Assembly: GCA_022843805.1 (NCBI GenBank)
Contig: JALHMY010000048.1
Location: forward strand, 1-64,000
Direction of reading: 5' to 3'
DNA: 64,000 nt
Origin: Fuerstiella sp.
Lineage (GTDB): Bacteria > Planctomycetota > Planctomycetia > Planctomycetales > Planctomycetaceae
The notes below the pieces were generated by a model that searched no databases, was not told the DNA's origin, and worked only from the letters and a program-made list of their open reading frames with translations. Positions 1 to 64,000 of this stretch are shown piece after piece. Made by a program: the position numbers and the translations under genes. Numbering within the stretch: position 1 is the first letter of the stretch; every line of letters begins with the position of its first letter.

Positions 1-114
1 ACCGAGGCAGTCGTCCCAGACCAGAGTGGCGGATGATGAAGTCTGCCAGAAATCCGGATGATCAATCTTCCATCCCAGTGCGGCCATGTATTCCGTGATG
101 ATGGATTTATTCAT
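1..114 (-). CDS. Hypothetical protein, N-terminal part only (runs off the window)
   Basis: The minus strand has an open frame of 38 codons from an ATG at 112-114 to the window edge, starting MNKSIITEYMAALGW and rich in Trp, Asp and Ser. The ATG overlaps the TGA of the upstream small frame (ATGA), the tight coupling usual for genes of one transcript. I do not recognise the family. Because it lies just downstream of a run of toxin and immunity genes, it may be another immunity or toxin-tip gene, but this is inference from position alone. Confidence 0.4.
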   Translation of the reverse strand, partial: MNKSIITEYMAALGWKIDHPDFWQTSSSATLVWDDCLG

Positions 115-233
115 TCTTTTCCGGCTCGCCCTGCGGCCGCTCCATATTCCCGAATAAACACTGAGGCAATCTCATGCGGTGGAACGGTAAAGCATGTAAA
201 CATGACTACATGGTAATCGTCATAGGGGAACAT
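111..233 (-). CDS. Small hypothetical protein or gene remnant (40 aa)
   Basis: A minus-strand frame starts at the ATG at 231-233 and encodes about 40 residues (MFPYDDYHVVMFTCF near the start, ending GRAGKE). The frame stays open upstream for about 15 more codons without a better start, so this may be the 3' end of a longer gene that has lost its 5' part. It ends in an ATGA overlap with the gene that leaves the window. The composition looks like protein coding but the family is unknown. Possibly part of the adjoining toxin/immunity cassette array. Confidence 0.35.
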   Translation of the reverse strand: MFPYDDYHVVMFTCFTVPPHEIASVFIREYGAAAGRAGKE

Positions 234-481
234 GAAACGGGTACCGGCCTGAGCATGTGGGTTGAAAATTGTTAATGTTCATTCCGTCGTCGATCGATCT
301 GCTGCAACCTGCCTGCAATAAGAATGGCGTTCGCAACGGGGACCATCCTCAATGAGAATTCCCCAGCAGCGACAGACCATTCTGAACGTCATCCGCATAA
401 ATCACGAAGATATTTGCATCCGGCATGAGATTGGCCATTAATGCGGGTCGCGACGCAATCGGCGTGTTGAGAAAACGATTT
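234..481. other. Spacer without recognisable gene
   Basis: I see no convincing reading frame, RNA or repeat here. It separates the last recognisable immunity gene from the small genes at the left edge. Confidence 0.5.
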
Positions 482-868
482 TCATTCACTCTCAGCCGCG
501 TCCTTCTTTTTCAGCGATCGATCATTCGAAAATTGCGAATACTGCCTCTTGATGGCCGCCGCCCCAAGTTGATCAGCCACAGCGCGAAACCTCCGGAAGA
601 GAATGAAGAATTGTTCGGTCGCCTCCGACTCTCGCCCGAATTTTTCCAGAATGATTCCCTCCCATCCCACACAACCCGGCCCTCCGACCTCCATGAGCAG
701 CCACTCCCGGAATCCGTCAAAGTCACTGATTTCAGTGGGCTCAATCTCAGAACAGGCGAATTCGTAACCAAGAAGCCACAAGCTGACTTCATCAAATCGC
801 CTCGAACCCAGATAAAGGGGCGTTCTCGTTGCGAACCCCGAATCGAAAAGTTTAACTATTCGCCCCAT
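482..868 (-). CDS. Predicted immunity protein of the adjacent Hint/papain-like toxin
   Basis: This 128-residue protein (MGRIVKLFDSGFATRTPLY at the start) has no signal peptide or membrane segment and is acidic in its first half (IEPTEISDFDGF), ending with a lysine-rich tail (SLKKKDAAESE). It starts 33 bp after the stop of a polymorphic toxin on the same strand. A small acidic gene immediately downstream of a toxin tip is the standard immunity arrangement in RHS and contact-dependent inhibition loci. The toxin assignment is from its sequence; the immunity role is inferred from position and size only. An overlapping plus-strand frame at 425-913 is judged a shadow. Confidence 0.6.
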   Translation of the reverse strand: MGRIVKLFDSGFATRTPLYLGSRRFDEVSLWLLGYEFACSEIEPTEISDFDGFREWLLMEVGGPGCVGWEGIILEKFGRESEATEQFFILFRRFRAVADQLGAAAIKRQYSQFSNDRSLKKKDAAESE

Positions 869-901
869 CGCGTGCTCCTTGTGATGCGAGATAGCGTGAA
901 C

Positions 902-1987
902 TTACTCCGTTAGCAATAGATAGGGATCCGGAGTAAACCTGTAAAAATCGCCGACTTCGTCCAATGGATCAAGATTGTTGTTTCGCAACATGGCAATCCA
1001 ATCATCAATACCGATTCCATTGGGAAACGCCGGATCAATGAGATTTCCGTTCTCAAGAAGGAAGTAGTGGTGGTACATAATTCCTGATGGTTGCCCGGCC
1101 ACCGGGTACCCCGGCAGCTGACCGACAATACCGTGTTGATTCGGGTCCATGCGAATCCTGACAGCGTTCGGATGGGAGGCGAGTGCATCGTTTGCAAAAT
1201 CAAAGCAATCGTTGTGAACCAGTAATCCCGCTGCCGACACATGGTAAACATGCTGCCCGTCCACTTCCAGATTGTAAGTGAATTTCGGTGGTCCGCGGTG
1301 TGGGGTGATCCGTGTGATTTGAGACACGATGCCAGTTTCAGAACGCAGGAATTCTCCAGCCTGCAACTGACCGGCGGGGACAAAGTTTTTCCGGGTTTCA
1401 CTCCAGATGGGATGTGCATCGGTGACACCGAGCGGCTCGTTTAATCCCGAGATGCTCACATTAAGGATGTTACTGGCCGGGTGCCGCATCGTGCCGGTGA
1501 CGATGTGCCTTCCAATTCCGTGGTCGTCTTCGATTGGTGTTCAGGAATCGATGGACACGACTTCCGCCAGACCCTGCAACCCCATTTCGTGCAGTTCCAG
1601 CGAAACCATGCGGCCGGGCTCAGCGCCACTGGAATGTATCCAGGACAGAGGCCGCAGGAAGGCCAGATCGTAGACGATTCCGTCCGAAGTCATTTTCAAA
1701 CGAACAGCCCGCCATGTGGCCGGCTGGATCACCGACGGCGACTGTGTCTGCTCCCGAAGAGGATTACGGGCGACCACTCTCTGGCCGAGCCGAATGTCTT
1801 CAATGTTCTGAGTGATCAGATGTGTCTGAGGTGCGGACGTGGTTTCGCCGCTGACTGTCCCGGAAAGCGACGCAGGCCTTCGTACGGCCATTTCGGTCTG
1901 AGTGGCAGATGCCTTTTCCAGTGACGCCCGCAAGGAAAAGAAACACCCGGTCAGAAGAGCCACAGCAATCGCAATTCTGCGTGTCAT
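902..1987 (-). pseudogene. Secreted Hint-domain polymorphic toxin with papain-like tip, interrupted by in-frame TGA
   Basis: Two frames, 1541-1987 and 902-1540, lie in the same phase and are separated only by a TGA at 1541-1543. Read through, they give one 361-residue protein. Residues 1-20 form a hydrophobic leader (MTRRIAIAVALLTGC). Residues about 60-275 are a Hint (hedgehog/intein) domain: NIEDIRLGQRV, VTGTMRHPAS, VTDAHPIWSE and the closing motif VYHVSAAGLLVHN. The last 85 residues are the toxin tip: NDCFDFANDAL supplies a Cys, MYHHYFLLENGNLIDPAFP a His and Asp, the spacing expected of papain-fold (Tox-PL) peptidase or deamidase toxins. The stop lies where Hint domains normally have a Cys (S-C-P-P-I-E type motif, here S-*-T-P-I-E). 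Nonsense mutation, sequence error or, less likely, recoding would explain it. The downstream gene is the probable immunity gene. Confidence 0.75.
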
Positions 1988-1989
1988 CG

Positions 1990-2322
1990 TCAGACCTGAC
2001 TGTTCATGGCGTGTGAGGCATCGAATGTCCCCTGTCCCGGATGGTAAGAACTTTCAACAATGCCTCTGGCGTCCATGGCATGACCGTAATACTGGACTCC
2101 TTTTACTGCCCAGTTCATCTGGCAGGCGGGAACCTGACCGGCCATTGTGGAAACCACCGTTCCATAAACAACGCCGCCGCGGTACGACCAGGTATATGTC
2201 GCCGAGTTCGTATCAATTCCTCCATTGATTCCCAGCAGAGTCCGCAAATCGTTTGTCAGCCCCTGCAGATTCCGTCAACAAAGCCAGCCGCCGCATTGGC
2301 CGAGTAATCCAGCCAGTCACCA
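1990..2322 (-). pseudogene. Decayed RHS linker segment
   Basis: From about 2322 down, one minus-strand frame encodes DWLDYSANAAAGFVDGI and hits a stop at about 2261. The following sequence continues in another phase as LTNDLRTLLGINGGIDTNS and ends at 1990. Planctomycete RHS proteins have an equivalent linker (a region with a G(L/F).DGL..GLT..LR..LG.NG pattern) between the RHS core and the Hint or toxin part, so this is most simply one linker broken by a frameshift. The remaining C-terminal part (WSYRGGVVYGTVVSTMAG) is unassigned. It ends 2 bp before the start of the Hint toxin. Frame call and family are by eye. Confidence 0.5.
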
Positions 2323-2324
2323 TT

Positions 2325-2696
2325 TCAGACCATGATATTGGTTACGTTCGCAGAAAAATCCCGGCATGCGAACCAGATTATGCATTCTTGTTCCGGGTCG
2401 CGAACAAGGTAATTTCCAACCACATTACCCATTTCTTTGGCAGGTCTGATTTCAAGATGGCCAATACTGATTTCGCTCCAGTCTGGTTGTTGGATCCGAA
2501 GCTTTCGCACTCCATCAAACTCGAGATTGAGCCGTTCACTCTGATCTGAAGAACTCTTGCAAAGTATCAGAATAATACGTTGCTCCCAGTCACCATTTGG
2601 ACCTTTACCTTGCAACAATGATAATGAATGCACGACCGAAAACCTGGTTGGTTGCATCGAGTAATATTTATGAATGTGAGATTCGCAATCCATCAT
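2325..2696 (-). CDS. Predicted immunity protein of the RHS toxin tip
   Basis: A 123-residue cytoplasmic-looking protein without signal or membrane segments. Its ATG overlaps the stop of the upstream RHS toxin by the ATGA junction at 2693-2696, so the two are translationally coupled. It has a beta-rich middle (RIILILCKSS, LNLEFDGVRKLRI) and ends FACRDFSANVTNIMV. No immunity family could be assigned from memory. Function is inferred from coupling to the toxin and from size. An in-frame internal ATG at residue 14 is an alternative start, but the overlapping ATG is the better choice. Confidence 0.6.
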   Translation of the reverse strand: MMDCESHIHKYYSMQPTRFSVVHSLSLLQGKGPNGDWEQRIILILCKSSSDQSERLNLEFDGVRKLRIQQPDWSEISIGHLEIRPAKEMGNVVGNYLVRDPEQECIIWFACRDFSANVTNIMV

Positions 2697-3813
2697 TGAG
2701 GAAACTCTCCGAGTAAGTGATCGTCTACCTTTCGGCCAAGTGGAAATTCTGCCGAGTATTGCCAGCGTTCGTAGAGCACGTCCGGAATGTTTGCTGTGCG
2801 ATTTCCCGCGTTATAGTCTGTTCTCCCGATTAACCTACCGAATCCATCGTAGTGGGCTCGCCAAGGCTGAACGCGTCCCAAATCATCCACATAGTGCCCT
2901 TCAAGTTCCAAAGGTCCGGGCTCAACGTTTCGAGGAGCCTTACTTGAAATTGGGCCAATATTTGAAGGTGCTCCTCTTAAACTCGTCTGTCCGGGCAATC
3001 TGCCCATCGTGCCCGGAATGAGCGGTACCATGCCGAGCAGTGCTGGCCAGCTGGGTTTTTTAGTAAATTCCACAAATGAGGCGAGAGTGTCAATCGGATC
3101 GAATGCAGTTCTGATGGCAATGTCGAAACCGTTCACGATGGCCGATGTCGTGATCCCGCCGATTGCATCCACCGTCATCCGGTCCTGAATTCGTCTGGCA
3201 GTCAGTTCGGCGATCAGCATGTCATCCGGATCGTTTCGGTCATAGGCGATCGTCGCCATCCACTCGCTTGGCTGTAAAAAGTTGGATGGTGAGTACACAT
3301 GGAAATAGCCGACGTTTGAAATATAGACGGTCGTGATGAGGTTGGTCCCTCCGGCCTTGCACATCACGGCATTCCACACCGTACTCAGCCAGTTCAGGTA
3401 CCTGTTGTACCGACCCGTAACATCCTGGATATCCGATGCCGTCGGTCGCCAGGACGCTCCGCTGCTGACCGCTGTGTTCCCCGTGGGATCTATAAAACTG
3501 GTCGGGGAATTCTGCACATAGCGGGCGAGATTTGTGTCGAGACCTGCAAAGCCGATGGGGTCATTCGAAACAAAGCGACCTGTGGTCGCGTCATACCATC
3601 GGGCTCGGTAGTAGTATAGTCCGGCCTCCGCATCCCATTCGCGGCCGGTGAACGCGTGAAGCGGGGTGTCTGTCGAACTGGTCTGACCGGCGATCGTTCC
3701 AAACACCGTGTACGTGATGTGATTCAGGACGCTGGTCGTATCTGTCCCGAAATCATACGTGATTAAGTTCCGAATCGTTCCCAGATGATCGGCCGGGGAA
3801 AATCACTTTGAGA
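2693..3813 (-). pseudogene. RHS repeat-associated core with C-terminal toxin tip, 5'-truncated
   Basis: The frame is open from about 3813 (immediately after a TGA) to 2693. It opens with PADHLGTIRNLITYD, the conserved end of RHS/YD repeats, then LHAFTGREWDAEAGLYYYRAR and YDATTGRFVSNDPIGFAG, the RHS core cleavage region, then ARYVQNSPTSFIDPTG. The variable tip follows (about 250 residues) with a hydrophobic stretch (WPALLGMVPLIPGTMG) and the end RTDYNAGNRTANIPD, a pattern also seen at the tips of other polymorphic toxins. A GTG at 3704-3706 could be a start, but the RHS repeats, shell and signal peptide are absent: an intact RHS protein is over 1,000 residues. So this is an orphan RHS tip, as arises when tips are displaced by recombination. 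The immunity gene overlaps its stop. Confidence 0.75.
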
Positions 3814-3880
3814 CGTCAGTCAAAAAAAAGGTCACGGGAGTTACGCACTTCATTAGCGGACTTTCTGGTATACTGAAAAA

Positions 3881-4672
3881 CTATTTTGCAGCCTTGTTGT
3901 CATTGAATTCATCCTGGCTTGCCATTGCACTACCGTCGATCGAAATCGCGACCCTCGTGTTCGGATTGTCGATCTTCAATTCGATTGCCGAAGGGTGGCC
4001 CGGTTCTCCTTCATAAAACTTACAATCCTCTCCGTGCTCCAGACGAAACGCTCCACTTCTAAACCTCTTGTTGCTCGTAAGATTCACTCTGAATCGATAT
4101 TCCCCAGGGGCGAGTTCCGGGAAGACAACACGATTCGTCTGAGAATCCATCCTCGCAAACAGCTCGGTCTCGATGATGAATAAGTATCCGCCAGGAGTTG
4201 AACCATCGCGATTTCCGGGATGCTTTGTTCGAATTTCTTCGGTCCAAAAGGGGTGTCCACTCACTTTTTTAATGTCGAAGTCAAGTGAATGATTTTCTTC
4301 TAAAAGTATGCCAGCGAATGGTGGGTCATCAATTCCCCACATTCCACATGCCGCGGATCGACCTGTACGGTTCACAATTCGTAACGTATCTCCGGGATGC
4401 GCCACAATGACTGGTGGACCGGATTGGCCCTGGTTGGTTTGTGGCCTGCGAAACTCTAAAATCAGTTCTCGCGTTACTGGAGTCTTCCAGTGCCGTTTCA
4501 TCGACGCCGGATACCGGTGAGCATGCATACAAACGGAGTCATTTACCAACTGACTCGCGTTTCGAAGTTCGATTTGAAACTCTGCACTTCTGACCTCTAA
4601 ACCCGTAATTGCGAGGAGGATCAAAGTGACCAGCGAAAAAATGCGTTTAGCAACACGCCAAGTGCAAATCAT
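3881..4672 (-). CDS. Secreted protein, possible cupredoxin-like fold
   Basis: I choose the ATG at 4670-4672 because it starts a clear signal peptide (MICTWRVAKRIFSLVTLILL, cleavage near EVRSA); the frame is open further upstream to 4759, which would bury the signal. The mature part of about 235 residues includes VIVAHPGDTLRIVNRTG and then GYLFIIETELF and PGEYRFRVNLTS, the pattern of beta-sandwich cupredoxin-like proteins, with several His (MHAHR, KRHW, SGHPFW, KHPG) that might bind metal. Family is tentative. The gene stands alone between the RHS remnant and a divergent hydrolase. Confidence 0.6.
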   Translation of the reverse strand: MICTWRVAKRIFSLVTLILLAITGLEVRSAEFQIELRNASQLVNDSVCMHAHRYPASMKRHWKTPVTRELILEFRRPQTNQGQSGPPVIVAHPGDTLRIVNRTGRSAACGMWGIDDPPFAGILLEENHSLDFDIKKVSGHPFWTEEIRTKHPGNRDGSTPGGYLFIIETELFARMDSQTNRVVFPELAPGEYRFRVNLTSNKRFRSGAFRLEHGEDCKFYEGEPGHPSAIELKIDNPNTRVAISIDGSAMASQDEFNDNKAAK

Positions 4673-4851
4673 AGGCACCTTCAGGTGATTTGAGAGTCCA
4701 TTGGCCTGATTCGTAGAAGTTGACATCATCGGACCACTCCTCATTTCCAGGGCAATCATCGAAGATTCTGCACCGGATCTGGTTATCTGGCGAGTACCGT
4801 TCCAGTAAGTAAGGAATTAGATGGTGATTACTCCCATGCACTCATTTTTAG

Positions 4852-5188
4852 TTGCTTCACAAGTTGGAAGTGCCTGCTGCTCCCACCCCCAGCTTCGGTA
4901 AGGAATGCCCTTTCCGAGACGACTGTATCAAATCGCGTTCCTTCACGAACGACATCCTGACCGTTAACGGCGTGATGTCAACCTTGTCGCAGCCCCGTTC
5001 GCTGTCAATCCATTGCGATTCATGGAGCATCTCCAGGTTAGGCAGGTGAATGTAATTTCACATGCCCGCGGGTTGCGTTTCTGCGACGATGTGCGATAGT
5101 CGCTGTCCTGAGGCTGCAGTCCTTAACCGGGTATTTTCGGCCGCCTGATATCTTCAAGGTCGGCAACTTTATCAATGAGCGATTCAAT
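4852..5188. other. Spacer between divergent genes
   Basis: Only short frames without family resemblance. It should hold the promoters of the two flanking divergent genes, but I see no clear promoter or operator. Confidence 0.4.
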
Positions 5189-6838
5189 ATGATTACCATC
5201 CGTGTCACAGGCGGCGATCTGTTGTCTGTCATGTGCATGCTTCTGTGCCTTGTCTCAATGAATGTGACACATGCGGATACCGAAGTCGTCATCCACGGAA
5301 TTGGGTCATCGGTCGCTTCGGCCGTCACGATCAATACCCATGTTGAAAGCGTTACCTACTCGACTCCAAAAGAGGTGCAAATTAACGGAATCGATGCTGT
5401 CGAAATCCGGGGTATTGTCAAAGGTGTGGGCTGGGGAGGCACTGGCATTGTAAACCGAGCGGCGGATGAGCACTATCAGTATCGTATACCGTTTGTTGCC
5501 CGCTGGAGAAAACATGGCCAGTGCTCGCGACTGGTGTTTTTCAATCACGGTGGCGGACTTCGTCTGATCGATGCACTTAAACGTGAAAAGGCAGTGGGGG
5601 CTACCAACGAAAACCGTTTTGCCGAGCTGAATGGCGATAGTCTCGCAGGAGTTCCTGCACTGGTTGGTCAGGCGGTTTACATTTCGATCAACCGACGAGG
5701 GCTCCGGAGCGATGGATCATTTAGTGCAACATACACGAGTTCTGTCTCTCCTCTGACAGCAAACGAGGTCAGTAAGATCGAGATGGAACTGGCGGAGTCC
5801 GGCCCCGCAGGCTTCAAACATCCGGAAATTGTACCGGGAGCACCGGTCCCTGTCCTGCCAACGTATGACGCTGCGACCTGCCGAGACATCGCTCGTGCAC
5901 TTGAGCAGACGGTGGCAGGAATTCTCGGAAAACCCTTTCGTACAAAAATCGCTGTCGGAAATTCGTCAGGAGCCCGACTGTTTGCTGCCATTAACTTCGG
6001 GCGAAGCGTAATCGGCAAAAAGTCGGTCCGGACCGGGGGAAATCAGATTGAGCCGTACGTTAAGTCGTCAGGGCGAATCTTTGATGCTTATCTGTTGATC
6101 GGGTTTCCGTACGAACCTGGAGTTGAGCATGCGGACACTGAGATTCCGATGTCAGCGCCCACCGTTTTTCTGCAGGGACAGGCCGACGAGCGATACCAGC
6201 AGCATGTAACGATGGCCCACGAATTGTTGCTGAAAGGTGTGAGGCTGAATGGTGCAGTCTGGATTTATGACATCAGGAACCTGACCCATATTCCGCGTGA
6301 CATCGTGATGGGACCGCCATCAAATGGCGACCGCCTTGGCTGTTTCGCGAGTGCATCAATTCGTAACCTGACACAACTGATTGAAAATGGACAGACACTC
6401 CCTGTCAGCCGCATGGCCGGGCGAATCATCAACAATGAACTTCAGTTTGATCAGGCTGACGGCTCTGTCACCAGCTCTGCGCCTGTACCGAATGATCCTC
6501 GAATCGACGAGATTGTCATCGCAGCGGACCTGAAGCTGCAGACCCTCGGAAAAGACGAAACAAGTCGCTGGCAGGCAGTAACAGCTGTGCTTCCACGAGT
6601 CTGCGATGCAATTACTCCTCCGACAGTGGCCTGTCGGATCGGAGGATATAAATTGTCGTTCTCCGGTGCTCGGCTGACTCCGTTCTCCTCAGAAGTGCTC
6701 TCGAAGAACTACGGTAGTTTTGAGTGTTACCGATGTCGCATGTGCCAGGTCGTTTGTCGACTTGAACAGCAGCGTCTTTACGATTCACGAGTTGAGTCAG
6801 CGTTTGCAACGGGCGAACTCGCGAAACAACTATTCTGA
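5189..6838 (+). CDS. Secreted alpha/beta hydrolase
   Basis: A 549-residue protein with a signal peptide (LLSVMCMLLCLVSMNVTHA; the start may be the ATG at 5189 or a downstream in-frame ATG). The fold signs are an oxyanion-type motif FFNHGGGLR near residue 118, the nucleophile elbow GNSSGA near residue 258 (G-x-S-x-G), TVFLQGQADERY near residue 330 and a possible catalytic His in NLTHIPRD near residue 367. These fit the large exported alpha/beta hydrolase domain proteins common in planctomycetes; the substrate (ester or amide) is unknown. The last 40 residues contain a Cys-rich run (ECYRCRMCQVVCRLEQQ) unlike the rest, and the +1 frame over the same bases reads VTDVACARSFVDLNSS, so paired frameshifts near 6717-6775 are possible. 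Confidence 0.7.
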   Translation: MITIRVTGGDLLSVMCMLLCLVSMNVTHADTEVVIHGIGSSVASAVTINTHVESVTYSTPKEVQINGIDAVEIRGIVKGVGWGGTGIVNRAADEHYQYRIPFVARWRKHGQCSRLVFFNHGGGLRLIDALKREKAVGATNENRFAELNGDSLAGVPALVGQAVYISINRRGLRSDGSFSATYTSSVSPLTANEVSKIEMELAESGPAGFKHPEIVPGAPVPVLPTYDAATCRDIARALEQTVAGILGKPFRTKIAVGNSSGARLFAAINFGRSVIGKKSVRTGGNQIEPYVKSSGRIFDAYLLIGFPYEPGVEHADTEIPMSAPTVFLQGQADERYQQHVTMAHELLLKGVRLNGAVWIYDIRNLTHIPRDIVMGPPSNGDRLGCFASASIRNLTQLIENGQTLPVSRMAGRIINNELQFDQADGSVTSSAPVPNDPRIDEIVIAADLKLQTLGKDETSRWQAVTAVLPRVCDAITPPTVACRIGGYKLSFSGARLTPFSSEVLSKNYGSFECYRCRMCQVVCRLEQQRLYDSRVESAFATGELAKQLF

Positions 6839-7394
6839 CTCATGCGTCATCCGACAGGGATGGGACCACCGCACAACGCCATTGGTCGTGTTCCTCCACG
6901 AGGTTGTTTCAACTGAGAACAGGGGACCAGATCCCTGGGTGATTGCAGGAACGAATAATGCGGCCGCGATCGCAACGGCTGATGTTCCTCGACCTGGTTT
7001 CTGCATCGCAAGGATCCAGGACAGTTGAACAGAACGATCAATGTCACCGCTGCCGCCGGGTGTGTTTTTCCAGTATGCGTCACCCGTCTGACGACTCCAG
7101 TCGATTTCTTTGTTCTGGCATTTCCTCGTACTCGTACTCGATCGAAACGTCATCGACACGATTCGTTTCAATCCCGATTTTCCCCGACAATCTGATTCAA
7201 CTTCGATTGCGTCACAAACAACAAGCACGTGGTGAGTGTCATGGCAATCCAGCAGGAGATCGCGACTTGATGAGGGCCAGACGATACACGTCAGGTCATT
7301 CGTTATCGAAAATGCGATTTGTTCTTCAACGTCCTTTCGAGCAACTCGGGGGCTTCTCCTGCAACGTGCCAGAACACGGCGAGAGATACGGACT
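6839..7394. other. Spacer without supported gene
   Basis: Several short overlapping frames on both strands are present but none shows a domain, a plausible start or a bias consistent with translation. It may be a decayed gene; I could not identify its parent. Confidence 0.4.
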
Positions 7395-7802
7395 TCAGAT
7401 CTGGCGACCGGTTACTTTCGAGTAGAGCCAGTGTCTCGATTGCGAGTCAAAGTTCCCACCATTTCGAATTTTCATTACGACCACGTCATCTGGGATGTGC
7501 ATTAGTATCTCGTCCTGGTCGTCAAAATAGATCCCAATGTTCTTGTCCTTGATGACGATCGCCTTGTCTTCAAATCGACTGACCAGAATGATCTCCGAAT
7601 ATCGAATGCCGAAAGTGTCGACGTACTGTTTCGCTCTTTCGTAGTCGCGACGAAAGGAAATTACATAGACTTCCGCTGGCCAGAGATGCGACAGAGGCGC
7701 GAAGAAATGTGGTGCCTCGTCGATGCAGCCATCTAAATCGATTCCAATTGCCGGCACGTGATCCAAAGTACTAAGGCTCCGATTTGGAAATGGTTGCTGC
7801 AC
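7395..7802 (-). CDS. HAD-superfamily phosphatase-like protein
   Basis: A 135-residue protein. AIGIDLDGCIDEAPHFF near residue 18 is HAD motif I (DxDGxxxE, with Asp20 and Asp22 as likely nucleophile and acid/base). VYVISFRRDYERAKQY around residue 45 is motif II (Ser/Thr after a hydrophobic strand). KDKNIGIYFDDQDEIL around residue 85 is motif IV (DD). It is short with a minimal cap, like small 5'-nucleotidase or Cof-type hydrolases of phage and environmental bacteria. The substrate is unknown. The start at 7800-7802 leaves a short N-terminus (MQQPFPNRSLS). The gene stands alone. Confidence 0.7.
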   Translation of the reverse strand: MQQPFPNRSLSTLDHVPAIGIDLDGCIDEAPHFFAPLSHLWPAEVYVISFRRDYERAKQYVDTFGIRYSEIILVSRFEDKAIVIKDKNIGIYFDDQDEILMHIPDDVVVMKIRNGGNFDSQSRHWLYSKVTGRQI

Positions 7803-8341
7803 CGATTAGCGATAGGCAGGAATGGCAGTCATTTTTTGTCAGGAATGGATGTGCATTGTCAGCGAAAGTCAAAATCACCGGCTGCGGCTCGTGACATGGA
7901 AATGTTTAGAAAACGCACTACTACAGCTCGGACGCATTCTATTGTTCAGGTCAGCCGTCGTCATGGGGGGATTGTCGTCGGTCAAATGTAGTGCTTCTGT
8001 CTGGAGTTTGCCATAAGTATTCGGGGCCTCTGGCTATTGTACGAACGTCAGTAGGACGCTCTTCTTTCAACAGCCCCTGTCACGTTGAAAATGGAGATCA
8101 CAGGAGACCATCGATCGGTGGAGCGGTGAACCGGGTTGCGGTGTTGCCCGAACCCATGAGTGTGTGTCCGTTTCCTTTGTCACCGAATATGCCCATTCAG
8201 CCGCGATACATTTGTTTGGGCGACCGGGCAAAAATGGGGTTTGCCAATCAACAGTGCGGAACAGATCAGTATTGAAGATCCGAAGATACGACCTGCTGCT
8301 TTGATCAGGCACGTATTCGCTAAATGACTTTTCTTTATCGT
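7803..8341. other. Spacer without recognisable gene
   Basis: No frame with family resemblance on either strand; the sequence precedes a gene remnant and may contain its missing 5' part in unrecognisable form. Confidence 0.4.
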
Positions 8342-8344
8342 TAA

Positions 8345-8716
8345 TGCTGCGCAATCGATTGGCGTGCCAGCGAACGTGCTGGTCAGCCGCAGTTCCTCTA
8401 TGCTGACAAAAAGATCGTGGATATCCCCGGTTTCCCGGATGGCATTACCGGACAGGAGCTTTCCGAACGTACGTTTCGTCAGGCAACAGTTGCCCTGGTT
8501 CAGTTTCGAGTTGAGGAAGAACTGGTCGAAATTCTGGATACTGAGCACGCAGGAAAGGACGATGTCCTGAAGAACGTGATCACGACCAAAGGCGAACACC
8601 TTTGTCGTAAAGTCATTCTTGCCTGCGGTCTGCTGCATTATCCCAGGAAGCTTGCCGTTCTCGACTCGCTTGCAGAGAAAAAAGTCCATTACAAAGTGCC
8701 TCGACTCAACGATTAA
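8345..8716 (+). pseudogene. Fragment of a thioredoxin-reductase-like ferredoxin-NADP reductase
   Basis: After a TAA at 8342-8344 the frame encodes about 123 residues: AGQPQFLYADKKIVDIPGF, then DGITGQELSERTFRQA, then a strand pattern ending RKVILACGLLHYPRKL and EKKVHYKVPRLND. This is the middle of the TrxB-like ferredoxin-NADP reductase family (the GGQ...YP.K.IYDIPGFP...TGQEL region, then the G-x-H-Y stretch). The N-terminal FAD-binding GxGxxG segment and the NADP-binding half are missing, and the frame stops at VPRLND where the family continues. A full-length family member is about 330 residues. No start codon or SD supports expression, so it is a remnant. The minus-strand frame over 8180-8689 is a shadow. 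Confidence 0.7.
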
Positions 8717-8973
8717 AGCTCGTCATGATCGGTGAGAAGATCACTCGAGCCGCCAGTGATCAGCGGCGTGGGCGGCCGTAGGGGAGACCGCTGATAACAG
8801 TGAGTGACTGGAAAAATGGTGGCCCGAAAAAAAGGTTCTGCGCGAAGTGAATCTTCAGAGTTGTTGGGGGATCGGCACGGGAATGGGCTGCGGGTCATCA
8901 CGAACCGCGGCCGTTTCGGTGTGGTTAATCGAGTGAGAGTTCGAGCTCAGCCACTATAAAGGCTTCGCAGAAT

Positions 8974-9024
8974 TTCATTGGCAGAAAAATTTCGTTGGCA
9001 GAAAAATTTCGTTGGCAGAAAAAT
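8974..9024. repeat. Three tandem 17-bp repeats with an inverted partner
   Basis: Units TTCATTGGCAGAAAAAT (8974-8990), TTCGTTGGCAGAAAAAT (8991-9007) and TTCGTTGGCAGAAAAAT (9008-9024) are head-to-tail. Related inverted sequence (TTTTTCTGCC, AATTTTTCTGCCAAAATTTT) lies at about 9129-9166, so the pair could form a large hairpin of about 190 bp. Confidence 0.8.
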
Positions 9025-9374
9025 TATCTGTTCAGAAACATCTCGAAGGATTGAAAGATCTGTTTGGCTGGGCGTTGCGTGGCATCCGCAGAGGAACGTG
9101 CCGGACGCTCCGTCAGAGTCTGCGATTCATTTTTCTGCCCTGAAATTTTTCTGCCAAAATTTTGTTCGCAGATCACCGATGCCGTTTTTCATTGCGTCTC
9201 CGCGTGAGAAGAAAATTCTGCGAAGAGACGCGATGACGCAAAGGCGCAGAGACGTAAAGGGGAGGGGCGAACTTCGACGCCTCTTAACATCGCAGGAGGC
9301 AAGGGCAGTCTCTGATCGGTGACAGGAATTGAAGGTTCTGCGCGAAACGAAGTGCGTGGATCGGAATCGTTTTT

Positions 9375-9545
9375 TAGACCACTAATGAACACTCATAAAC
9401 GCTCATGGTTTCTGAGGTCGAGCCGCGCTCGTCCCGAAGACCTCGTCGAGCAATAACAGCCTTAGTGTTCAATACGGATGATGCCATTGTTTGCCCACCT
9501 GTTTTTCATTGATGAGCGTTCATTAGCGTTCATCAGCGATTGAAA
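9375..9545. repeat. Inverted repeat pair based on ATGAACGCTAATGA-like units
   Basis: CACTAATGAACACTCATAAACGCTCATGG (key units ATGAACACTCA and AACGCTCATG) at about 9379-9408 is mirrored by TGATGAGCGTTCATTAGCG and GTTCATCAGCG at about 9514-9540. The two arms enclose about 110 bp. Such degenerate ATGAACGCT tracts are common intergenic elements of environmental bacteria; no coding function. Confidence 0.6.
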
Positions 9546-9979
9546 CTCATGTCTTCTCCCCGTTTTCTGTTTGGCTGACGCTTAGGTCCGGCCATGGAGA
9601 TCCCTCGCTGTTGCATTTGCTTCGTCCTGGGTCGCGCACTTCACTTCGCGCAGAACCCTAAAAAATTGAATCGAGTTGGCTCGTGATGCCTGCCAATTCA
9701 GAAGAATCTCTTCTTAATCACGAGTTTTAAGCGAAAATCCTCAGCATAATGAGTTGACATGTCGATAGCTCCCGATATATTCAGGAAGAACAATGTGGTG
9801 AGGGAAACGTGAAGGGGCTCGGAGCATGGCGCTGAATGGCCTTCATGCTACGATTAACAGACTGCCGGAGTACAGAGTCGTCAGGCTTCGTGTTCGATTC
9901 AAAGGAACTCGCAGGGAATGCGGCTTGGCCGGCGCTGGTGAGTCTCCCCGGTGAAGCTCAACTTTTGAGGAATCTGCTG

Positions 9980-11689
9980 ATGTCAAAGCCGTTTTGTCGT
10001 TCTTTGTGCTGTTACATTCTGATTAGCAGTATCCTGGTGCCAGGTCTGACCGCACAGGAAAAGAGTGTTCGTCCTGGAGTTAACGATTCCTTTCGGGACC
10101 CGGATCCGAAGCAGTTTACGGAACGATTTGAGATCGAGAGTCGCGAGGTCTTTGCGAAACGAAAGGAGATTCTCGAGGCGATACAGTTAAAGCCAGCGGA
10201 TACGGTGGCTGACATTGGCGCAGGCACCGGCCTGTTTACTCGGCTTTTCGCATCGAAACTCGGTCCTGAAGGTCGAGTGATCGCCGTGGATATCGCTCAG
10301 AAGTTTCTTGATCACATCGAGATCACAAGCCGTGATCAGAAGATTCGCAACGTGGAGACTCTGCTCTGTACGGACGACTCTACGGAACTGCCGCCGGAGT
10401 CAGTCGATGTGGCATTTATCTGCGATACATATCATCACTTTGAGTTTCCTCAAAAGACCATGGCATCGCTGTTGAAGGCACTGAAGCCGGGAGGTCGGCT
10501 GATACTGATTGACTTCAAACGAATTGAAGGAGAGAGCACCGAATGGACTTTGGGACACGTCCGAGCCGGGCAGGAAGTCTTTGAAGCAGAAATTAAGGAA
10601 GTGGGATTTCGCAGGGTTGACGAGATCAGGGGTCTGCTAAAAGAAAATTACATGGTGGTGTTTGAAGCCGACAAACAGCAGCAGGCTTCTGCCGATCAGG
10701 ATCAGAGTTTCCCGGGTCGAGGTCGCGGGCCTGGGCGCGGAATGGGAGCTGGGCGAGGAAGAGGACGTGGTCCGGATGCTGCGATGCGAGCTGACCAGGA
10801 TGTTTTTCATTTCCTGCTTGAGCAGCACGGTCTGATTCGTCGGCAGGTGAAGAATCTGGAAAATGGCGTTGAGACACTGACGGAGTCAGATAATGCAGAG
10901 GTGACGGCAAAGATTCAGGAACATGTCGCGGCGATGCATGGGCGAGTGAAATCCGGCCGTGGTTTACGATTCTGGGACGAGCTGTTTGTTGCTGTCTTCA
11001 AAAACCATGAGAAGATCGACATGGTGGTGGAGAACACGGAACATGGGGTCAAAGTGACAGAGACATCCGGTGATCCATACACGGTAAAGCTGATTCAGGC
11101 TCATGCCATAGTCGTCAGCAGGTTTGTGGAGCGAGGATTCGAAGAGGCTCATGAGCATCATGCGGCTCCCGTCGACGCGGCGGTACCGGTGAAAGCGTCG
11201 GGGGCAGCCGAGACCAGCCTCGTTTTTCCAATCATCAATGGGTACGGGGGAGTCGTTGCAATTGCGGATGCTGTTGAGCCACCGCGGGCAGGGATCAAAG
11301 TCGTTATGGATGTGACAGCGGAGTCGAAGAAGCCTGAAGAAGTTAACAAGGGGCTGGATCGTGCTGCCCGCCTCCTGAATCTTTACGGTGTGTCGGGACT
11401 TAAGGCGTCCGATGTTCAGATCACCGTAGTGCTTCACGGTGAAGCAACCAGGTCGGTGTTGTCAGATGCAGCCTGGGAATCCCGTTTACAGATGAAACAC
11501 AATCCGAATTTGCCGCTGATTCGTCTGTTGCAGGAAGCGGGTGCGGAAGTGATGGTCTGTGGGCAGGCACTCAGTTATAAGAAGATCGATCGTGATGAGG
11601 TTGCCTCTGATATCCCGGTTGCTGCAGCTGCGCTGACAGTGTTATTGCATCGACAGGCGGATGGATTTGCCTATGTGCCTGTGCCTTAA
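9980..11689 (+). CDS. Exported SAM methyltransferase / His-rich domain / DsrE-like fusion protein
   Basis: The ATG at 9980 starts a signal peptide (CRSLCCYILISSILVPGLTA); upstream in-frame codons to 9836 would bury it. The protein is about 569 residues with three modules. (1) Residues about 60-240: class I SAM methyltransferase with VADIGAGTGLFTRLF (motif I), VIAVDIAQKFLDHI, DVAFICDTYHHF and LKPGGRLILIDFKRI. (2) A Gly/Arg-rich linker (PGRGRGPGRGMGAGRGRGRG) then a His-rich domain, FHFLLEQHGLIRRQVKNLE to EEAHEHH, of unknown function. (3) Residues about 400-569: DsrE/DsrF-like domain (GIKVVMDVTAESKKPEEVN, ASDVQITVVLHGEATR, AGAEVMVCGQALSYKKI) with a Cys at the position often used by sulfur-carrier members. 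It stands 65 bp upstream of an RND adaptor gene on the same strand. Exported methyltransferase plus sulfur-relay type domain suggests handling of a sulfur, metalloid or toxic compound; this is inference. Confidence 0.75.
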   Translation: MSKPFCRSLCCYILISSILVPGLTAQEKSVRPGVNDSFRDPDPKQFTERFEIESREVFAKRKEILEAIQLKPADTVADIGAGTGLFTRLFASKLGPEGRVIAVDIAQKFLDHIEITSRDQKIRNVETLLCTDDSTELPPESVDVAFICDTYHHFEFPQKTMASLLKALKPGGRLILIDFKRIEGESTEWTLGHVRAGQEVFEAEIKEVGFRRVDEIRGLLKENYMVVFEADKQQQASADQDQSFPGRGRGPGRGMGAGRGRGRGPDAAMRADQDVFHFLLEQHGLIRRQVKNLENGVETLTESDNAEVTAKIQEHVAAMHGRVKSGRGLRFWDELFVAVFKNHEKIDMVVENTEHGVKVTETSGDPYTVKLIQAHAIVVSRFVERGFEEAHEHHAAPVDAAVPVKASGAAETSLVFPIINGYGGVVAIADAVEPPRAGIKVVMDVTAESKKPEEVNKGLDRAARLLNLYGVSGLKASDVQITVVLHGEATRSVLSDAAWESRLQMKHNPNLPLIRLLQEAGAEVMVCGQALSYKKIDRDEVASDIPVAAAALTVLLHRQADGFAYVPVP

Positions 11690-11754
11690 CGTTAATTTCG
11701 TCGGAGCTAATCGCTCAGATGCTTGTATCCGTGGTGTTCTCTGGAGGGTGGTGA

Positions 11755-12870
11755 ATGTCTGCTCCGCCAAAAGCTGCCGCAGCCTCATTGAATCGTCTCA
11801 GGTGGCTGCTGGGTGTCGTGATGACGGCAATCGTGGCTCTGATGCTTCTCGCTCTGGCGGGAGTGTTTCATCGCAAGGTTCCCTCTCAGGCGTCTGATTT
11901 ACAGTATCGATCAGCTGAAGGGCTCACGACGGTAGCTGTTCAACTGATTCGACGGCCCCGTTTCGAGACAGCTACAGGAACTGTAAAGCCAGTTTACGAA
12001 TCGGCTGTTGCGGCAAAGCTGCTGGCAAAAGTTCTGGAGATCAGTGTGACCGCCGGTCAGGCTGTCCTGAAGGACCAGGTTCTTGTGAAGCTGGACGACG
12101 CCGAACTGCAGGCTCGACTTAAGCAGGCTGAAGCCGGATTCACCAGTGCTCAGGTGCGCAGCGAGCAGACAAAAACGGAATTTGGGCGAGCGGAGCAGCT
12201 TCAGGCAAAAAAGGCGATTTCGCGAACAGAATTTGATGCAGCGCAATCAGCAATGAAGGGGGCCGCTGCGGACCTGGAACGAGCATCTCAGAGTGTCCGT
12301 GAATCTCAGGTGATGCTTGACTATGCAACGATCAGGTCGCCAATGTCGGGCGTCGTCATTGACAAGCGAGTCGAAGTCGGTGATACCGTCAGTCCCGGTC
12401 AGGTACTGCTGACTCTGTTTGATCCGACTCACATGCAGATGGTTGCCTCCGTGCGTGAATCACTGGCGCTGAAGCTCAAACCGGGCCAGTTGCTGTCGAC
12501 TCGCCTGGACGCTCTCGACTTTGAATGCGAAGCAACGATCAGTGAGGTGGTTCCTGAAGCCGATGTGGCCAGTCGATCGTTTACCGTGAAGGTTACGGGA
12601 CCATGTCCGCCCGGAGTCTACAGCGGTATGTTCGGACGTCTGATGCTTCCGCTGGAAGATGAAGAGATACTGGTGATTCCGGAAAACGCTGTTCAGAAAG
12701 TTGGTCAGCTGACGATGGTGGAGGTGGTGCAGGATAACGCAGTATTTCGTCGCAGTATTCGCCCAGGACGTAATCTGGGTTCCGATGTGGAAGTGTTATC
12801 AGGCCTTGTAGAAGGCGATCTGGTTGTCGTGAACCAGGCATCCCCCGGCAGTTCACCTGTGAGTCTTTAA
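11755..12870 (+). CDS. RND efflux system periplasmic adaptor (membrane fusion protein)
   Basis: A 371-residue protein with an SD (GGAGG, about 7 bases before the ATG) and an N-terminal membrane anchor (VVMTAIVALMLLALAGVF). It has the order expected of HlyD/AcrA adaptors: a biotinyl-lipoyl half (AKVLEISVTAGQAVLKDQ), an alpha-helical hairpin (QARLKQAEAGFTSAQVRSEQ to SQSVRESQ), the second lipoyl half (ATIRSPMSGVVIDKRVEVGD), a beta-barrel (MQMVASVRESLALKLKPG) and a membrane-proximal domain (VIPENAVQKVG, EVLSGLVEGDLVVV). It would link the RND permease encoded 21 bp downstream to an outer-membrane channel not seen in this window. Confidence 0.85.
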   Translation: MSAPPKAAAASLNRLRWLLGVVMTAIVALMLLALAGVFHRKVPSQASDLQYRSAEGLTTVAVQLIRRPRFETATGTVKPVYESAVAAKLLAKVLEISVTAGQAVLKDQVLVKLDDAELQARLKQAEAGFTSAQVRSEQTKTEFGRAEQLQAKKAISRTEFDAAQSAMKGAAADLERASQSVRESQVMLDYATIRSPMSGVVIDKRVEVGDTVSPGQVLLTLFDPTHMQMVASVRESLALKLKPGQLLSTRLDALDFECEATISEVVPEADVASRSFTVKVTGPCPPGVYSGMFGRLMLPLEDEEILVIPENAVQKVGQLTMVEVVQDNAVFRRSIRPGRNLGSDVEVLSGLVEGDLVVVNQASPGSSPVSL

Positions 12871-12891
12871 CAGCAACAGGGGTTTAGTGTC

Positions 12892-15800
12892 ATGACGACA
12901 ACTATCGACGCTGATTCTGATCAGGGTCCCTCCGATCCGCTGTCTCAAATCGTGCGGATTTTTCTGGAATCGAATCTGTCAGTCATTCTGATTGTATTTT
13001 CGGTGATTGTCGGCGTTGCCGCTCTGCTGATTACGCCACGGGAAGAAGATCCTCAGATCGTTGTACCGCTGGCCGATATCTACGTGAGTTTTCCTGGACA
13101 TTCGGCGGCCGAAGTTGAACAGCTGGTGTCGACGCCTCTTGAACGCATGCTGTATCAGATTGACGGCGTTGAATATGTATACAGCATGTCTCGTGAGAAC
13201 CAGGCGATCATAACGGTTCGGTTCTATGTTGGTCAGGACCGTGAACGCAGTCTGGTGAAGCTGTTCAGGAAGATTGAAGAAAACCAGGATCAGATTCCTC
13301 CCGGCGTTGCAGGCTGGGTGATGAAGCCGGTAGAGATTGATGATGTGCCGGTGACTACGCTGACACTGAAGAGTTCTGGCTACGATACGCATACCCTGCG
13401 TCGAATCGGTGAAGAAGTTGTGGAACGTCTGTCTGCTGTTCCACAGGTTTCAAGGGCTGAAGTGATCGGTGGTGAGCCTCGCACCATTCGTCTTAACATT
13501 GATCCCGAGCGTCTTCGGGGATACAGACTGAGTGTGCTGGAGGTTCACCGGGCGATTCGGGGAGCGAACGTATCGCTGCCAGCTGGTGAACTGACTTAGA
13601 TGGATCGGGTGGTCCGAGTCGAAGCGGCTGCCGCAATTGTGCGTCCGGAGCAGCTGAATGAGCTGGTCATTGGGGTCTCCAGCGGACATCCCGTGTTTCT
13701 GAAGGATGTTGCGGCAGTTGAAGATGCTCCTGCTGAGATTTCCAGCTATGTGCGACATGGATGGGGACCGGCCCGAAGATTCTCGCCTCACGCACACGAC
13801 CATTCAGAATCGGCCCAAACGTCTGTCACGGTTTCGCCGAAGGACGGTGAGACTGCAGAACCATCCGATTCCGCAGTAACCATCGCAATCTCCAAACAGA
13901 AGGGCGCCAATGCCGTCACGGTGGCGGAAGAGGTGATTCAGGCGGCCCGACAGCTGGAAGCAAATGTTCTGCCAGCTGGTGTTGAGTTGCTCGTCACACG
14001 AAACTATGGTTACACCGCCAACGAGAAGGTCAATGAGCTGGTTGAAGGGCTGGGAGTCGCGATCGTTATTGTAATTGCATTGCTCACAATGAGTCTCGGC
14101 TGGCGTGAAGCATTCATTGTGGCCGTGGCAGTACCCGTTGTATTTGGGTTAACACTGGCGGTGAATCTGCTGTTTGGATACACGATCAACCGTGTCACTC
14201 TGTTTGCACTGATCCTTTCGCTTGGCCTGCTGGTTGATGACCCGATTGTGGACGTCGAAAATATCGCTCGGCACTTTGAAGAAAAGAAAAAGGCAACTCG
14301 TCGAATCGTACTGGAGGCTGTGGCTGAGATTCGTCCGCCTCTGATTAGCGCAACTCTGGCAGTGATTGTCAGCTTTCTGCCGATGTTTTTTATCACCGGA
14401 ATGATGGGCCCGTATATGTCGCCCATGGCGCTGAATGTTCCGATTTCCATGCTGATGTCGATGCTGGTGGCTTTCACGATCACACCATGGCTTTGTTTTC
14501 ATATGCTCAAAGGAAAGGCGACCGCTCATCAGGCTCCTGAAACGTCTGACGGGATGGGAACATCTGACGGGATGGGAACTGTCAGGGCAGGTGAATCGAC
14601 TTCAGGTGCGGGATCGACGGTGCACGAGATCTACGATCCGGAGATTGTCAGGCAATCGTTTCTTTATCGTTTTTTTCGTCCCATTATGGTGCCGATGCTG
14701 AAGACTCGACTGCGAGCAGCCGGTTTTCTGATGCTGATGGCCGGGCTGACTCTGGCAACAGCCGGGCTCGCAGCCACTCGGTCTGTCCCGCTGAAAATGC
14801 TTCCGTTTGACAATAAGAACGAATTTTTGCTCGTACTTGATATGAATGAAGGGACGTCGCTGGAACGAACCAATGCGGTGGTTTCGGAGTTCGAGCGGGT
14901 GCTTACCACAGTTCCGGAAGTGACCGAATATATGAGCTATGTGGGTACCCCTGGCCCGATTGACTTCAACGGGCTGGTGAGGCACTACTATTTGCGACAC
15001 GGGTCACATCTTGCCGAAATTCGAGTCAATCTTGCAGGCAAAAAGAATCGCGAGCAGCAGAGTCATGCCATTACTCTTCGGCTTCGTGACCAGCTGACTG
15101 CGCTGGCTGAAAAGCATAACGCACTCATTCGCCTTGTGGAGCTGCCCCCGGGCCCGCCTGTCCTGTCGTCGGTGGTTGCTGAAGTCTATGGTCAGGCCGA
15201 TCACAGTTATAACGACCTGCTTAACAGTGCCGACAAAGTTGCCGATCGCCTGAAGGCAGAGCCTGGTCTTGTGGAGGTCGATGATATTCGTGAATTCACA
15301 ACAGACAAGCTGGTGTTTTTGACAGATCAGGAGAAAGCCGCGATTGCCGGGATTTCAGTCGCGGAGATAGCTGAGACTCTGAAAATGGCGCTGGGCGGGA
15401 CGGACGACGAACTCGTGCGACTCGAAGGCGAACGACATCCGCTGCGTATTAATCTTCGACTGCCGGAAGCCATTCGTTCCAGCAAACACGACCTAAGCCA
15501 GCTGCACATGAAATCGGCAAGCGGTGATCTGGTTGCACTGGCCGAGCTGGGATCGTGGGAGAACCGCCGTGTTGATCAGACAATTTATCACAAAAATCTT
15601 CGGCCTGTGGTCTACGTATTTGCGGAGTGCGCGGGACGTCCTCCTGCCGAGTGTATCGTTGATGTACAGGCCGATCAGGTTGATGCGGATGCGGAAGTTG
15701 TCGGCGGCGGATCGGGTGAGTCACGCGGTGCTCGGCCAGTGGAATCGCGGACGTATTTCAGGAATGGCAGTGGGATCGCATGGAGCGTTCCGGCAGGGAT

Positions 15801-16383
15801 TGACGTCGTATTCTCCGGGGAAGGCGAATGGAAAATTACGCTTGACGTCTTTCGTGATCTCGGCCTGGCTTTCGCAGCGGCAATGGTGATGATCTATATC
15901 ATTCTGGTTGCACAAACTGGTTCTTTCGCGTTGCCCATTGTCGTGATGATGGCGATTCCACTGACGATCACTGGTGTCATGCCAGGCTTCTGGCTGCTGA
16001 ATGCAATCAACGGAAGTGTCGTGGGAGGATATGCTGATCCAGTGTACTTTACGGCCACTGCAATGATTGGCATGATCGCACTGGCCGGAATCGTAACGCG
16101 TGATTCGATTATTTTGGTTGACTTTATCGAACTGGCGATTCGACATGGCCGACCGCTGTTTGATGCCATTCTGGAAAGCCGAGTGGTCAGGCTGCGTCCG
16201 ATCCTGCTGACCGCGGGTGCCGCGCTGCTTTCCAGCCTTCCGATTACGCTCGACCCAATCTTTTCGGGACTGGGCTGGTCTCTGATCTTTGGTCTGATCG
16301 CATCGACTGCGTTCACGCTGTTTGTCATTCCCGTTTCTTACTGGCTCTTAAAGGCAGAAAGAAAGCAGGAAAGAGTCTCCTAA
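12892..16383 (+). pseudogene. RND efflux permease split by an in-frame TAG
   Basis: Two frames in the same phase, 12892-13599 and 13600-16383, are separated only by a TAG at 13597-13599; joined they encode about 1163 residues, the usual RND (AcrB/HAE1-like) length. The first part has TM1 and the start of the porter domain, ending VSLPAGELT; the second starts MDRVVRVEAAAAIV, where homologues continue without break, usually with Gln at the stop position (CAG to TAG). The second part has the TM2-TM6 block with LGLLVDDPIVDVENIARHF (the charged TM4 motif), ISATLAVIVSFLPMFFITGM, the second porter domain and the second membrane block. TAG is followed directly by ATG with a GGTGA 9 bases upstream, so reinitiation is conceivable, but the product would lack TM1. 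An internal direct repeat encodes TSDGMGTSDGMGT. Cargo unknown; nearby genes suggest toxic compound export. Confidence 0.8.
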
Positions 16384-16475
16384 GGACCTCGAAAACAATA
16401 AGTGACCGCCATAGTCGCCTTTCGCTCCGCGAAAGAGCATTCTTTTGCGGAGCAAAAGGCGACACTGGGATGGAC
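16383..16475. mobile_element. MITE-like palindromic element, copy 1 (right end truncated)
   Basis: The element begins inside the TAA stop codon of the RND permease (TAAGGACC) and contains the central palindrome GTCGCCTTTCGCTCCGCGAAAG ... CTTTTGCGGAGCAAAAGGCGAC. After GACACT the match to the other copies stops, so the right terminal repeat (ATTGTCTGACAGCGCCT in copy 2) is lost. Same orientation as copy 2. Confidence 0.8.
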
Positions 16476-16479
16476 ATGG

Positions 16480-16920
16480 ATCGTTACTGCTGATTGCATT
16501 TGCCGTTGCTGATGATCGTAGTTTAGCCCGTGTGAGGCTTAGGGATGTTTCTGGACACGGTCTTCCTCCTGACTGGTTTCAGATAGCTTGTCGCTGCCGC
16601 AGCCAGCAACACGGACAACTTCTAATCCATCCACAGGTAAATGGTGCGCAAGACAAAGCAATCCGACAAGACCGGATTGCGATAAATGAAGAAATTGCCG
16701 CCCAGCAGCACTCGCCCTCAAATTGCTCGCTGGCTATGGACGTTTGGTCAGAGGCTGCATTGCCCGACAGGATTTTGAAGAATGTTGGGAGGGAATGTCG
16801 ATTCGGCAATGGTCCGATCGACAATCTGGTGATGTTTGGTGCCTGCACTGGATAAGTCGATCCCGCCAGCCGGACGGACGGCTCGGCGAAAAAAATGATT
16901 CACATATTGTTGAGGAAAAC
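16480..16920. other. Spacer without supported gene
   Basis: Open frames on both strands overlap here but none has domains or a plausible start. The SRPBCC gene frame is open back to 16723 but the start at 16921 is preferred. Confidence 0.4.
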
Positions 16921-17382
16921 ATGATGGTCCAATCAACTGGCACCGTGCGATTGCATCGCGTGTTCAAGACCACTCCCGAACGGCTCTACCGAGCTTTTGT
17001 AGACCCCGATGCAATGGCTCGCTGGCTGCCGCCGTATGGGTTCCTGGGAAAAGTTCATCAGATTGATGCGAAGGTTGGCGGTACATACTCAATGTCGTTT
17101 ACGAACTTCGGAACGGGACACAGCCATTCTTTCGGGGGCACGTTTAAAGAGTTGATTCCTGGAGAGCGAATCTGTATCGCTGACCGTTTCGATGACCCCG
17201 GTATGCCGGGCGAGATGATCAAGACCATTTCCCTTCGACCGGTCATCTGCGGCGTGGAACTCACCGTTGTACACGAAGGTATCCCGCAGGCCATTCCGGT
17301 TGAAATGTGTTATCTGGGATGGCAGGAATCGCTGGCACAACTTCAGCAACTGGTCGAACCGGAAATCCCCGGGGGAAGTTAA
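16921..17382 (+). CDS. SRPBCC (AHSA1-like) family protein
   Basis: About 153 residues starting MMVQSTGTVRLHRVF. It has the family order: VFKTTPERLYRAFVDPDAM (ligand-pocket helix), then RWLPPYGFLGKVHQIDAKVG, GGTFKELIPGERICIADRF, ELTVVHEGIP and the C-terminal helix YLGWQESLAQLQQLVEPE. This is the AHSA1 / START-like branch with a hydrophobic cavity, often annotated as activator of Hsp90 homologue or polyketide-cyclase-like; the ligand is unknown. The frame is open upstream to 16723, but the alignment of the family begins at the chosen start. No SD is obvious (GAGGAAAAC 10 bases upstream is a weak candidate). Confidence 0.75.
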   Translation: MMVQSTGTVRLHRVFKTTPERLYRAFVDPDAMARWLPPYGFLGKVHQIDAKVGGTYSMSFTNFGTGHSHSFGGTFKELIPGERICIADRFDDPGMPGEMIKTISLRPVICGVELTVVHEGIPQAIPVEMCYLGWQESLAQLQQLVEPEIPGGS

Positions 17383-17418
17383 GGGAATTTGAACGCTGAA
17401 GCAAGGCTGGTGTAGTAG

Positions 17419-18270
17419 CGGGATGCGGGAGCTATTGGGGCGGCGTTCTGTGCAACGCGCGGCGAGCCCTCCCCCGGCCTTCGGCCGACCCCTCCCACTC
17501 CGCTTCGCTTCGCGGGAGGGGAGGTTATAATTACCTCCTCTCCCGGCGAAGCTGGGGGAGGTCGATCGAGCGAAGCAAGATCGGGAGGGGGCTGGTGAAC
17601 ATCGGGGCGCGGGTGTTTTTGGTACGGCGTTGAGTACAACGCGCGGCGAGCCCTCCCCCGGCCTTCGGCCGACCCCTCCCACTCCGCTTCGCTGCGCGGC
17701 AGGGGAGGTTATAATTACCCCCTCTCCCGGCGAAGCCGGGGGAGGTCGATCGAGCGTCAGCAAGATCGGGAGGGGGCTGGTGAACAACGGGGCGCGGGTG
17801 TTTTTGGTACGGCGTTGAGTGCAACGCGCGGCGAGCCCTCCCCCGGCCTGACGGCCGACCCCTCCCACTCTGCTTCGCTTCGCGGGAGGGGAGGTTATAA
17901 TTACCTCCTCTCCCGGCGAAGCCGGGGGAGGTCGATCGAGCGATAGCAAGATCGGGAGGGGGCTGGTGAACATCGGGGCGCGGGTGTTTTTGGTACGGCG
18001 TTGAGTGCAACGCGCGGCGAGCCCTCCCCCGGCCTATCGGCCGACCCCTCCCACTTCGCTTTGCTGCGCGGGAGGGGGGGGGGTATAAATACCTACTCTC
18101 CCGGCGAAGCCGGGGGAGGTCGATCGAGCGTCAGCAAGATCGGGAGGGGGCTGGTGAACATCGGGGCGCGGGTGTTTTTGGTACGGCGTTGAGTGCAACG
18201 CGCGGCGAGCCCTCCCCCGGCCTATCGGCCGACCCCTCCCACTTCGCTTCGCTGCGTGGGAGGGGAGGGC
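17419..18270. repeat. Tandem array 1 of a ~185-bp GC-rich unit (about 4.5 copies)
   Basis: Units start with TGCAACGCGCGGCGAGCCC-like sequence at about 17451, 17635, 17820, 18006 and 18194 (spacing 184, 185, 186, 188 bp). Each has CCCTCCCCCGGCC then a variable slot, CGGCCGACCCCTCCC, a CGCTTCGC tract, GGCGAAGCCGGGGGAGG, AGCG then a second variable slot, CAAGATCGGGAGGGGG, and GTGTTTTTGGTACGGCG. Long minus-strand frames across the array (for example 17089-17973) repeat P, S and R with the unit and are artefacts. It lies between convergent genes. Confidence 0.9.
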
Positions 18271-18326
18271 TTGCGTCGTACGCTACTCTTCTTCCGGGCA
18301 GGCTGTGTCGTACGGCGATTTTGGCA

Positions 18327-20204
18327 TCAAACGTGACCGCTTGCGGTATAAACAGACTCCCGCTCAGCGTCCGGAACTGCGGCAGCGATCGCCTGCATGA
18401 GCGCCTCTCTTCCCACAGGCGGTTCAATCTGCCATGAAATCACTGCCGTTCGTTTTGAGTGTTGCGATACAACTTCCTGAATATAGCGTGCTTCATGTCG
18501 CTGTCGTTCAATGAGCAGAGGATCAGTGACATGCAGCGGTGACAGGCTCTGATTGATCACCCAGGCGTAAGGTTCAATTTCTGCTCTGCGCAGGTCTCGC
18601 TGTAACTGAGCCGCTTCGTGCACGGGGGTGGCTTCCGGGAGCGTCACGATCAGAACACGCGTGAAGTTCGGATCCCGCAGGCGAGGCAGCAGATTTTGTA
18701 CGGCCTCGGGCATGCCACTTGTTTGACGCGTGACTTCGCGATGATACGCCAGAGCAGAATCAAGCAGCAGCACTGTGTGCCCCGTGGGCGCTGTATCCAG
18801 AACGACGAACCGATTTGTTCCCTCGGCGACGGCGTCCGCAAAGGCTCGAAAAACAGCAATTTCCTCTGTGCAGGGTGATCGCAGATCTTCGGCCAGCAGT
18901 GCTTTTCCCGCCTCATCCAGCCCGGCTCCCGCGGTCTGCATCACTTCATTTGAATAGCGAGCTGTTTCGACGATGGGATCAATACGGCTGACCGTCAGGC
19001 CGGGCGTGGTCTCTCCGGCAACGGCCGCCGCGATATGTGCAGCGGGGTCAGTCGTTGAAAGATGCACGTCAAAGCCGCGGTCGGCGAGTGCAATAGCGAC
19101 GGCCGCCGCGACCGTCGTCTTTCCTACTCCACCTTTTCCCATCGCCAGTATCACACCATGGCCCGGTGCGGCAAGATCGTCCATCATGGCCGACAATGAC
19201 ATCTGCGATGGTGCTATGGCCGACAATGGCAGCGGCAGCTCAGCTCGATTCCTGACCGCATCGGCAGCAGGTTTTTTCGTCTCCTGTTCTGCTGGTAATT
19301 GAGGAAGATCTGTTGGTGTTAGTGGATTGCGAGCCAGATCCCGCAGTGCGGCAATGCCAGGAACGCCACCCGCCGTCAAGGGAATCATCGTGCGAGGCAG
19401 ATCTTTCAGAACCTCGGGCATATCATGAATCGCTTTTTCACCCCTCTGCTGCATTGCCACCGCGAACGGGTCGCTGTTGTCATTCGCATGAAAAACTGCG
19501 TTGATCACCAGGTGCTGATTGCTGACACCCAGCGCCATAAGTTCGCCACTTGTGCGGGCAGCTTCACGAAACGCGGTGGTCTCCGCGCGTGTCACCAGGA
19601 TCAGCGTGGTTGTGGCAGGATCGCTCAGCGCGCGCACGGTTTCCTGATACAGCTTCTGCTGAGTCTGCAGACCGGCGAGCGGACCGAGACACGACGTTCC
19701 TGTAGTGTTGGACTCCATAAACCCTGACCAGGCCGACGGCAGGGTGAGCAGTCGCAGAGTATGGCCGGTGGGTGCTGTGTCAAAAATGACGTGATCAAAC
19801 CGGGATGTCTCAGCTGCATCTCCAAGCAGCCGGGAAAATTCATCAAAGGCGGCGATTTCCAGAGTGCAGGATCCGGAAAACTGTTCCTCCATGCTGGCGA
19901 CAGCGGCTGCAGGCAGCAGGTTTCGGTACGGCCCCACCATGCGTTCACGGTATTCAGCCGCTGACTTCTCCGGATCCAGATTCATCGCAAAAAGATTTGG
20001 AATCGAGGGAATCGGAGTGGGATGATTCTGCAGTGGAGTTTCAAGTACTTCATCCAGATTCGAAGCGGGATCGGTCGATACCAGCAGGACACGTTTGCCG
20101 ACATCCGCCAGGCGGACGGCGGTCACACAGGCGATCGACGTTTTGCCAACTCCTCCCTTGCCGGTAAAGAAAAGATTTCGAGCAGGATGTTGAAGGAATT
20201 CCAT
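18327..20204 (-). CDS. arsA: Arsenical pump-driving ATPase (ArsA), two-domain form
   Basis: About 625 residues from the ATG at 20202-20204 (MEFLQHPARNLFF); the upstream in-frame extension to 20240 lacks support and would overlap the preceding stop. Both halves have a P-loop (FFTGKGGVGKTS near residue 16; MGKGGVGKTTVAAAVAIAL near residue 350) and the signature DTAPTGHTL (twice: near residues 146 and 450). The canonical E. coli ArsA is 583 residues. ArsA binds arsenite brought by ArsD and energises the ArsB or Acr3 efflux permease; no such permease is present in the window. It starts 26 bp downstream of the arsM-arsD fusion gene, so they are co-transcribed. Confidence 0.9.
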   Translation of the reverse strand: MEFLQHPARNLFFTGKGGVGKTSIACVTAVRLADVGKRVLLVSTDPASNLDEVLETPLQNHPTPIPSIPNLFAMNLDPEKSAAEYRERMVGPYRNLLPAAAVASMEEQFSGSCTLEIAAFDEFSRLLGDAAETSRFDHVIFDTAPTGHTLRLLTLPSAWSGFMESNTTGTSCLGPLAGLQTQQKLYQETVRALSDPATTTLILVTRAETTAFREAARTSGELMALGVSNQHLVINAVFHANDNSDPFAVAMQQRGEKAIHDMPEVLKDLPRTMIPLTAGGVPGIAALRDLARNPLTPTDLPQLPAEQETKKPAADAVRNRAELPLPLSAIAPSQMSLSAMMDDLAAPGHGVILAMGKGGVGKTTVAAAVAIALADRGFDVHLSTTDPAAHIAAAVAGETTPGLTVSRIDPIVETARYSNEVMQTAGAGLDEAGKALLAEDLRSPCTEEIAVFRAFADAVAEGTNRFVVLDTAPTGHTVLLLDSALAYHREVTRQTSGMPEAVQNLLPRLRDPNFTRVLIVTLPEATPVHEAAQLQRDLRRAEIEPYAWVINQSLSPLHVTDPLLIERQRHEARYIQEVVSQHSKRTAVISWQIEPPVGREALMQAIAAAVPDAERESVYTASGHV

Positions 20205-20230
20205 GGATGAGGTCCTGTTTCGACAGAGGT

Positions 20231-21553
20231 TTAGCAACAACCAGTTGTGCCGCTGCAGCAGCCCTGATCAGCAATCGGAAGAGCGGTCGCCTTTGCGGCA
20301 ACTCCACCCGTCCACATGTCAAGCATCTCACGCGACGGATAGATTCCCCGGCTGACAACAATGCCATTGACAATCACAACTGGCAGGACGTCCGTACCCT
20401 TTGTTGAAAGCAGCGAATGAATCTCCGGATTCTTAATGAAAGCGTCCGGCTGCTGTGCCAGATTGAATCGTTCCACCGTGTGGCCGGCAGTCTTGAGGTT
20501 ATCCAGGTCCGCGGCAAATCGCGGAAGAACAGGATCCACCTGCGGTCCGCAGACTCCCGTCGAGCAGCACATGGGTTTGTCATAAATCTGAATCGTCTTC
20601 ATTTGTGAAGCTTTCTGTGTTCTATCGTGTTGGAATTCGTTTAAAACTCGACTGTCCAGAGAATATGTGTGCTCTGGCGGCACACTGCGCGAGGTGACGG
20701 TCGCATAGACTCGTACGCTCGCCGCATAGGCGTTTGCATCAAAATCCTGCATTATCTGTGCCAGCCCATCGTGAATGGACAGGTCTTTCCTTTCGCTGGT
20801 ATCGGTGTTGCCCGTTCCGGCACAGCATGCTGACGCCGGTTCTGCTGAACAGCAACCAGAGGAACCAGCCTGAGAATAGACGTTCAGATCGGCACCTGTG
20901 TCACTAACGACAACAGCGTCGAATCCGGCCTGTCGCAGAAGTCGTTCGTATTCAGAAATGTGCAGGGCACCGGCGATGCAGCCGACATATGCCTGCAGAC
21001 TGTCTGCAATCGCCGGAGGCAGTGGTTGTCGCAGAGCAATATCACTGATCGAAATGCGACCACCCGGTTTGAGCACTCTCAGCATTTCCCTGAAAACTTT
21101 GGATTTATCGGCAGCCAGATTGATCACGCAGTTACTCAGGATGCAGTCGACAGACTGATCAGGAAGTGGAAGCTGATCAATGTGAGCCTGATGAAATTGG
21201 ACATTGGTCGCCCCGACCCTCACGGCTCCTTTTCGAGCCCGATCGATCATCTCGGCGGTCATATCAATGCCGATGGCCTTTCCCTCAGGTCCCACAAGTT
21301 TCGCTGCCAGAAGGACGTCCAGTCCGCCACCGCACCCCAGATCCACCACAACTTCTCCCGGTCTGAGTGCCGCGACCGCTACTGGGTTGCCACAGGATAA
21401 GCCCATGTTGGCCTCTGACGGCAATGAGGCGAGTTCTTCTTCCGAGTAACCAAAGGCCTCTGCAACCGATCTGACTGCAGCCGAATCGTTGGAAAGGCTG
21501 CTTCGGGCAACGTCCGCGTATTTGTTTCGAACCGTTTCAGTAATTGATGTCAT
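20231..21553 (-). CDS. Arsenite methyltransferase fused to ArsD metallochaperone (ArsM-ArsD)
   Basis: Start ATG at 21551-21553 ([19 protein letters not shown]) with GGGAAGAG 6 bases upstream; the codon further upstream at 21574 is a TTG. About 440 residues. Residues 1-270 are an ArsM methyltransferase: [20 protein letters not shown] (SAM motif I), [12 protein letters not shown] (Cys of the As(III)-binding set), and [19 protein letters not shown] (second Cys), then a Cys-rich tail [16 protein letters not shown]. Residues about 325-440 are Ars[20 protein letters not shown] with the Cys pair plus Cys, [28 protein letters not shown] and C-terminal vicinal Cys pairs ([10 protein letters not shown]). 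The usual genes are separate. One polypeptide would couple As(III) delivery to methylation and to ArsA. Operon with arsA, preceded by arsR. Confidence 0.9.
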
Positions 21554-21638
21554 GAAGGCTCTTCCCTTTTGCAAAAACAGCCATCGGTAATCGGCGAATT
21601 ACGATAGATTTGAATGATAAAAAATGGTGATTGAGTAC

Positions 21639-21743
21639 TAAGGACGTGGCGAACAATAAGTTACCGCTATAGTCGCCTTTCGCTCCGCGAAAGAGCATCC
21701 TTTTGCGGAGCAAAAGGCGACACTTATTGTCTGACAGCGCCTA
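21639..21743. mobile_element. MITE-like palindromic element, copy 2 (complete)
   Basis: Full-length copy of about 105 bp between arsR and the arsM-arsD gene. Ends: AGGACGTGGCGAACAATAAG on the left and CTTATTGTCTGACAGCGCCT on the right; read inward they match at about 14 of 20 positions, with the inner ACAATAAG identical. Between them lie the palindrome GTCGCCTTTCGCTCCGCGAAAG and CTTTTGCGGAGCAAAAGGCGAC with a 6-base loop. Because it lies inside the ars operon it may affect read-through from arsR. Confidence 0.85.
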
Positions 21744-21925
21744 AACACGGCTGATAGTGACTCGAAGTGAAGTCACGAGAGTGACTCGTCGCGATTCAAG
21801 TGACAATTCGAGAGCGGTCGATCTGCGGCGTCATCACTCCTCGACGACATTTGTCGCCTCGTCGCTCTTCCTTGCAGCTCAACCACTCTCGACACAACGC
21901 GGCCACGGAGGTTTTGTTAGGGGTT

Positions 21926-22288
21926 CTAAAGTGACCCGACCAGAGCTTTCAATGCAGAGAGGTTTTCGGGATTGATACAATAACAAACTCGAGGACCGTC
22001 CACTTCGCCCTGAACGAGGCCCGATTCTTTCAGGATCTTCAGATGCTGGGAGACGGTGGACTGAGCGAGAGGCATCTCGTCAACGATTTCACCACAGACG
22101 CACGTATTGCGACTGATGAGAAGCCGCACAATGCGCACTCGAGCAGGATGTGCAATAGCCCATGCCAGAGTTGCCAGCTGTTCGGCCGACTGATCGGGTG
22201 GCAGTGGACACGGGTTCGTGTCGCTGCAGCACGCCGTCTTTTTAGATGTCCTGTTCGCTGCCATCATTCCTGCTGCCATTATTTCCAT
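21926..22288 (-). CDS. arsR: ArsR/SmtB-family arsenic-responsive repressor
   Basis: Up to 120 residues from the ATG at 22286-22288; internal ATGs at residues 4, 8 and 9 are alternative starts. Winged helix: residues about 37-117 with [18 protein letters not shown], then [27 protein letters not shown] (the C-x-C that binds As(III) in the ELCVCDL-type motif) and [15 protein letters not shown]. The N-terminus has another Cys pair ([10 protein letters not shown]). It should repress the ars operon and release on As(III) or Sb(III). It is the first gene of the minus-strand cluster arsR, arsM-arsD, arsA; a MITE copy separates it from arsM-arsD. A palindrome just upstream is the likely operator. Confidence 0.9.
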
Positions 22289-22296
22289 GAAATGTT

Positions 22297-22314
22297 TATC
22301 GTCGATATACGATA
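22297..22314. promoter_or_regulatory. Candidate ArsR operator
   Basis: TATCGTCGATATACGATA is an 18-bp inverted repeat with 6-bp arms (TATCGT and ACGATA) centred 17 bp upstream of the arsR start, in the arsR-hrpA divergent spacer. Position and symmetry fit an autoregulatory site of an ArsR-type repressor; the binding itself is inferred. Confidence 0.5.
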
Positions 22315-22408
22315 GGCGACTGTATTCGTTTTGTCAAGAAGTGCTGTTCGCGATTTTCTTCTTACTGCGAGACCTGTCGGAAGCACAAATGACCGCTATG
22401 ATTACGGG

Positions 22409-25400
22409 ATGTCAAAGCTGAGGGATCTGGAAGCAGCGATCGAATCGGCCATGCACGCCGATCAATTTATTCTGCGTAAACTGCTGCGCTCAGCCCAGCA
22501 GACGGAAAAAGCTGGCAATTCAGCGGAAAGACAAATTGAAAAGCTTCAGAAGCAGCTCCATAAGTCCTGTCAGCTGCGAGATTTACGCAAAAATCTGAAG
22601 CCACGAATCACGTGGGATCATCAGCTTCCGGTGGTGGAACGGCGTCAGGAAATTGCGGACGCCATCAGGAATCATCAGGTCGTTGTCGTCTGCGGGGAAA
22701 CGGGTTCCGGAAAATCGACTCAACTGCCCAAAATCTGCCTGGAACTTGGCAGAGGAATCGGCGGAGTTATCGGTCACACTCAGCCTCGCCGCATCGCTGC
22801 TCGCTCAATTGCAGCTCGAGTTGCTGATGAGCTGAACTGTCAGGTTGGAAAAGAAGTTGGCTTTCGAATTCGCTTTAACGACACGACTGGTCCGCAGACT
22901 CTTGTCCGCCTGATGACCGACGGCATCATGCTGGCAGAAACTCAGACTGATCGATTTCTCGACCAGTATGACACGATTATTGTCGACGAAGCCCATGAAC
23001 GATCACTGAATATCGATTTTCTGCTCGGCTACTTAAAGCGTTTGCTTCCAAAGCGGCGTGACCTGCGACTGATTATTACATCGGCCACAATCGATGCCGA
23101 ACGATTTGCCAGCCATTTCGGGGAGCACAATCGACCAGCCCCGGTGTTGCTCGTTTCCGGTCGTACCTGGCCTGTGGAGATCCGATACCGCCCGCTTGAA
23201 GAGGATGGAAGTTCTTCTTTTCGAACGGAACCGGCAAGGGGAAATCGTGATGCGGCAGGACGACAGAATCGGACGGCTTCTGAGGACGGGGAGCCTCGTG
23301 ACTGGCTGGACGCTGTCGTGGAAGCAGTCGAAGAACTGGCGTCCATCGATTCAGGCCATATTCTGGTGTTTCTGCCTACGGAACGCGATATCCGTGAGAC
23401 TGACAGGAAGCTGAGCGGTCGACGATTCCCCGGGGATTCGCATCAGCATCCGACCGAAATTGTGCCGTTGTATGGTCGCCTCTCGACGGGAGACCAGGAC
23501 AAAGTCTTTCGGCCATATTCACATCGGCGGATTGTGCTGGCCACCAACGTGGCTGAATCATCTCTGACGGTGCCAGGCATTCGTTACGTTGTGGATACGG
23601 GCACAGCAAGAATCAGTCGCTATTCGGCTCGTTCCCGAATGCAGCGGCTTCCGATTGAAGCGGTATCACAGGCATCAGCCAGCCAGCGAGCTGGACGCTG
23701 TGGTCGAGTCGGTCCGGGAATCTGCATTCGACTTTACAGCGAGCAGGACTTCCTGAGCCGGGAAACATTTACTTCTCCGGAAATCCAGCGAACCAATCTG
23801 GCAGCCGTGATTTTGCGGACCATTGCTCTGCAGCTTGGCAATATTGACGACTTTCCATTTCTGGACCCTCCGCGAACAACGACTGTCCGCGAAGGCTATA
23901 AGACTCTGGAGGAACTGGGGGCGATTAGTCCGGAAGGTCAGCTGACGGAATACGGTCGCCGGATGGCGAGACTGCCTGTCGATCCCCGGATCAGTCGCAT
24001 GATCCTGGCTGCGGTGGAGGAGCAGGCTGTTCCCGAAGTTCTTGCAATTGCCGCTGTGCTGGAGTCGCAGGATCCGCGAGAACGTCCGCTCGAAAAGCAG
24101 CAGCAGGCCGACGAAGCCCATGCTCAGTTTAAGAATCGTGATTCCGACTTTCTGACATTGCTGACTTTGTGGGATGTCTGGCATGAACGCAGTGCCAAAC
24201 TGTCGGGAGGGCAGCTTCGAAAGTGGTGTCAGCAGAATTTCATTTCATGGCTTCGAATGCGTGAATGGATTGACGTGCATCGGCAACTGCGCGAATTGCT
24301 GGCCGACAGCGAGGATCCGGCACTTCGCAAAGCCGCTGCACTTCATTCACAAAACGATCGTCGCAATGACTACGCCGCTATTCATCGTTCGCTCATGACC
24401 GGTTTACTGGCCAATCTGGCCATGCAAACCCCGGAAGGCGAATATCTCGGAGCCGGTGGAAACAAGCTGACCATCTGGCCTGGTTCGTCTCTTTCTCCAA
24501 AGGGGCCAAAATGGTTTGTGGCGTCGGAACTTGTTGAAACCAGCAAACGCTTCGCCCGTACAGTTGCTCGAATTCAACCCGAATGGATTGAGCCGCTGGC
24601 CGGGCATCTTGTCAGTCGTGAGTACTCCGAGCCGCACTGGGACTCGAAAGCCGGCAATGTGATGGCTTTTGAAAAGGTGTCACTGTGGGGACTCCCGATT
24701 GTACCGCGCCGCAAAGTGTCCTATGCGCGAGTCAACCCGGTCAAATCGCGTGAAATGCTGATTCAGCATGGACTCGTGGAAATGGGATTGCTGCACGGCT
24801 CCACCGAAGACGATCGGGAGTCTGATTACGCGGAGGAAGAGGAACTTCTGAGCCGCGGAAATGTGTCCAGGATTACTCCAGGGCGTGCGGCGGCATCCGG
24901 GAAAAAGGGGAATGCAAAGAATAAAGGTTGGGAAAACGAGTTTCCATTTCTTCGACATAACCACAACGTGCTGCAGGAAGTCCAGGATCTGCAGCACCGA
25001 ACTCGTCGGCATGATCTGATGCCCGCAGACGAAGTTCTGTTTGAATTCTATCATACGCAGATTCCCGAGGACGCGGTCGATCGCGACCGACTGCGACGAT
25101 GGTATCAGCGAGCGTCCGGTCGAAATGCCGGTCTTCTGCAGTTTCATATTAATCAGTTTACGCATCAGTCTGACCGCGATGAGCAGGCTGCCGCATTTCC
25201 GGAGACTGCTCAGTTCGGAACCATGACACTGCCGCTGACTTATCAGCTGGATCCGGGGCAGGAGGCTGACGGTGTGACAGTCACAGTTCCCGTCGAAGGG
25301 CTGGGGCAGCTTTCGGAGTCTCGGTTAGGCTGGCTTGTTCCGGGACTGCTGGAACAGAAAATTCTTGCTCTGGTTCGATCTCTGCCAAAATCTTTGCGGC

Positions 25401-26566
25401 GTCATTTTGTTCCCGCTCCGGATACGGCCAGTCTTGTTGTTGGACAGCTGAAGTTTGGCCACGGCGATCTGTTTTCGGCTGTTGCCACTCGGCTTTCCGA
25501 GATCAGTGGTGAAGTTGTTGATGCTCGAGTCTTTGATCTGAGTACCCTGCCCGAACATCTGCGGTTCAATATTCGGGCCGTCAGTGATCAGAAAACGGTG
25601 GTGGCCGAAGGTCGGGATCTTCAGCAGTTGCGTACGTCGCTGGTGACCAAACATCAGCAGGCGGTAGTCGTTCAGGGGCCTTCTCCGGAAGAGCAGCAAT
25701 GGCATCGCAAAGGATTTACCTCGTGGGAATTCTCCGACGTTCCGGAAACCATCAGCATTGAACGTGCGGGTATGAAGCTTTCCGCTTTTCCGGCCGTACG
25801 AGATGATATTGAAACTGTCGGACTTACTCTCTGCCAGACACTCGGCGAAGCCAATGCTGTTCATCGACGTGGTCTGCGACGTCTGGTGCTTCTGGTCGAC
25901 AGAAAGCGAATTCGAACTCAAATCGACCACCTTCCTCAGATCGGTCAGATTCGTTTGTTGTCAGCCGCTGTTAAAGGGATCGATGTTACCAGTCAGCTGA
26001 TGCTGCTGATGTCTGATCGAGCCTATATGGCAGATGCAAAGCTGCCTCGTACCTCCGCCATGTTTAATCAGACTTTGCAGCAGGGCCGCAATCGTCTGAG
26101 TCTTGTCTCGCAGGAATTCGTTCAGTTTATGCCGAAACTGTTTGAACAGTTTCATGAAACTCGAAAGGCGCTGGAACAGGCAAAAGGGCCTGGTTGGGAC
26201 CTGCTGATACAGTCGATGAAGCAGCAGCTGAGTGGACTGGTCCACAGTTCTTTCCTGATTGATACTCCGTGGCCATGGCTCATTCAGTATCCGAGATATC
26301 TGATGGCCATCCGCCAGCGACTGCTGCGTCTGGCATCCGGCGGTTTAAAGACCGAGACGAACCTTGAAAGCGAATTCGTTCCGTGGCGGCAGCGCTACGA
26401 AAAGCGTCTTGAAGAACATCGCCGTCAGCACATTCTCGACCCGATGCTGGAACATTACCGATGGATGCTGGAAGAGTTTCGAGTTTCTCTGTTTGCACAG
26501 AAACTGGGAACAGCCATCCCTGTTTCCACGAAGAAGCTGGAAGAACACTGGGCCAGAATCAGCTAA
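22409..26566 (+). CDS. hrpA: ATP-dependent RNA helicase HrpA
   Basis: 1385 residues from the ATG at 22409 (MSKLRDLEAAIESAM); the frame is open to 22331 but the N-terminal extension has no family match. DEAH-box motifs in order: GETGSGKSTQLPK (Walker A), TQPRRIAARS, IIVDEAHERSLN (DEAH), TSATIDAERF (SAT), TNVAESSLTVPGI, and QRAGRCGRVGPG (motif VI). After these come the HA2 and OB-fold regions and a large C-terminal domain (DUF3418-type, FNLDWR-like patterns) in which RKVSYARVNPVKSRE is clear. HrpA acts on mRNA or ribosomes. A monocistronic gene, followed at once by a MITE copy whose end overlaps the TAA. Confidence 0.92.
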   Translation: MSKLRDLEAAIESAMHADQFILRKLLRSAQQTEKAGNSAERQIEKLQKQLHKSCQLRDLRKNLKPRITWDHQLPVVERRQEIADAIRNHQVVVVCGETGSGKSTQLPKICLELGRGIGGVIGHTQPRRIAARSIAARVADELNCQVGKEVGFRIRFNDTTGPQTLVRLMTDGIMLAETQTDRFLDQYDTIIVDEAHERSLNIDFLLGYLKRLLPKRRDLRLIITSATIDAERFASHFGEHNRPAPVLLVSGRTWPVEIRYRPLEEDGSSSFRTEPARGNRDAAGRQNRTASEDGEPRDWLDAVVEAVEELASIDSGHILVFLPTERDIRETDRKLSGRRFPGDSHQHPTEIVPLYGRLSTGDQDKVFRPYSHRRIVLATNVAESSLTVPGIRYVVDTGTARISRYSARSRMQRLPIEAVSQASASQRAGRCGRVGPGICIRLYSEQDFLSRETFTSPEIQRTNLAAVILRTIALQLGNIDDFPFLDPPRTTTVREGYKTLEELGAISPEGQLTEYGRRMARLPVDPRISRMILAAVEEQAVPEVLAIAAVLESQDPRERPLEKQQQADEAHAQFKNRDSDFLTLLTLWDVWHERSAKLSGGQLRKWCQQNFISWLRMREWIDVHRQLRELLADSEDPALRKAAALHSQNDRRNDYAAIHRSLMTGLLANLAMQTPEGEYLGAGGNKLTIWPGSSLSPKGPKWFVASELVETSKRFARTVARIQPEWIEPLAGHLVSREYSEPHWDSKAGNVMAFEKVSLWGLPIVPRRKVSYARVNPVKSREMLIQHGLVEMGLLHGSTEDDRESDYAEEEELLSRGNVSRITPGRAAASGKKGNAKNKGWENEFPFLRHNHNVLQEVQDLQHRTRRHDLMPADEVLFEFYHTQIPEDAVDRDRLRRWYQRASGRNAGLLQFHINQFTHQSDRDEQAAAFPETAQFGTMTLPLTYQLDPGQEADGVTVTVPVEGLGQLSESRLGWLVPGLLEQKILALVRSLPKSLRRHFVPAPDTASLVVGQLKFGHGDLFSAVATRLSEISGEVVDARVFDLSTLPEHLRFNIRAVSDQKTVVAEGRDLQQLRTSLVTKHQQAVVVQGPSPEEQQWHRKGFTSWEFSDVPETISIERAGMKLSAFPAVRDDIETVGLTLCQTLGEANAVHRRGLRRLVLLVDRKRIRTQIDHLPQIGQIRLLSAAVKGIDVTSQLMLLMSDRAYMADAKLPRTSAMFNQTLQQGRNRLSLVSQEFVQFMPKLFEQFHETRKALEQAKGPGWDLLIQSMKQQLSGLVHSSFLIDTPWPWLIQYPRYLMAIRQRLLRLASGGLKTETNLESEFVPWRQRYEKRLEEHRRQHILDPMLEHYRWMLEEFRVSLFAQKLGTAIPVSTKKLEEHWARIS

Positions 26567-26669
26567 GGCGCTGTCAGACAATAAATGTCGCCTTTTGCTC
26601 CGCAAAAGAGTGCTCTTTCGCGGAGCGAAAGGCGACTATGGCGGTAACTTATTGTTTTCCAGGTCCTAA
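26566..26669. mobile_element. MITE-like palindromic element, copy 3 (inverted orientation)
   Basis: About 104 bp starting in the TAA stop of hrpA (TAAGGCGCTG). It carries GTCGCCTTTTGCTCCGCAAAAG ... CTCTTTCGCGGAGCGAAAGGCGAC and ends ...ACTTATTGTTTTCCAGGTCCT. Opposite orientation to copies 1 and 2. It may also act as a transcription terminator of hrpA. Confidence 0.85.
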
Positions 26670-26742
26670 AGTCGCCTCGTCTGTATCCCTCCCCATCCTG
26701 AACGTACACGTCTGCAGCCCTTTAGTCGTGGATCCACGACAA

Positions 26743-27654
26743 TCAGGGATAGACATCGGCCTGAACGGGCTCGGATCCAAACAGTGCGGAAGCAAGTTTC
26801 TGGACGAGCTCCCCGAACAACGGCGTCTGGCGGAATTCTGCTGATCGCGGCTGAGCTTCAGGCACGACTATTTCTTCCACAATGCGTGTCGGACTGCCTC
26901 CAAGAACCAGAACACGATCGCTCATGAAAATTGCTTCGTGCAGATTATGAGTGACAAGAACTGATGAAAGCTTCTGGTCAGCATGGATGCGGGAAATATC
27001 CTGCTGCAACCGGATACGCATCAGGTCATCGACAGCCGCCAGAGGTTCATCAAGAAGCAGCAACTGGGGATCGGTCGCCAGTGCCCGGGCCAGCGACAGC
27101 CGCATCTGCATTCCTCCGGAGAGTTCCCCCGGACGTTTAGAAGCGTCGGCTTCCGCAAGACCCACCTGTTTCAGAAGACTCATATACCGGGATACGTCAC
27201 TGCGATTCACGGAGGCCTGTTTTCCAAGTTCCAGAGGCAGCGAAAGATTCTGAAGAGCCGTGCGCCATGGGAGCAGAGTCGGATGCTGGAAGACAAATCC
27301 AACTCTCGCCGCATGACTGCGCGAGGGCTGACGAACTTCGCTGGATTTCAACGCTGCAAACCCGTTGTCGGCTGCCAAAGAATTCTCACCAGCTGAGATG
27401 CTGCCGGAAGTCGGAACGAGCAGCCCGGCAATCAGTCTGAGAAGTGTGGATTTTCCACATCCTGAGGGCCCTGCCAGAGATAAAAACTCTCCCTGCCGCA
27501 AGTCAAGCGAAATCGGTCCCAAAACAGGAGCCGCACCTTCAGAAAATGACAGTGCGACATCCCGCAGTGACATGACCGCGACTTTGTCTCGCGCGTCTAA
27601 ATTGTCTCGCGCGTTGAATCTGTCTCGCTCTTTTAAATCGTCTGGTGGGACCAT
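26743..27654 (-). CDS. Orphan ABC transporter ATP-binding protein (nitrate/sulfonate/taurine type)
   Basis: 303 residues. Walker A AGPSGCGKSTLLRLIAG near residue 60, Q-loop FVFQHPTLLPWRTALQNLSL near 125, signature PGELSGGMQMRLSLARALA near 180, Walker B LLLLDEPLAAVD near 200, switch His in VLVTHNLHEAIFMSDR near 228. The LPWRTALQN pattern is characteristic of the SsuB/TauB/NrtD group, which imports aliphatic sulfonates or nitrate. No permease or binding protein is adjacent. The N-terminus (KERDRFNARDNLDARDKVAV) is a low-complexity charged stretch from three imperfect TGTCTCGCGC-like repeats; the ATG at residue 28 (MSLRDVALSF) may be the true start. Confidence 0.85.
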   Translation of the reverse strand: MVPPDDLKERDRFNARDNLDARDKVAVMSLRDVALSFSEGAAPVLGPISLDLRQGEFLSLAGPSGCGKSTLLRLIAGLLVPTSGSISAGENSLAADNGFAALKSSEVRQPSRSHAARVGFVFQHPTLLPWRTALQNLSLPLELGKQASVNRSDVSRYMSLLKQVGLAEADASKRPGELSGGMQMRLSLARALATDPQLLLLDEPLAAVDDLMRIRLQQDISRIHADQKLSSVLVTHNLHEAIFMSDRVLVLGGSPTRIVEEIVVPEAQPRSAEFRQTPLFGELVQKLASALFGSEPVQADVYP

Positions 27655-27974
27655 GAATGGCTCAGCTTCTCAGGCAGCAGTGAACATACACATCGTGCCT
27701 GTGGGTTTCGGCAGCGGAAGATGTGATCAGTTTTTTGACGGACAGGAAGAAAAGGGCGAACTGGATTCGATTTGTCCTGCCGGACGTCGCTCCCGCAGAC
27801 GTTGTAGCGTGGCCGGTACGGATTTCACACTGTAAAATTCGTTGTTCAGGAACACGTGATGAAACCTCGTGCCGCTTTTTCATATTCGGTATTCTGCCGC
27901 CACTTACGCACTCGTAAGATAACGCCGTCGATCCACAAATGACCTGGTGTTGAAATTCACGGAGCAGTCGCAGG
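27655..27974. other. Divergent spacer
   Basis: No gene recognised; presumably promoters of the ABC gene and the SDR gene. Confidence 0.4.
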
Positions 27975-28679
27975 ATGAATCAAAGACGTATTGTGATTAC
28001 GGGTGTGACTCGAGGACTTGGACGTGCCATGGCGCTGGGTTTTGCAGAACGCGGGCATCGGGTTTGTGGTTGCGGACGAGCGATCGCAGAACTTCGTGAA
28101 CTTGCGATTGAGCTGGGGTGTGAGCACCGGGTCGATCAGGTTGACGTGGCTGACGATACGGCGACGTCTGAGTGGGCATCGACCGTCATCGGAGAGTTTG
28201 GTGTCCCCGATCTGCTGATCAACAATGCTGCCGTGATCAATCCAAACGCGAAGCTCTGGGAAGTGCCAGCCAAAGAGTTTAACCGGGTGATGTCTGTTAA
28301 CGTGAATGGTACCGCAAACGTTCTTCGCAGTTTCGTTCCCGCGATGGCCGCAGCAGCAAAAAAATCTCCTCAATCAGGAGGAGTTATCGTTAACTTCAGT
28401 TCCGGCTGGGGTCGTTCCGTATCAGCCGAGGTCGCACCTTACTGTGCCACAAAATGGGCAATCGAAGGATTGACTCTGGCGCTGGCAGAGGAGCTTCCGG
28501 AAGGAATGTGTGCAGTGCCTCTGAACCCAGGAATTATCAATACGGAAATGCTGCAGAGTTGCTTTGCCGATGGTGCACAGTCTTTTCCTCGCCCTGATGA
28601 ATGGGCGGAACGTGCCGTGCCGTTTCTTCTGTCGCTTGGTCCACGGCACAACGGTCAGCAGCTGTCCGTTCCCGAATAA
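27975..28679 (+). CDS. SDR-family NAD(P)-dependent oxidoreductase
   Basis: 234 residues. Nucleotide-binding motif VITGVTRGLGRAMALGFAE near residue 7 (TGxxxGxG), DVADDTATSEW near 57, LLINNAAVIN near 80 (NNAG variant NNAA), active site Ser in VNFSSGWGRS near 140, and Tyr-x-x-x-Lys in APYCATKWAIEGLTLALAE near 158. All catalytic residues (Ser, Tyr, Lys) are present. The C-terminus, which sets substrate specificity, is unassigned. Ordinary classical SDR; substrate unknown. It converges with the glycosidase-like gene downstream. Confidence 0.85.
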   Translation: MNQRRIVITGVTRGLGRAMALGFAERGHRVCGCGRAIAELRELAIELGCEHRVDQVDVADDTATSEWASTVIGEFGVPDLLINNAAVINPNAKLWEVPAKEFNRVMSVNVNGTANVLRSFVPAMAAAAKKSPQSGGVIVNFSSGWGRSVSAEVAPYCATKWAIEGLTLALAEELPEGMCAVPLNPGIINTEMLQSCFADGAQSFPRPDEWAERAVPFLLSLGPRHNGQQLSVPE

Positions 28680-28690
28680 GGAGAAGTCGT

Positions 28691-29671
28691 CTACGGAACC
28701 GACTTGTGAGCCACGACTTTCTCGTGCATTGTGTAGAGTCGCCATGCGCTGCCATCGCGGATCAGCAGTCCACTGGACTTGTTCTCTGCGATGGGCAGCA
28801 ATGGATTTCCCGAATACTTTTCCCAGTGCTGTAAGTCGGTGGAAAATGCCAGTGTTGTTGCCCATTGTCGCGGCTTCTCCGGGGTACCAGTGCCGTGAAG
28901 TACTGCCACATACTTGTCGCCGATTTTTTCGATCTGATTCATAGCGATCATCAGCCGATCGCAGGGCTGCGGACCAGGAAGTATGACGGGTTCATCACTG
29001 ACGTTGGTCCATGTCTTCAGATCGGTTGAACGAGCCAGCCAGATCCCTGCATCGCGACGTTCGTAGAACAGGTTCCAGACGCCGTCTTCAAAGACCGCAG
29101 TGGGTGTACCAAACGGTCCTGGAGGAATGGGGCTTCCATCCTTCAGACGCACATCAAGTGTCCCTTCCCGAGTCCACTGAATTCCATCCGCAGATGAAAG
29201 CAGCTGTGCCTGATCATCACGTCCTTCCGCAAACATCAGCAGGCGTCCCTGATGACGTATCACCATCATATCTTCCACCCAGAGATCATCGATCAGCGGC
29301 TTTTCGCTGTATCGCTGCCATGACAGGCCATCCGTTGAGGTGGCATAACCAAGACGCATGATCAGCGGCTGAACATCCGGGTTGTAACCTGTGTACCACA
29401 GCCGCCACTGATCGCCGTCGCGCATGATCCAGCCACGTTCCCGAATCTTTGCATCCCAGTGACCGGGCCTGCCTGAAAAGATCGGCTCAGCAGACATTGG
29501 GCTAAACTTCGTGGGAGCGCCGCGCAGTTCTTCCGCAACTACTCGGCCATTAAGTCGGTCAATCGCAGTGAGACAGAAAAACGCGATCGTCAGCAGAACA
29601 GACAGAGAGGCCTTTAACCGCCCGGAGGCCGGCTTCCTCAACAACGATTCCGAGTATTTCCGTGGCATCAT
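28691..29671 (-). CDS. Secreted glycoside-hydrolase-like five-bladed beta-propeller protein
   Basis: 326 residues with a signal peptide or anchor (LKASLSVLLTIAFFCLTAID). Repeated blades with WRLWYTGYNPD, LGYATSTDGLSWQRY, HQGRLLMFAEGRDD, SSADGIQWTREG, WNLFYERRDAG, ARSTDLKTWTN and AFSTDLQHWEKY. The S.DG..W motifs are those of GH43/GH32/GH130-like propellers of planctomycetes. Candidate acids are in HWDAKIRERG and WVEDMMV. Enzyme specificity cannot be told; an exported carbohydrate-active or binding protein is likely. Confidence 0.75.
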   Translation of the reverse strand: MMPRKYSESLLRKPASGRLKASLSVLLTIAFFCLTAIDRLNGRVVAEELRGAPTKFSPMSAEPIFSGRPGHWDAKIRERGWIMRDGDQWRLWYTGYNPDVQPLIMRLGYATSTDGLSWQRYSEKPLIDDLWVEDMMVIRHQGRLLMFAEGRDDQAQLLSSADGIQWTREGTLDVRLKDGSPIPPGPFGTPTAVFEDGVWNLFYERRDAGIWLARSTDLKTWTNVSDEPVILPGPQPCDRLMIAMNQIEKIGDKYVAVLHGTGTPEKPRQWATTLAFSTDLQHWEKYSGNPLLPIAENKSSGLLIRDGSAWRLYTMHEKVVAHKSVP

Positions 29672-29708
29672 GGCAGATATCTCCCATCATTTATTCCGGC
29701 TCGCAGCA

Positions 29709-31172
29709 TCAGGAAAGTTCCGGATGCTGTTCGTGCCATTTTGTACGCTGCTGAAACAATTTGGCTGCCTGAAGCAGTCGGGAATCCTGAAGTTCTGGCG
29801 CCAGAAACTGCAGCCCGACCGGCAGATGATCTGAGGTGAAGCCACAGGGCACGGAGATCCCCGGAATACCTGCGAGATTCGCGCTGATGGTATAGATATC
29901 ACACAGGTACATTGTCAGAGGGTCATCCAGCTTTTCTCCCAGCGGAAAGGCCGGCGTTGGAGCGACAGGTCCCGCAATGATGTCCACGGACTGAAAAGCG
30001 CGGTCAAAATCTTCACGAATTCGCCGTCGAACCTTCAGTGCCTTCAGGTAGTAGGCATCGTAGTAGCCTGCTGAAAGCGCATAAGTTCCCAGCATAATTC
30101 GTCGTTTGACCTCAGGGCCAAACGCTTCTCCCCGACTCTGACAGTACAGATCGGTCATGTCAGAAAACTGGTCAGCTCGATGACCGTAGTGAATGCCGTC
30201 ATAGCGAGCCAGATTGCTGGATGCCTCGCTGCAGGCGATCAGGTAATAAGCCGCGATGCTGAATTTTGAATGAGGAAGTTCGACTTTGCTGACCGTCGCT
30301 CCCGCTGCTTCAAGTTCCGCAATGGCCTGTCTGACACAGTCGCCGACTTCGGGCTGCAGGCCTTCTCCAAAATGTTCATCCACGATGCCAACTCGAAGTT
30401 TGCCCGGTACACCCGCCATGATCTCTTCAATCGAAGGCGCAGATACAGGAATCGATGTGGAGTCCCGACTGTCGTGCCCGCCGATTGCCTGCAGAAGTAA
30501 GCCCGCTCCAAATGCGTCCCTGGAAAACGGGCCGATCTGGTCCAGCGAACTTGCGTAAGCAATCAGTCCATACCGGGACACCAGCCCGTAAGTTGGCTTC
30601 ATCCCGACAACGCCGCAAAACGATGCCGGCTGGCGAATCGAGCCGCCAGTGTCCGAACCCAGAGCCAGTGGCACCATGCCGGATGCAACCGCAACAGCAG
30701 CTCCACCGCTGGAACCACCGGCAGTGCGTTGCCTGTTCCACGGATTTAACGATGGCCCGGCAAACGATGTCTCCGTGGAAGACCCCATGGCAAACTCATC
30801 CATGTTCAGCCGGCCAACGATGACCCCATCTTCCGCTTCAATTCGTTCGGTCACATGCGCATTGTAAGGAGGACGGAAATTCTGAAGCATTCGGCTGCCG
30901 CAGGTTGCTGGAACCAGCTTTTGACAGATGTTGTCCTTCAGCGCCAGCGGAAGGCCACCCAGAACTCCCACCCGTTCTCCTCGCCGCCGCTTTTCGTCAA
31001 CTCGATCTGCCTGCAGCAGTGCCTGATCGGCATTGACGCTGATGAACGCATTGAGAGACGGGTTGAGCATCTCAATTCGGTTCAGACATGCAGTCGTCAG
31101 CTGACGACTGGAAAGTCGGCCTTCCGTCAATGCGGAATGGAGTTCGGCTGTATTCAGATAATGAAGTGACAT
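29709..31172 (-). CDS. gatA: Aspartyl/glutamyl-tRNA amidotransferase subunit A
   Basis: 487 residues, the normal length. Amidase signature GGSSGGAAVAVASGMVPLAL then SDTGGSIRQPASFCG; catalytic Lys in LALKDNI near residue 80, cis-Ser and nucleophile Ser in the signature region. GatA generates ammonia from glutamine and, with GatB and GatC, amidates misacylated Asp-tRNA(Asn) or Glu-tRNA(Gln). gatC lies upstream on the same strand (158 bp gap); gatB is not in this window. An essential translation gene in organisms lacking AsnRS or GlnRS. Confidence 0.95.
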   Translation of the reverse strand: MSLHYLNTAELHSALTEGRLSSRQLTTACLNRIEMLNPSLNAFISVNADQALLQADRVDEKRRRGERVGVLGGLPLALKDNICQKLVPATCGSRMLQNFRPPYNAHVTERIEAEDGVIVGRLNMDEFAMGSSTETSFAGPSLNPWNRQRTAGGSSGGAAVAVASGMVPLALGSDTGGSIRQPASFCGVVGMKPTYGLVSRYGLIAYASSLDQIGPFSRDAFGAGLLLQAIGGHDSRDSTSIPVSAPSIEEIMAGVPGKLRVGIVDEHFGEGLQPEVGDCVRQAIAELEAAGATVSKVELPHSKFSIAAYYLIACSEASSNLARYDGIHYGHRADQFSDMTDLYCQSRGEAFGPEVKRRIMLGTYALSAGYYDAYYLKALKVRRRIREDFDRAFQSVDIIAGPVAPTPAFPLGEKLDDPLTMYLCDIYTISANLAGIPGISVPCGFTSDHLPVGLQFLAPELQDSRLLQAAKLFQQRTKWHEQHPELS

Positions 31173-31330
31173 AACCAGATCGGTACAATCAGGATAAGGA
31201 TGTGGCAGAATGCGTGCGATTTACTTTTTCCGGGATTTCCGCCCGCCACATTGCGTGCCGGACACGGACAGACTGTTGTAACTGATTTTCACCGTGATCA
31301 CACGGGGTGCGAGCACAAAACCAGCTACAG

Positions 31331-31630
31331 TTATTTTCCGCCGGACCTCTCCTCAAGGATCTGAGGAACAAGGAAGTATTGTCCGTCTGTCCTCGGTGCG
31401 TTGCTCAATGCGTCAGCAACGTCCAGCGAATTTGTTCGCTGGTCGTCACGAAACACGTTCTGCAGCGCAATTGCATGCGGCATCGGTTCGGTATTCTGAG
31501 TGTCGACTTCATCAAGAAGTCGCACGTAATCCAGAATACCGGTCAGTTGTCGGCCGTACGTGAGAAGTTCTTCTTCGGTTAATGCAAGCCGCGCCAGCGA
31601 GGCAACTTTTCGTACGTCGGAAATTTCCAT
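31331..31630 (-). CDS. gatC: Aspartyl/glutamyl-tRNA amidotransferase subunit C
   Basis: 99 residues from the ATG at 31628-31630 (MEISDVRKVASLARLALTEE); the frame is open upstream to 31711 but only this start matches the family length of about 95. LTYGRQLTGILDYVRLLDEVDT and the Pro-rich second half ending PQILEERSGGK are typical. GatC clamps GatA to GatB. Upstream lies array 2. Confidence 0.93.
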   Translation of the reverse strand: MEISDVRKVASLARLALTEEELLTYGRQLTGILDYVRLLDEVDTQNTEPMPHAIALQNVFRDDQRTNSLDVADALSNAPRTDGQYFLVPQILEERSGGK

Positions 31631-31764
31631 TGCGCGTAAGGTTCCAGGGGAAAGTGAGTCAGGTCCGGTTGTGTCAGGATGAAGCGTACTTTGTCTCGTG
31701 CGAGTACACAACGAAGATTGAATCCGTTTTCGTTTCCCGCGGACTTCGCAGGCAGACCAAAGTT

Positions 31765-32455
31765 CCGGGAGGGGAGATTTTTTATAACCTCCTCCCCCGG
31801 CGAAGCCGGGGGAGGTCGAGCGAGCGAAGCAAGCTCGGGAGGGGGCCGGTGAACAGCGGGGCGAGGGTGTTATTGGTAGGGCGTTGAGTGCAATACGCGG
31901 CGGGCCCTCCCCCGGCCTGACGGCCGACCCCTCCCACTCCGCTTCGCTGCGCGGGAGGGGAGGCTTTTTTAAACCTCCTCCCCCGGCGAAGCCGGGGGAG
32001 GTCGATCGAGCGATAGCAAGATCGGGAGGGGGCCGGTGAACAGCTGGGCGCGGGTGTTATTGGGACGGCGCTGAGTGCAATACGCGGCGAGCCCTCCCCC
32101 GGCCTATCGGCCGACCCCTCCCACTCCGCTTCGCTGCGCGGGAGGGGAGGTTATAAAAACCCCCTCTCCCGGCGAAGCCGGGGGAGGTCGAGCGAGCGAA
32201 GCAAGCTCGGGAGGGGGCTGGTGAACAGCTGGGCGAGGGTGTTATTGGGACGGCGCTGAGTGCAATACGCGGCGAGCCCTCCCCCGGCCTATCGGCCGAC
32301 CCCTCCCACTCCGCTTCGCTGCGCGGGAGGGGAGGTTCTTTTAAACCTCCTCCCCCGGCGAAGCCGGGGGAGGTCGAGCGAGCGAAGCAAGCTCGGGAGG
32401 GGGCCGGTGAACAGCGTGACGCGGGTGTTATTGGTACGGCGTTGAGTGCAACCCA
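31765..32455. repeat. Tandem array 2 of the ~186-bp GC-rich unit (about 3.7 copies)
   Basis: Same unit family as array 1; TGCAATACGCGGCG-type starts at about 31889, 32076 and 32261, with the last border at 32447 (spacing 187, 185, 186 bp). The two arrays differ consistently: array 2 has GTGTTATTGG and CTCCTCCCCCGG where array 1 has GTGTTTTTGG and TCTCCCGG, so each has been homogenised within itself. It lies upstream of gatC and downstream of the second SDR gene (both minus strand). Confidence 0.9.
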
Positions 32456-32493
32456 CGGTGGGCCAGGCACGACCGTGCAACCGGAGCGTAAAT

Positions 32494-33222
32494 TCAGCCC
32501 CGGCCGAGATACTGTTGCTGACTGGGCAGGACGATGGCTTCCAGAAAATTGACATCGGGCGGGACGGTCAGCATGGCCATTGCTGCGCGAGCAATCGTTT
32601 CGATGGACATCATTGGTTCGTTGTCTGCTTCCGAGCCGGTATTCTGTCGACGTTCCACAAGTACATTACCGGGATGCAGGCAACTGACAATGATTCCGTG
32701 TTCGCGCCCTTCAAGTGCTGCCGCCTGAGTTAAACCCTGAATGCCGAATTTTGCGGAGGTATAGGGGACTGAGTACATTCTGGCGCGTTGTGCCGAGATG
32801 GATCCAATGTTCAAAATTCTGCCACCTCTGTTCTTCATGACACGGAAGGCTTCGCGTGTACACAGAAACGGACCATGAAGACATGCGTCGATCACATTAT
32901 TCCAGTCGGAAAAGGAGAGCTGTTCCAGTGGGCCACCGTCAAAGTTGCCAGCATTATTGACAAGAATATTGACACTGCCGAAACGAGCCATTGCGGAGTT
33001 GAAAAGTCGAAGAACATCCGATTCGATTCCCACATTGGCACGGCAGGCAATTACGTCTGGATACTGCTGTCGTAATTCGGCTGCGGTTTCCTCAATCTGC
33101 TGTTCGTTTCTTGAACAGATAGTCACCTTACATCCCGCCTGCAGCAACGCCTCCGCGATCCCGCGTCCAATCCCGCGACTGCCACCGGTAACAATTGCCG
33201 ACTGACCTTCCAAAATGCTCAT
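32494..33222 (-). CDS. SDR-family oxidoreductase
   Basis: 242 residues. TGGSRGIGRGIAEALLQAG near residue 12 (TGxxxGIG), CSRNEQQIEETAAEL, NILVNNAGNFDGG near 82 (NNAG), Ser in LNIGSISAQRA near 140, Tyr-x-x-x-Lys in VPYTSAKFGIQGLTQAAAL near 153. Canonical classical SDR, in the 3-oxoacyl-ACP reductase/FabG-like range, but substrate is not determined. The C-terminus is hydrophobic. Monocistronic. Confidence 0.85.
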   Translation of the reverse strand: MSILEGQSAIVTGGSRGIGRGIAEALLQAGCKVTICSRNEQQIEETAAELRQQYPDVIACRANVGIESDVLRLFNSAMARFGSVNILVNNAGNFDGGPLEQLSFSDWNNVIDACLHGPFLCTREAFRVMKNRGGRILNIGSISAQRARMYSVPYTSAKFGIQGLTQAAALEGREHGIIVSCLHPGNVLVERRQNTGSEADNEPMMSIETIARAAMAMLTVPPDVNFLEAIVLPSQQQYLGRG

Positions 33223-33813
33223 TTGTGAATCCTGCCTGACAACTTCCGAGCGTTTTCATTCTTTACCCGGATGCCGTTTTTGTAAAAATGATCTGACGGT
33301 CTGGTCGAAAAACCCCGTAATACGTATAAACGAGACAGAGAACGTTTGCTGATGATCTGGCACTGATGATCGAGCGGTGACGTCATGGTTTTCAACAAAT
33401 CACTTTCCGCTGTGGTTCCCATAAAAACGTTTGTGGAGAGTAGTTTTTTTGTGATCAGGTTGCACCGGTTGCGTCAGAATTGTGTCTGAAAAAAGCAACG
33501 TTGTTTAGTGCATTCTGGAAAGGTCTGCTGTTGGGACTGCTGGAGATTGACGCGGATTTGAGATTCCGCGTGGATTTTCGTGGCCGCAACCGACTCAGTG
33601 GTGCACGATGAATGCGACGGAAACGTCAATGTGACGGAAAATTAATCAGTACGGAATTAAAACTTTGATCCGGGAGGAAATAGCAGTCGTTTGAGCAAGC
33701 CGGAGACTGGGCAGTCAGTGCAAATAAGCGGGGACTGCGTATTCCAGTCTGGATAAGATGGCCGAAGCGATCTCGATTCTCGTTTGACCTGAGTTCAGGA
33801 AAGGTTCAATTCG
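33223..33813. other. Spacer without genes
   Basis: About 590 bp with no reading frame of interest and no repeat of the families seen elsewhere. It includes the divergent promoters of the SDR and hibernation-factor genes. Confidence 0.45.
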
Positions 33814-34173
33814 ATGAAGATCAGTTTTCACCTTGATTCCAGCGTTCCGCCTCATGCCGGTGAGTTAATCCGGAGTCGCTGCAGTACTGCGTTTGCCCGA
33901 TTTGAGTCGACCATTGAAGAAGTTTATGTCACGCTGGCCGATGTTAACGGTCCCAAGGGTGGCGAGTCGATTCGTTGTGTGGTTCGCGTCCAGATGCATC
34001 GTCGGCCGGATGTGATCATCCATGAGCAGGCGGATATCTTTGAGCGTGCGGTCGGTCTTGCCGTTGAACGTGCGAGTCGGCAGGTTGCAAGGAAAATCAA
34101 TCGGCGCGATTACTCGGCCGAATCTCTGAGAAGAGGCGATGTTCCGATTCTTGCAGAAGCTGTGCCCGCCTGA
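33814..34173 (+). CDS. HPF/RaiA-family ribosome-associated protein
   Basis: 119 residues, start MKISFHLDSSVPPHAGELI with AGGAAAGG about 8 bases upstream. Pattern: FARFESTIEEVYVTLADVNGP, ESIRCVVRVQMHRRPDVIIHEQ, then the helix FERAVGLAVERASRQVARKIN. Matches the short hibernation/sigma-54-modulation fold (HPF about 95, RaiA about 113 residues). Such proteins occupy the decoding and tRNA sites of idle ribosomes under stress. There is no long C-terminal dimerisation domain, so this is the short form. A terminator candidate follows. Confidence 0.75.
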   Translation: MKISFHLDSSVPPHAGELIRSRCSTAFARFESTIEEVYVTLADVNGPKGGESIRCVVRVQMHRRPDVIIHEQADIFERAVGLAVERASRQVARKINRRDYSAESLRRGDVPILAEAVPA

Positions 34174-34254
34174 AGACGATAGAACACTCTGTGGCCTCTC
34201 GGGCCTGAAAGGAGGAGTCTATTTCACTGCGTCTCTGTAATTCCCATAAACCTG

Positions 34255-34296
34255 AAACCGGTTGTCAGAGTAATTCCTCGGACAGCCGGTTTTTCG
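34255..34296 (+). terminator. Candidate intrinsic terminator after the HPF/RaiA gene
   Basis: AACCGGTTGTC (34256-34266) pairs with GGACAGCCGGTT (34280-34291) with one mismatch, followed by TTT and CGTTT. It lies about 80 bp after the stop, on the gene strand. Confidence 0.6.
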
Positions 34297-34444
34297 TTTA
34301 AAAGCACTGACCAGGTGGCATTTTTCGCCGGAACTCTCACGCCATTTCCGTTCATCTGTTATCGACACTCTCAGTCAGCGGAAACTCGTTCGACGTGTTC
34401 TGTTTTTTTGCAAGGCGCATGGCGATTCTGTCGTCTGATAATTG

Positions 34445-34550
34445 AAGACGCTGCCAAACAATGAGTGTTGCCTTTTGCTCCGCAAAAGTACGGTCTATCG
34501 CGGAGCGTAAGGCAACTATGGCGGCAGCTTATTGTTTTCCACGTCCTGAC
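34445..34550. mobile_element. MITE-like palindromic element, copy 4 (inverted, diverged)
   Basis: About 105 bp. Left end GACGCTGCCAAACAATGAG, palindrome TTGCCTTTTGCTCCGCAAAAG ... CGCGGAGCGTAAGGCAA, right end CTTATTGTTTTCCACGTCCTGA. It is the most diverged copy, with base changes on both arms that partly preserve pairing (GTTGCC with GGCAAC instead of GTCGCC with GGCGAC). Confidence 0.8.
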
Positions 34551-34715
34551 AGCTGTGTCACTAAAGCAAAAAATCTTCTAAACGAATTGCTGGCAGTGAC
34601 GAATTGCTGTTATCGAATGTTCCCTTTGAGCGGTATGGCGGAAATCTTTCCGCACACATCGTTCCTGGTGCAGGTTCCCTCCTGCAGTCATTTTACACGA
34701 AGGAGTTTGTTAGTC

Positions 34716-34922
34716 GTGAGTGCATCATTGAGTTCACCCGGATCCGTTCCTCGCAGGGCTTCACAGGAGAGTGCAATACACCGGTATCACCGCATTGCAA
34801 ACCTTGAAGCCGTTCTTTCCATCAGAGAAAAACAACAGCGAAGAGCTCGCCGCCTGGTATTATGGACGGGAGTAGTCATCATGTCCGTACTTGGGATCGC
34901 CGCAGCCGCAGGCTGGCTGTAA
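34716..34922 (+). CDS. Small single-pass membrane protein (68 aa)
   Basis: GTG at 34716 preceded by AAGGAG at 34699-34704 (spacing about 11). The product is about 68 residues: soluble N-terminus (SLSSPGSVPRRASQES), a basic amphipathic helix (IREKQQRRARRLVLW) and one C-terminal membrane segment (TGVVIMSVLGIAAAAGWL), so a tail-anchored protein. The frame is open further upstream into the MITE copy; that part is not translated sense. Function unknown. Confidence 0.6.
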   Translation: MSASLSSPGSVPRRASQESAIHRYHRIANLEAVLSIREKQQRRARRLVLWTGVVIMSVLGIAAAAGWL

Positions 34923-34926
34923 ATTC

Positions 34927-34950
34927 CCGGGCGAGCATCAGCTCGCCCGG
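34927..34950. terminator. GC-rich hairpin between convergent genes
   Basis: CCGGGCGAGC, loop ATCA, GCTCGCCCGG. A perfect 10-bp stem at the meeting point of the small membrane gene (plus) and ridA (minus), overlapping the ridA stop. No T-tract, so a factor-independent role is uncertain. Confidence 0.5.
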
Positions 34951-35303
34951 TGCATAGTTTCAACCGCCGCAGTCACGACCATTTCCACAAGGCAGCCTTT
35001 GCCCAGTCCCGCTTCCACGCAAGCTCGGACAGGCGCATCGCCCTGTGGTATCCATTCGTCCCACACCTCGTTCAGCTGCGTGATGTGATGAAGGTCTGAG
35101 AGATAGATCAGTACCTGCAGCAGTTGCGTCCGTGAACTGCCGATCTGTTCCAGCGTGGCGTCGATCTGGGACAGAACCTGTGCGACCTGGTAGCGGGCAT
35201 CCGGAGTCTGATCGGCTGCCACTTCGACCCAGCGTGCGGTTCCTGCATGAATGACAACGTCGGACCAGCGAGCTGAACTGCCAATACGAACAATCTCCGA
35301 CAT
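34938..35303 (-). CDS. RidA family protein (reactive imine/enamine deaminase)
   Basis: 121 residues from the ATG at 35301-35303 (MSEIVRIGSSARWSDVVIHAG), the normal length; upstream in-frame codons to 35354 are extra. Family features: VAQVLSQIDATLEQIGSSRT, LQVLIYLSDLHHI, and the end APVRACVEAGLGKGCLVEM with the conserved Arg of the active site and the VEM strand. RidA hydrolyses enamine/imine intermediates from PLP enzymes. It lies just downstream of the phosphoesterase gene (43 bp), possibly co-transcribed. Confidence 0.85.
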   Translation of the reverse strand: MSEIVRIGSSARWSDVVIHAGTARWVEVAADQTPDARYQVAQVLSQIDATLEQIGSSRTQLLQVLIYLSDLHHITQLNEVWDEWIPQGDAPVRACVEAGLGKGCLVEMVVTAAVETMHRAS

Positions 35304-35346
35304 ATCGACGCTCCGATGAACCCATTGAAAAACTGACGGCAGAAAA

Positions 35347-36963
35347 TTATTCAACTCGAATGATTCGGCTGCCTGTTAACTCCTGCCCGTTGGGATTGGT
35401 GGCACGAACATAAATTGTATGAGTACCTCCGGGAAGATTATCTCCCAAACTCGCTTTCCACAGATGCGGACAAATCAGCGGCTTTGGAAGTTTCCGCCAC
35501 GTGAGTGATTTTTCACCAATCGCAAGTTCCTCATTCACAAGTGTCTGGAATACCGGGTCAGGCGATGCATCTTTTTCCATCAGATTCCATTCGGACGTTT
35601 CATTCAGACGCCATTCGACCCTGGCACTTGGCATCGCATTGAAAACGTTGGCATGGAAGATGGCTGTTCCTGTCTTCTCCGCTGCAACGACTTCTGGCGC
35701 GGTGATTCGGACCTGATACTCGGGCGGTCTTTTTGCCGCACGATACTCCAGCAGATACTTCGTTCCATCAAAGTGCATGATTGTATGACCATTGGGTGTT
35801 CCGTCGGCACACAAAGTATGTGGAATACCCTCCTCGTCGGGTTTGCCGGACCACCACGAACCAGACACGGTCACATTGATGATGTGATGATGAGGTCTGG
35901 GTCCCTTCCAGCCATCCGCCTCTGAGATCATCGTCTGTTCATGGTGATGAGTATGTCCTGCGAGTGAAATACAGTGCTCTCTTGATTCCAGAATCCGAAA
36001 CAGCCGTTCACGTTTGGGTTCAAGCCACGGTGTCGAACGGACAAAAGGGATATGCATCATCACCACAACCAGTCGATTCTGTTCAACAAGACGCAGGTCA
36101 TTTTCCACAAAGTCCAGTTGTCGGTCACTCAGCCCGGTGCGATAGAACTTTCGGTCGCCATCCTTCATCCAGTGAATGTCATCGATCACAACAAAATGGA
36201 CAGTGCCATAATCGAATGAATAGTACGGGGGCCCGTAAACTCGCTCAAAGGTCTCATCACTCATTTCATCGTCGTCAGACGCAAAATTGATGTCATGGTT
36301 TCCGATAACGTTGTACCAGGGAATTCCAATCTTTCCGATTGTCCGATTGAGACTGTCGAACAGGCTGAGATCGTCGAAAAGGATGTCGCCCAGAGTGACA
36401 CCAAAGGCGGCTTTACTTCCGATGAGTTCTTCAACGACATCATGTGCGATATAGTCGATTTCCTTCTGATCGCGAGGCTGCGGATCACCGAAAAAAAGCA
36501 CATCAAATGCGGTCGGCTCAGCCACAGGATAAAGCGGGAAGTTCACGGCTGACGGAAGTGGACCGGTTGGTTCAACTCCTGGAAACTGCAGATTCGACGG
36601 AGACCCGCCGGGCTTGTGAGTATAGTAAAATCTGGGTATACCGTTTTCGTCGATCGGAGTTTTGTAGCCAGTCGGCTTCACCACAAAAATGTTGGCGTCG
36701 GCGCTCAACGGCAGTGAATATTCACCGTTGTTGTTTGTGGAAACAACTTCTCTTCCATTCGACACCTCGACTCCGCTGAGCTTCTTTTCGCCGGAATCCA
36801 GTATCCCGTTACCATTGGAATCTTCAAATACGACTCCCCGAACGATGTCCTGCGCGAAAACGCCGGTGCTGTTCACGAGGAGCCAGATCATTGCGATCTT
36901 CGCCATTGCGCTGATTGCCTGTTTACAAACCAGCTGCGGCTGATCATGGTGCGATGAATGCAT
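35347..36963 (-). CDS. Secreted calcineurin-like metallophosphoesterase with Ig-like N- and C-terminal domains
   Basis: Up to 538 residues; signal peptide AMAKIAMIWLLVNSTGVFAQ (start at 36963, or the ATG at residue 20). Residues about 40-110: SdrD-B/Ig-like domain with EDSNGNGILDSGEKKL (EF-hand-like calcium loop) and NNNGEYSLPL. Residues about 160-430: metallophosphoesterase with FFGDPQ (motif I, Asp and Gln instead of His), TLGDILFDD (GDxxxD), VIGNHDI (GNHD), VMMHIPF and LAGHTHHHEQ (GHxHxxE). The C-terminal 110 residues, ITAPEVVAAEKTG onward, are another Ig/FN3-like domain. The three-part form is the calcineurin-like phosphoesterase N/C family of planctomycetes and Bacteroidetes. Substrate unknown. 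Confidence 0.85.
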   Translation of the reverse strand: MHSSHHDQPQLVCKQAISAMAKIAMIWLLVNSTGVFAQDIVRGVVFEDSNGNGILDSGEKKLSGVEVSNGREVVSTNNNGEYSLPLSADANIFVVKPTGYKTPIDENGIPRFYYTHKPGGSPSNLQFPGVEPTGPLPSAVNFPLYPVAEPTAFDVLFFGDPQPRDQKEIDYIAHDVVEELIGSKAAFGVTLGDILFDDLSLFDSLNRTIGKIGIPWYNVIGNHDINFASDDDEMSDETFERVYGPPYYSFDYGTVHFVVIDDIHWMKDGDRKFYRTGLSDRQLDFVENDLRLVEQNRLVVVMMHIPFVRSTPWLEPKRERLFRILESREHCISLAGHTHHHEQTMISEADGWKGPRPHHHIINVTVSGSWWSGKPDEEGIPHTLCADGTPNGHTIMHFDGTKYLLEYRAAKRPPEYQVRITAPEVVAAEKTGTAIFHANVFNAMPSARVEWRLNETSEWNLMEKDASPDPVFQTLVNEELAIGEKSLTWRKLPKPLICPHLWKASLGDNLPGGTHTIYVRATNPNGQELTGSRIIRVE

Positions 36964-37308
36964 CAGTCTGAAAGCCCTTGCTTAAGAGATTACCTGGCGT
37001 TAGTGAAATGAAAAGCAGAGCCTGACGACTGGTAACAGAGCGGTCAGGACTCCATGCGATCCGCGAACTGACCGGAATCCTGGCGGGTTAAAAGGGTTCA
37101 GGCAAGGCGTTCCGGTAAATTGTTTTGTGCTGAGCGGTCGAATGAACGGAGTGAAACGGATAACATTCCAAACCTTTGGCAGCAACTGGTTTCAGTCACC
37201 TGACAGATTAACAGAATATTAACTTTGTGCGTGGGGACTGGTATCAGCGTGTCCGGCGTTCGCCAATCATTTATCTGACAAGTCAGTTTTTCACAGAGGA
37301 CGAACATT
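36964..37308. other. Divergent spacer without genes
   Basis: About 345 bp with no supported frame. An SD-like AGAGGA precedes the GTG of the adenosyltransferase. No riboswitch fold was recognised. Confidence 0.4.
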
Positions 37309-37884
37309 GTGGTCAGGCTCGACCGAATCTACACAGGCGGAGGCGACCATGGTGAGACTTCGATTGGAGATGGCAGCCGCGTCGCCAAACTCCACCCCCG
37401 GATCATTGCAGGAGGAGCCGTTGACGAATTGAACTGTGTGCTGGGAGTCGCAGCTTCAGCCTGCCCACAGTCCTCCTTCCAGGAGATCATTTTTCGGATG
37501 CAGCAATTCCTGTTCGATCTCGGTGCTGATTTGTGTACGCCATTCGGTGAGGATAAAGGCGAACCGAACTCTTGCCCGCGAATTAAGGCTGCTCACGCGA
37601 CAAGACTGGAAGAGCTCATTGATGATTATGTTGCACAGCTGGAACCATTGACGAGTTTTGTCCTGCCAGGTGGCACGGCAGCGGCTGCTTCATTGCATCA
37701 TGCTCGCAGCGTTTGCCGTCGAGCCGAACTGGATGTTCTGCGATTATCCGAGATCGAGCCTGTGAATCACCATTTGCTGGTGAGTCTGAATCGTTTGTCC
37801 GACCTTCTGTTCGTGATGGCAAGAATTGCGAATGACTGCGGTCGACAGGACGTGCTCTGGAAGCCCGGTCAGACAATCCTGTGA
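37309..37884 (+). CDS. PduO-type cob(I)alamin adenosyltransferase
   Basis: 191 residues, GTG start at 37309 with AGAGGA 9 bases upstream. YTGGGDHGETSIGDG near residue 8 is the ATP-binding TGxGDxGxT motif, then AGGAVDELNCVLGVAA, MQQFLFDLGADLCTP, LPGGTAAAASLHHARSVCRRAE with the conserved R.xxE motif, and NRLSDLLFVMARIAN at the end. The enzyme transfers the adenosyl group of ATP to reduced cobalamin to make coenzyme B12, used by methylmalonyl-CoA mutase and similar enzymes. No other cobalamin gene is nearby. Confidence 0.9.
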   Translation: MVRLDRIYTGGGDHGETSIGDGSRVAKLHPRIIAGGAVDELNCVLGVAASACPQSSFQEIIFRMQQFLFDLGADLCTPFGEDKGEPNSCPRIKAAHATRLEELIDDYVAQLEPLTSFVLPGGTAAAASLHHARSVCRRAELDVLRLSEIEPVNHHLLVSLNRLSDLLFVMARIANDCGRQDVLWKPGQTIL

Positions 37885-37987
37885 AAGTGATCGTCAGGCA
37901 ATGCAGACGGCTTGTACAACGAGTCGTATGGTTCTCTGCCGACGAACTGCCATCATTTTGCGCTGTGTCCATCAGAATTTGCCGCGC

Positions 37988-38024
37988 AAAAAAAAGGTTG
38001 TGACAGCTGACGCCTGTCACAACC
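37988..38024 (-). terminator. Intrinsic terminator of the DUF1571 gene
   Basis: Read on the minus strand: GGTTGTGACAG (38024-38014), loop GCGTCAG, CTGTCACAACC (38006-37996), then 8 T (37995-37988). A perfect 11-bp stem, 66 bp after the stop of the minus-strand gene. Confidence 0.85.
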
Positions 38025-38089
38025 TATAGCGATTCTTTGTGCCCGCGCCCGCGGCGAGACTGATGGGACCATGTCGCCTGCGATGCCGT

Positions 38090-39130
38090 TTACATGCGAT
38101 ATCTCGGATTGTCTCGGCTGAAGTCCTCAGCGACCAGTTCGACGGCAAAGTTGACTGCGGTGAATGAGTAATTCTCGATCAGAGTCTGATCATCAAGTTC
38201 CTGTGCTGACAATCCGTCCGCTTCACGCGCCCATGTAAAATTGCGAGCCATCAGTGGAATGTTGTGCCTTGCATCAATCAGGATGATACTTTTGCGATAA
38301 GTTTTCGAGATCTCCGGCGATTCGTATTCGAACACGAAACACATGCAGTTCTTCTCGTCGAATACCTGGTTCGGCAGACGTCGGCAAATGCAGCCATGCC
38401 CGCGTTTCAGATCCAGTTCGCGATGTGAGATGATTTGCTTCATCATACCCAGGATTCCGGCTTCGGTAACCGGATATCGTGCTTCCGACATGGCCCGATC
38501 GCCCCTCGGATCCAGCTTAATTGCCGGCAGCAAGCGACCTTTCAGTCCGCCGAGTTTAACGACAAGCTGTCGGTCTTCGTATTCTTCGTTGTAAAGCAGC
38601 TGGCGACCGGTGTCGGAGTTCTTCCACTTCATGTAGACACCAAAGGTTGGTCCGTGCTGAACCTTCATCTCGATGATCTGATTTTCAGTCAGATCACCCT
38701 CTATGCGTTCCTGCTTGGAGAACAGCGTTGAATAATGCTGAACCCCCTGCAACCATGTCGCTCCGTCCTTCAAGACGAGCAGAGAGAATTTAATGGCTTC
38801 ATTGTTGTCCAGAACAATTCCACTTTCGGGTGTCTGAACGATCTGCACGGTTGAGTCAGCAGAAGCTGGATCGGCCGCCGTTTCCACGGCTGTGTTCGTT
38901 TCGTTCGCCTGCGGAACGACTGTCGCATCCGGCGGGACGGGAACGGTTTCATTGATGTCAACAATTTCGAATGCAGTGGCCGTGGCTACCGGCTGCTCTC
39001 CATCGTGAAGATCTTCTCCTGCGGGAACCGGATCGAAACTGGCGTACAGCACAATCAGACTGCCGGCAATAACGCAGGCTGCCAGTGCGTTCGATCCTCG
39101 ACAGGAACCGCGTGAACAGGAACTGGGCAT
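38090..39130 (-). CDS. DUF1571 domain protein, exported/anchored
   Basis: 346 residues from the ATG at 39128-39130 (MPSSCSRGSCRGSN), with GAGGTGAG 8 bases upstream; the codon at 39163 lacks an SD. After the hydrophobic segment ALAACVIAGSLIVLYASF comes a Thr/Val/Pro-rich linker, then the DUF1571 domain: TLFSKQERIEGDLTENQIIEM, VYMKWKNSDTGRQLLYNEEY, GLKGRLLPAIKLDPRGD, RYPVTEAGILGMMKQII and FEYESPEISKTYRKS. The family is widespread in planctomycetes and of unknown role; it probably sits in the envelope. A perfect terminator follows. Confidence 0.85.
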   Translation of the reverse strand: MPSSCSRGSCRGSNALAACVIAGSLIVLYASFDPVPAGEDLHDGEQPVATATAFEIVDINETVPVPPDATVVPQANETNTAVETAADPASADSTVQIVQTPESGIVLDNNEAIKFSLLVLKDGATWLQGVQHYSTLFSKQERIEGDLTENQIIEMKVQHGPTFGVYMKWKNSDTGRQLLYNEEYEDRQLVVKLGGLKGRLLPAIKLDPRGDRAMSEARYPVTEAGILGMMKQIISHRELDLKRGHGCICRRLPNQVFDEKNCMCFVFEYESPEISKTYRKSIILIDARHNIPLMARNFTWAREADGLSAQELDDQTLIENYSFTAVNFAVELVAEDFSRDNPRYRM

Positions 39131-39789
39131 CAGGGACTCACCTCGTACATGACCAGAGTTCATCGCGAATTTCCGATGCGCGACGAATGGTGCTGGTCTG
39201 CAATTGTCAGACCAGATTCAAATCGAGGATCCGTATCGGAATCTGGCATTTTCCGGAGTCCTTCCCGGAGGGAAAAATGAATTAACTGCCTTACTCCGCA
39301 GCTCTTTGTCCTCTTGTCGTTTCAAATGATGAACGTTGTTTTCAAAGTACCTCGGTTTTGCAGCGAGGTACTAAAGAACATCAGTGAATGACCGTAGAAG
39401 CGTTTCGATCCCAGCAATGGCCGAAGTTGCTGGTATCAGACTGCAGGAAGCCGAAATTGCCGAAACGCAGAAGACAGGTGCTGAAAATCAGTGACAGCAG
39501 ACATTTGCATCGTCACTTTTCCACAAGCCGACTGGTTCGTAACTTCTGCTTTTCTTCGACATCGGCTAACTTCTTTAAACCGTCGTTGTTTATTAGTCAC
39601 CAGCGGGAAATTTTTTCCGTCCTGTCTGAGCTTCCCATCTTTCCCATGTGTTCGCGGATCACTGGTTTCTCGCGATCCAGGGAATTCCGCAATTAGGCGG
39701 CTGCTTTTTGCTTTTGAAAGGGTTTTCGGAATTTTCCAGTAAGAGCTCTGCGTTCCTGTATCCTGTAAGCCCTGCGTGTCTGCCGGACT
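39131..39789. other. Spacer without recognised gene
   Basis: About 660 bp. The minus-strand frame at 39436-39951 and small plus-strand frames show no family resemblance and lie over the next gene or over low-information sequence. I see no repeat. Confidence 0.4.
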
Positions 39790-40794
39790 TTGCTGTTTCC
39801 AGAATTCTTTGTCGATACCGGAGTGGCCGTGTTCAATCAATTTACGAAAGCCTCGGACTGGAAATTTGCTGGTGTGCTGTCCGCGGGAATCAGTGCTGTC
39901 GGTGCAATTAGTGCATGGACATTTTCCTTCAAAAGCGCTTCGGCCGCACATGAGTGTGACTTTGTGCTGGTCTCAACCGGGATTGCGACCCCGGGTGTTT
40001 CAGCGGAGATTTCTGCCCCGGATCTGGAGGCGGAAGACATCCAGTGGACGGACATCGTATGTAAACGGCCCTTCAGTGCTGCCGAGCTCAACGGAGCCAA
40101 AGCGCACGTGATTACCGGCGGTCCAAGTGCCGTGTTTGTGGGCTACAGCGAACTTTTCGCGGATGCACAGATTGGCACGGACGTGCTGTTTCAAAACGCT
40201 CGCAACAACGGATTCTCACTCGGTGTTTCCGTAGAGCCTGGGTTCTCAGTCGGTGAATACTCGGGATACTGGTTATCAATCGGACTGGTTCTGAAGAAGC
40301 TGGTCATTCCGACGCTGAAGGCAGGAATTCTGATTACCTCTGTCGGTACCGGCCTTTTTCAGGCGGGTGACGCATTGCTTGCTGGCCGAGCGGAAGCCGT
40401 TCGCAACGCATACTTTGGTGGTTACGCTCAGGGTCTCGCTGACCTGACGGGCGAGAAGTTTTCTGAATCGTCAACGGCATGGATTCATCAGAAACTGCTC
40501 ACAATCAATCCAAATACCGCTTTGCAGTCTGCTCTGGATATCTACGGAAAGAAGGGAAGTTCCGGGGCTTCTACGGCTCTCGATCAGGCTCGGGATGCCG
40601 GACAGGCTCAGATTCTGCAGGATGTGGACGGATATATCAAAAGCCGGGGATTAAAGGCTTATGAGACCGCAGTACAAAAGCACAGTGACGTTTTTGGCAG
40701 GTCCGATGTGGTGAGAAAGGATCGATATTTTGACCTGCTCAAAGCGCAATACAAAACCTCGGGCAGTCTTTTCGGGATTCGTTTCGACTTCTAG
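39790..40794 (+). CDS. Uncharacterised protein (334 aa)
   Basis: I do not recognise this family. Start uncertain: a TTG at 39790 (first residues LFPEFFVDTG), or GTG at 39829 after a GGAG at 39820. Residues about 25-52 are hydrophobic (FAGVLSAGISAVGAISAW). The middle has a beta-like repeat (GFSLGVSVEPGFSVGEYSGY) and a second hydrophobic helix (LVIPTLKAGILITSVGTGL). The C-terminal half looks helical (SALDIYGKKG, ALDQARDAGQAQILQDVD). It could be a membrane-active or secreted protein. Convergent with the GT2 gene 15 bp away. Confidence 0.6.
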   Translation: MLFPEFFVDTGVAVFNQFTKASDWKFAGVLSAGISAVGAISAWTFSFKSASAAHECDFVLVSTGIATPGVSAEISAPDLEAEDIQWTDIVCKRPFSAAELNGAKAHVITGGPSAVFVGYSELFADAQIGTDVLFQNARNNGFSLGVSVEPGFSVGEYSGYWLSIGLVLKKLVIPTLKAGILITSVGTGLFQAGDALLAGRAEAVRNAYFGGYAQGLADLTGEKFSESSTAWIHQKLLTINPNTALQSALDIYGKKGSSGASTALDQARDAGQAQILQDVDGYIKSRGLKAYETAVQKHSDVFGRSDVVRKDRYFDLLKAQYKTSGSLFGIRFDF

Positions 40795-40809
40795 TGTGTC
40801 ATCCGCTCG

Positions 40810-41643
40810 TTAATCTGCAATTCCGAAGCGAACAATGCACCACAGCGCCTGAAAACCGTCTTTCCAGCCAATCTTCTTGCCTTCCGCGTAGGTGCGGCCG
40901 GAATAGCTGACGGAAATTTCATAGATCCGATATCCTCGTCGTGCCACTCGTGCAGTGACTTCCGGTTCGAATCCGAAACGCTTTTGAACAAGCTTCGGTG
41001 TAATCTCATCAATCACGTGACGGCGGAATACCTTGTAACAGGTTTCCATATCGGTCAGGTTCAGATTGGTGAAGCAGTTCGATAGTGTCGTCAAAAATCG
41101 ATTGCCCAGATAATGCCAGAAGTAGAGCACCCGGTGCGCCTGGTCACCGAGGAAACGACTTCCGAAGACGACGTCGGCCCGGTTTTCAATAATGGGCTGA
41201 AGCAGTCGAGGATACTCGGTCGGATCATATTCCAGATCGGCATCCTGAATGATCACAATATCCCCTTCGACTTTGCTGAAGCCAGTCTGAAGAGCGCCTC
41301 CCTTTCCCTGATTAATGTCATGAAAGAAAACGCGAATTCTGTTAAATTCGTCCTGAGCGGATTCTGCTTCCAGCTGGCGAAGGATCTCCCTTGATCGGTC
41401 TCGGCTGCAGTCGTCGACGAGAATCAGTTCCTTGCGAATCGGAACCGCCCGCACACGATCCACCAATGCCCGAAGAGTTTTCTCCTCGTTGTAGACGGGA
41501 ATCACCACGGACAGCCGCAATTCCGCAGGGATCACGTAGAAGCCCAGCTGTCGGCAGGCGAATTCTCCCAGTGTCGCCTGCTGCTGCTGGTACCACGGCT
41601 GTGAAAATGGAAGATGCACGGTGTCAGCTGTGGCGCTTGTCAT
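40810..41643 (-). CDS. Family 2 glycosyltransferase (DPM1-like)
   Basis: 277 residues from the ATG at 41641-41643 with AGGAATT about 10 bases upstream; a TTG at 41670 is the alternative. GT2 fold: [20 protein letters not shown] near residue 45, [17 protein letters not shown] (DDxS), [33 protein letters not shown] (DAD, the DxD metal motif), [10 protein letters not shown], then a helix with [13 protein letters not shown]. No membrane segments: a soluble enzyme like dolichol-phosphate mannosyltransferase-like proteins. It begins 88 bp downstream of an ATP-grasp gene. Confidence 0.85.
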
Positions 41644-41731
41644 GGGGACAAATAATTCCTGCGATTGCAAAGATTCGGCGCCTGCATGTTGTTAAGGCTC
41701 CGGGACCATGTGGTACCAGCTTTTATCAGAT

Positions 41732-43141
41732 TTAGCTGGCATTTGAAATTTGATGCCGCACGGAAATCAGATCCTGAACGTCGTTCGAGACAAACAGAGC
41801 AGTCAGAACGTCTGGTGAAGTATTCCCGATGAGCAAGGGACTTGTTGGCACGAGTCGTACGGATGCTGGCAGTGTTTTCGCAAAGCAAAAGCTGCCCTCC
41901 TTTACCAGTTTGGCCGAAAAATGAGCCCAAAATCCAAATTCGTTGGGTTTCAGCAATTCTGACAGGGTCATCGCAATACGGCCCATCGTCATCCGACCAT
42001 TAATATCATGACACAGCCTGAGAAATTTCCGGCCAGACCGATCGGTAAAAACCATACAATCGATCCCCACAGGGCCGAAGTAACCGAGCTGTGCGGCCGT
42101 GCTGACAATCCGGTACCCATGCTCCACAGCACACTCCCAGACCGGATGCCGCACACAAGCGCGGGACGGTGGCAAAACCATGCTGCCAATATAACTTCCC
42201 TGATCACTGTTAATCAGTTCGGTAGTACCATCCAGCTGAATCCGGCGACTTATCTCGGTGAAACCGCTGACCTCTCGCTGGTGAGCCAACTCTGAAGGGT
42301 CGATCCGTTGATGCTGGCATGAGACGGAAACTTCGCCACCCTGCATCGCGGACTCATGCAGGACGGAAAACTGCAGTCCACACTCTGCTATCCGCTGAAC
42401 CCACGGTTCAACAGCAACAATCAGGCCCCGATCAAATTGTTTGCGCAGCCATCCACGATGAGCATCACTGAGCAGACAGCCACGGCCAGGAATTCGATTT
42501 CGAGCCGCATGACTCACCTGAGCTTTAATCACCCAGTCCGGGCCAGTCGTCTGTATCAGCTGTTCAAGCCTCAGCTGCACTTCCGCAAGCGAACTGCACA
42601 TGCTTGAAAACGGACGAGATGAATGGAACACCGAGCCATGGTCATTGATCGAGCTTTGCTGGAGCAAATGGCCGTCGCCGGTGTCATCGTGCTTTCGCAT
42701 GACCGTCGGCAACGTGTTGTTCGTACAGTCTCGCAACAGGTCAGCATCGATACCTTCGAGCGGCACAATGCGGTCGAACGGAGCCAGAAACTGGCGACCG
42801 TTAATCGTTCGCACGACATCCATTTCAGGCGAAGAGTAATCGGCGTTCAGACGGTCTGCGATGTGCCGAACATCATGGCTGTGTCCCCACGGATGCAGGA
42901 TCAGCGATCGGTGCTTCAGACGGAGACACTGTTCAATGGTGCTAAATCGAACGGAAGAAAGGATCTCAGGCAGATGCGAAGGCACGGCGTCGGACGCCGT
43001 CAGGACGAGATCGTCAGCCCGGTCGGCAAGCAACCCCATCACGGGCGCCAAAGCATTGACTCGTGCCAGCGCGCCCGGTTTAATCGGCGCACGCATCAGC
43101 TGTTCTTCAAAGAGCAGATTGGGAACAAAGAGCCGCGACAT
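41732..43141 (-). CDS. ATP-grasp-like protein of unknown substrate
   Basis: 469 residues starting MSRLFVPNLLFEEQL. No signal peptide. The first third is divergent (preATP-like, LILHPWGHSHDVRHIAD), then WVIKAQVSHAARNRIPGRG is the ATP-binding Lys and Gly-rich loop, FDRGLIVAVEPWVQRIAE the base-binding Glu, and LGYFGPVGIDCMVF with RLCHDINGRMTMGRIA is the metal-binding D/N.N region of ATP-grasp enzymes. I cannot name the amine or acid joined. Upstream of the GT2 gene on the same strand, so they may share a transcript making a surface conjugate; inference. Confidence 0.65.
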   Translation of the reverse strand: MSRLFVPNLLFEEQLMRAPIKPGALARVNALAPVMGLLADRADDLVLTASDAVPSHLPEILSSVRFSTIEQCLRLKHRSLILHPWGHSHDVRHIADRLNADYSSPEMDVVRTINGRQFLAPFDRIVPLEGIDADLLRDCTNNTLPTVMRKHDDTGDGHLLQQSSINDHGSVFHSSRPFSSMCSSLAEVQLRLEQLIQTTGPDWVIKAQVSHAARNRIPGRGCLLSDAHRGWLRKQFDRGLIVAVEPWVQRIAECGLQFSVLHESAMQGGEVSVSCQHQRIDPSELAHQREVSGFTEISRRIQLDGTTELINSDQGSYIGSMVLPPSRACVRHPVWECAVEHGYRIVSTAAQLGYFGPVGIDCMVFTDRSGRKFLRLCHDINGRMTMGRIAMTLSELLKPNEFGFWAHFSAKLVKEGSFCFAKTLPASVRLVPTSPLLIGNTSPDVLTALFVSNDVQDLISVRHQISNAS

Positions 43142-43152
43142 TTGAGAATTGC

Positions 43153-43188
43153 AAAAAAGCAGCCCGGTATTTCATGGAAATACCGGGC
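43153..43188 (-). terminator. Intrinsic terminator after the glutathione peroxidase gene
   Basis: On the minus strand: GCCCGGTATTTC (43188-43177), 3-base loop, GAAATACCGGGC (43173-43162), TGC, then TTTTTT (43158-43153). A perfect 12-bp stem 37 bp after the stop. Confidence 0.85.
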
Positions 43189-43224
43189 CTGCAGGAAGTT
43201 ATTCAGGACGCACGCTTTGGCCGG

Positions 43225-43773
43225 TCATTTCCCGAGTTCAGTTTCAATGACCTTCACAACTTCTTCTGCATCAGGCTTCGTGCGAGTCTTGAATCGGCTG
43301 ACAACCTTGCCATCCTTGCCGACGACAAATTTCTCGAAATTCCAGCCGATGTTGGCGTGATCTTCCGCACCCTTTTTCAGGAAGTCATACACTGGCGACT
43401 GATTGTCACCATTAACATCAATCTTGGAGAACAGTGGAAACTTGACTTTGTAAGTTTCAGAACAGAATTCCCTGATTTCAGCAGCTGAACCTGGTTCCTG
43501 ACCTCCAAACTGGTTGCAGGGGAATCCCAGAACGACCAGGCCTTTTTCGCTGTACTTGTCGTGAAGTGCCTGCAATTGTTCATACTGTGGAGTAGCGCCA
43601 CACTTGCTGGCAACATTGACCACCAGCAATACCTTGCCTTTGTAATCGGCCAGATTGACGTCCTTTCCGTCCAGCGACTTCACCTTGAACTCATGGATCG
43701 ATTCAGCGGCCATTGCGGATCCTCCAGCGACTCCAATCGCCAGCCCCATCAGGACGGATTGCCAAAGTTTCAT
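43225..43773 (-). CDS. Exported glutathione peroxidase (Cys type)
   Basis: 182 residues from the ATG at 43771-43773 with GGGAG upstream and a signal peptide (MKLWQSVLMGLAIGVAGG to AMA); longer in-frame extension to 43911 is rejected. FKVKSLDGKDVNLADYKGK, NVASKCGATPQY (catalytic Cys, a non-seleno enzyme), VLGFPCNQFGGQEPG (Gln), WNFEKFVVGKDG (Trp). Such peroxidases reduce H2O2 and lipid peroxides, often with thioredoxin. Periplasmic. Divergent from an oxidase subunit III-like gene, which suggests a stress or respiration context. Confidence 0.9.
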   Translation of the reverse strand: MKLWQSVLMGLAIGVAGGSAMAAESIHEFKVKSLDGKDVNLADYKGKVLLVVNVASKCGATPQYEQLQALHDKYSEKGLVVLGFPCNQFGGQEPGSAAEIREFCSETYKVKFPLFSKIDVNGDNQSPVYDFLKKGAEDHANIGWNFEKFVVGKDGKVVSRFKTRTKPDAEEVVKVIETELGK

Positions 43774-43941
43774 GCAAAATTCTCCCTGCCTGGGACTTGC
43801 CAGGACAAAAATGAGGTTAACACTACCACAAGACAAGCGACTGCATGACCCGCAGCAGTACCCAGCCGCATTTCGGCTGGCGTCTTTGATGTCCATATTG
43901 TTACGGACCATTCGCTAAAGGCAAGTACACCGCGTGCAGCG

Positions 43942-44526
43942 GTGCGAGACGGACAGAAAATGGTCACCCGCTGGGATGAGAATCGTGCATTTGTCGCTCG
44001 CCGCTTCTTTCAGGCGACGATTGTGCAGTGCGCGCTGGCCGGTACGCTGACGTACATTCTGATCCGAATTAATGGCTTGCCGCCCATACGATCCGTCACT
44101 TCGCTTCCCGCTGCCTTTCAGTTCGGGACGATTTTTCTGGCTGCCGGAAGCTGGTTTATGCACCAGGCGGTCGAGAACGTAAAGGTCGAACGCCAGCAGC
44201 AGTTTCGGTTTTCCCTGATCCTTGCACTGTTGTCGGCCGTTTTGTTTGTGGGTGTTCAGTCATACGGACTTTGGGCCTTTGTCCGCGGAGTTCCAAAGTC
44301 TGCATGGCAGCAAACAGACGTGAATGCCTTCATTTTCATGTTTACCGCCCTGCATGCGATGCACTTTCTTGTCGCTCAGGCTGTGTTGTTGTGGATTGCC
44401 ATTTGTGCTGAAGCAGATCGCTATGACCACGAATATTACTGGGGAGTGGTCTTTGCCGCCTGGTGCTGGCACGTTCTTGGGATTGCCTGGATGGTGATCC
44501 TCGCAGTTTTTGCGATCGCTTTGTGA
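43942..44526 (+). CDS. Heme-copper oxidase subunit III-like membrane protein
   Basis: About 190 residues; start GTG at 43942 or ATG at 43960 (MVTRWDENRAFVARR). Five hydrophobic helices: QCALAGTLTYILI, AAFQFGTIFLAAGSWFMHQA, SLILALLSAVLFVGVQ, AFIFMFTALHAMHFLVAQ and YYWGVVFAAWCWHVLGIAW. MHQAV, ALHAMHF and WCWHVLGIAWM match the His- and Trp-containing helices of cytochrome c oxidase subunit III (CoxC/CyoC). It stands alone without subunits I and II. Confidence 0.75.
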   Translation: MRDGQKMVTRWDENRAFVARRFFQATIVQCALAGTLTYILIRINGLPPIRSVTSLPAAFQFGTIFLAAGSWFMHQAVENVKVERQQQFRFSLILALLSAVLFVGVQSYGLWAFVRGVPKSAWQQTDVNAFIFMFTALHAMHFLVAQAVLLWIAICAEADRYDHEYYWGVVFAAWCWHVLGIAWMVILAVFAIAL

Positions 44527-44736
44527 GGATTCTTTTGCCAGGGCGAGACGGCGAAGATGCTCAAAATGTTCCGACTTCTTCCAGGAATCCTTAGCCGGGT
44601 ATTTTTCGGCCGTTTCGTTCCGGAATTTTGCCACGCCCTGTTTTCCTGGCAATTACCTCGTTCGTCCAGTGACAAGTTCGAGTATCTTATTGTCGTATGG
44701 GTTGTGCCTTTCTGTGTGATTCCTGGAGTGCGAGTT

Positions 44737-46962
44737 ATGTTTAAAGACAATGGGTTGGGTGCTCAAAAAGCCCTTCTGCTCATGTTATCCGCGATGTTAT
44801 CGAGTAGCCTGCCGGCTGCAGAACCTGGAATGGAATCACCACTGGGTCAGGCACTTACGGCATGGCGCGAGGGAGATTCCGCTGCAGCGACGGCGTCGCT
44901 TTCGGAGATCATTTCTGGTGGTTCAAAAGATCCGCGAGCCTATTTTTATCGAGGACTGATCGCTGAACAGCAGGGACAGGACGGAACCAGCGACTTCAAA
45001 AAAGGGGCTGAGCTGGAGGTTGCCAGCGGAACGTCGCGGCGAGTCAGTGCGGCGCTCGAAAAAGTTCAGGGAAGCCTGAGATCAAAAATTGAAGCGATTC
45101 GCGAGCAGGCTCGGATTGCAAATACCACTGATCCGAAAGCTGCAGCAAACGCAGCGCTGTATCGGGACGCGGTGGTCGCCATGAAGGCAGGTAACGCGGC
45201 CGAAGCGCATCAGAATTTCGATGCCGCCATTAACGGCGGTACAGACGATCCCCGGGTCTTTTATCTGAAGGGCGTGCTGCTCGCACAGTCCGGCGATCTC
45301 GACAATGCCAAAAACCTGTTTCGTCAGGGACTGATGCACGAAACAAACGCAAAAGAATCGCGGCTGGTGAGTATTGCTCTGCAAAATGTTCAGGGAAGTA
45401 TTCGTCGCATTGTTGAAGAAGAAGTAACGGCTGGTGAGGGTGAGCAGAAACTTACAAGGCAGTCCAATCAGCGGGCTCTTTTTCAGCAGGAAGCGGAACA
45501 CCAGCGACAACTGGACGCAGAAGATGATGCTCAGCAGCGCGAGCTTCTGGCAGCCGCCGAGAACGAAAAGCGGGCTCGGGAAAAGTCAGCAGCACAAAGA
45601 ATTCTGGCTGAAGAACAACGTCGCGCAGAGGAGGAAGCAAAGCTGAACTCCGTCGCTGCTTCTCCTGTTCCTGCCGCTCCCCGACCATCAGTTGCCGTTG
45701 CGGAAGCTGCCCCGGCCGCCGAAGCACCTGATTCGGCTGGAGCGCCCGCGGTCAATCCGTTTCTCTCGGGAAATCAGTCGAGTGGTTCGGGGACATCGCA
45801 ACAGGGAGCTCCTGTCGATTTTTCATGGCTTGCGCCGAATACTGAACTGGTTCTGTACGTCCGACCTGCTGACCTGACCGGTAGTCGGTTTATGGCTCCG
45901 CTGATGGGTTTGCCCCCGGTGCAGGAAAATTTGAAGAAGATGGTCGAACAGGCGGGATTCTCCGTGTCTGATATGGAGTCGCTCACATATGGCATGGGAG
46001 ATGTGCTGGCGAAAATCATGGGAGCAGCACTTCCCGCTGCTGGCGGTGGCCCCCCGGACCCAGCTCGCATGGCCCAGCAGTTCATGAATAATACGACAGC
46101 GATTTCCGTTCTGCGAGCTTCAAAGGATATTGACTTTGCTGCCATTGCGAGGTCTCAGAATGCTGCTGAAGTTTCCCATGCGGGCAAGACTTTCTTCCTC
46201 ATGGGTGAAGCAAATCCACAGGTTCCTCAGACAGGCGTTTATCCGGTTGATTCCAGGACTTTCCTGTTTGCAACTGAACCGGCAATGAAAGCGGCACTCG
46301 ACCGCGGACCCGGCAAAGCGGAAAACGGCCAGTTTGCGTTCGTATCTTCTGACAGTGATTTCGTACTGGCGTTCAGCAATCCTGCACTCGCCCCACTCAG
46401 CGGCTCAATCCCTTCACCTCAGAATGCACCGCCGTTTGTCGCTCAGCTGCTGGATGCGGTGAAAGGCCGAGTCTCCGGCGTAGCGATCGCGCTGAAAGCG
46501 TCTGCTGATTTGAACCTGCAGGTGCAGCTGAATCTGAACGATCCGTCTGCCGGTGCCGGTGGCCTGAAAGCCCTTAAAGAGGGAGTCGGCATGCTTCAGC
46601 AGATGTACCCGATTATGAAGGCTCAGGTTCCGGAAAAACTGCATTCCGTGACGGATTCCGCGGTTGAAAGTGCGTCCGCCCAGTTCTCCGGCAGTTTGCT
46701 TAAGTTCTCCATTACTGTTCCGGGCGAGCTTGTGACAATTCTCCAGAATTCTCCGGAACTACTGGGGCCAATGATGGCTCCTGGACTCGGGGCTCCAGGA
46801 TCTGGTGGACCGCCACCTGGATTCGAAAATCCTTCACAGGGATTCGGGACACCGCCTGCTGCAGCACCGGGATTGCCACCCGAAGCTCCCTCTGCACCAC
46901 CAGGAGCACCTCAGCAGAATCCTTCCGAAGGCTTTGGATTTGGAAACAGCCCAAAACCATAA
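44737..46962 (+). CDS. Exported TPR-containing protein with Pro/Gly-rich tail
   Basis: 741 residues from the ATG at 44737 (MFKDNGLGAQKALLLMLS, signal peptide ending PAAEPG); the frame is open upstream to 44557 but without the signal. Residues about 25-220 have two or three TPR-like repeats (ALTAWREGDSAAATASLSEI, YRDAVVAMKAGNAAEAHQNF, LKGVLLAQSGDLDNAKNLF). Residues about 240-300 form a charged coiled coil (QQEAEHQRQLDAEDDAQQRE, AEEQRRAEEEAKL), then Ala/Pro linker. The second half (FSWLAPNTELVLYVRPADL onward) is a domain seen in planctomycete proteins and not named by me; it ends in a G/P-rich tail (GAPGSGGPPPGFENPSQGFG). A perfect terminator follows. Confidence 0.7.
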   Translation: MFKDNGLGAQKALLLMLSAMLSSSLPAAEPGMESPLGQALTAWREGDSAAATASLSEIISGGSKDPRAYFYRGLIAEQQGQDGTSDFKKGAELEVASGTSRRVSAALEKVQGSLRSKIEAIREQARIANTTDPKAAANAALYRDAVVAMKAGNAAEAHQNFDAAINGGTDDPRVFYLKGVLLAQSGDLDNAKNLFRQGLMHETNAKESRLVSIALQNVQGSIRRIVEEEVTAGEGEQKLTRQSNQRALFQQEAEHQRQLDAEDDAQQRELLAAAENEKRAREKSAAQRILAEEQRRAEEEAKLNSVAASPVPAAPRPSVAVAEAAPAAEAPDSAGAPAVNPFLSGNQSSGSGTSQQGAPVDFSWLAPNTELVLYVRPADLTGSRFMAPLMGLPPVQENLKKMVEQAGFSVSDMESLTYGMGDVLAKIMGAALPAAGGGPPDPARMAQQFMNNTTAISVLRASKDIDFAAIARSQNAAEVSHAGKTFFLMGEANPQVPQTGVYPVDSRTFLFATEPAMKAALDRGPGKAENGQFAFVSSDSDFVLAFSNPALAPLSGSIPSPQNAPPFVAQLLDAVKGRVSGVAIALKASADLNLQVQLNLNDPSAGAGGLKALKEGVGMLQQMYPIMKAQVPEKLHSVTDSAVESASAQFSGSLLKFSITVPGELVTILQNSPELLGPMMAPGLGAPGSGGPPPGFENPSQGFGTPPAAAPGLPPEAPSAPPGAPQQNPSEGFGFGNSPKP

Positions 46963-47039
46963 TGACTGTCGGTGATTGGTCGTCCTGAAGGCGCAGAACT
47001 GTGTTAATTCCTTCGACATGGTCGTCGGGGCGATATATT

Positions 47040-47074
47040 GGCGACGTTTTCGAAGTTCGAAAACGTCGCCTTTT
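47040..47074 (+). terminator. Intrinsic terminator
   Basis: GGCGACGTTTTCGAA (47040-47054), one base, TTCGAAAACGTCGCC (47056-47070), then TTTTGCATTT. A perfect 15-bp stem 77 bp after the stop of the TPR gene. Confidence 0.9.
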
Positions 47075-47213
47075 GCATTTCCAGTGTGTTTGAAGATCGG
47101 AAGGTGATTTCCCATCTTACCGCCAGCAAGTCTGGCTCAGGATCACGATCCATCGATACTGCCAATATCCGTTGTCGTTGAACGTTTTTCTTGTGTGTCG
47201 ATCTATGCTAAAA

Positions 47214-47430
47214 ATTCAGAACGCACTCAACCACAGAGATCACAGAGATCACAGATGACAGGGGCGATGGCGACTGTGTCTTTTTCTGTGTCCATCTGTG
47301 TCATCTGTCGTCAAAATTCAAAACGCATTGAACCACAGATAGCACAGATTTTCACAGATGACAGAGGCGGCGGTGCTGGTGTGTTGATCTGCAGCATTCG
47401 TTCTGTCAGTGATCAAAAATTGGGGCAATC
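47214..47430. repeat. Left flank of the 104-bp ACCACAGAT-type repeat array
   Basis: Two diverged copies of the unit (CAGAACGCA-TCAACCACAG, TCACAGATGACAGGGGCG, CTGTGTCCATCTGTG-CATCTG) occupy about 47214-47420, directly before the 3' end of the GxxExxY gene. Same unit as the array on its other side. Confidence 0.75.
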
Positions 47431-47812
47431 AATTCGAAATGCGTTTGATTCCGAGCTTTATATGCTTGAAGTTCAGTAGCAAGGCTGTTTTCAAGCCGGT
47501 GATGTTCAGGTAGCCCACCAATTGGGCGATGTGGTTGTCATTGAATTCGCTGACAACTTTTGTATCCACGATGACTCAGCCATCGACAATCAAATCCGGA
47601 ACCAGAGAACCGAGCAGTTTGCCGTCATAGAAGACCTCGTACTTTTTTTGCTGCTCGCAAGAGATGTTCTGTTTCGCAAGTTCGATAATCAAGGCTCGTT
47701 CGTAGAGCTTTTCGTTCAGTCCAGGTTTCAATACGTTGAGCACTCTCATCGCGGCACCAATGACGATCTGTGTGAGTTCCGCGTTTGGAGAAGCTTCGGC
47801 TGATTCAGACAT
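47429..47812 (-). pseudogene. GxxExxY family (PD-(D/E)XK nuclease-like) gene with in-frame TGA
   Basis: ATG at 47810-47812 (MSESAEASPNAELTQ); the frame reaches a TGA at 47576-47578, continues in the same phase and ends at 47429. Read through, it is about 127 residues: VLNVLKPGLNEKLYERALI (GxxExxY core: G-L-N-E-K-L-Y), CEQQKKYEVFYDGKLLGSL, PDLIVDG[stop]VIVDTKVV, FNDNHIAQLVGYLNITGL and LLNFKHIKLGIKRI. The D, VDTK and following residues match the catalytic D...ExK-like pattern of this family. Members commonly have a Cys or Lys at the stop position. Flanked on both sides by the same repeat array, so it probably travels with it. Confidence 0.8.
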
Positions 47813-47904
47813 GGTGTTGCTCTCGGAAGGAAGATTTACCAAAAATGAGAGGAGTGCTGGGCCTTGTGTATTCATCTGGTTCCATCAGCGTAATCTGTGG
47901 CCAT

Positions 47905-48360
47905 AAAACCAGAACGCATTCAACCACAGATAGCACGGATTTTCACAGATAACAGGAGCGATGTTGCTTGCGATTTTATCTGTGTTCATCTGTGCCATCT
48001 GTGGTCAAAAACTCAGAACGCATTGAACCACAGATATCACAGATTTTCACAGATGACAGGAGCGATGTCGCTTGCGATTTTTTCTGTGTTCATCTGTGCC
48101 ATCTGTGGTCAAAAACTCAGAACGCATTGAACCACAGATATCACAGATTTTCACAGATGACAGGAGCGATGTCGCTTGCGATTTTTTCTGTGTTCATCTG
48201 TGCCATCTGTGGTCAAAATTCAGGACGCATTCAACCACAGATAGCACAGATTTTCACAGATGACAGGAGCGATGGCGCTTGCGTCTTTATCTGTGTTCAT
48301 CTGTGTTCATCTGTGTTCATCGGTGTTCATCGGTGACCATCGGTGACCATCGGTGGTCAA
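47905..48360. repeat. Tandem array of a ~104-bp unit
   Basis: Units beginning CAGAACGCATT (47910, 48014, 48118, and CAGGACGCATT at 48221) at 104, 104 and 103 bp. Each has CAACCACAGATA-CACAGAT, TTTTCACAGATGACAGGAGCG, TTGCGATTTTTTCTGTGTTC and ATCTGTG-CATCTGTGGTCAAAA. The units are almost identical over their whole length with no unique spacers. The right end breaks into ten-base units of CTGTGTTCAT / CGGTGACCAT (about 48289-48357). Confidence 0.9.
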
Positions 48361-48466
48361 AATACTCCACGGTCACAAACGATTTGCGTGGATCATCAAT
48401 TGAAGTTTAACCACAACTGGCTAATCCCGGGAAATGCATGCTCGTCCCGCCGCGATAGGAAATGCG

Positions 48467-48868
48467 TCATTGTCCCCAGTTCATGGCCGTAATCAATAAC
48501 TGCAATACTGTCGCCAGAGAAACCCAGAGGAAATACGGTATCTGTGCCACCGCGACCCATCGATAGTACGGCCAGATTGCCGCAGACAGCCAAATGATGG
48601 TTGCCCAAACGATCAGAATATCGACCGCTGCCAGTGGCAGATTTCGCATGCCAAACTGAATCGGCGTAAAGATCACGTTGGCCAAAAGGTTAATGCCAAA
48701 AGGAAGTACCACTTTCCAGCCAATTTTTCCCCGGATCGCCTGCACCAGAACAAAACCGAAGCTGAAAAGAATGACTGGATAGAGGATCTGCCAGATCGTC
48801 CCAATCGTGCCAGGTGCTGGCGTCCATGAAGGCTTCTCGAGACCATTGTACCACGTCATCCAGTCCAT
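48467..48868 (-). CDS. TspO/MBR family membrane protein
   Basis: 133 residues, five membrane helices. W-Y-x-x-L-E-K-P-S-W-T-P near the N-terminus (WYNGLEKPSWTPAP), TIWQILYPVILFSFGFVLV, LPFGINLLANVIFTPIQFG, PLAAVDILIVWATIIWLSA and VAQIPYFLWVSLATVLQL. Length is somewhat short of the usual 150-160 but all helices are present. TspO binds porphyrins and cholesterol and modulates stress responses; a tryptophan-rich sensory protein in bacteria. Monocistronic. Confidence 0.85.
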   Translation of the reverse strand: MDWMTWYNGLEKPSWTPAPGTIGTIWQILYPVILFSFGFVLVQAIRGKIGWKVVLPFGINLLANVIFTPIQFGMRNLPLAAVDILIVWATIIWLSAAIWPYYRWVAVAQIPYFLWVSLATVLQLLITAMNWGQ

Positions 48869-48957
48869 GCTTCCAAACTCCTTCGGTCTTCCGTCCCAGC
48901 GACAGTCAAAGCCTCAACACCCACTGAACCGCAGGATCCCTGTTTCTATAACGATCT

Positions 48958-49941
48958 TCAGGGGAGCTCGCTGTTAACCGCGTTCTTCTGCTGAATCAGC
49001 GGACCATACAAATCCGGTCGACGCTGACGAAAATTTCGGCTCGTGCTTCTAATCTGGCGAATCTGTTTCAGGTCAATGGTCGCCGTGATATAAGCTTCTT
49101 CCCTGTCAGGACACCGTGCAAGGATTTGCACAGGCGATCCGGAACAATCCCCAATCATTGTGCCACTTCCATATGCCTGATTTGTGGAGATCATAGCCAC
49201 ATGGCTTTGAAACATTGTGGATTTCAGGATGAAATCTTCAACTGAGCCGCCCCGGCCATTGATCCATACAATCAGTTCCGCTCCCTTCAGTGACATGATT
49301 CGCGGAGGCTCCGGGAACCAGCCGTCGTAACACGTCATGATGCCGACCGTGCCAAAGTCAAACTCGAATACGGGCAAATCACCACCAGGCTTCATGATCC
49401 ACTCGGGGTCATTCTTCAGCATCCATTCACGAGTTTTTCCGGAAGGCGGATGCACCCATGGAGGACTTCCTTCAAAGTGATCAATGGCCGCATGAGTTTT
49501 CAGATACTTGCCGCTGATTTTTCCTTCTCGATCAAAAATCAGAGCGGAATTCGCGAACGATTCGTTTTCCAGTATCTCCCAGCAGCCCACAATGACATAT
49601 ATGGCATTCGCCTTTGCGGCTGCCGCGATTTTGTCAGTAACCGGACCAGGTACCTTAATGTGTCCCAGCACATATTCAGGGAACACAATCAGCTGTGCAC
49701 CTTCTTTGCCCGCACGGTTAATGTAGGGAATGAAACTGTTCGCCGGATCGTATCCTTCGCGAGGCACATCACCCTTGTCATAGCCGCTGATTTGAACAGC
49801 GGCGACTTTCACTGCATCTCGATTGACCTGGGCTCTCTCGTCGCCCATGCCAGAGGACAAAATGACCAGCGAGCATGCAAGAACAGCGGCCCCGGAGTAT
49901 GCAATAGCAGCACGTTGTGCAATGCGTTTTAGCGAACTCAT
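48958..49941 (-). CDS. Carbon-nitrogen hydrolase (nitrilase superfamily), exported
   Basis: About 327 residues from the ATG at 49939-49941 (MSSLKRIAQRAAIA); a signal anchor AYSGAAVLACSLVILSSG follows; the upstream codon at 50019 would overlap the M24 gene. Catalytic triad: Glu in LIVFPEYVLG, Lys in KYLKTHAAIDHF, Cys in GIMTCYDGWFPEPP. Also IVWINGRGGSVED and an N-terminal VAAVQISGYDKGD. These enzymes hydrolyse amides, nitriles or carbamoyl groups. It starts 67 bp after an M24 peptidase gene on the same strand, probably one transcript. Confidence 0.85.
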   Translation of the reverse strand: MSSLKRIAQRAAIAYSGAAVLACSLVILSSGMGDERAQVNRDAVKVAAVQISGYDKGDVPREGYDPANSFIPYINRAGKEGAQLIVFPEYVLGHIKVPGPVTDKIAAAAKANAIYVIVGCWEILENESFANSALIFDREGKISGKYLKTHAAIDHFEGSPPWVHPPSGKTREWMLKNDPEWIMKPGGDLPVFEFDFGTVGIMTCYDGWFPEPPRIMSLKGAELIVWINGRGGSVEDFILKSTMFQSHVAMISTNQAYGSGTMIGDCSGSPVQILARCPDREEAYITATIDLKQIRQIRSTSRNFRQRRPDLYGPLIQQKNAVNSELP

Positions 49942-50008
49942 AGAAGTCACAAATCCATAGACTGAAATTCGGTAAATGCAATTTTCCGGCGAAGGGAAAA
50001 TCTGCTGC

Positions 50009-51199
50009 TCAATACTCACTCAAAATGGCAACAACTTCTGTTTGAATTGGCCCGCCTGTGACCTCCACGGTCCCGTCTTTATGAATGTAGATGTCAACTT
50101 CGCTGCGGACACCGAATTCCGGCAGATAGATCCCTGGTTCGATCGTAAACAGCGTGCGAGGCAGAATGCGACGGGTTTCATGGGTCTCCAGGTTGTCAAT
50201 ATGAGTTCCATTGCCATGCGTCTCCTGAGCCATATTATGTCCGGTGCGATGGCAAAAGTACTGTCCATATCCCGCTGCTTCAATCACTGCTCGCACGGCA
50301 TCATCGATCTGCCACCCCTGAAGCAACTGCTTTGCCGCGAATGCGGATTTAACTTTAGATATTCCCGCGTCCCGGGCTGCGGCGACAATGTCAAAGATCT
50401 TTGAATACTGCGGTGGGACGGTTGTACCCACGTATCCGGTACGAGTCAGATCGCTGTAGACGGCTCCGGGGCGCTGCATTTTTGCCCAGAGATCGATCAG
50501 CACAAAACTGCCCTCGCGAATGATCGTATCGCTGCCGGTACCGGTTTCGTAGTGCGGATCTCCTCCATTGGGACCTGTGCCGACAATTGGCGGATGATAG
50601 GTTGTCATCTGGTTCTCAGCGAAATGCTGCATAATGACGTCGCTGACAGCCTTCTCTTCAACTCGACCGTTCGCGCGAATCTGTTCGGCAATGAACGACC
50701 ATGCTTTTCCGTACGCCGCATTGGTGTGCAGCGATGCCTCGTAGTGACTCTGCAGCTGTTCGTCACTCAGACGAGATTCGAACAGTGAAATGAGATCGCC
50801 CGAGGACACCACATCGCAGCCAAACGATCGCACCAGTTCCACGGTTCCTGCATCGACTCTCGAAATGTAGGGATTTCCATTCCGGGGTGAATACTCCATG
50901 GCTATCGTTCGAGCACTTCCGACCATCGTTTTCAATGCGGATTCCAGTTCCTGCCATTTCAGATAAACAATTTTTTCACCTGGCAGATGATCCAGAACGC
51001 CCGATTCAATTCGGTGAACCAGTTTGAAGGGCTGGCCCACTGCCGGAACGAAACAGGCATATCGTCTGGAGCCGCTAAAGCCTTCCGGCATCTGCAGCAC
51101 TCGCTGAGCCAGTATATTGCTGCCACGAAAATCGTACAGCAGCCATCCATCCAATCCGAATTCGCCAAGCGCTTTCTGGATATCTGCAAGATCAAACAT
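50009..51199 (-). CDS. M24 family metallopeptidase (Xaa-Pro peptidase-like)
   Basis: 396 residues from the ATG at 51197-51199 (MFDLADIQKALGEFG) with GAGAGG 9 bases upstream; the frame is open to 51316 but that part lacks homology. N-terminal creatinase-like domain (GWLLYDFRGSNILAQ), then the pita-bread fold: VLIDLWAKMQRPGAVYSDLT (two Asp metal ligands), CHRTGHNMAQETHGNG (His), LFTIEPGIYLPE (Glu) and VRSEVDIYI (Glu). All five dinuclear-metal ligands are present. Probable intracellular aminopeptidase with proline specificity. Overlaps in transcription with the nitrilase-like gene downstream. Confidence 0.85.
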   Translation of the reverse strand: MFDLADIQKALGEFGLDGWLLYDFRGSNILAQRVLQMPEGFSGSRRYACFVPAVGQPFKLVHRIESGVLDHLPGEKIVYLKWQELESALKTMVGSARTIAMEYSPRNGNPYISRVDAGTVELVRSFGCDVVSSGDLISLFESRLSDEQLQSHYEASLHTNAAYGKAWSFIAEQIRANGRVEEKAVSDVIMQHFAENQMTTYHPPIVGTGPNGGDPHYETGTGSDTIIREGSFVLIDLWAKMQRPGAVYSDLTRTGYVGTTVPPQYSKIFDIVAAARDAGISKVKSAFAAKQLLQGWQIDDAVRAVIEAAGYGQYFCHRTGHNMAQETHGNGTHIDNLETHETRRILPRTLFTIEPGIYLPEFGVRSEVDIYIHKDGTVEVTGGPIQTEVVAILSEY

Positions 51200-51263
51200 G
51201 AAGTGCCTCTCAAAAATAGCTGACTCTAAACCGGAATATGCCAGTCTGCCGTCAGTCCATCCA

Positions 51264-53582
51264 TTATTTATTGACCAGCGCCGCAAGAATCGCCTGTGCA
51301 TACAGACGATGTCCAAAATCGTTGGGATGATTCAGCCCATTTCCGGTCAGGTCGAAATCATGCTTGTGCTCCAGCATAGTCTGCCAGACATGAGTAACGT
51401 CAGTCAGAACAATACCCGGACCGGTCAGAGTCTTTAGCTGATCTCGGTACTGAGCAAACATCTCCCGGGGAGTATGAATCCATTCGGAATGTCCAAGCAT
51501 GGGAGACACCAGGATGATCTCTGTTTCCGGGGACGCCTCTCGAACTCGCTGCAACAGAATCTGCGTTTGTTCCAGAAACCATCCCGGGTTGCGTCGTCCA
51601 ACATCATTCATACCGTAAGCGACGATCATCAAATGAGGTTTTGACTTCAGCAGTTCGTCCAGATCCTGAACACCGTTCGCAACGCTCCATCCGGACACAG
51701 CTCGGTTTGCAAGCGAGATTTCAGAGCCATACGTTTCCTGCAGCTGAGCGGCAACAAGGTCTGCATAGCCCTGCTGAAACGGGGGCACTGCAGACAGCGC
51801 GGAAGCATCAAGTCCTGTAGAAATGCTGTCCCCGCTGACACCAATCGTCAGTGACTGTCCGGCAGTGAGTCGGGCGATCGTTCGAGGCAACTGATCCCCG
51901 CAAAAGACGTTGATGGCCGAGTCGTTTTTCGCTGACGAGTCGACCGGTGAAGCGGTGTCTGAGTTGTCTCGTCTGCGGTAACTGATTTCTACGTTGCGTT
52001 CATGAAACCATTTTCCTGGATTGTAAAGCAAATTCTGTTCGGGATTGCTGACACGGTGACGATAACTGTTGGGAGAATCCTTTGGAGGAAAGAAGTCAGC
52101 CGCGCGAATCGGAACGACATTCTGCGGATTACGAAACACCAGCGTTCTACCGTCGGGAGCCACGACAAAATCCTTTTCCGGAACAAACCGATAGCTGCCA
52201 TTCGCGGCCGCCACTTCAAGAATTTCAGCGGCGGCAAAGGCCAGCCTGGCTGTGATCTCCCCATCCGGCTGCATCTGCAGCAGAACACTGCTTTCCTTCC
52301 AAACAATGGGTGACTTCCATGCGGGTTCCAGCAGGTGCATCTCATGAAGAGATCGCAGCGAAAGTTCGTGATCCGGACGAGCAGCATTCAGAAACGGCAT
52401 CACAGAAGCAAACCACATGGCGGCAGCATTCCGTTGTCCAATGCCCGTGAAATGGCGTCGAGTCTTTGGGTCGCCGCGGTTTTCGTGGCCCAGCACGTCG
52501 GTATCGGGCCCTGGGAGAAATCCGGGCTGCAGGCAAAGTCGACGAATTCCTTCACGAATTCGGCCTTCCCCTGCCGGCTCATTGTAGACCGTGGGATGTA
52601 ACGTCGATTTCGCAGTAAACCAGACCGGATGAAATCCCCATGAAGCGGCGGCTGCATCACGAATCGTCGTCACATTTTTCACGTAGTCATCGGTTGAGAC
52701 TTTTCCAATAACGTCCGATTCACCCTGCTGCCAGAAAACTGCTCGAACCGGACCCACATGCGGCCCAATATCACGCAGTCGTTTGTGTAGCGGACCGTCG
52801 GGCATCCATTGAGCTGTTGATGTTCCACCCACCGCGACATTCACGAAACCGACTGGTACTCGAAGTGAAGGAAGCAGCAGGTCGCCGAAGACTGGCCAGA
52901 TGGATCCCCCGTCACTGGCATCTCCGGCTGGCTGAGGATCATTAGCAATCTGCCATGTGCCGGTTGAGTGATTGAATGCCGAAATTCTCAATTGGGCATC
53001 CTGAACACGAAACTGCTCATCATTGCAGTTGGTGGCATATGACTGACCGGCGATCACGAAGACTTCCCCAACTCCGAAAGGATCTGCAGCTGCGCTACCC
53101 ACAACTTCCGAGCCGCTGAGACATCGAACCTCCAGTCGATACCAGCCGCCGGCGTTGATACGCACCCGACCTTCGAGCTTATCGGCCGTACGTACCAGCG
53201 AAACGGGTGTCCATGGGGCTTCAGTGATCGACGACTCGCCGTCGCCTGCCGATGTGCTTGTTGGTTGTGTGTTGAGCACCCGGTACTCAAATTGACGGTC
53301 AGTTGTGTCGATCTGCTTCAGGCGGATGACGACATCTGCAAATCCCAGCGCCGGTCCGCCCGGCTGATGCTCATGAGCGTACTGTGGAACGAAACCCGTC
53401 CGCTGAACGACCTGCCATGGCTGAGGCGAAATCAATACCAGTGCGTCTGCGTCGTCCGCCAGCAACGGCGAGCGGCCAGCTGCAAAAAGTAGGGTGCACA
53501 GCAGTCCGTATCTGAAAAATCCATAATCATTTTTCACGTTCAACGCCCTCAAACTCATCAACCCCAGGAGTTCATTCTCCAT
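51264..53582 (-). CDS. Two-domain exported SGNH esterase (sialate O-acetylesterase-like plus GDSL lipase-like)
   Basis: Up to 772 residues. A signal peptide, KNDYGFFRYGLLCTLLFAAG, starts at GTG 53537 (GAGGG upstream) or at the ATG at 53582. First domain (residues about 30-470): sialate O-acetylesterase type with VFVIAGQSYATNCND (Ser of block I), GGTSTAQWMPDG, AVFWQQGESDV and a beta-rich C-terminal part. Second domain (about 550-770): SGNH with IGVSGDSISTGL (GDSx), LANRAVSGWS, MIVAYGMNDVG (block III G.ND) and GLNHPNDFGHRLYAQ (DxxH-type block V). Two esterase domains in one chain fit removal of acetyl groups from plant or algal polysaccharides. Substrate unknown. Confidence 0.8.
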   Translation of the reverse strand: MENELLGLMSLRALNVKNDYGFFRYGLLCTLLFAAGRSPLLADDADALVLISPQPWQVVQRTGFVPQYAHEHQPGGPALGFADVVIRLKQIDTTDRQFEYRVLNTQPTSTSAGDGESSITEAPWTPVSLVRTADKLEGRVRINAGGWYRLEVRCLSGSEVVGSAAADPFGVGEVFVIAGQSYATNCNDEQFRVQDAQLRISAFNHSTGTWQIANDPQPAGDASDGGSIWPVFGDLLLPSLRVPVGFVNVAVGGTSTAQWMPDGPLHKRLRDIGPHVGPVRAVFWQQGESDVIGKVSTDDYVKNVTTIRDAAAASWGFHPVWFTAKSTLHPTVYNEPAGEGRIREGIRRLCLQPGFLPGPDTDVLGHENRGDPKTRRHFTGIGQRNAAAMWFASVMPFLNAARPDHELSLRSLHEMHLLEPAWKSPIVWKESSVLLQMQPDGEITARLAFAAAEILEVAAANGSYRFVPEKDFVVAPDGRTLVFRNPQNVVPIRAADFFPPKDSPNSYRHRVSNPEQNLLYNPGKWFHERNVEISYRRRDNSDTASPVDSSAKNDSAINVFCGDQLPRTIARLTAGQSLTIGVSGDSISTGLDASALSAVPPFQQGYADLVAAQLQETYGSEISLANRAVSGWSVANGVQDLDELLKSKPHLMIVAYGMNDVGRRNPGWFLEQTQILLQRVREASPETEIILVSPMLGHSEWIHTPREMFAQYRDQLKTLTGPGIVLTDVTHVWQTMLEHKHDFDLTGNGLNHPNDFGHRLYAQAILAALVNK

Positions 53583-53794
53583 TCATTGCTGCCGGAGTTG
53601 ACGATAACAAGGGACAGGCTGCGAGGCAATCGCCCGGCGGCGCTCTGTTGTCGATTCAAAACAGCAAGGGGATTCCGAGTGTTCAACCCTGATTCCGGTT
53701 TTCCACTTCTTTCGCAGTGACCTAAGCGAAACGCTGATGTCGGTGATCGAACGAGGCGTGATGTTGATGTCTCGACGCAGCGTCTTTGGATCTG

Positions 53795-56700
53795 CTATGG
53801 GGATTGAGGCGAGAGTTGACTTAATCCCGGACGAGCGACGTCTGCCTTGTAGAGGCTGATCGTCGATTCTTCGGCAACGGCAAAAATCTGACCATTGAAG
53901 CTAAGGTCGAAAGACTGAATGTCTGCCTCGGGCGGCCAGGTGAGCAGTTCACTGCCGCTCTCAACATGCCAGAATCGAAGGTCGCCGCGCGTATCCAGTG
54001 CCAGCAACGTTCTTCCGTCAGACGAGAATTTAAGGCTGTGTACTGCACCAAGGTGCCCTGTCAACGATTTCTGCTTTACGCCGGTGTCGGTGTCGACCAG
54101 TGAAATCACTCGATCATTGTGGGCAATTGCTATCATCGTACCGTCACAGGATTCTGCGACAGCCGACACTGAACCTCCTGAGTACGGCCAAAGTTCCCGA
54201 AGTTTTCCGGAGACGGGATCGATGCGAATGACTCCTGAGTCCAGGAATGCCAGTATTCTGCGGTCATTCTGAGTGAGCGCTATCTTAACCGGGACAATCC
54301 CGGCAAGACGATGATCGAAAAGCAACTGTCTCTGCTGAACATCCCATCCTCGTATTCGCAGTTCCGGTCTGCTTTCAATGGCAAGCAGTGTGAGAGTGCC
54401 GGGCAGGAATGCGAGTCTTTCGAGTCCATCGTTTGCGGTTGCAGAATCCGGGAGTGGTTCGAGCAGGCTGGTGTTGGTCACGTTACTGCAGTAGATCTCA
54501 GATGTACTGTCAGCATAGGCCAGCCAGCTGCCAGTATCGTCACTGGCGAGCCGCTGAATCGAAGTGGGTTCTGGTTTATACGGCTTTTCGAAAAGCACAT
54601 TGCCGGAGTTGATGTCAAACACTCGTAGTGCGTCCAAGCACCAGGCGACAACCTTGCTGGCGCCACGCAGAACGACCACCTGACGACAGCCTCCCTTCGC
54701 GGGAATCTCCATCTTGTTGGCGGGCTCGTGATTACAGTCCCAGCGGGCAATCCTGCCGTCGAATCCTGCTGAAATGAGAGATTCTGAATCAGGCGTAAAA
54801 CAGACGCTTCTGGCCGGGCGAGCATGTGCTGGCCAGTGGCTGTGGCATTGCTGCGAATTGGCTGGTGCTGCCAGCGCCTGTTTCCATCGCCATAAATGAA
54901 CAGTACCGGTCCGTTCGGCTGCAGCAAGACAATCGCCATCGGGCGAGAAGCACAGATCGTTGATTTTCTCAACAAGTTGCAGATTTCCGATAAACTGTTC
55001 GATCTGCCGGTCCCAAAGCATCAGCTCTCCGGACGTGTTTCCGAGGGCGATGATCCGGCCATCAGGACTAATTGCTATGCTGCTGGGAGCAAACCAGAGC
55101 AGCATCGGTTGCGAGAAAACCGGAACCTCGTCATTCGAAAGATGTCTGACCTGACAGGGAACTTTTTCCCCATCATCGCTGACTACAATATAAACGCCAG
55201 TGCCCAGGGGGTCGTCGGCAAATTCAAGTACGAGATCATGCCCAGTGTCCCAGATTTTTTCGAGCTCATATCGCTCCAGATTCCAGAAGGAGATCCTGCC
55301 CTGATTGCCCGATGTCAGCAGCTGACCCCCAACAAAACAAACATCGGGATTTTTTGTTGCGACGGCTGGCACAGGACAACGAAGTTTCACCTGTCCGGTC
55401 CGGGTGTCCAGCAGCACCGCGGCGGCTTCATAGCTGATCAGAGCCAGATGTCTGCCGTCCGGGCTGAAATCGATACGGCGAACGTCCGTGAGTCCTGTTT
55501 CCCAGCTCTCAAGTGGTTTCTTCTCCGACAGGCTGTACCGCTGAATTGTTCCTCCGTTTGTGGCTGCGACAAGGCAAAGCCCATCCGGTGACAGGCGAGT
55601 GCATGAGACATCGCCCGGAAGCTGAAGAAGGTAATCGCCAGGCAAAAGATGATTTTTCTTCAGAAGTTGCCATTCAAGTCCGCGAAGATCCCTTCTTTCA
55701 GGCTGGGGCAGCCAGGCATCCAGCAGTTGCTGAGTTTGTACGTGATCACCGGATTGCTGATGTCTGAACGCAAGTCGGATCGCACTGGCATACAGGAGAT
55801 TCTCGGATCGTTCAGTCTGACGACGCTGTTCGAATTCGGCCGCTTCCGCCCGCAGACGCTGTTGATCAGCCAGCTTCGCTTTTTCCTCAGCGAGTCGAGC
55901 ATTCTCTGCGGCACGATATGATTCCTCAGTCATTCGCGCGGCTGTTTCGTTGGCGCGAATTCGTTCCCGGTTTGCAACAACCGCCTGCCACATCGCCATC
56001 GCTGAGCCAGCGAACAGCGCCAGAATCACAACAGCCACGGTCGCGATCAGTTTACTGTTTCGACGGCCAAATTTCCCCAGCTGATAAGAAAACGAAGGAG
56101 GACATGCAAGCACAGGCTCATCAGAAAGATACCGCTGCACGTCAGCTGCGAGGGTGTTTGGCGAATCATACCTTCGAGTACGATCCTTATCGATTGCCTT
56201 CATCACGACCCAGTCAAGTTCTCGCTGCAGTGAACATGACAGCCTGTGGGGATCGCACTGACGCTGCTTCGCTACCCTCGATCGCAGTTCCTCTGATAAT
56301 CCACTCACCCGACGACTTGGACGAAGGGGATCAACCTCTCGTATTACTCGGCGCATCTCATCGATGCCGTCGTCGGTCATTTCAAACAGCTCGAACGGAG
56401 TCGTGCCGGTCAACAGTTCGTACAGCAGCATTCCAAGTGAATACACGTCGCTTCGGGTATCAATGTCAATGCGATTTCTCTGAGCCTGTTCGGGACTCAT
56501 ATACATCGGAGTTCCCAGAAACTCATGAAATCCGGTCGACACAGAAAACATGGTCAGAGGCTGGCTGATCACTCGAGCGATACCAAAATCAATGACCTTC
56601 ACCATCGCTCCGGAATTCTGCACACTGACGAGAACGTTGCTGGGCTTGATGTCCCGGTGAATGATGCCTTTCTGGTGCGCATGCTGTACGGCGCTGCAAA

Positions 56701-57304
56701 CATCGGCAAAAAGCCTGAGCCTCTCTCGAATCGTCAGTCGAGCCTCATTGCAGTATTCAGTCAGCGGAACGCCTTTAACCAGTTCCATCACAAAATATGG
56801 TCGCCCTGTATCCGTTTCACCGCCGTCAATAATGCGGCAGATATTGGGATGTTCCATCATTGCCAGAGCCTGACGCTCCACTTCAAACCGAGCCAGAATT
56901 TGCCTCGAGTCTCTCCCTTCGTTCAGAATCTTCAGGGCCACCATCCGTTTCACGGGGTGAGTCTGCTCGGCGCTGTAGACCGTTCCAAATCCACCAGCGC
57001 CGATGTTCTCGATCAGCCTGTATGGACCGATGAAAGGTTGCGAAGTCAGATCTATACCCGCCAGATTACCCACATCGTCAGCGGTGTCCTGATCCGCCGG
57101 ATTCAGGGCCGCCCTCACACGATCAAGTGCTCCGGACCTGCTTTCCCTGGCTGCGATCAGCAGTTCTTTGACGTAACAGCCTAGTTCCGGATTCTCTTCC
57201 GTTGCGGAGTTCAGCAACGCATCCTGTTCCTCATGAGAAGCGAGTCGCGAGACTGCGAGAAACAGTTGCCTGGCGGCGACAATCTGTTGTTGCTGAATCC
57301 GCAT
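53795..57304 (-). CDS. Transmembrane Ser/Thr protein kinase with C-terminal WD40 repeats
   Basis: 1169 residues. Residues about 95-370: kinase domain, IGAGGFGTVYSAEQTHPV (P-loop), VALKILNE (Lys), IIHRDIKPSNVLV (catalytic HRD), VKVIDFGIARV (DFG), PMYMSPEQAQ, DVYSLGMLLYELLTG. A membrane helix at about 425-450 (LIATVAVVILALFAGSAMAM) is followed by a coiled coil (AEEKAKLADQQRLRAEAAEF) and a WD40-like propeller (for example ATNGGTIQRYSLSEKK, LAAAERTGTVHLWRWK, SLISAGFDGRIARWDCN, FSSDGRTLLALDTRGDLRFW). The layout is a receptor-like kinase with an outward-facing propeller, typical of planctomycetes. Downstream of the PEP-CTERM and sigma-factor genes on the same strand. Confidence 0.92.
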   Translation of the reverse strand: MRIQQQQIVAARQLFLAVSRLASHEEQDALLNSATEENPELGCYVKELLIAARESRSGALDRVRAALNPADQDTADDVGNLAGIDLTSQPFIGPYRLIENIGAGGFGTVYSAEQTHPVKRMVALKILNEGRDSRQILARFEVERQALAMMEHPNICRIIDGGETDTGRPYFVMELVKGVPLTEYCNEARLTIRERLRLFADVCSAVQHAHQKGIIHRDIKPSNVLVSVQNSGAMVKVIDFGIARVISQPLTMFSVSTGFHEFLGTPMYMSPEQAQRNRIDIDTRSDVYSLGMLLYELLTGTTPFELFEMTDDGIDEMRRVIREVDPLRPSRRVSGLSEELRSRVAKQRQCDPHRLSCSLQRELDWVVMKAIDKDRTRRYDSPNTLAADVQRYLSDEPVLACPPSFSYQLGKFGRRNSKLIATVAVVILALFAGSAMAMWQAVVANRERIRANETAARMTEESYRAAENARLAEEKAKLADQQRLRAEAAEFEQRRQTERSENLLYASAIRLAFRHQQSGDHVQTQQLLDAWLPQPERRDLRGLEWQLLKKNHLLPGDYLLQLPGDVSCTRLSPDGLCLVAATNGGTIQRYSLSEKKPLESWETGLTDVRRIDFSPDGRHLALISYEAAAVLLDTRTGQVKLRCPVPAVATKNPDVCFVGGQLLTSGNQGRISFWNLERYELEKIWDTGHDLVLEFADDPLGTGVYIVVSDDGEKVPCQVRHLSNDEVPVFSQPMLLWFAPSSIAISPDGRIIALGNTSGELMLWDRQIEQFIGNLQLVEKINDLCFSPDGDCLAAAERTGTVHLWRWKQALAAPANSQQCHSHWPAHARPARSVCFTPDSESLISAGFDGRIARWDCNHEPANKMEIPAKGGCRQVVVLRGASKVVAWCLDALRVFDINSGNVLFEKPYKPEPTSIQRLASDDTGSWLAYADSTSEIYCSNVTNTSLLEPLPDSATANDGLERLAFLPGTLTLLAIESRPELRIRGWDVQQRQLLFDHRLAGIVPVKIALTQNDRRILAFLDSGVIRIDPVSGKLRELWPYSGGSVSAVAESCDGTMIAIAHNDRVISLVDTDTGVKQKSLTGHLGAVHSLKFSSDGRTLLALDTRGDLRFWHVESGSELLTWPPEADIQSFDLSFNGQIFAVAEESTISLYKADVARPGLSQLSPQSP

Positions 57305-57487
57305 GTCGATTACCTCTGACCTGTATCCGCTCGATCAGTGTCATATCCAAATTCAGGCTCCCGTGGCTTCCGGGCGGACACTCCTGACCTGCCACCTCCA
57401 ACTTCGGAGCAGGACCATAACGTTTCCGGCGATCGATTTCGATGACAGGGCTCGGAGAAAGCTTTCCCGACGATCGCTGAGGATCGG

Positions 57488-58543
57488 TCAGGCCTGCAGA
57501 ACCCTTCGCCGACGACGATGAGCGACAGCGATCACGCCGCCCATCAGGCACCATGCTGTGATTGATGCCGGCTCAGGGACCGAAGACGCGGACAGCCCGG
57601 AGGCAAAAGTGACATCCAACAGATTTCCGTCGGCGTCAGTGGCGGAAGTGAAGCCCAGAGATCGCATTGAGGACGATTTGCCATCAATGCCAGTGCCCGG
57701 TTGATCGAAATTGCCGTTCCACGATGTACCGGCAGATGCCGAAAGCACGATTCGCCATTTATATCCCTCGTACTCGGGGTCGTAAATCGCATCAATATGC
57801 GTTGTCGCCACAAAGTCGACACGATTGCCGTTTAGCGTGTAATTCAGCGAATCCCAGCCCTCATACTGAAATCCGCTTAGATCCTGATAGGCAAAACCCC
57901 TAAGTGTCGCGTTGATTGGTTCGCCGTCGTCGAAAATACTCCAGCTGGAGACGTCTGTATTCCGGTTAACGGAAATGCGTCCGACAGAACTGGAACCGTT
58001 GATTTCCAGTGTTCCAGTGACTTCGAAGTTCAGACGAATCGAAGAGTACTGCGAATCTCCGGCAACAAAAGCAATATCCCGCCACTGAGCATAGCTTTCT
58101 CCGCCCGCCGAATTTTGCTGCGCATCAGTCTCACCCATTGCCTCAACACCCAGGAAATCAAGTGCATTTTTGCGGGTAAATCCCGACGCACGTGCTCGAC
58201 TGTAGGTTCCCCTCGACCCGTCTCCGAAGTACTCACCAGGCATCGCACTATACAGCGTTCCCGACTGATCTCCCATGCTTTCACTGGCCTGTAGCTCAAC
58301 AGTATTGAGTTGAGTTGCCAGTAACAAATGAGAGTACGAGGGCAGTTGAACTGCTGCCTCGCAGTACGAGCTCCCGGTGATCACACTGACTGCCAGCAGG
58401 GCTGCACTGCAGTACTGTTTAAATAGCAGTGCTGGACGCTCTGAACAGATCCCTTTCGGAAAGTGGCTCCACAAATTTGAACGCGAACGTCCCGCTTGCC
58501 GCGATGCAGCGACGCCGGTATCTGACGCAAAACCTGAAGACAT
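57488..58543 (-). CDS. PEP-CTERM sorted extracellular protein
   Basis: 351 residues starting MSSGFASDTGVAASR; hydrophobic signal segment near residues 40-60 (LFKQYCSAALLAVSVITGSS). The mature part is a beta-rich secreted domain with no family recognised (LNFEVTGTLEINGSSSVGR, DAIYDPEYEGYKWRIVLSA). The end is the sorting signal: VPEPASITAWCLMGGVIA (PEP motif plus helix) and RRRRR tail. PEP-CTERM proteins are processed by exosortase (XrtA) and linked to exopolysaccharide; no exosortase gene lies in the window. It sits between a sigma factor gene and the kinase gene. Confidence 0.85.
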   Translation of the reverse strand: MSSGFASDTGVAASRQAGRSRSNLWSHFPKGICSERPALLFKQYCSAALLAVSVITGSSYCEAAVQLPSYSHLLLATQLNTVELQASESMGDQSGTLYSAMPGEYFGDGSRGTYSRARASGFTRKNALDFLGVEAMGETDAQQNSAGGESYAQWRDIAFVAGDSQYSSIRLNFEVTGTLEINGSSSVGRISVNRNTDVSSWSIFDDGEPINATLRGFAYQDLSGFQYEGWDSLNYTLNGNRVDFVATTHIDAIYDPEYEGYKWRIVLSASAGTSWNGNFDQPGTGIDGKSSSMRSLGFTSATDADGNLLDVTFASGLSASSVPEPASITAWCLMGGVIAVAHRRRRRVLQA

Positions 58544-58738
58544 GATGACTCCTTACTGAGGGCAGAAACTGAAGGAAAGTGATTCGACGACGAACGAACA
58601 CCGTCAATCAGCTGGACTTTTTTCCCGCAGTGATGCGTTTTCCGCAGCCATTCAGTCTGGCAGTTTTTTGTTCAATTTCTGAAAAATTTCAGAATTCGAC
58701 AGTGAGCGTCTGTTTCCGGGATCTCAGAGAACTTGTTG

Positions 58739-59305
58739 CTACTCTGAAGGAGAGCTCAAATGTCGAGCAAACCATGCCTGGACAAAACGCCAGTTTTCAA
58801 AAGCCGTCGCTCTGGACCAGCCAAGTACTCTGCCACACTCTTCCGTTGAAAGTCCTGCGAAAAGCCTCAGCTTGACGAACTGAGCAGTCTCAGGATCCTC
58901 AGCGTCGAGCTTCTCGAGCAGTTCGTTGACGTCAAGCAGATCCTCGCTGCTGCAGGGAATACCTGCCAGAACGTCTCCTGAGAGTGCCGCTCTTTCTCTG
59001 CTGCCTGATCGTTTGGCGGCCTGCTTTTGCCTTGCCGAATCAATCAGCACTCGGCGCATCGCTTCTGCAGCAGCGGCAAAAAAATGGCTCTGGCTTTCCC
59101 ATCGCTGTACCCGATCAGTACCAACTAAACGCAGATACGCTTCATGAACGAGGGCTGTTGCCTGAAGAGTGTGGTCAACTCGTTCATTCCGCATTCGCGC
59201 GCGTGCCAGCCGACGCAGATCGTCATAAACCAGAGGAAGAAGACTCTCCGCAGCCGAAAGATCACCTGATTCTACCTGATCCGGAATCTGTGTGATATTT
59301 GACAT
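58739..59305 (-). CDS. ECF-type RNA polymerase sigma factor (TIGR02999-like)
   Basis: 188 residues starting MSNITQIPDQVESGD. Region 2 is ESLLPLVYDDLRRLARARMR ... LQATALVHEAYLRLVG (the conserved TALVHEAYLRL pattern of the planctomycete and Verrucomicrobium sigma family), then RRVLIDSARQKQAAKRS, and region 4 with LRLFAGLSTEECGRVLGWSR and ATAFENWRFVQAWF, the -35 recognition helix-turn-helix. Genes of this family often stand with Ser/Thr kinases; here the kinase follows about 1.4 kb downstream on the same strand. No anti-sigma factor is seen. Confidence 0.9.
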   Translation of the reverse strand: MSNITQIPDQVESGDLSAAESLLPLVYDDLRRLARARMRNERVDHTLQATALVHEAYLRLVGTDRVQRWESQSHFFAAAAEAMRRVLIDSARQKQAAKRSGSRERAALSGDVLAGIPCSSEDLLDVNELLEKLDAEDPETAQFVKLRLFAGLSTEECGRVLGWSRATAFENWRFVQAWFARHLSSPSE

Positions 59306-59554
59306 TCGTTAAGACCAGCAGAGAACTTCGCAATTCCAGTCATATTCAACATGGGAACTCGCACCATCCCCGGTATGCCATCCGCGTCCCGTGATTCCCG
59401 TCAGGCAGAGACCTGCAACACGACCGATCTTCAGTCAGAATACAGAGACGTTCAATACTCGGCAAGGATATTGCTTGTTACATGTCGGATTTCACGATGC
59501 TTGCAGCAGGTTACGTTTCCTGATCAGAGCCCATCAACGAATGCGGAAAAGACT

Positions 59555-62500
59555 TTAGATTCTGTGAATGCCCGCCAGTTCAGCGACCAGCTCACCTGTT
59601 GTTTCGGCAGGGATGGCGGCCGCAGCAGTCGGCACTGGCACCGCCGACGGATCAGTCCCTGTGCCCGGCTGATCATACTTCGGTTCGATGGCCCCTGGAG
59701 TGTCAGCAAGTCCTTCGCGAGCAATTGAAGTGAACAGATGCGTCAGCAGTATTGCGTCGTGGGACTCAGCGGTCACATTTGCTGAAAGCTGCATGCTCGC
59801 CGGGCTGCTCCAGACGCCGTAGTTCCGCTGTCCTCCTTCGGCCCGGATTGCACGGACCCAAACCGAATAACGTCCCTTTGGCATCGTTGCCGGAAGCGTG
59901 TATGAAGTCCGGAAATACGTTTCTCTATGGACGATGCGGGCCTGTTTTTCCCGTTCGCCACCATCGTAATTGATCCATAATTCGTAGTAAGTGGCACTGG
60001 GAACGGCATTCCATGAAACAGTCCGCCCGAGAACACTCAGATCGACTGATGCACCAATGACCATTCGATATCCTTCGCCCCAGGCCGTCACTTTTCCCGC
60101 ACCCAGATCCGCCCGGACCCAGACTGTGAATTCGCCATTGCCCAGGGGCGTGGCAACTCGATGACTTGTTCCGGTGAGTCCCATTCGACGGTATGCTGGT
60201 TCAGAGCTCCCGGTTTGACCAATCCAGAGTTCATACGACCGAGCACCAGTTCGTCGCTCCCAGCCGAGCAAGGGAGTCTGATCCAGTCCGGGGCTCAGTC
60301 CGGATGTTACTCTGACCTCAGGCTCCTGCTGCGTTAACACAAAGCGACTCGACCACGGGGACTTCGTGGTATTGTTCACCAGTTCCCGCACCCAAAACGC
60401 ATATTTTCCGGAAGGAAGATCGAACGACGGCGTCCACTGGGTTGCTCCCGTAACCTGTTCGAGAGCAAGGCGCCGACCGGTTCCCAGATCTGTCAGCCAG
60501 ATCTCATATGCCGATGAGTTATTGCCGGTCCACTGAAAGGCGGGTCGCGGGATACCGCTGAGTGTGCCTGGGCTAACGACGCGCGGAGCGTGACTGGCGA
60601 CGACAAATTCTTTGCCAGGGCTCCATCGAGTAATTCCGGTCGAAGGATTGCGCAGTCCCACCCAGCCTCGATATCGACCATTCGGAAGATCGTGAAGCAG
60701 CGAATGACTTTTCACTTTCTGATGAATCGTTCGAGTTCCACCCCGTCCAATGTCATTGACCCAGACTTCAAAGCCCTCTTCCTCAGTTAACAGTGTTCCG
60801 CTCCACGAAAATTGAACTCCCGCGGGCAGCACGGCGACCTTCAGTTCTTCCGGACTGCGAATAACGCTTCTATTTCGAATGGACAGCGGCAGCGATCGAG
60901 ATGCACGAGGTAATGACAGATCCAGGGTGTCCGGATTCGGGTCAATGTACTCACGGTAAAAATCAACCGTGTAATCACCATCCTCAAGAATCGGGAAGTC
61001 CCTGTAAAAATAGTAGTTTGAGCCAGAGAAAGGGGTGTTTGAAGTGTCCAGCTCATAGAGAAAATATGGTGGAGAATCAAAACGGATGCCCGATGACAGG
61101 TCATTTGATCGGCGAACCTGCATTTGAAAGTTCTGATGAACTCTGTTGTCCCGAAATCCGACTCTCAGCGAGCCGTCGTAATAAAAGAACTGTGCGTCAT
61201 CCGGAAGAATCGGCACCTCCGTCAATGAGAAAGTTGATACCGCCCATTTTGTCGTTTTGCCAGTGGCAGTGACTCCGCGGACGTGAACTGCCTGCCATCC
61301 GTACCGACCTCCATTCGATAATTCAAAAGTCGCATCTGTTGAAAAAGTCTGCTTGACATCGTAGGAGAGATTGGAAAAAACGCTGGAGTCGCCGTTCTCG
61401 TACCACGGCCTGACGGCCACCTCGTAGAAACTTACGCTGTCCACCGCATCCCAATGAATGCCCAGTCGTGTGGAATTGCCCATCATGACAACCGTCGTTC
61501 CAAGGTTTGACGGGCCAGCGGGAGGACCAGGCTGGCGAGGGTCTATCCTGTAAAGGCCGTTCTGATAGTCTGGGACAAGACTGGCCAGTGATCCATGGCC
61601 ATGGATGTACATGGCGTCTGCACCGGGGATAAACCGAATCCAGGAATTATGTTCGAACTCCCGCGTTGTCTGCAAACCATTGGTATGAAAAATTCCCCAC
61701 AGGCCGCCCTCGATCTGTCCTTCGAACCAAAGACTTCCATCCAGTGTAACCAACTGCGAAATCCAATCACTTCCGAACGGATTGGTATCAACCAGGCGAT
61801 GGTTCGTACCGTCACTCAAGTCCCAAACCCAGAGTTCTTTTCCGGAGAGAGAAACAACGAATCGGGATGTGCCAGGAATCATTGCTCCCGTCGTTTGAAA
61901 AATTGGCCCCGGAATCGGTCCCATTGCAGGAAAGATGCTGGTATCAGCCGCAGTTCCGTCGGTGAGAATAATCGAAAATTCTGATGCTGCGGACATGGAC
62001 AGAATGGTCTTCCCGTCAGGCACATTGCTCAAAGAGTGAATCTGAAATGTGCTTTCTCTCGGCTGCACCACCAGACTTTCTTCTGCACCCGTGTTGAGAT
62101 CAACCGAAAGCAACTGCTGGAAGTAGCCACTATAACGGGAAACGAAAACTTTGCCGCCTGTAATGCCCAGCGGTCGGTCCTGAGATGTTCCAACCTGCTG
62201 CGGGCTGCCCCCTCTCGGAGCAAGGAGTTGCAATCCGATCCCACTGCCTGAAGCAAACACGGAGGCTCCCTGCGAAGTCAGCTCGATGATGCCCGACGAT
62301 GTCCCATAAACAGTGATGGGCGCCGGAGCCTGCGTCGATGGCAGGAATAACAGGGAAGATTGCTGCGCTGCATGGTAGACGCCTACATACACACCTTCTT
62401 CTTCCATGGATTGAGCCGCCATCGAAAAACGGCCACCAGCGCTCAATGCGTCATATCGCGCTGTTTGTTCATAAAGTCCTGTCAAGTCCGAACGGCGATA

Positions 62501-62857
62501 GAAAATATACTCCTGGCTGGCAAAGGCCTGAATATCATAATCGTAGACCCCCACGCTGGTCAGCAATGTACTCCCATCACTCGATGCAAGAAGATGCGTT
62601 GAACCGTACAGGTGCTGCGGCTGGCTTAGTACCCCAGTGACTTTATTGAAAACCGATACTGACACTTCAGATCCTATTCCCCCGTATATCGACAGAATCG
62701 ATGTCTCTGGACTATCGTAGATGATCCTGTGTTCTTCTGAAGACAATTCCGCAATGGGTACGAGCTGCGTCAGCAGCGAGCGGCGTTCAAAGCTTTCGGA
62801 GACGGCTGAGATCGCGCTGTGTTTGCCCGGGCGACGGTGAGTTCGAAATCGCGACAT
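59555..62857 (-). CDS. Giant secreted or surface protein with repeated FN3-like domains
   Basis: 1100 residues starting MSRFRTHRRPGKHSAIS. The N-terminal ESFERRSLLTQLVP is the ERR.LL-type motif at the start of large planctomycete surface proteins. Residues about 45-460 look like a beta-propeller (DGSLWFEGQIEGGLWGIFHT, YSGYFQQLLSVDLNTGAE, LFLPSTQAPAPITVYG). From about 460 to 1050 there are six or so FN3-like domains, each with a WDAVDSVSFYEVAV-like core and NGGRYGWQAVHVRG or DLPSGKYAFWVRE type ends, followed by SYELWIGQTGSS, DLGAGKVTAWGEGY and GRYSVWVRAIRAEGG. It probably binds or covers the cell surface. The last 40 residues are Ala/Pro/Thr-rich. Confidence 0.75.
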   Translation of the reverse strand: MSRFRTHRRPGKHSAISAVSESFERRSLLTQLVPIAELSSEEHRIIYDSPETSILSIYGGIGSEVSVSVFNKVTGVLSQPQHLYGSTHLLASSDGSTLLTSVGVYDYDIQAFASQEYIFYRRSDLTGLYEQTARYDALSAGGRFSMAAQSMEEEGVYVGVYHAAQQSSLLFLPSTQAPAPITVYGTSSGIIELTSQGASVFASGSGIGLQLLAPRGGSPQQVGTSQDRPLGITGGKVFVSRYSGYFQQLLSVDLNTGAEESLVVQPRESTFQIHSLSNVPDGKTILSMSAASEFSIILTDGTAADTSIFPAMGPIPGPIFQTTGAMIPGTSRFVVSLSGKELWVWDLSDGTNHRLVDTNPFGSDWISQLVTLDGSLWFEGQIEGGLWGIFHTNGLQTTREFEHNSWIRFIPGADAMYIHGHGSLASLVPDYQNGLYRIDPRQPGPPAGPSNLGTTVVMMGNSTRLGIHWDAVDSVSFYEVAVRPWYENGDSSVFSNLSYDVKQTFSTDATFELSNGGRYGWQAVHVRGVTATGKTTKWAVSTFSLTEVPILPDDAQFFYYDGSLRVGFRDNRVHQNFQMQVRRSNDLSSGIRFDSPPYFLYELDTSNTPFSGSNYYFYRDFPILEDGDYTVDFYREYIDPNPDTLDLSLPRASRSLPLSIRNRSVIRSPEELKVAVLPAGVQFSWSGTLLTEEEGFEVWVNDIGRGGTRTIHQKVKSHSLLHDLPNGRYRGWVGLRNPSTGITRWSPGKEFVVASHAPRVVSPGTLSGIPRPAFQWTGNNSSAYEIWLTDLGTGRRLALEQVTGATQWTPSFDLPSGKYAFWVRELVNNTTKSPWSSRFVLTQQEPEVRVTSGLSPGLDQTPLLGWERRTGARSYELWIGQTGSSEPAYRRMGLTGTSHRVATPLGNGEFTVWVRADLGAGKVTAWGEGYRMVIGASVDLSVLGRTVSWNAVPSATYYELWINYDGGEREKQARIVHRETYFRTSYTLPATMPKGRYSVWVRAIRAEGGQRNYGVWSSPASMQLSANVTAESHDAILLTHLFTSIAREGLADTPGAIEPKYDQPGTGTDPSAVPVPTAAAAIPAETTGELVAELAGIHRI

Positions 62858-63276
62858 TGAGTGGTGTCACCAAAATGGGATGCCTGACAGGCGTTCCGGA
62901 TCATTAGGGAGTTTCACACTCACGCACGCCGCGTTTCTGAAAAACGCCCCCTGGATGCTAAAGCATATCTGTCGACCGATGTTAATTCCAGTGTGAAACG
63001 TGAATCTGTGGCGACCGGGCTTCCCGCATCGATTTCTCGTGACCCGCTGACAAAGGATCCCTCAGACGCAATGCCTGACAAAGCCATGAACTACTTCTGC
63101 ACGGTCTGGTTGTTCATCATCGCCGCGTGTTTTCCCGCTTAGCCAGGTCCCGGGGACACAACGAGCATATCGGTTGCCTCCGGAAACAGAGTTCCCAGCT
63201 CCTTCTGTTTAGCCCGCCTTCCCCAATTCGCTCGAAAGAGCCAATGGTTTCCGGGGTTTCAGGTACTTTTTTCTCA
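62858..63276. other. Spacer between surface-protein gene and transposase
   Basis: No gene. It would contain the right end of the insertion sequence; I could not identify a terminal inverted repeat because the left end is outside the window. Confidence 0.4.
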
Positions 63277-64000
63277 CTACATTTTCTTCCGGATTATTTT
63301 TGAAGGCAGTTTGAGGCCGAGTCGATCGAGCAGGATTTCCTGATGGTCGCTGGGCCAGGAAATGCATCGGGTTCGAATCTCAGGTCCGGCGCGAGTCGGT
63401 AGAACAACATCCATCGAACGGATCTCCGAAAGTTCCGAAAGTACCCGGCGTGGTTCGCTTCCCAGGCCGGCTCGGTCGCAGAGCTGCCCCAGAGTTTTCC
63501 ACAGCACATAAGCAAGGAAACAAACGAAGATATGAGCGAGGACGCGTTCTTCCTTCTGATGCCAGATCGGGCGGATCGACAGGTCGCTCTTGTGGATCCG
63601 AAAGGCCGCTTCTGCTTCGGTCAATTGAATGTACGCTTTCCAGAGTTCTTCGTCTGACCAGTCGGCGACGTTGGTGCGGAGCAGGTAGCATCCCGCACTC
63701 AGTGTCGTCCAGTCTCGAGTGACTTCGACCTTTGACCATTCAATGCGAGCGGCTCCTTTGTCGGTCTTTGTCACCTTCACATCAAACAGCTTTGACGCGC
63801 GAGAGTTCTTGCCGAGCATACTGCCAATCTCGCGTTCCCCCGCAGCGTAGCGCAGAAGCGAACAGGGCATGGGATCGCGTGCCTGTTTTTCGCAGCGTGT
63901 CTTCAGTCGTTTGATTCTGGCCATGGCACAACCTTGACTTCGAGTCCATCACGGATGCTGTGCCAGTCTTCTTTCAGTATCTTCTGTTCGAACTTTTTCA
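63277..64000 (-). mobile_element. IS1634-type (IS4 superfamily) transposase, partial and probably broken
   Basis: The C-terminal ~215 residues (63277-63924) include [59 protein letters not shown] (the E of the DDE set with K, IS4-superfamily YREK type) and [18 protein letters not shown], all standard for IS1634 transposases. The bases at 63925-64000 encode [20 protein letters not shown] in another phase, which hits a stop two codons later, and the stretch between the VKVV motif and the [10 protein letters not shown] region is shorter than in intact members. So a frameshift or deletion lies near 63920. The 5' part is outside the window. Confidence 0.75.

What the first reader, a model, noticed from the sequence alone, without database searches (positions are those of the whole stretch)
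9980..11689. Exported methyltransferase / His-rich / DsrE fusion beside an RND pump
A class I methyltransferase, an uncharacterised His-rich domain and a DsrE-like domain are in one exported polypeptide, joined by a Gly/Arg linker. Methylation and sulfur-relay domains are normally cytoplasmic; together in the periplasm and 65 bp upstream of an RND adaptor and permease they suggest a pathway that modifies a compound (perhaps a metalloid, thiol or chalcogen) before export. I know of no named system with this layout.
Basis: partly seen in the sequence, partly recalled or inferred. Interest (0 to 1): 0.75.

Follow-up and report, generated by a model that had tools for sequence, protein, structure and literature searches.

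The report
Exported sulfur-carrier and methyltransferase fusion protein
A planctomycete gene makes one exported protein that joins a methyltransferase, an undescribed histidine-containing domain and a sulfur-carrier domain; many of its relatives lie in hydrogen-sulfide detoxification gene clusters and a few beside an efflux pump, so it probably handles reactive sulfur outside the cell membrane.

Summary
ATG 9980 to stop 11689 encodes 569 residues: signal peptide, class I methyltransferase, Gly/Arg linker, an undescribed domain, and a DsrE domain with a conserved Cys (C527). An RND adaptor starts 65 bp downstream; the RND permease is interrupted by one in-frame TAG (13597-13599).

Relatives explain it better than the pump does. 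The domains occur fused, in pairs, or as separate genes. Loci with the middle domain are enriched for reactive-sulfur genes (persulfide dioxygenase, SQR, TauE or CoA-disulfide reductase type): 32 of 76, against 0 of 40 fixed-position and 0 of 19 paralogue regions. RND adaptor plus permease lie beside 10 of 76, against 0 of 59 controls. The window's own genome keeps its sulfide locus on another contig.

The middle "His-rich" domain is a tandem duplication of a ~60-residue alpha-beta-beta-alpha unit; no Pfam or PDB relative was found. Best reading: a periplasmic sulfane-sulfur-handling protein of the sulfide-detoxification module, with the RND pump as an accessory. What the methyltransferase methylates, and how SAM would reach it, is open: 27 stand-alone copies fetched for the test had no sulfur gene nearby, though several others do. 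"Modify, then export" is partly supported for sulfur and unproven for modification.

The parts
9980..11689 (+). Gene for the 569-aa exported MT-HIS-DsrE fusion (P0001)
9980..10054 (+). Sec-type signal peptide, residues 1-25 (inferred by eye; cleavage A25|Q26)
   Evidence: sequence; similar N-termini in relatives
10145..10699 (+). Class I SAM methyltransferase domain (residues 56-240); GAGTGL at 80-85, CDTYHHFE at 148-155
10700..10777 (+). Gly/Arg-rich linker (residues 241-266), low confidence in the model
10778..11152 (+). Undescribed 'HIS' domain (residues 267-391): two alpha-beta-beta-alpha repeats; conserved H315, M319, D333, E361, S363, H375, with H394 just after it
11213..11683 (+). DsrE-like domain (residues 412-568) with conserved C527
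11755..12870 (+). RND periplasmic adaptor (membrane fusion protein), 65 bp downstream
   Evidence: TIGR01730 202.4 bits, cut-off 94.9
12892..13599 (+). RND permease, first frame (235 aa), ends at in-frame TAG 13597-13599
13600..16383 (+). RND permease, second frame (927 aa), starts with ATG directly after the TAG

Best explanation
It is an exported (periplasmic) reactive-sulfur-handling protein belonging to the sulfide-detoxification module (SQR, persulfide dioxygenase, rhodanese, TauE, ArsR-type repressor) of planctomycetes. Shown: a signal-like N-terminus, three domains, intact DsrE Cys and SAM motif, and gene linkage in relatives. Inferred: the DsrE domain takes up sulfane sulfur (persulfide or polysulfide made during sulfide oxidation, or thiosulfate-derived) on C527; the duplicated HIS domain, with paired conserved His, binds a soft metal or serves as a docking or redox site; the methyltransferase domain would act on the same or a related thiol/sulfur species. 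In this genome and some others the gene lies upstream of an RND adaptor and permease, which would clear sulfur or thiol products from the periplasm. The least certain steps are the methyl acceptor, the source of SAM in the periplasm, and the pump's substrate.
For: Neighbours assigned by Pfam and best NCBIfam match as MBL-rhodanese (PDO type), SQR type III-like, TauE, CoA-disulfide reductase-rhodanese, rhodanese-YgaP, ArsR, SoxA/TsdA-like cytochrome c. Of 76 HIS loci, 32 have PDO, SQR, TauE or CoADR within 6 kb, against 0 of 40 fixed-position regions and 0 of 19 exported-paralogue regions; Fisher p 3e-10, overstated because loci are related. By architecture: HIS-DsrE 14 of 24, MT-HIS-DsrE 4 of 7, MT-HIS 1 of 1, HIS alone 13 of 44; stand-alone DsrE 5 of 8. 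L054 has MT, HIS and DsrE as separate genes on one strand with SQR, TauE, PDO, rhodanese and ArsR. On proteobacterial plasmids, 4 of 6 DsrE-homologue regions opened hold PDO/Blh-type, TauE and YeeE genes, 3 of these 4 also ArsR. DsrE Cys in 12 of 12 aligned. RND adaptor plus permease within 6 kb of 10 of 76, against 0 of 59 (one fixed-position region has an RND hit alone); in 13 of 13 distinct HIS-RND loci, window included, on the same strand. L057, L062 and L074 have sulfur genes, HIS-DsrE and RND in one direction. PMC12423496 (passages read) reports RND pumps among neighbours of sulfane-sulfur-responsive ArsR regulators.
Against: PDO and SQR of this genome are on contig C28, not in the window, and no sulfur probe matched window 1-19900. 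44 of 76 HIS loci show no PDO/SQR/TauE/CoADR within 6 kb; with full flanks 22 of 41 do not. Curated NCBIfam cut-offs for SQR, Blh, BigR and CoA-disulfide reductase are not met by the neighbours, so their functions are inferred. Stand-alone MT copies: 0 of 27; five further MT-DsrE fusions: 0 of 5. Of the DsrE plasmid regions, one (Acinetobacter) has no sulfur gene and one is unannotated. Some HIS homologues sit with copper or mercury genes. The control regions come from other genomes of the group than the 76 loci. SAM in the periplasm is not established. All evidence is genomic.
Confidence: 0.6

Rival explanations
1. Thiophilic-metal or metalloid detoxification: the HIS domain binds copper, mercury or arsenic species, the methyltransferase methylates the metal(loid) or a thiol complex, and the RND pump exports it.
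For: HIS homologues beside merA, an MBL hydrolase, ArsR and an RND permease on an Acidiphilium plasmid (L251), beside copper P-type ATPase and CsoR on a Mycobacterium plasmid (L257), and in L258 beside an isoprenylcysteine-methyltransferase-family gene and a class I methyltransferase with a metal ATPase nearby (that methyltransferase is not of this subfamily). The window carries ArsA and an ArsM-ArsD fusion 2-5 kb past the pump on the other strand; L105 and L318 also hold ArsA/ArsM-ArsD with sulfur genes. The RND adaptor's second-best NCBIfam model is CzcB/NccB (146.6 bits, cut-off 319.3 not met).
Against: ArsA within 6 kb of only 1 of 76 HIS loci; copper and mercury genes were not probed. The MT domain falls far below the arsenite-methyltransferase cut-off (41.7 against 263). 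The metal-linked cases are few and outside the phylum. CusA/CzcA permease cut-off not met.
Confidence: 0.2
2. The RND pump is a general efflux system next to the fusion by chance, and plays no part in the fusion's work.
For: The same RND subfamily occurs in 24 of 99 genomes; of 20 regions fetched, 16 show no MT/HIS/DsrE or sulfur gene, some on short contigs, and 1 of the other 4 only weakly. Only 2 of 9 distinct three-domain loci have RND next to them (window, L101), two of the nine being on contigs under 5 kb. The window's permease is interrupted by a stop.
Against: RND adaptor plus permease beside HIS loci 10 of 76 against 0 of 59 controls (p 0.002); same strand in 13 of 13, and -8 to 68 nt between open frames in five (L039, L074, L101, L106, window).
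Confidence: 0.3
3. The methyltransferase domain has no SAM chemistry in the periplasm and serves as a scaffold or ligand-binding fold; the protein is only a sulfur carrier.
For: No periplasmic SAM supply is known to me (general knowledge, not searched for as such); two-domain HIS-DsrE proteins do without the MT (24 of 76 loci).
Against: A G(A/T)GTGL SAM motif and YHHFE are kept in 17 of 17 aligned copies; in 32 further copies GxGxG is kept in 32 and (Y/F)HHFE in 31, which argues for a conserved active site.
Confidence: 0.25

Closest known systems
BigR/Blh (ArsR - persulfide dioxygenase - TauE) sulfide-detoxification operon of Xylella and Agrobacterium (PMC5823870, passages read)
   Same: Many relatives' loci hold the same kinds of parts: ArsR-type repressor, PDO-type MBL protein with a sulfurtransferase domain, TauE exporter
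   Different: The exported MT-HIS-DsrE protein is not among the operon's genes in the passages read; BigR and Blh equivalog cut-offs are not met; the window's own copy is away from its sulfide locus
YrkD-controlled sqr/pdo cluster of Bacillus licheniformis and CstA (RHOD-TusA-DsrE fusion) of Staphylococcus aureus (PMC9918477, passages read)
   Same: A DsrE-type sulfane-sulfur carrier, fused to other domains in CstA, encoded with SQR, PDO, TauE, rhodanese and thioredoxin
   Different: Here the DsrE domain is exported and fused to a methyltransferase and an undescribed domain; no rhodanese or TusA domain
DsrE-family proteins on proteobacterial plasmids (L223, L224, L253, L254)
   Same: Related DsrE domain (36 and 38% identity for the two aligned) in a similar sulfur neighbourhood
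   Different: Annotated as single DsrE proteins; accompanied by multicopper oxidase or YeeE/DUF6691 rather than MT, HIS or RND
Sulfane-sulfur-responsive ArsR regulators with RND pumps among their neighbours (PMC12423496, passages read)
   Same: Genomic link between reactive-sulfur control and RND efflux
   Different: No MT-HIS-DsrE protein in the passages read

Membership tests
DsrE/DsrF-like family (PF02635) | Pfam gathering score | tested here: met
   37.5 to 40.7 bits against 22.7; PDB relatives 2pd2, 1l1s
DsrE/DsrF-like family (PF02635) | Conserved sulfur-carrying Cys | tested here: met
   C527, kept in 12 of 12 aligned; that it carries sulfur was not testable
DsrEFH / TusBCD complex | Cytoplasmic; encoded with DsrF and DsrH partners | tested here: inconclusive
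   Signal-like N-terminus argues against the cytoplasm; DsrF/DsrH were not probed
Class I SAM-dependent methyltransferase | Fold, Pfam cut-off and SAM motif | tested here: met
   Methyltransf_31 58.8 against 27; GAGTGL; top fold match 3dh0, TM-score 0.85 by target length
Class I SAM-dependent methyltransferase | Catalytic activity | not testable with these tools
   none
Arsenite methyltransferase ArsM | NCBIfam cut-off NF008823 | tested here: not met
   41.7 against 263
UbiE/MenG methyltransferase | NCBIfam cut-off NF001240 | tested here: not met
   50.9 against 378
BigR/Blh-type sulfide operon | ArsR repressor, PDO and TauE next to the gene | tested here: not met
   No hit of these probes in window 1-19900; present in many relatives. 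The genome's ArsR-like fragment, rhodanese, PDO and SQR are on contig C28
CstA (RHOD-TusA-DsrE fusion) | Rhodanese and TusA domains | tested here: not met
   No such Pfam hit in the 569 aa
RND tripartite efflux | Adaptor family cut-off | tested here: met
   TIGR01730 202.4 against 94.9
RND tripartite efflux | Continuous permease reading frame | tested here: not met
   In-frame TAG 13597-13599; open in L039 and L101
CusA/CzcA heavy-metal RND permease | TIGR00914 cut-off | tested here: not met
   175.7 against 701.45 for the longer frame; 212.7 for the uninterrupted relative in L039
Any known family for the HIS domain | Match to Pfam or the PDB | tested here: inconclusive
   No Pfam hit for the window's copy; scattered weak hits (best E 0.00036, one member) among 75 members; no PDB sequence match better than E 0.6; Foldseek best E 0.27; VIA-align best Z 5.7

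The most novel reading that the evidence does not exclude
A periplasmic S-methylation step in sulfide detoxification: sulfane sulfur captured on the DsrE domain is methylated by the fused, exported SAM-dependent methyltransferase, and the methylated sulfur (or thiol) is expelled by an RND pump. SAM would be delivered by a dedicated transporter; the APC-family permease found downstream of 11 of 27 stand-alone methyltransferases of this subfamily (0 of 60 control regions) is a candidate.
Probability: 0.15. Interest if true: 0.85.

Novelty: new variant of a known kind. Interest (0 to 1): 0.55.

Why it matters
It ties an undescribed, duplicated domain and an exported methyltransferase to reactive-sulfur metabolism in planctomycetes, and gives a concrete gene context in which RND efflux and sulfide detoxification meet. 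If the methyltransferase works outside the cytoplasm it would raise the question of how SAM gets there, and the APC-permease association makes that question testable.

Tried and rejected
Literature: nine searches answered. No paper in the library holds DsrE, methyltransferase, planctomycet and RND together, nor DsrE, methyltransferase, fusion, signal peptide and sulfur oxidation together; the others gave context only. This covers one open-access library, not all print. Four papers were seen as passages; all others only as search listings.

HIS-domain identity: Pfam, PDB sequence search, Foldseek and VIA-align gave no convincing relative; a weak resemblance to Pcc1-like folds (Z 5.7) was not taken as meaningful.

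Methyltransferase by neighbours: 27 stand-alone copies, which I picked's rows, had no PDO, SQR, TauE or CoADR within 6 kb (20 of them with full flanks); this counts against sulfur methylation as the subfamily's general role. Stand-alone copies that happened to lie in regions fetched for other reasons behave otherwise: in L036-L131, 6 of 7 distinct loci have such a gene within 6 kb (L047, L052, L054, L099 on the same strand; L049, L065 on the other; L106 has none), and so has L266. That set is biased, since most of those regions were chosen for HIS or DsrE.

Metalloid link through the ArsA/ArsM-ArsD genes of the window: rejected as the main reading because ArsA is near only 1 of 76 HIS loci.

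BigR-type cysteine pair: the neighbouring ArsR proteins have several conserved Cys, but I did not map them to the BigR pair, so no claim is made.

Rows dropped and repeats: L188 was taken out of the paralogue control because its region had been picked by a DsrE hit, leaving 19; it is still in the 60. '13 distinct' is after removing L130 and L278 (the same region as L053) and leaving aside L266 (MT only, opposite strand) and L275 (weak DsrE). The 76 HIS loci come from one pattern-based scan; some genomes give two loci.

Full report
WHAT IS THERE. The reading frame starting at ATG 9980 and ending at 11689 encodes 569 residues; a longer start at 9836 is possible, but relatives begin at the signal peptide and a GAGG motif precedes 9980. 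hmmscan finds a class I methyltransferase at 71-199 and DsrE at 459-566, both above curated cut-offs, and nothing in between. AlphaFold on a 47-row alignment gives mean pLDDT 87.0 and pTM 0.50: three confident domains with low-confidence joints at 241-264 and 402-411, so their mutual placement is not known. The SAM motif GAGTGL (80-85), CDTYHHFE (148-155) and the DsrE VCGQ Cys (C527) are in place.

EXPORT. The N-terminus looks like a Sec signal peptide, and similar ones precede the MT and HIS domains of the relatives shown and most of the 32 MT copies. A second methyltransferase family, 32-40% identical over the MT domain and seen in many genomes, was looked at in 19 loci; all 19 have such an N-terminus. 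Exported methyltransferase folds are therefore not peculiar to this gene. All this was judged by eye; no signal-peptide program was available.

THE MIDDLE DOMAIN. Predicted alone from 75 sequences it is confident (pLDDT 93.2, pTM 0.85). Its elements repeat with a period of 60 residues (helix, two strands, helix, twice), and the two halves match each other by profile comparison (probability 98%, P 4e-14). Eleven positions are invariant in the 75 sequences, among them H315, M319, D333, E361 and S363; H375 and H394 are at least 90% conserved (numbering). H315 and H375 occupy the same place in the two repeats. Sequence and fold searches gave no convincing relative, which does not prove a new fold.

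DOMAIN SHUFFLING. Of 99 genomes searched, the window's own included, three others have the full three-domain gene at 65-67% identity. A scan of named genomes found 76 loci with the middle domain: 44 with it as the only one of the three domains in its frame, 24 HIS-DsrE, 7 MT-HIS-DsrE and 1 MT-HIS. Of the 44, six have a separate DsrE and four a separate MT gene within 6 kb. In L054 all three are separate genes on one strand among SQR, TauE, PDO, rhodanese and ArsR genes.

SULFUR NEIGHBOURHOOD. Genes beside these domains were assigned, by Pfam hits above cut-off and by best NCBIfam matches, as MBL-rhodanese (PDO type), SQR-like, TauE, CoA-disulfide reductase-rhodanese, rhodanese-YgaP, ArsR and SoxA/TsdA-type cytochrome; the NCBIfam cut-offs for SQR, Blh, BigR and CoA-disulfide reductase themselves are not met, so functions are inferred. 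Within 6 kb, PDO, SQR, TauE or CoADR accompany 32 of 76 HIS loci (19 of 41 with full flanks), 0 of 40 regions at fixed positions in relatives' chromosomes, and 0 of 19 paralogue loci (Fisher p 3e-10). The p-value is overstated, since the loci share ancestry, and the controls come from other genomes of the group. MT-DsrE fusions are linked in 6 of the 11 loci but in 0 of 5 more. Stand-alone DsrE is linked in 5 of 8, and stand-alone MT in 0 of 27; among stand-alone MTs met in regions fetched for other reasons, 6 of 7 distinct loci and L266 are linked. So the sulfur link follows the DsrE and HIS domains; the methyltransferase joins it only in part. Outside the phylum I opened six plasmid regions with a DsrE homologue: four (Novosphingobium, two Sphingobium, Pantoea) hold PDO/Blh-type, TauE and YeeE genes, three of these also ArsR; Acinetobacter has none and Caballeronia is unannotated.

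RND PUMP. RND adaptor and permease lie within 6 kb of 10 of 76 HIS loci and of 0 of 59 controls, though one fixed-position control has an RND hit alone (p 0.002). In the 13 distinct HIS loci with RND listed, window included, both are on the same strand. L074 (ArsR, rhodanese, HIS-DsrE, adaptor, permease), L062 (PDO, bacterioferritin, HIS-DsrE, adaptor, permease) and L057 unite both neighbourhoods in one direction. Conversely, the RND subfamily occurs in 24 of 99 genomes. Of the 22 besides the window's genome and G001, I fetched 20: 16 show no link, some on short contigs, three do (L266, L277, L278) and one is weak (L275). The pump is a recurrent partner, not a constant one. In the window its permease frame is broken by one TAG, immediately followed by ATG; whether this is a mutation, a split protein or an assembly error cannot be told.

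OWN GENOME. The window's genome has PDO (93% identical to that of L040's locus) and SQR on contig C28, with rhodanese, a thioredoxin-like frame (named by its WCGPC motif, from recall) and a shortened ArsR-like frame, but no MT, HIS or DsrE hit there. It has one copy of the fusion; its other hits match the MT part only.

METAL CONTEXTS. HIS homologues on plasmids lie beside merA, an MBL hydrolase, ArsR and an RND permease (Acidiphilium), beside copper ATPase and CsoR (Mycobacterium), and beside two methyltransferase-family genes, a thioredoxin and a metal ATPase; two others have no clear theme. A metal-binding role of the HIS domain therefore remains open.

LITERATURE. Passages of four papers were read. 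BigR/Blh/TauE detoxifies sulfide (PMC5823870). DsrE, rhodanese and TusA homologues are encoded with sqr and pdo in B. licheniformis and fused in S. aureus CstA (PMC9918477). Neighbourhoods of sulfane-sulfur-responsive ArsR regulators include RND pumps (PMC12423496). DsrE and TusA may pass sulfane sulfur towards PDO in Beggiatoa (PMC11507549). The searches returned no paper.

VERDICT. The anatomy is real and the sulfur reading is well supported by linkage and controls. The chemistry is not shown. I file it as a new variant of the known SQR/PDO reactive-sulfur module, with an undescribed domain, and not as a proven modify-and-export pathway.

Noticed in passing
L289, L290, L292, L294-L297, L300-L303: 11 of 27 stand-alone methyltransferases of this subfamily are followed on the same strand by an APC-family amino-acid permease (gaps -204 to 627 nt between open frames), against 0 of 60 control regions; outside these, 1 of the 96 loci L036-L131 has one (L086). 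It could move SAM, methionine or the methyl acceptor. The 11 may share ancestry.
   Followed up: partly
window 13597-13599: RND permease frame interrupted by an in-frame TAG, with ATG immediately after it; relatives L039 and L101 are uninterrupted.
   Followed up: partly
window 18327-21574 (-): ArsA tandem ATPase (TIGR04291, 776.8 bits) and an ArsM-ArsD fusion. L105 and L318 also combine ArsA/ArsM-ArsD with sulfur genes.
   Followed up: no
window 17089-18010 (-): Repeated stretches whose minus-strand frames read 'ARSTSPGFAGRGGNYNLPSREAKRSGRGRP'-like units; they look like a repeated non-coding element.
   Followed up: no
L219:5908-6132 (G000 contig C28): The ArsR-like frame at the head of the genome's own sulfide locus lacks the middle part present in relatives' repressors.
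   Followed up: no
L187, L189-L206: A second family of methyltransferases with signal-like N-termini; most of the 19 copies share a 'DPNGIGKFYMGREIAxVMG'-like stretch; function unknown.
   Followed up: no
L065-L068, L117: HIS loci with, in several of them, an adaptor-like gene and, by the start of their sequences, a MacB-type ATPase and FtsX-like permease nearby instead of RND; named from recall of such sequences.
   Followed up: no
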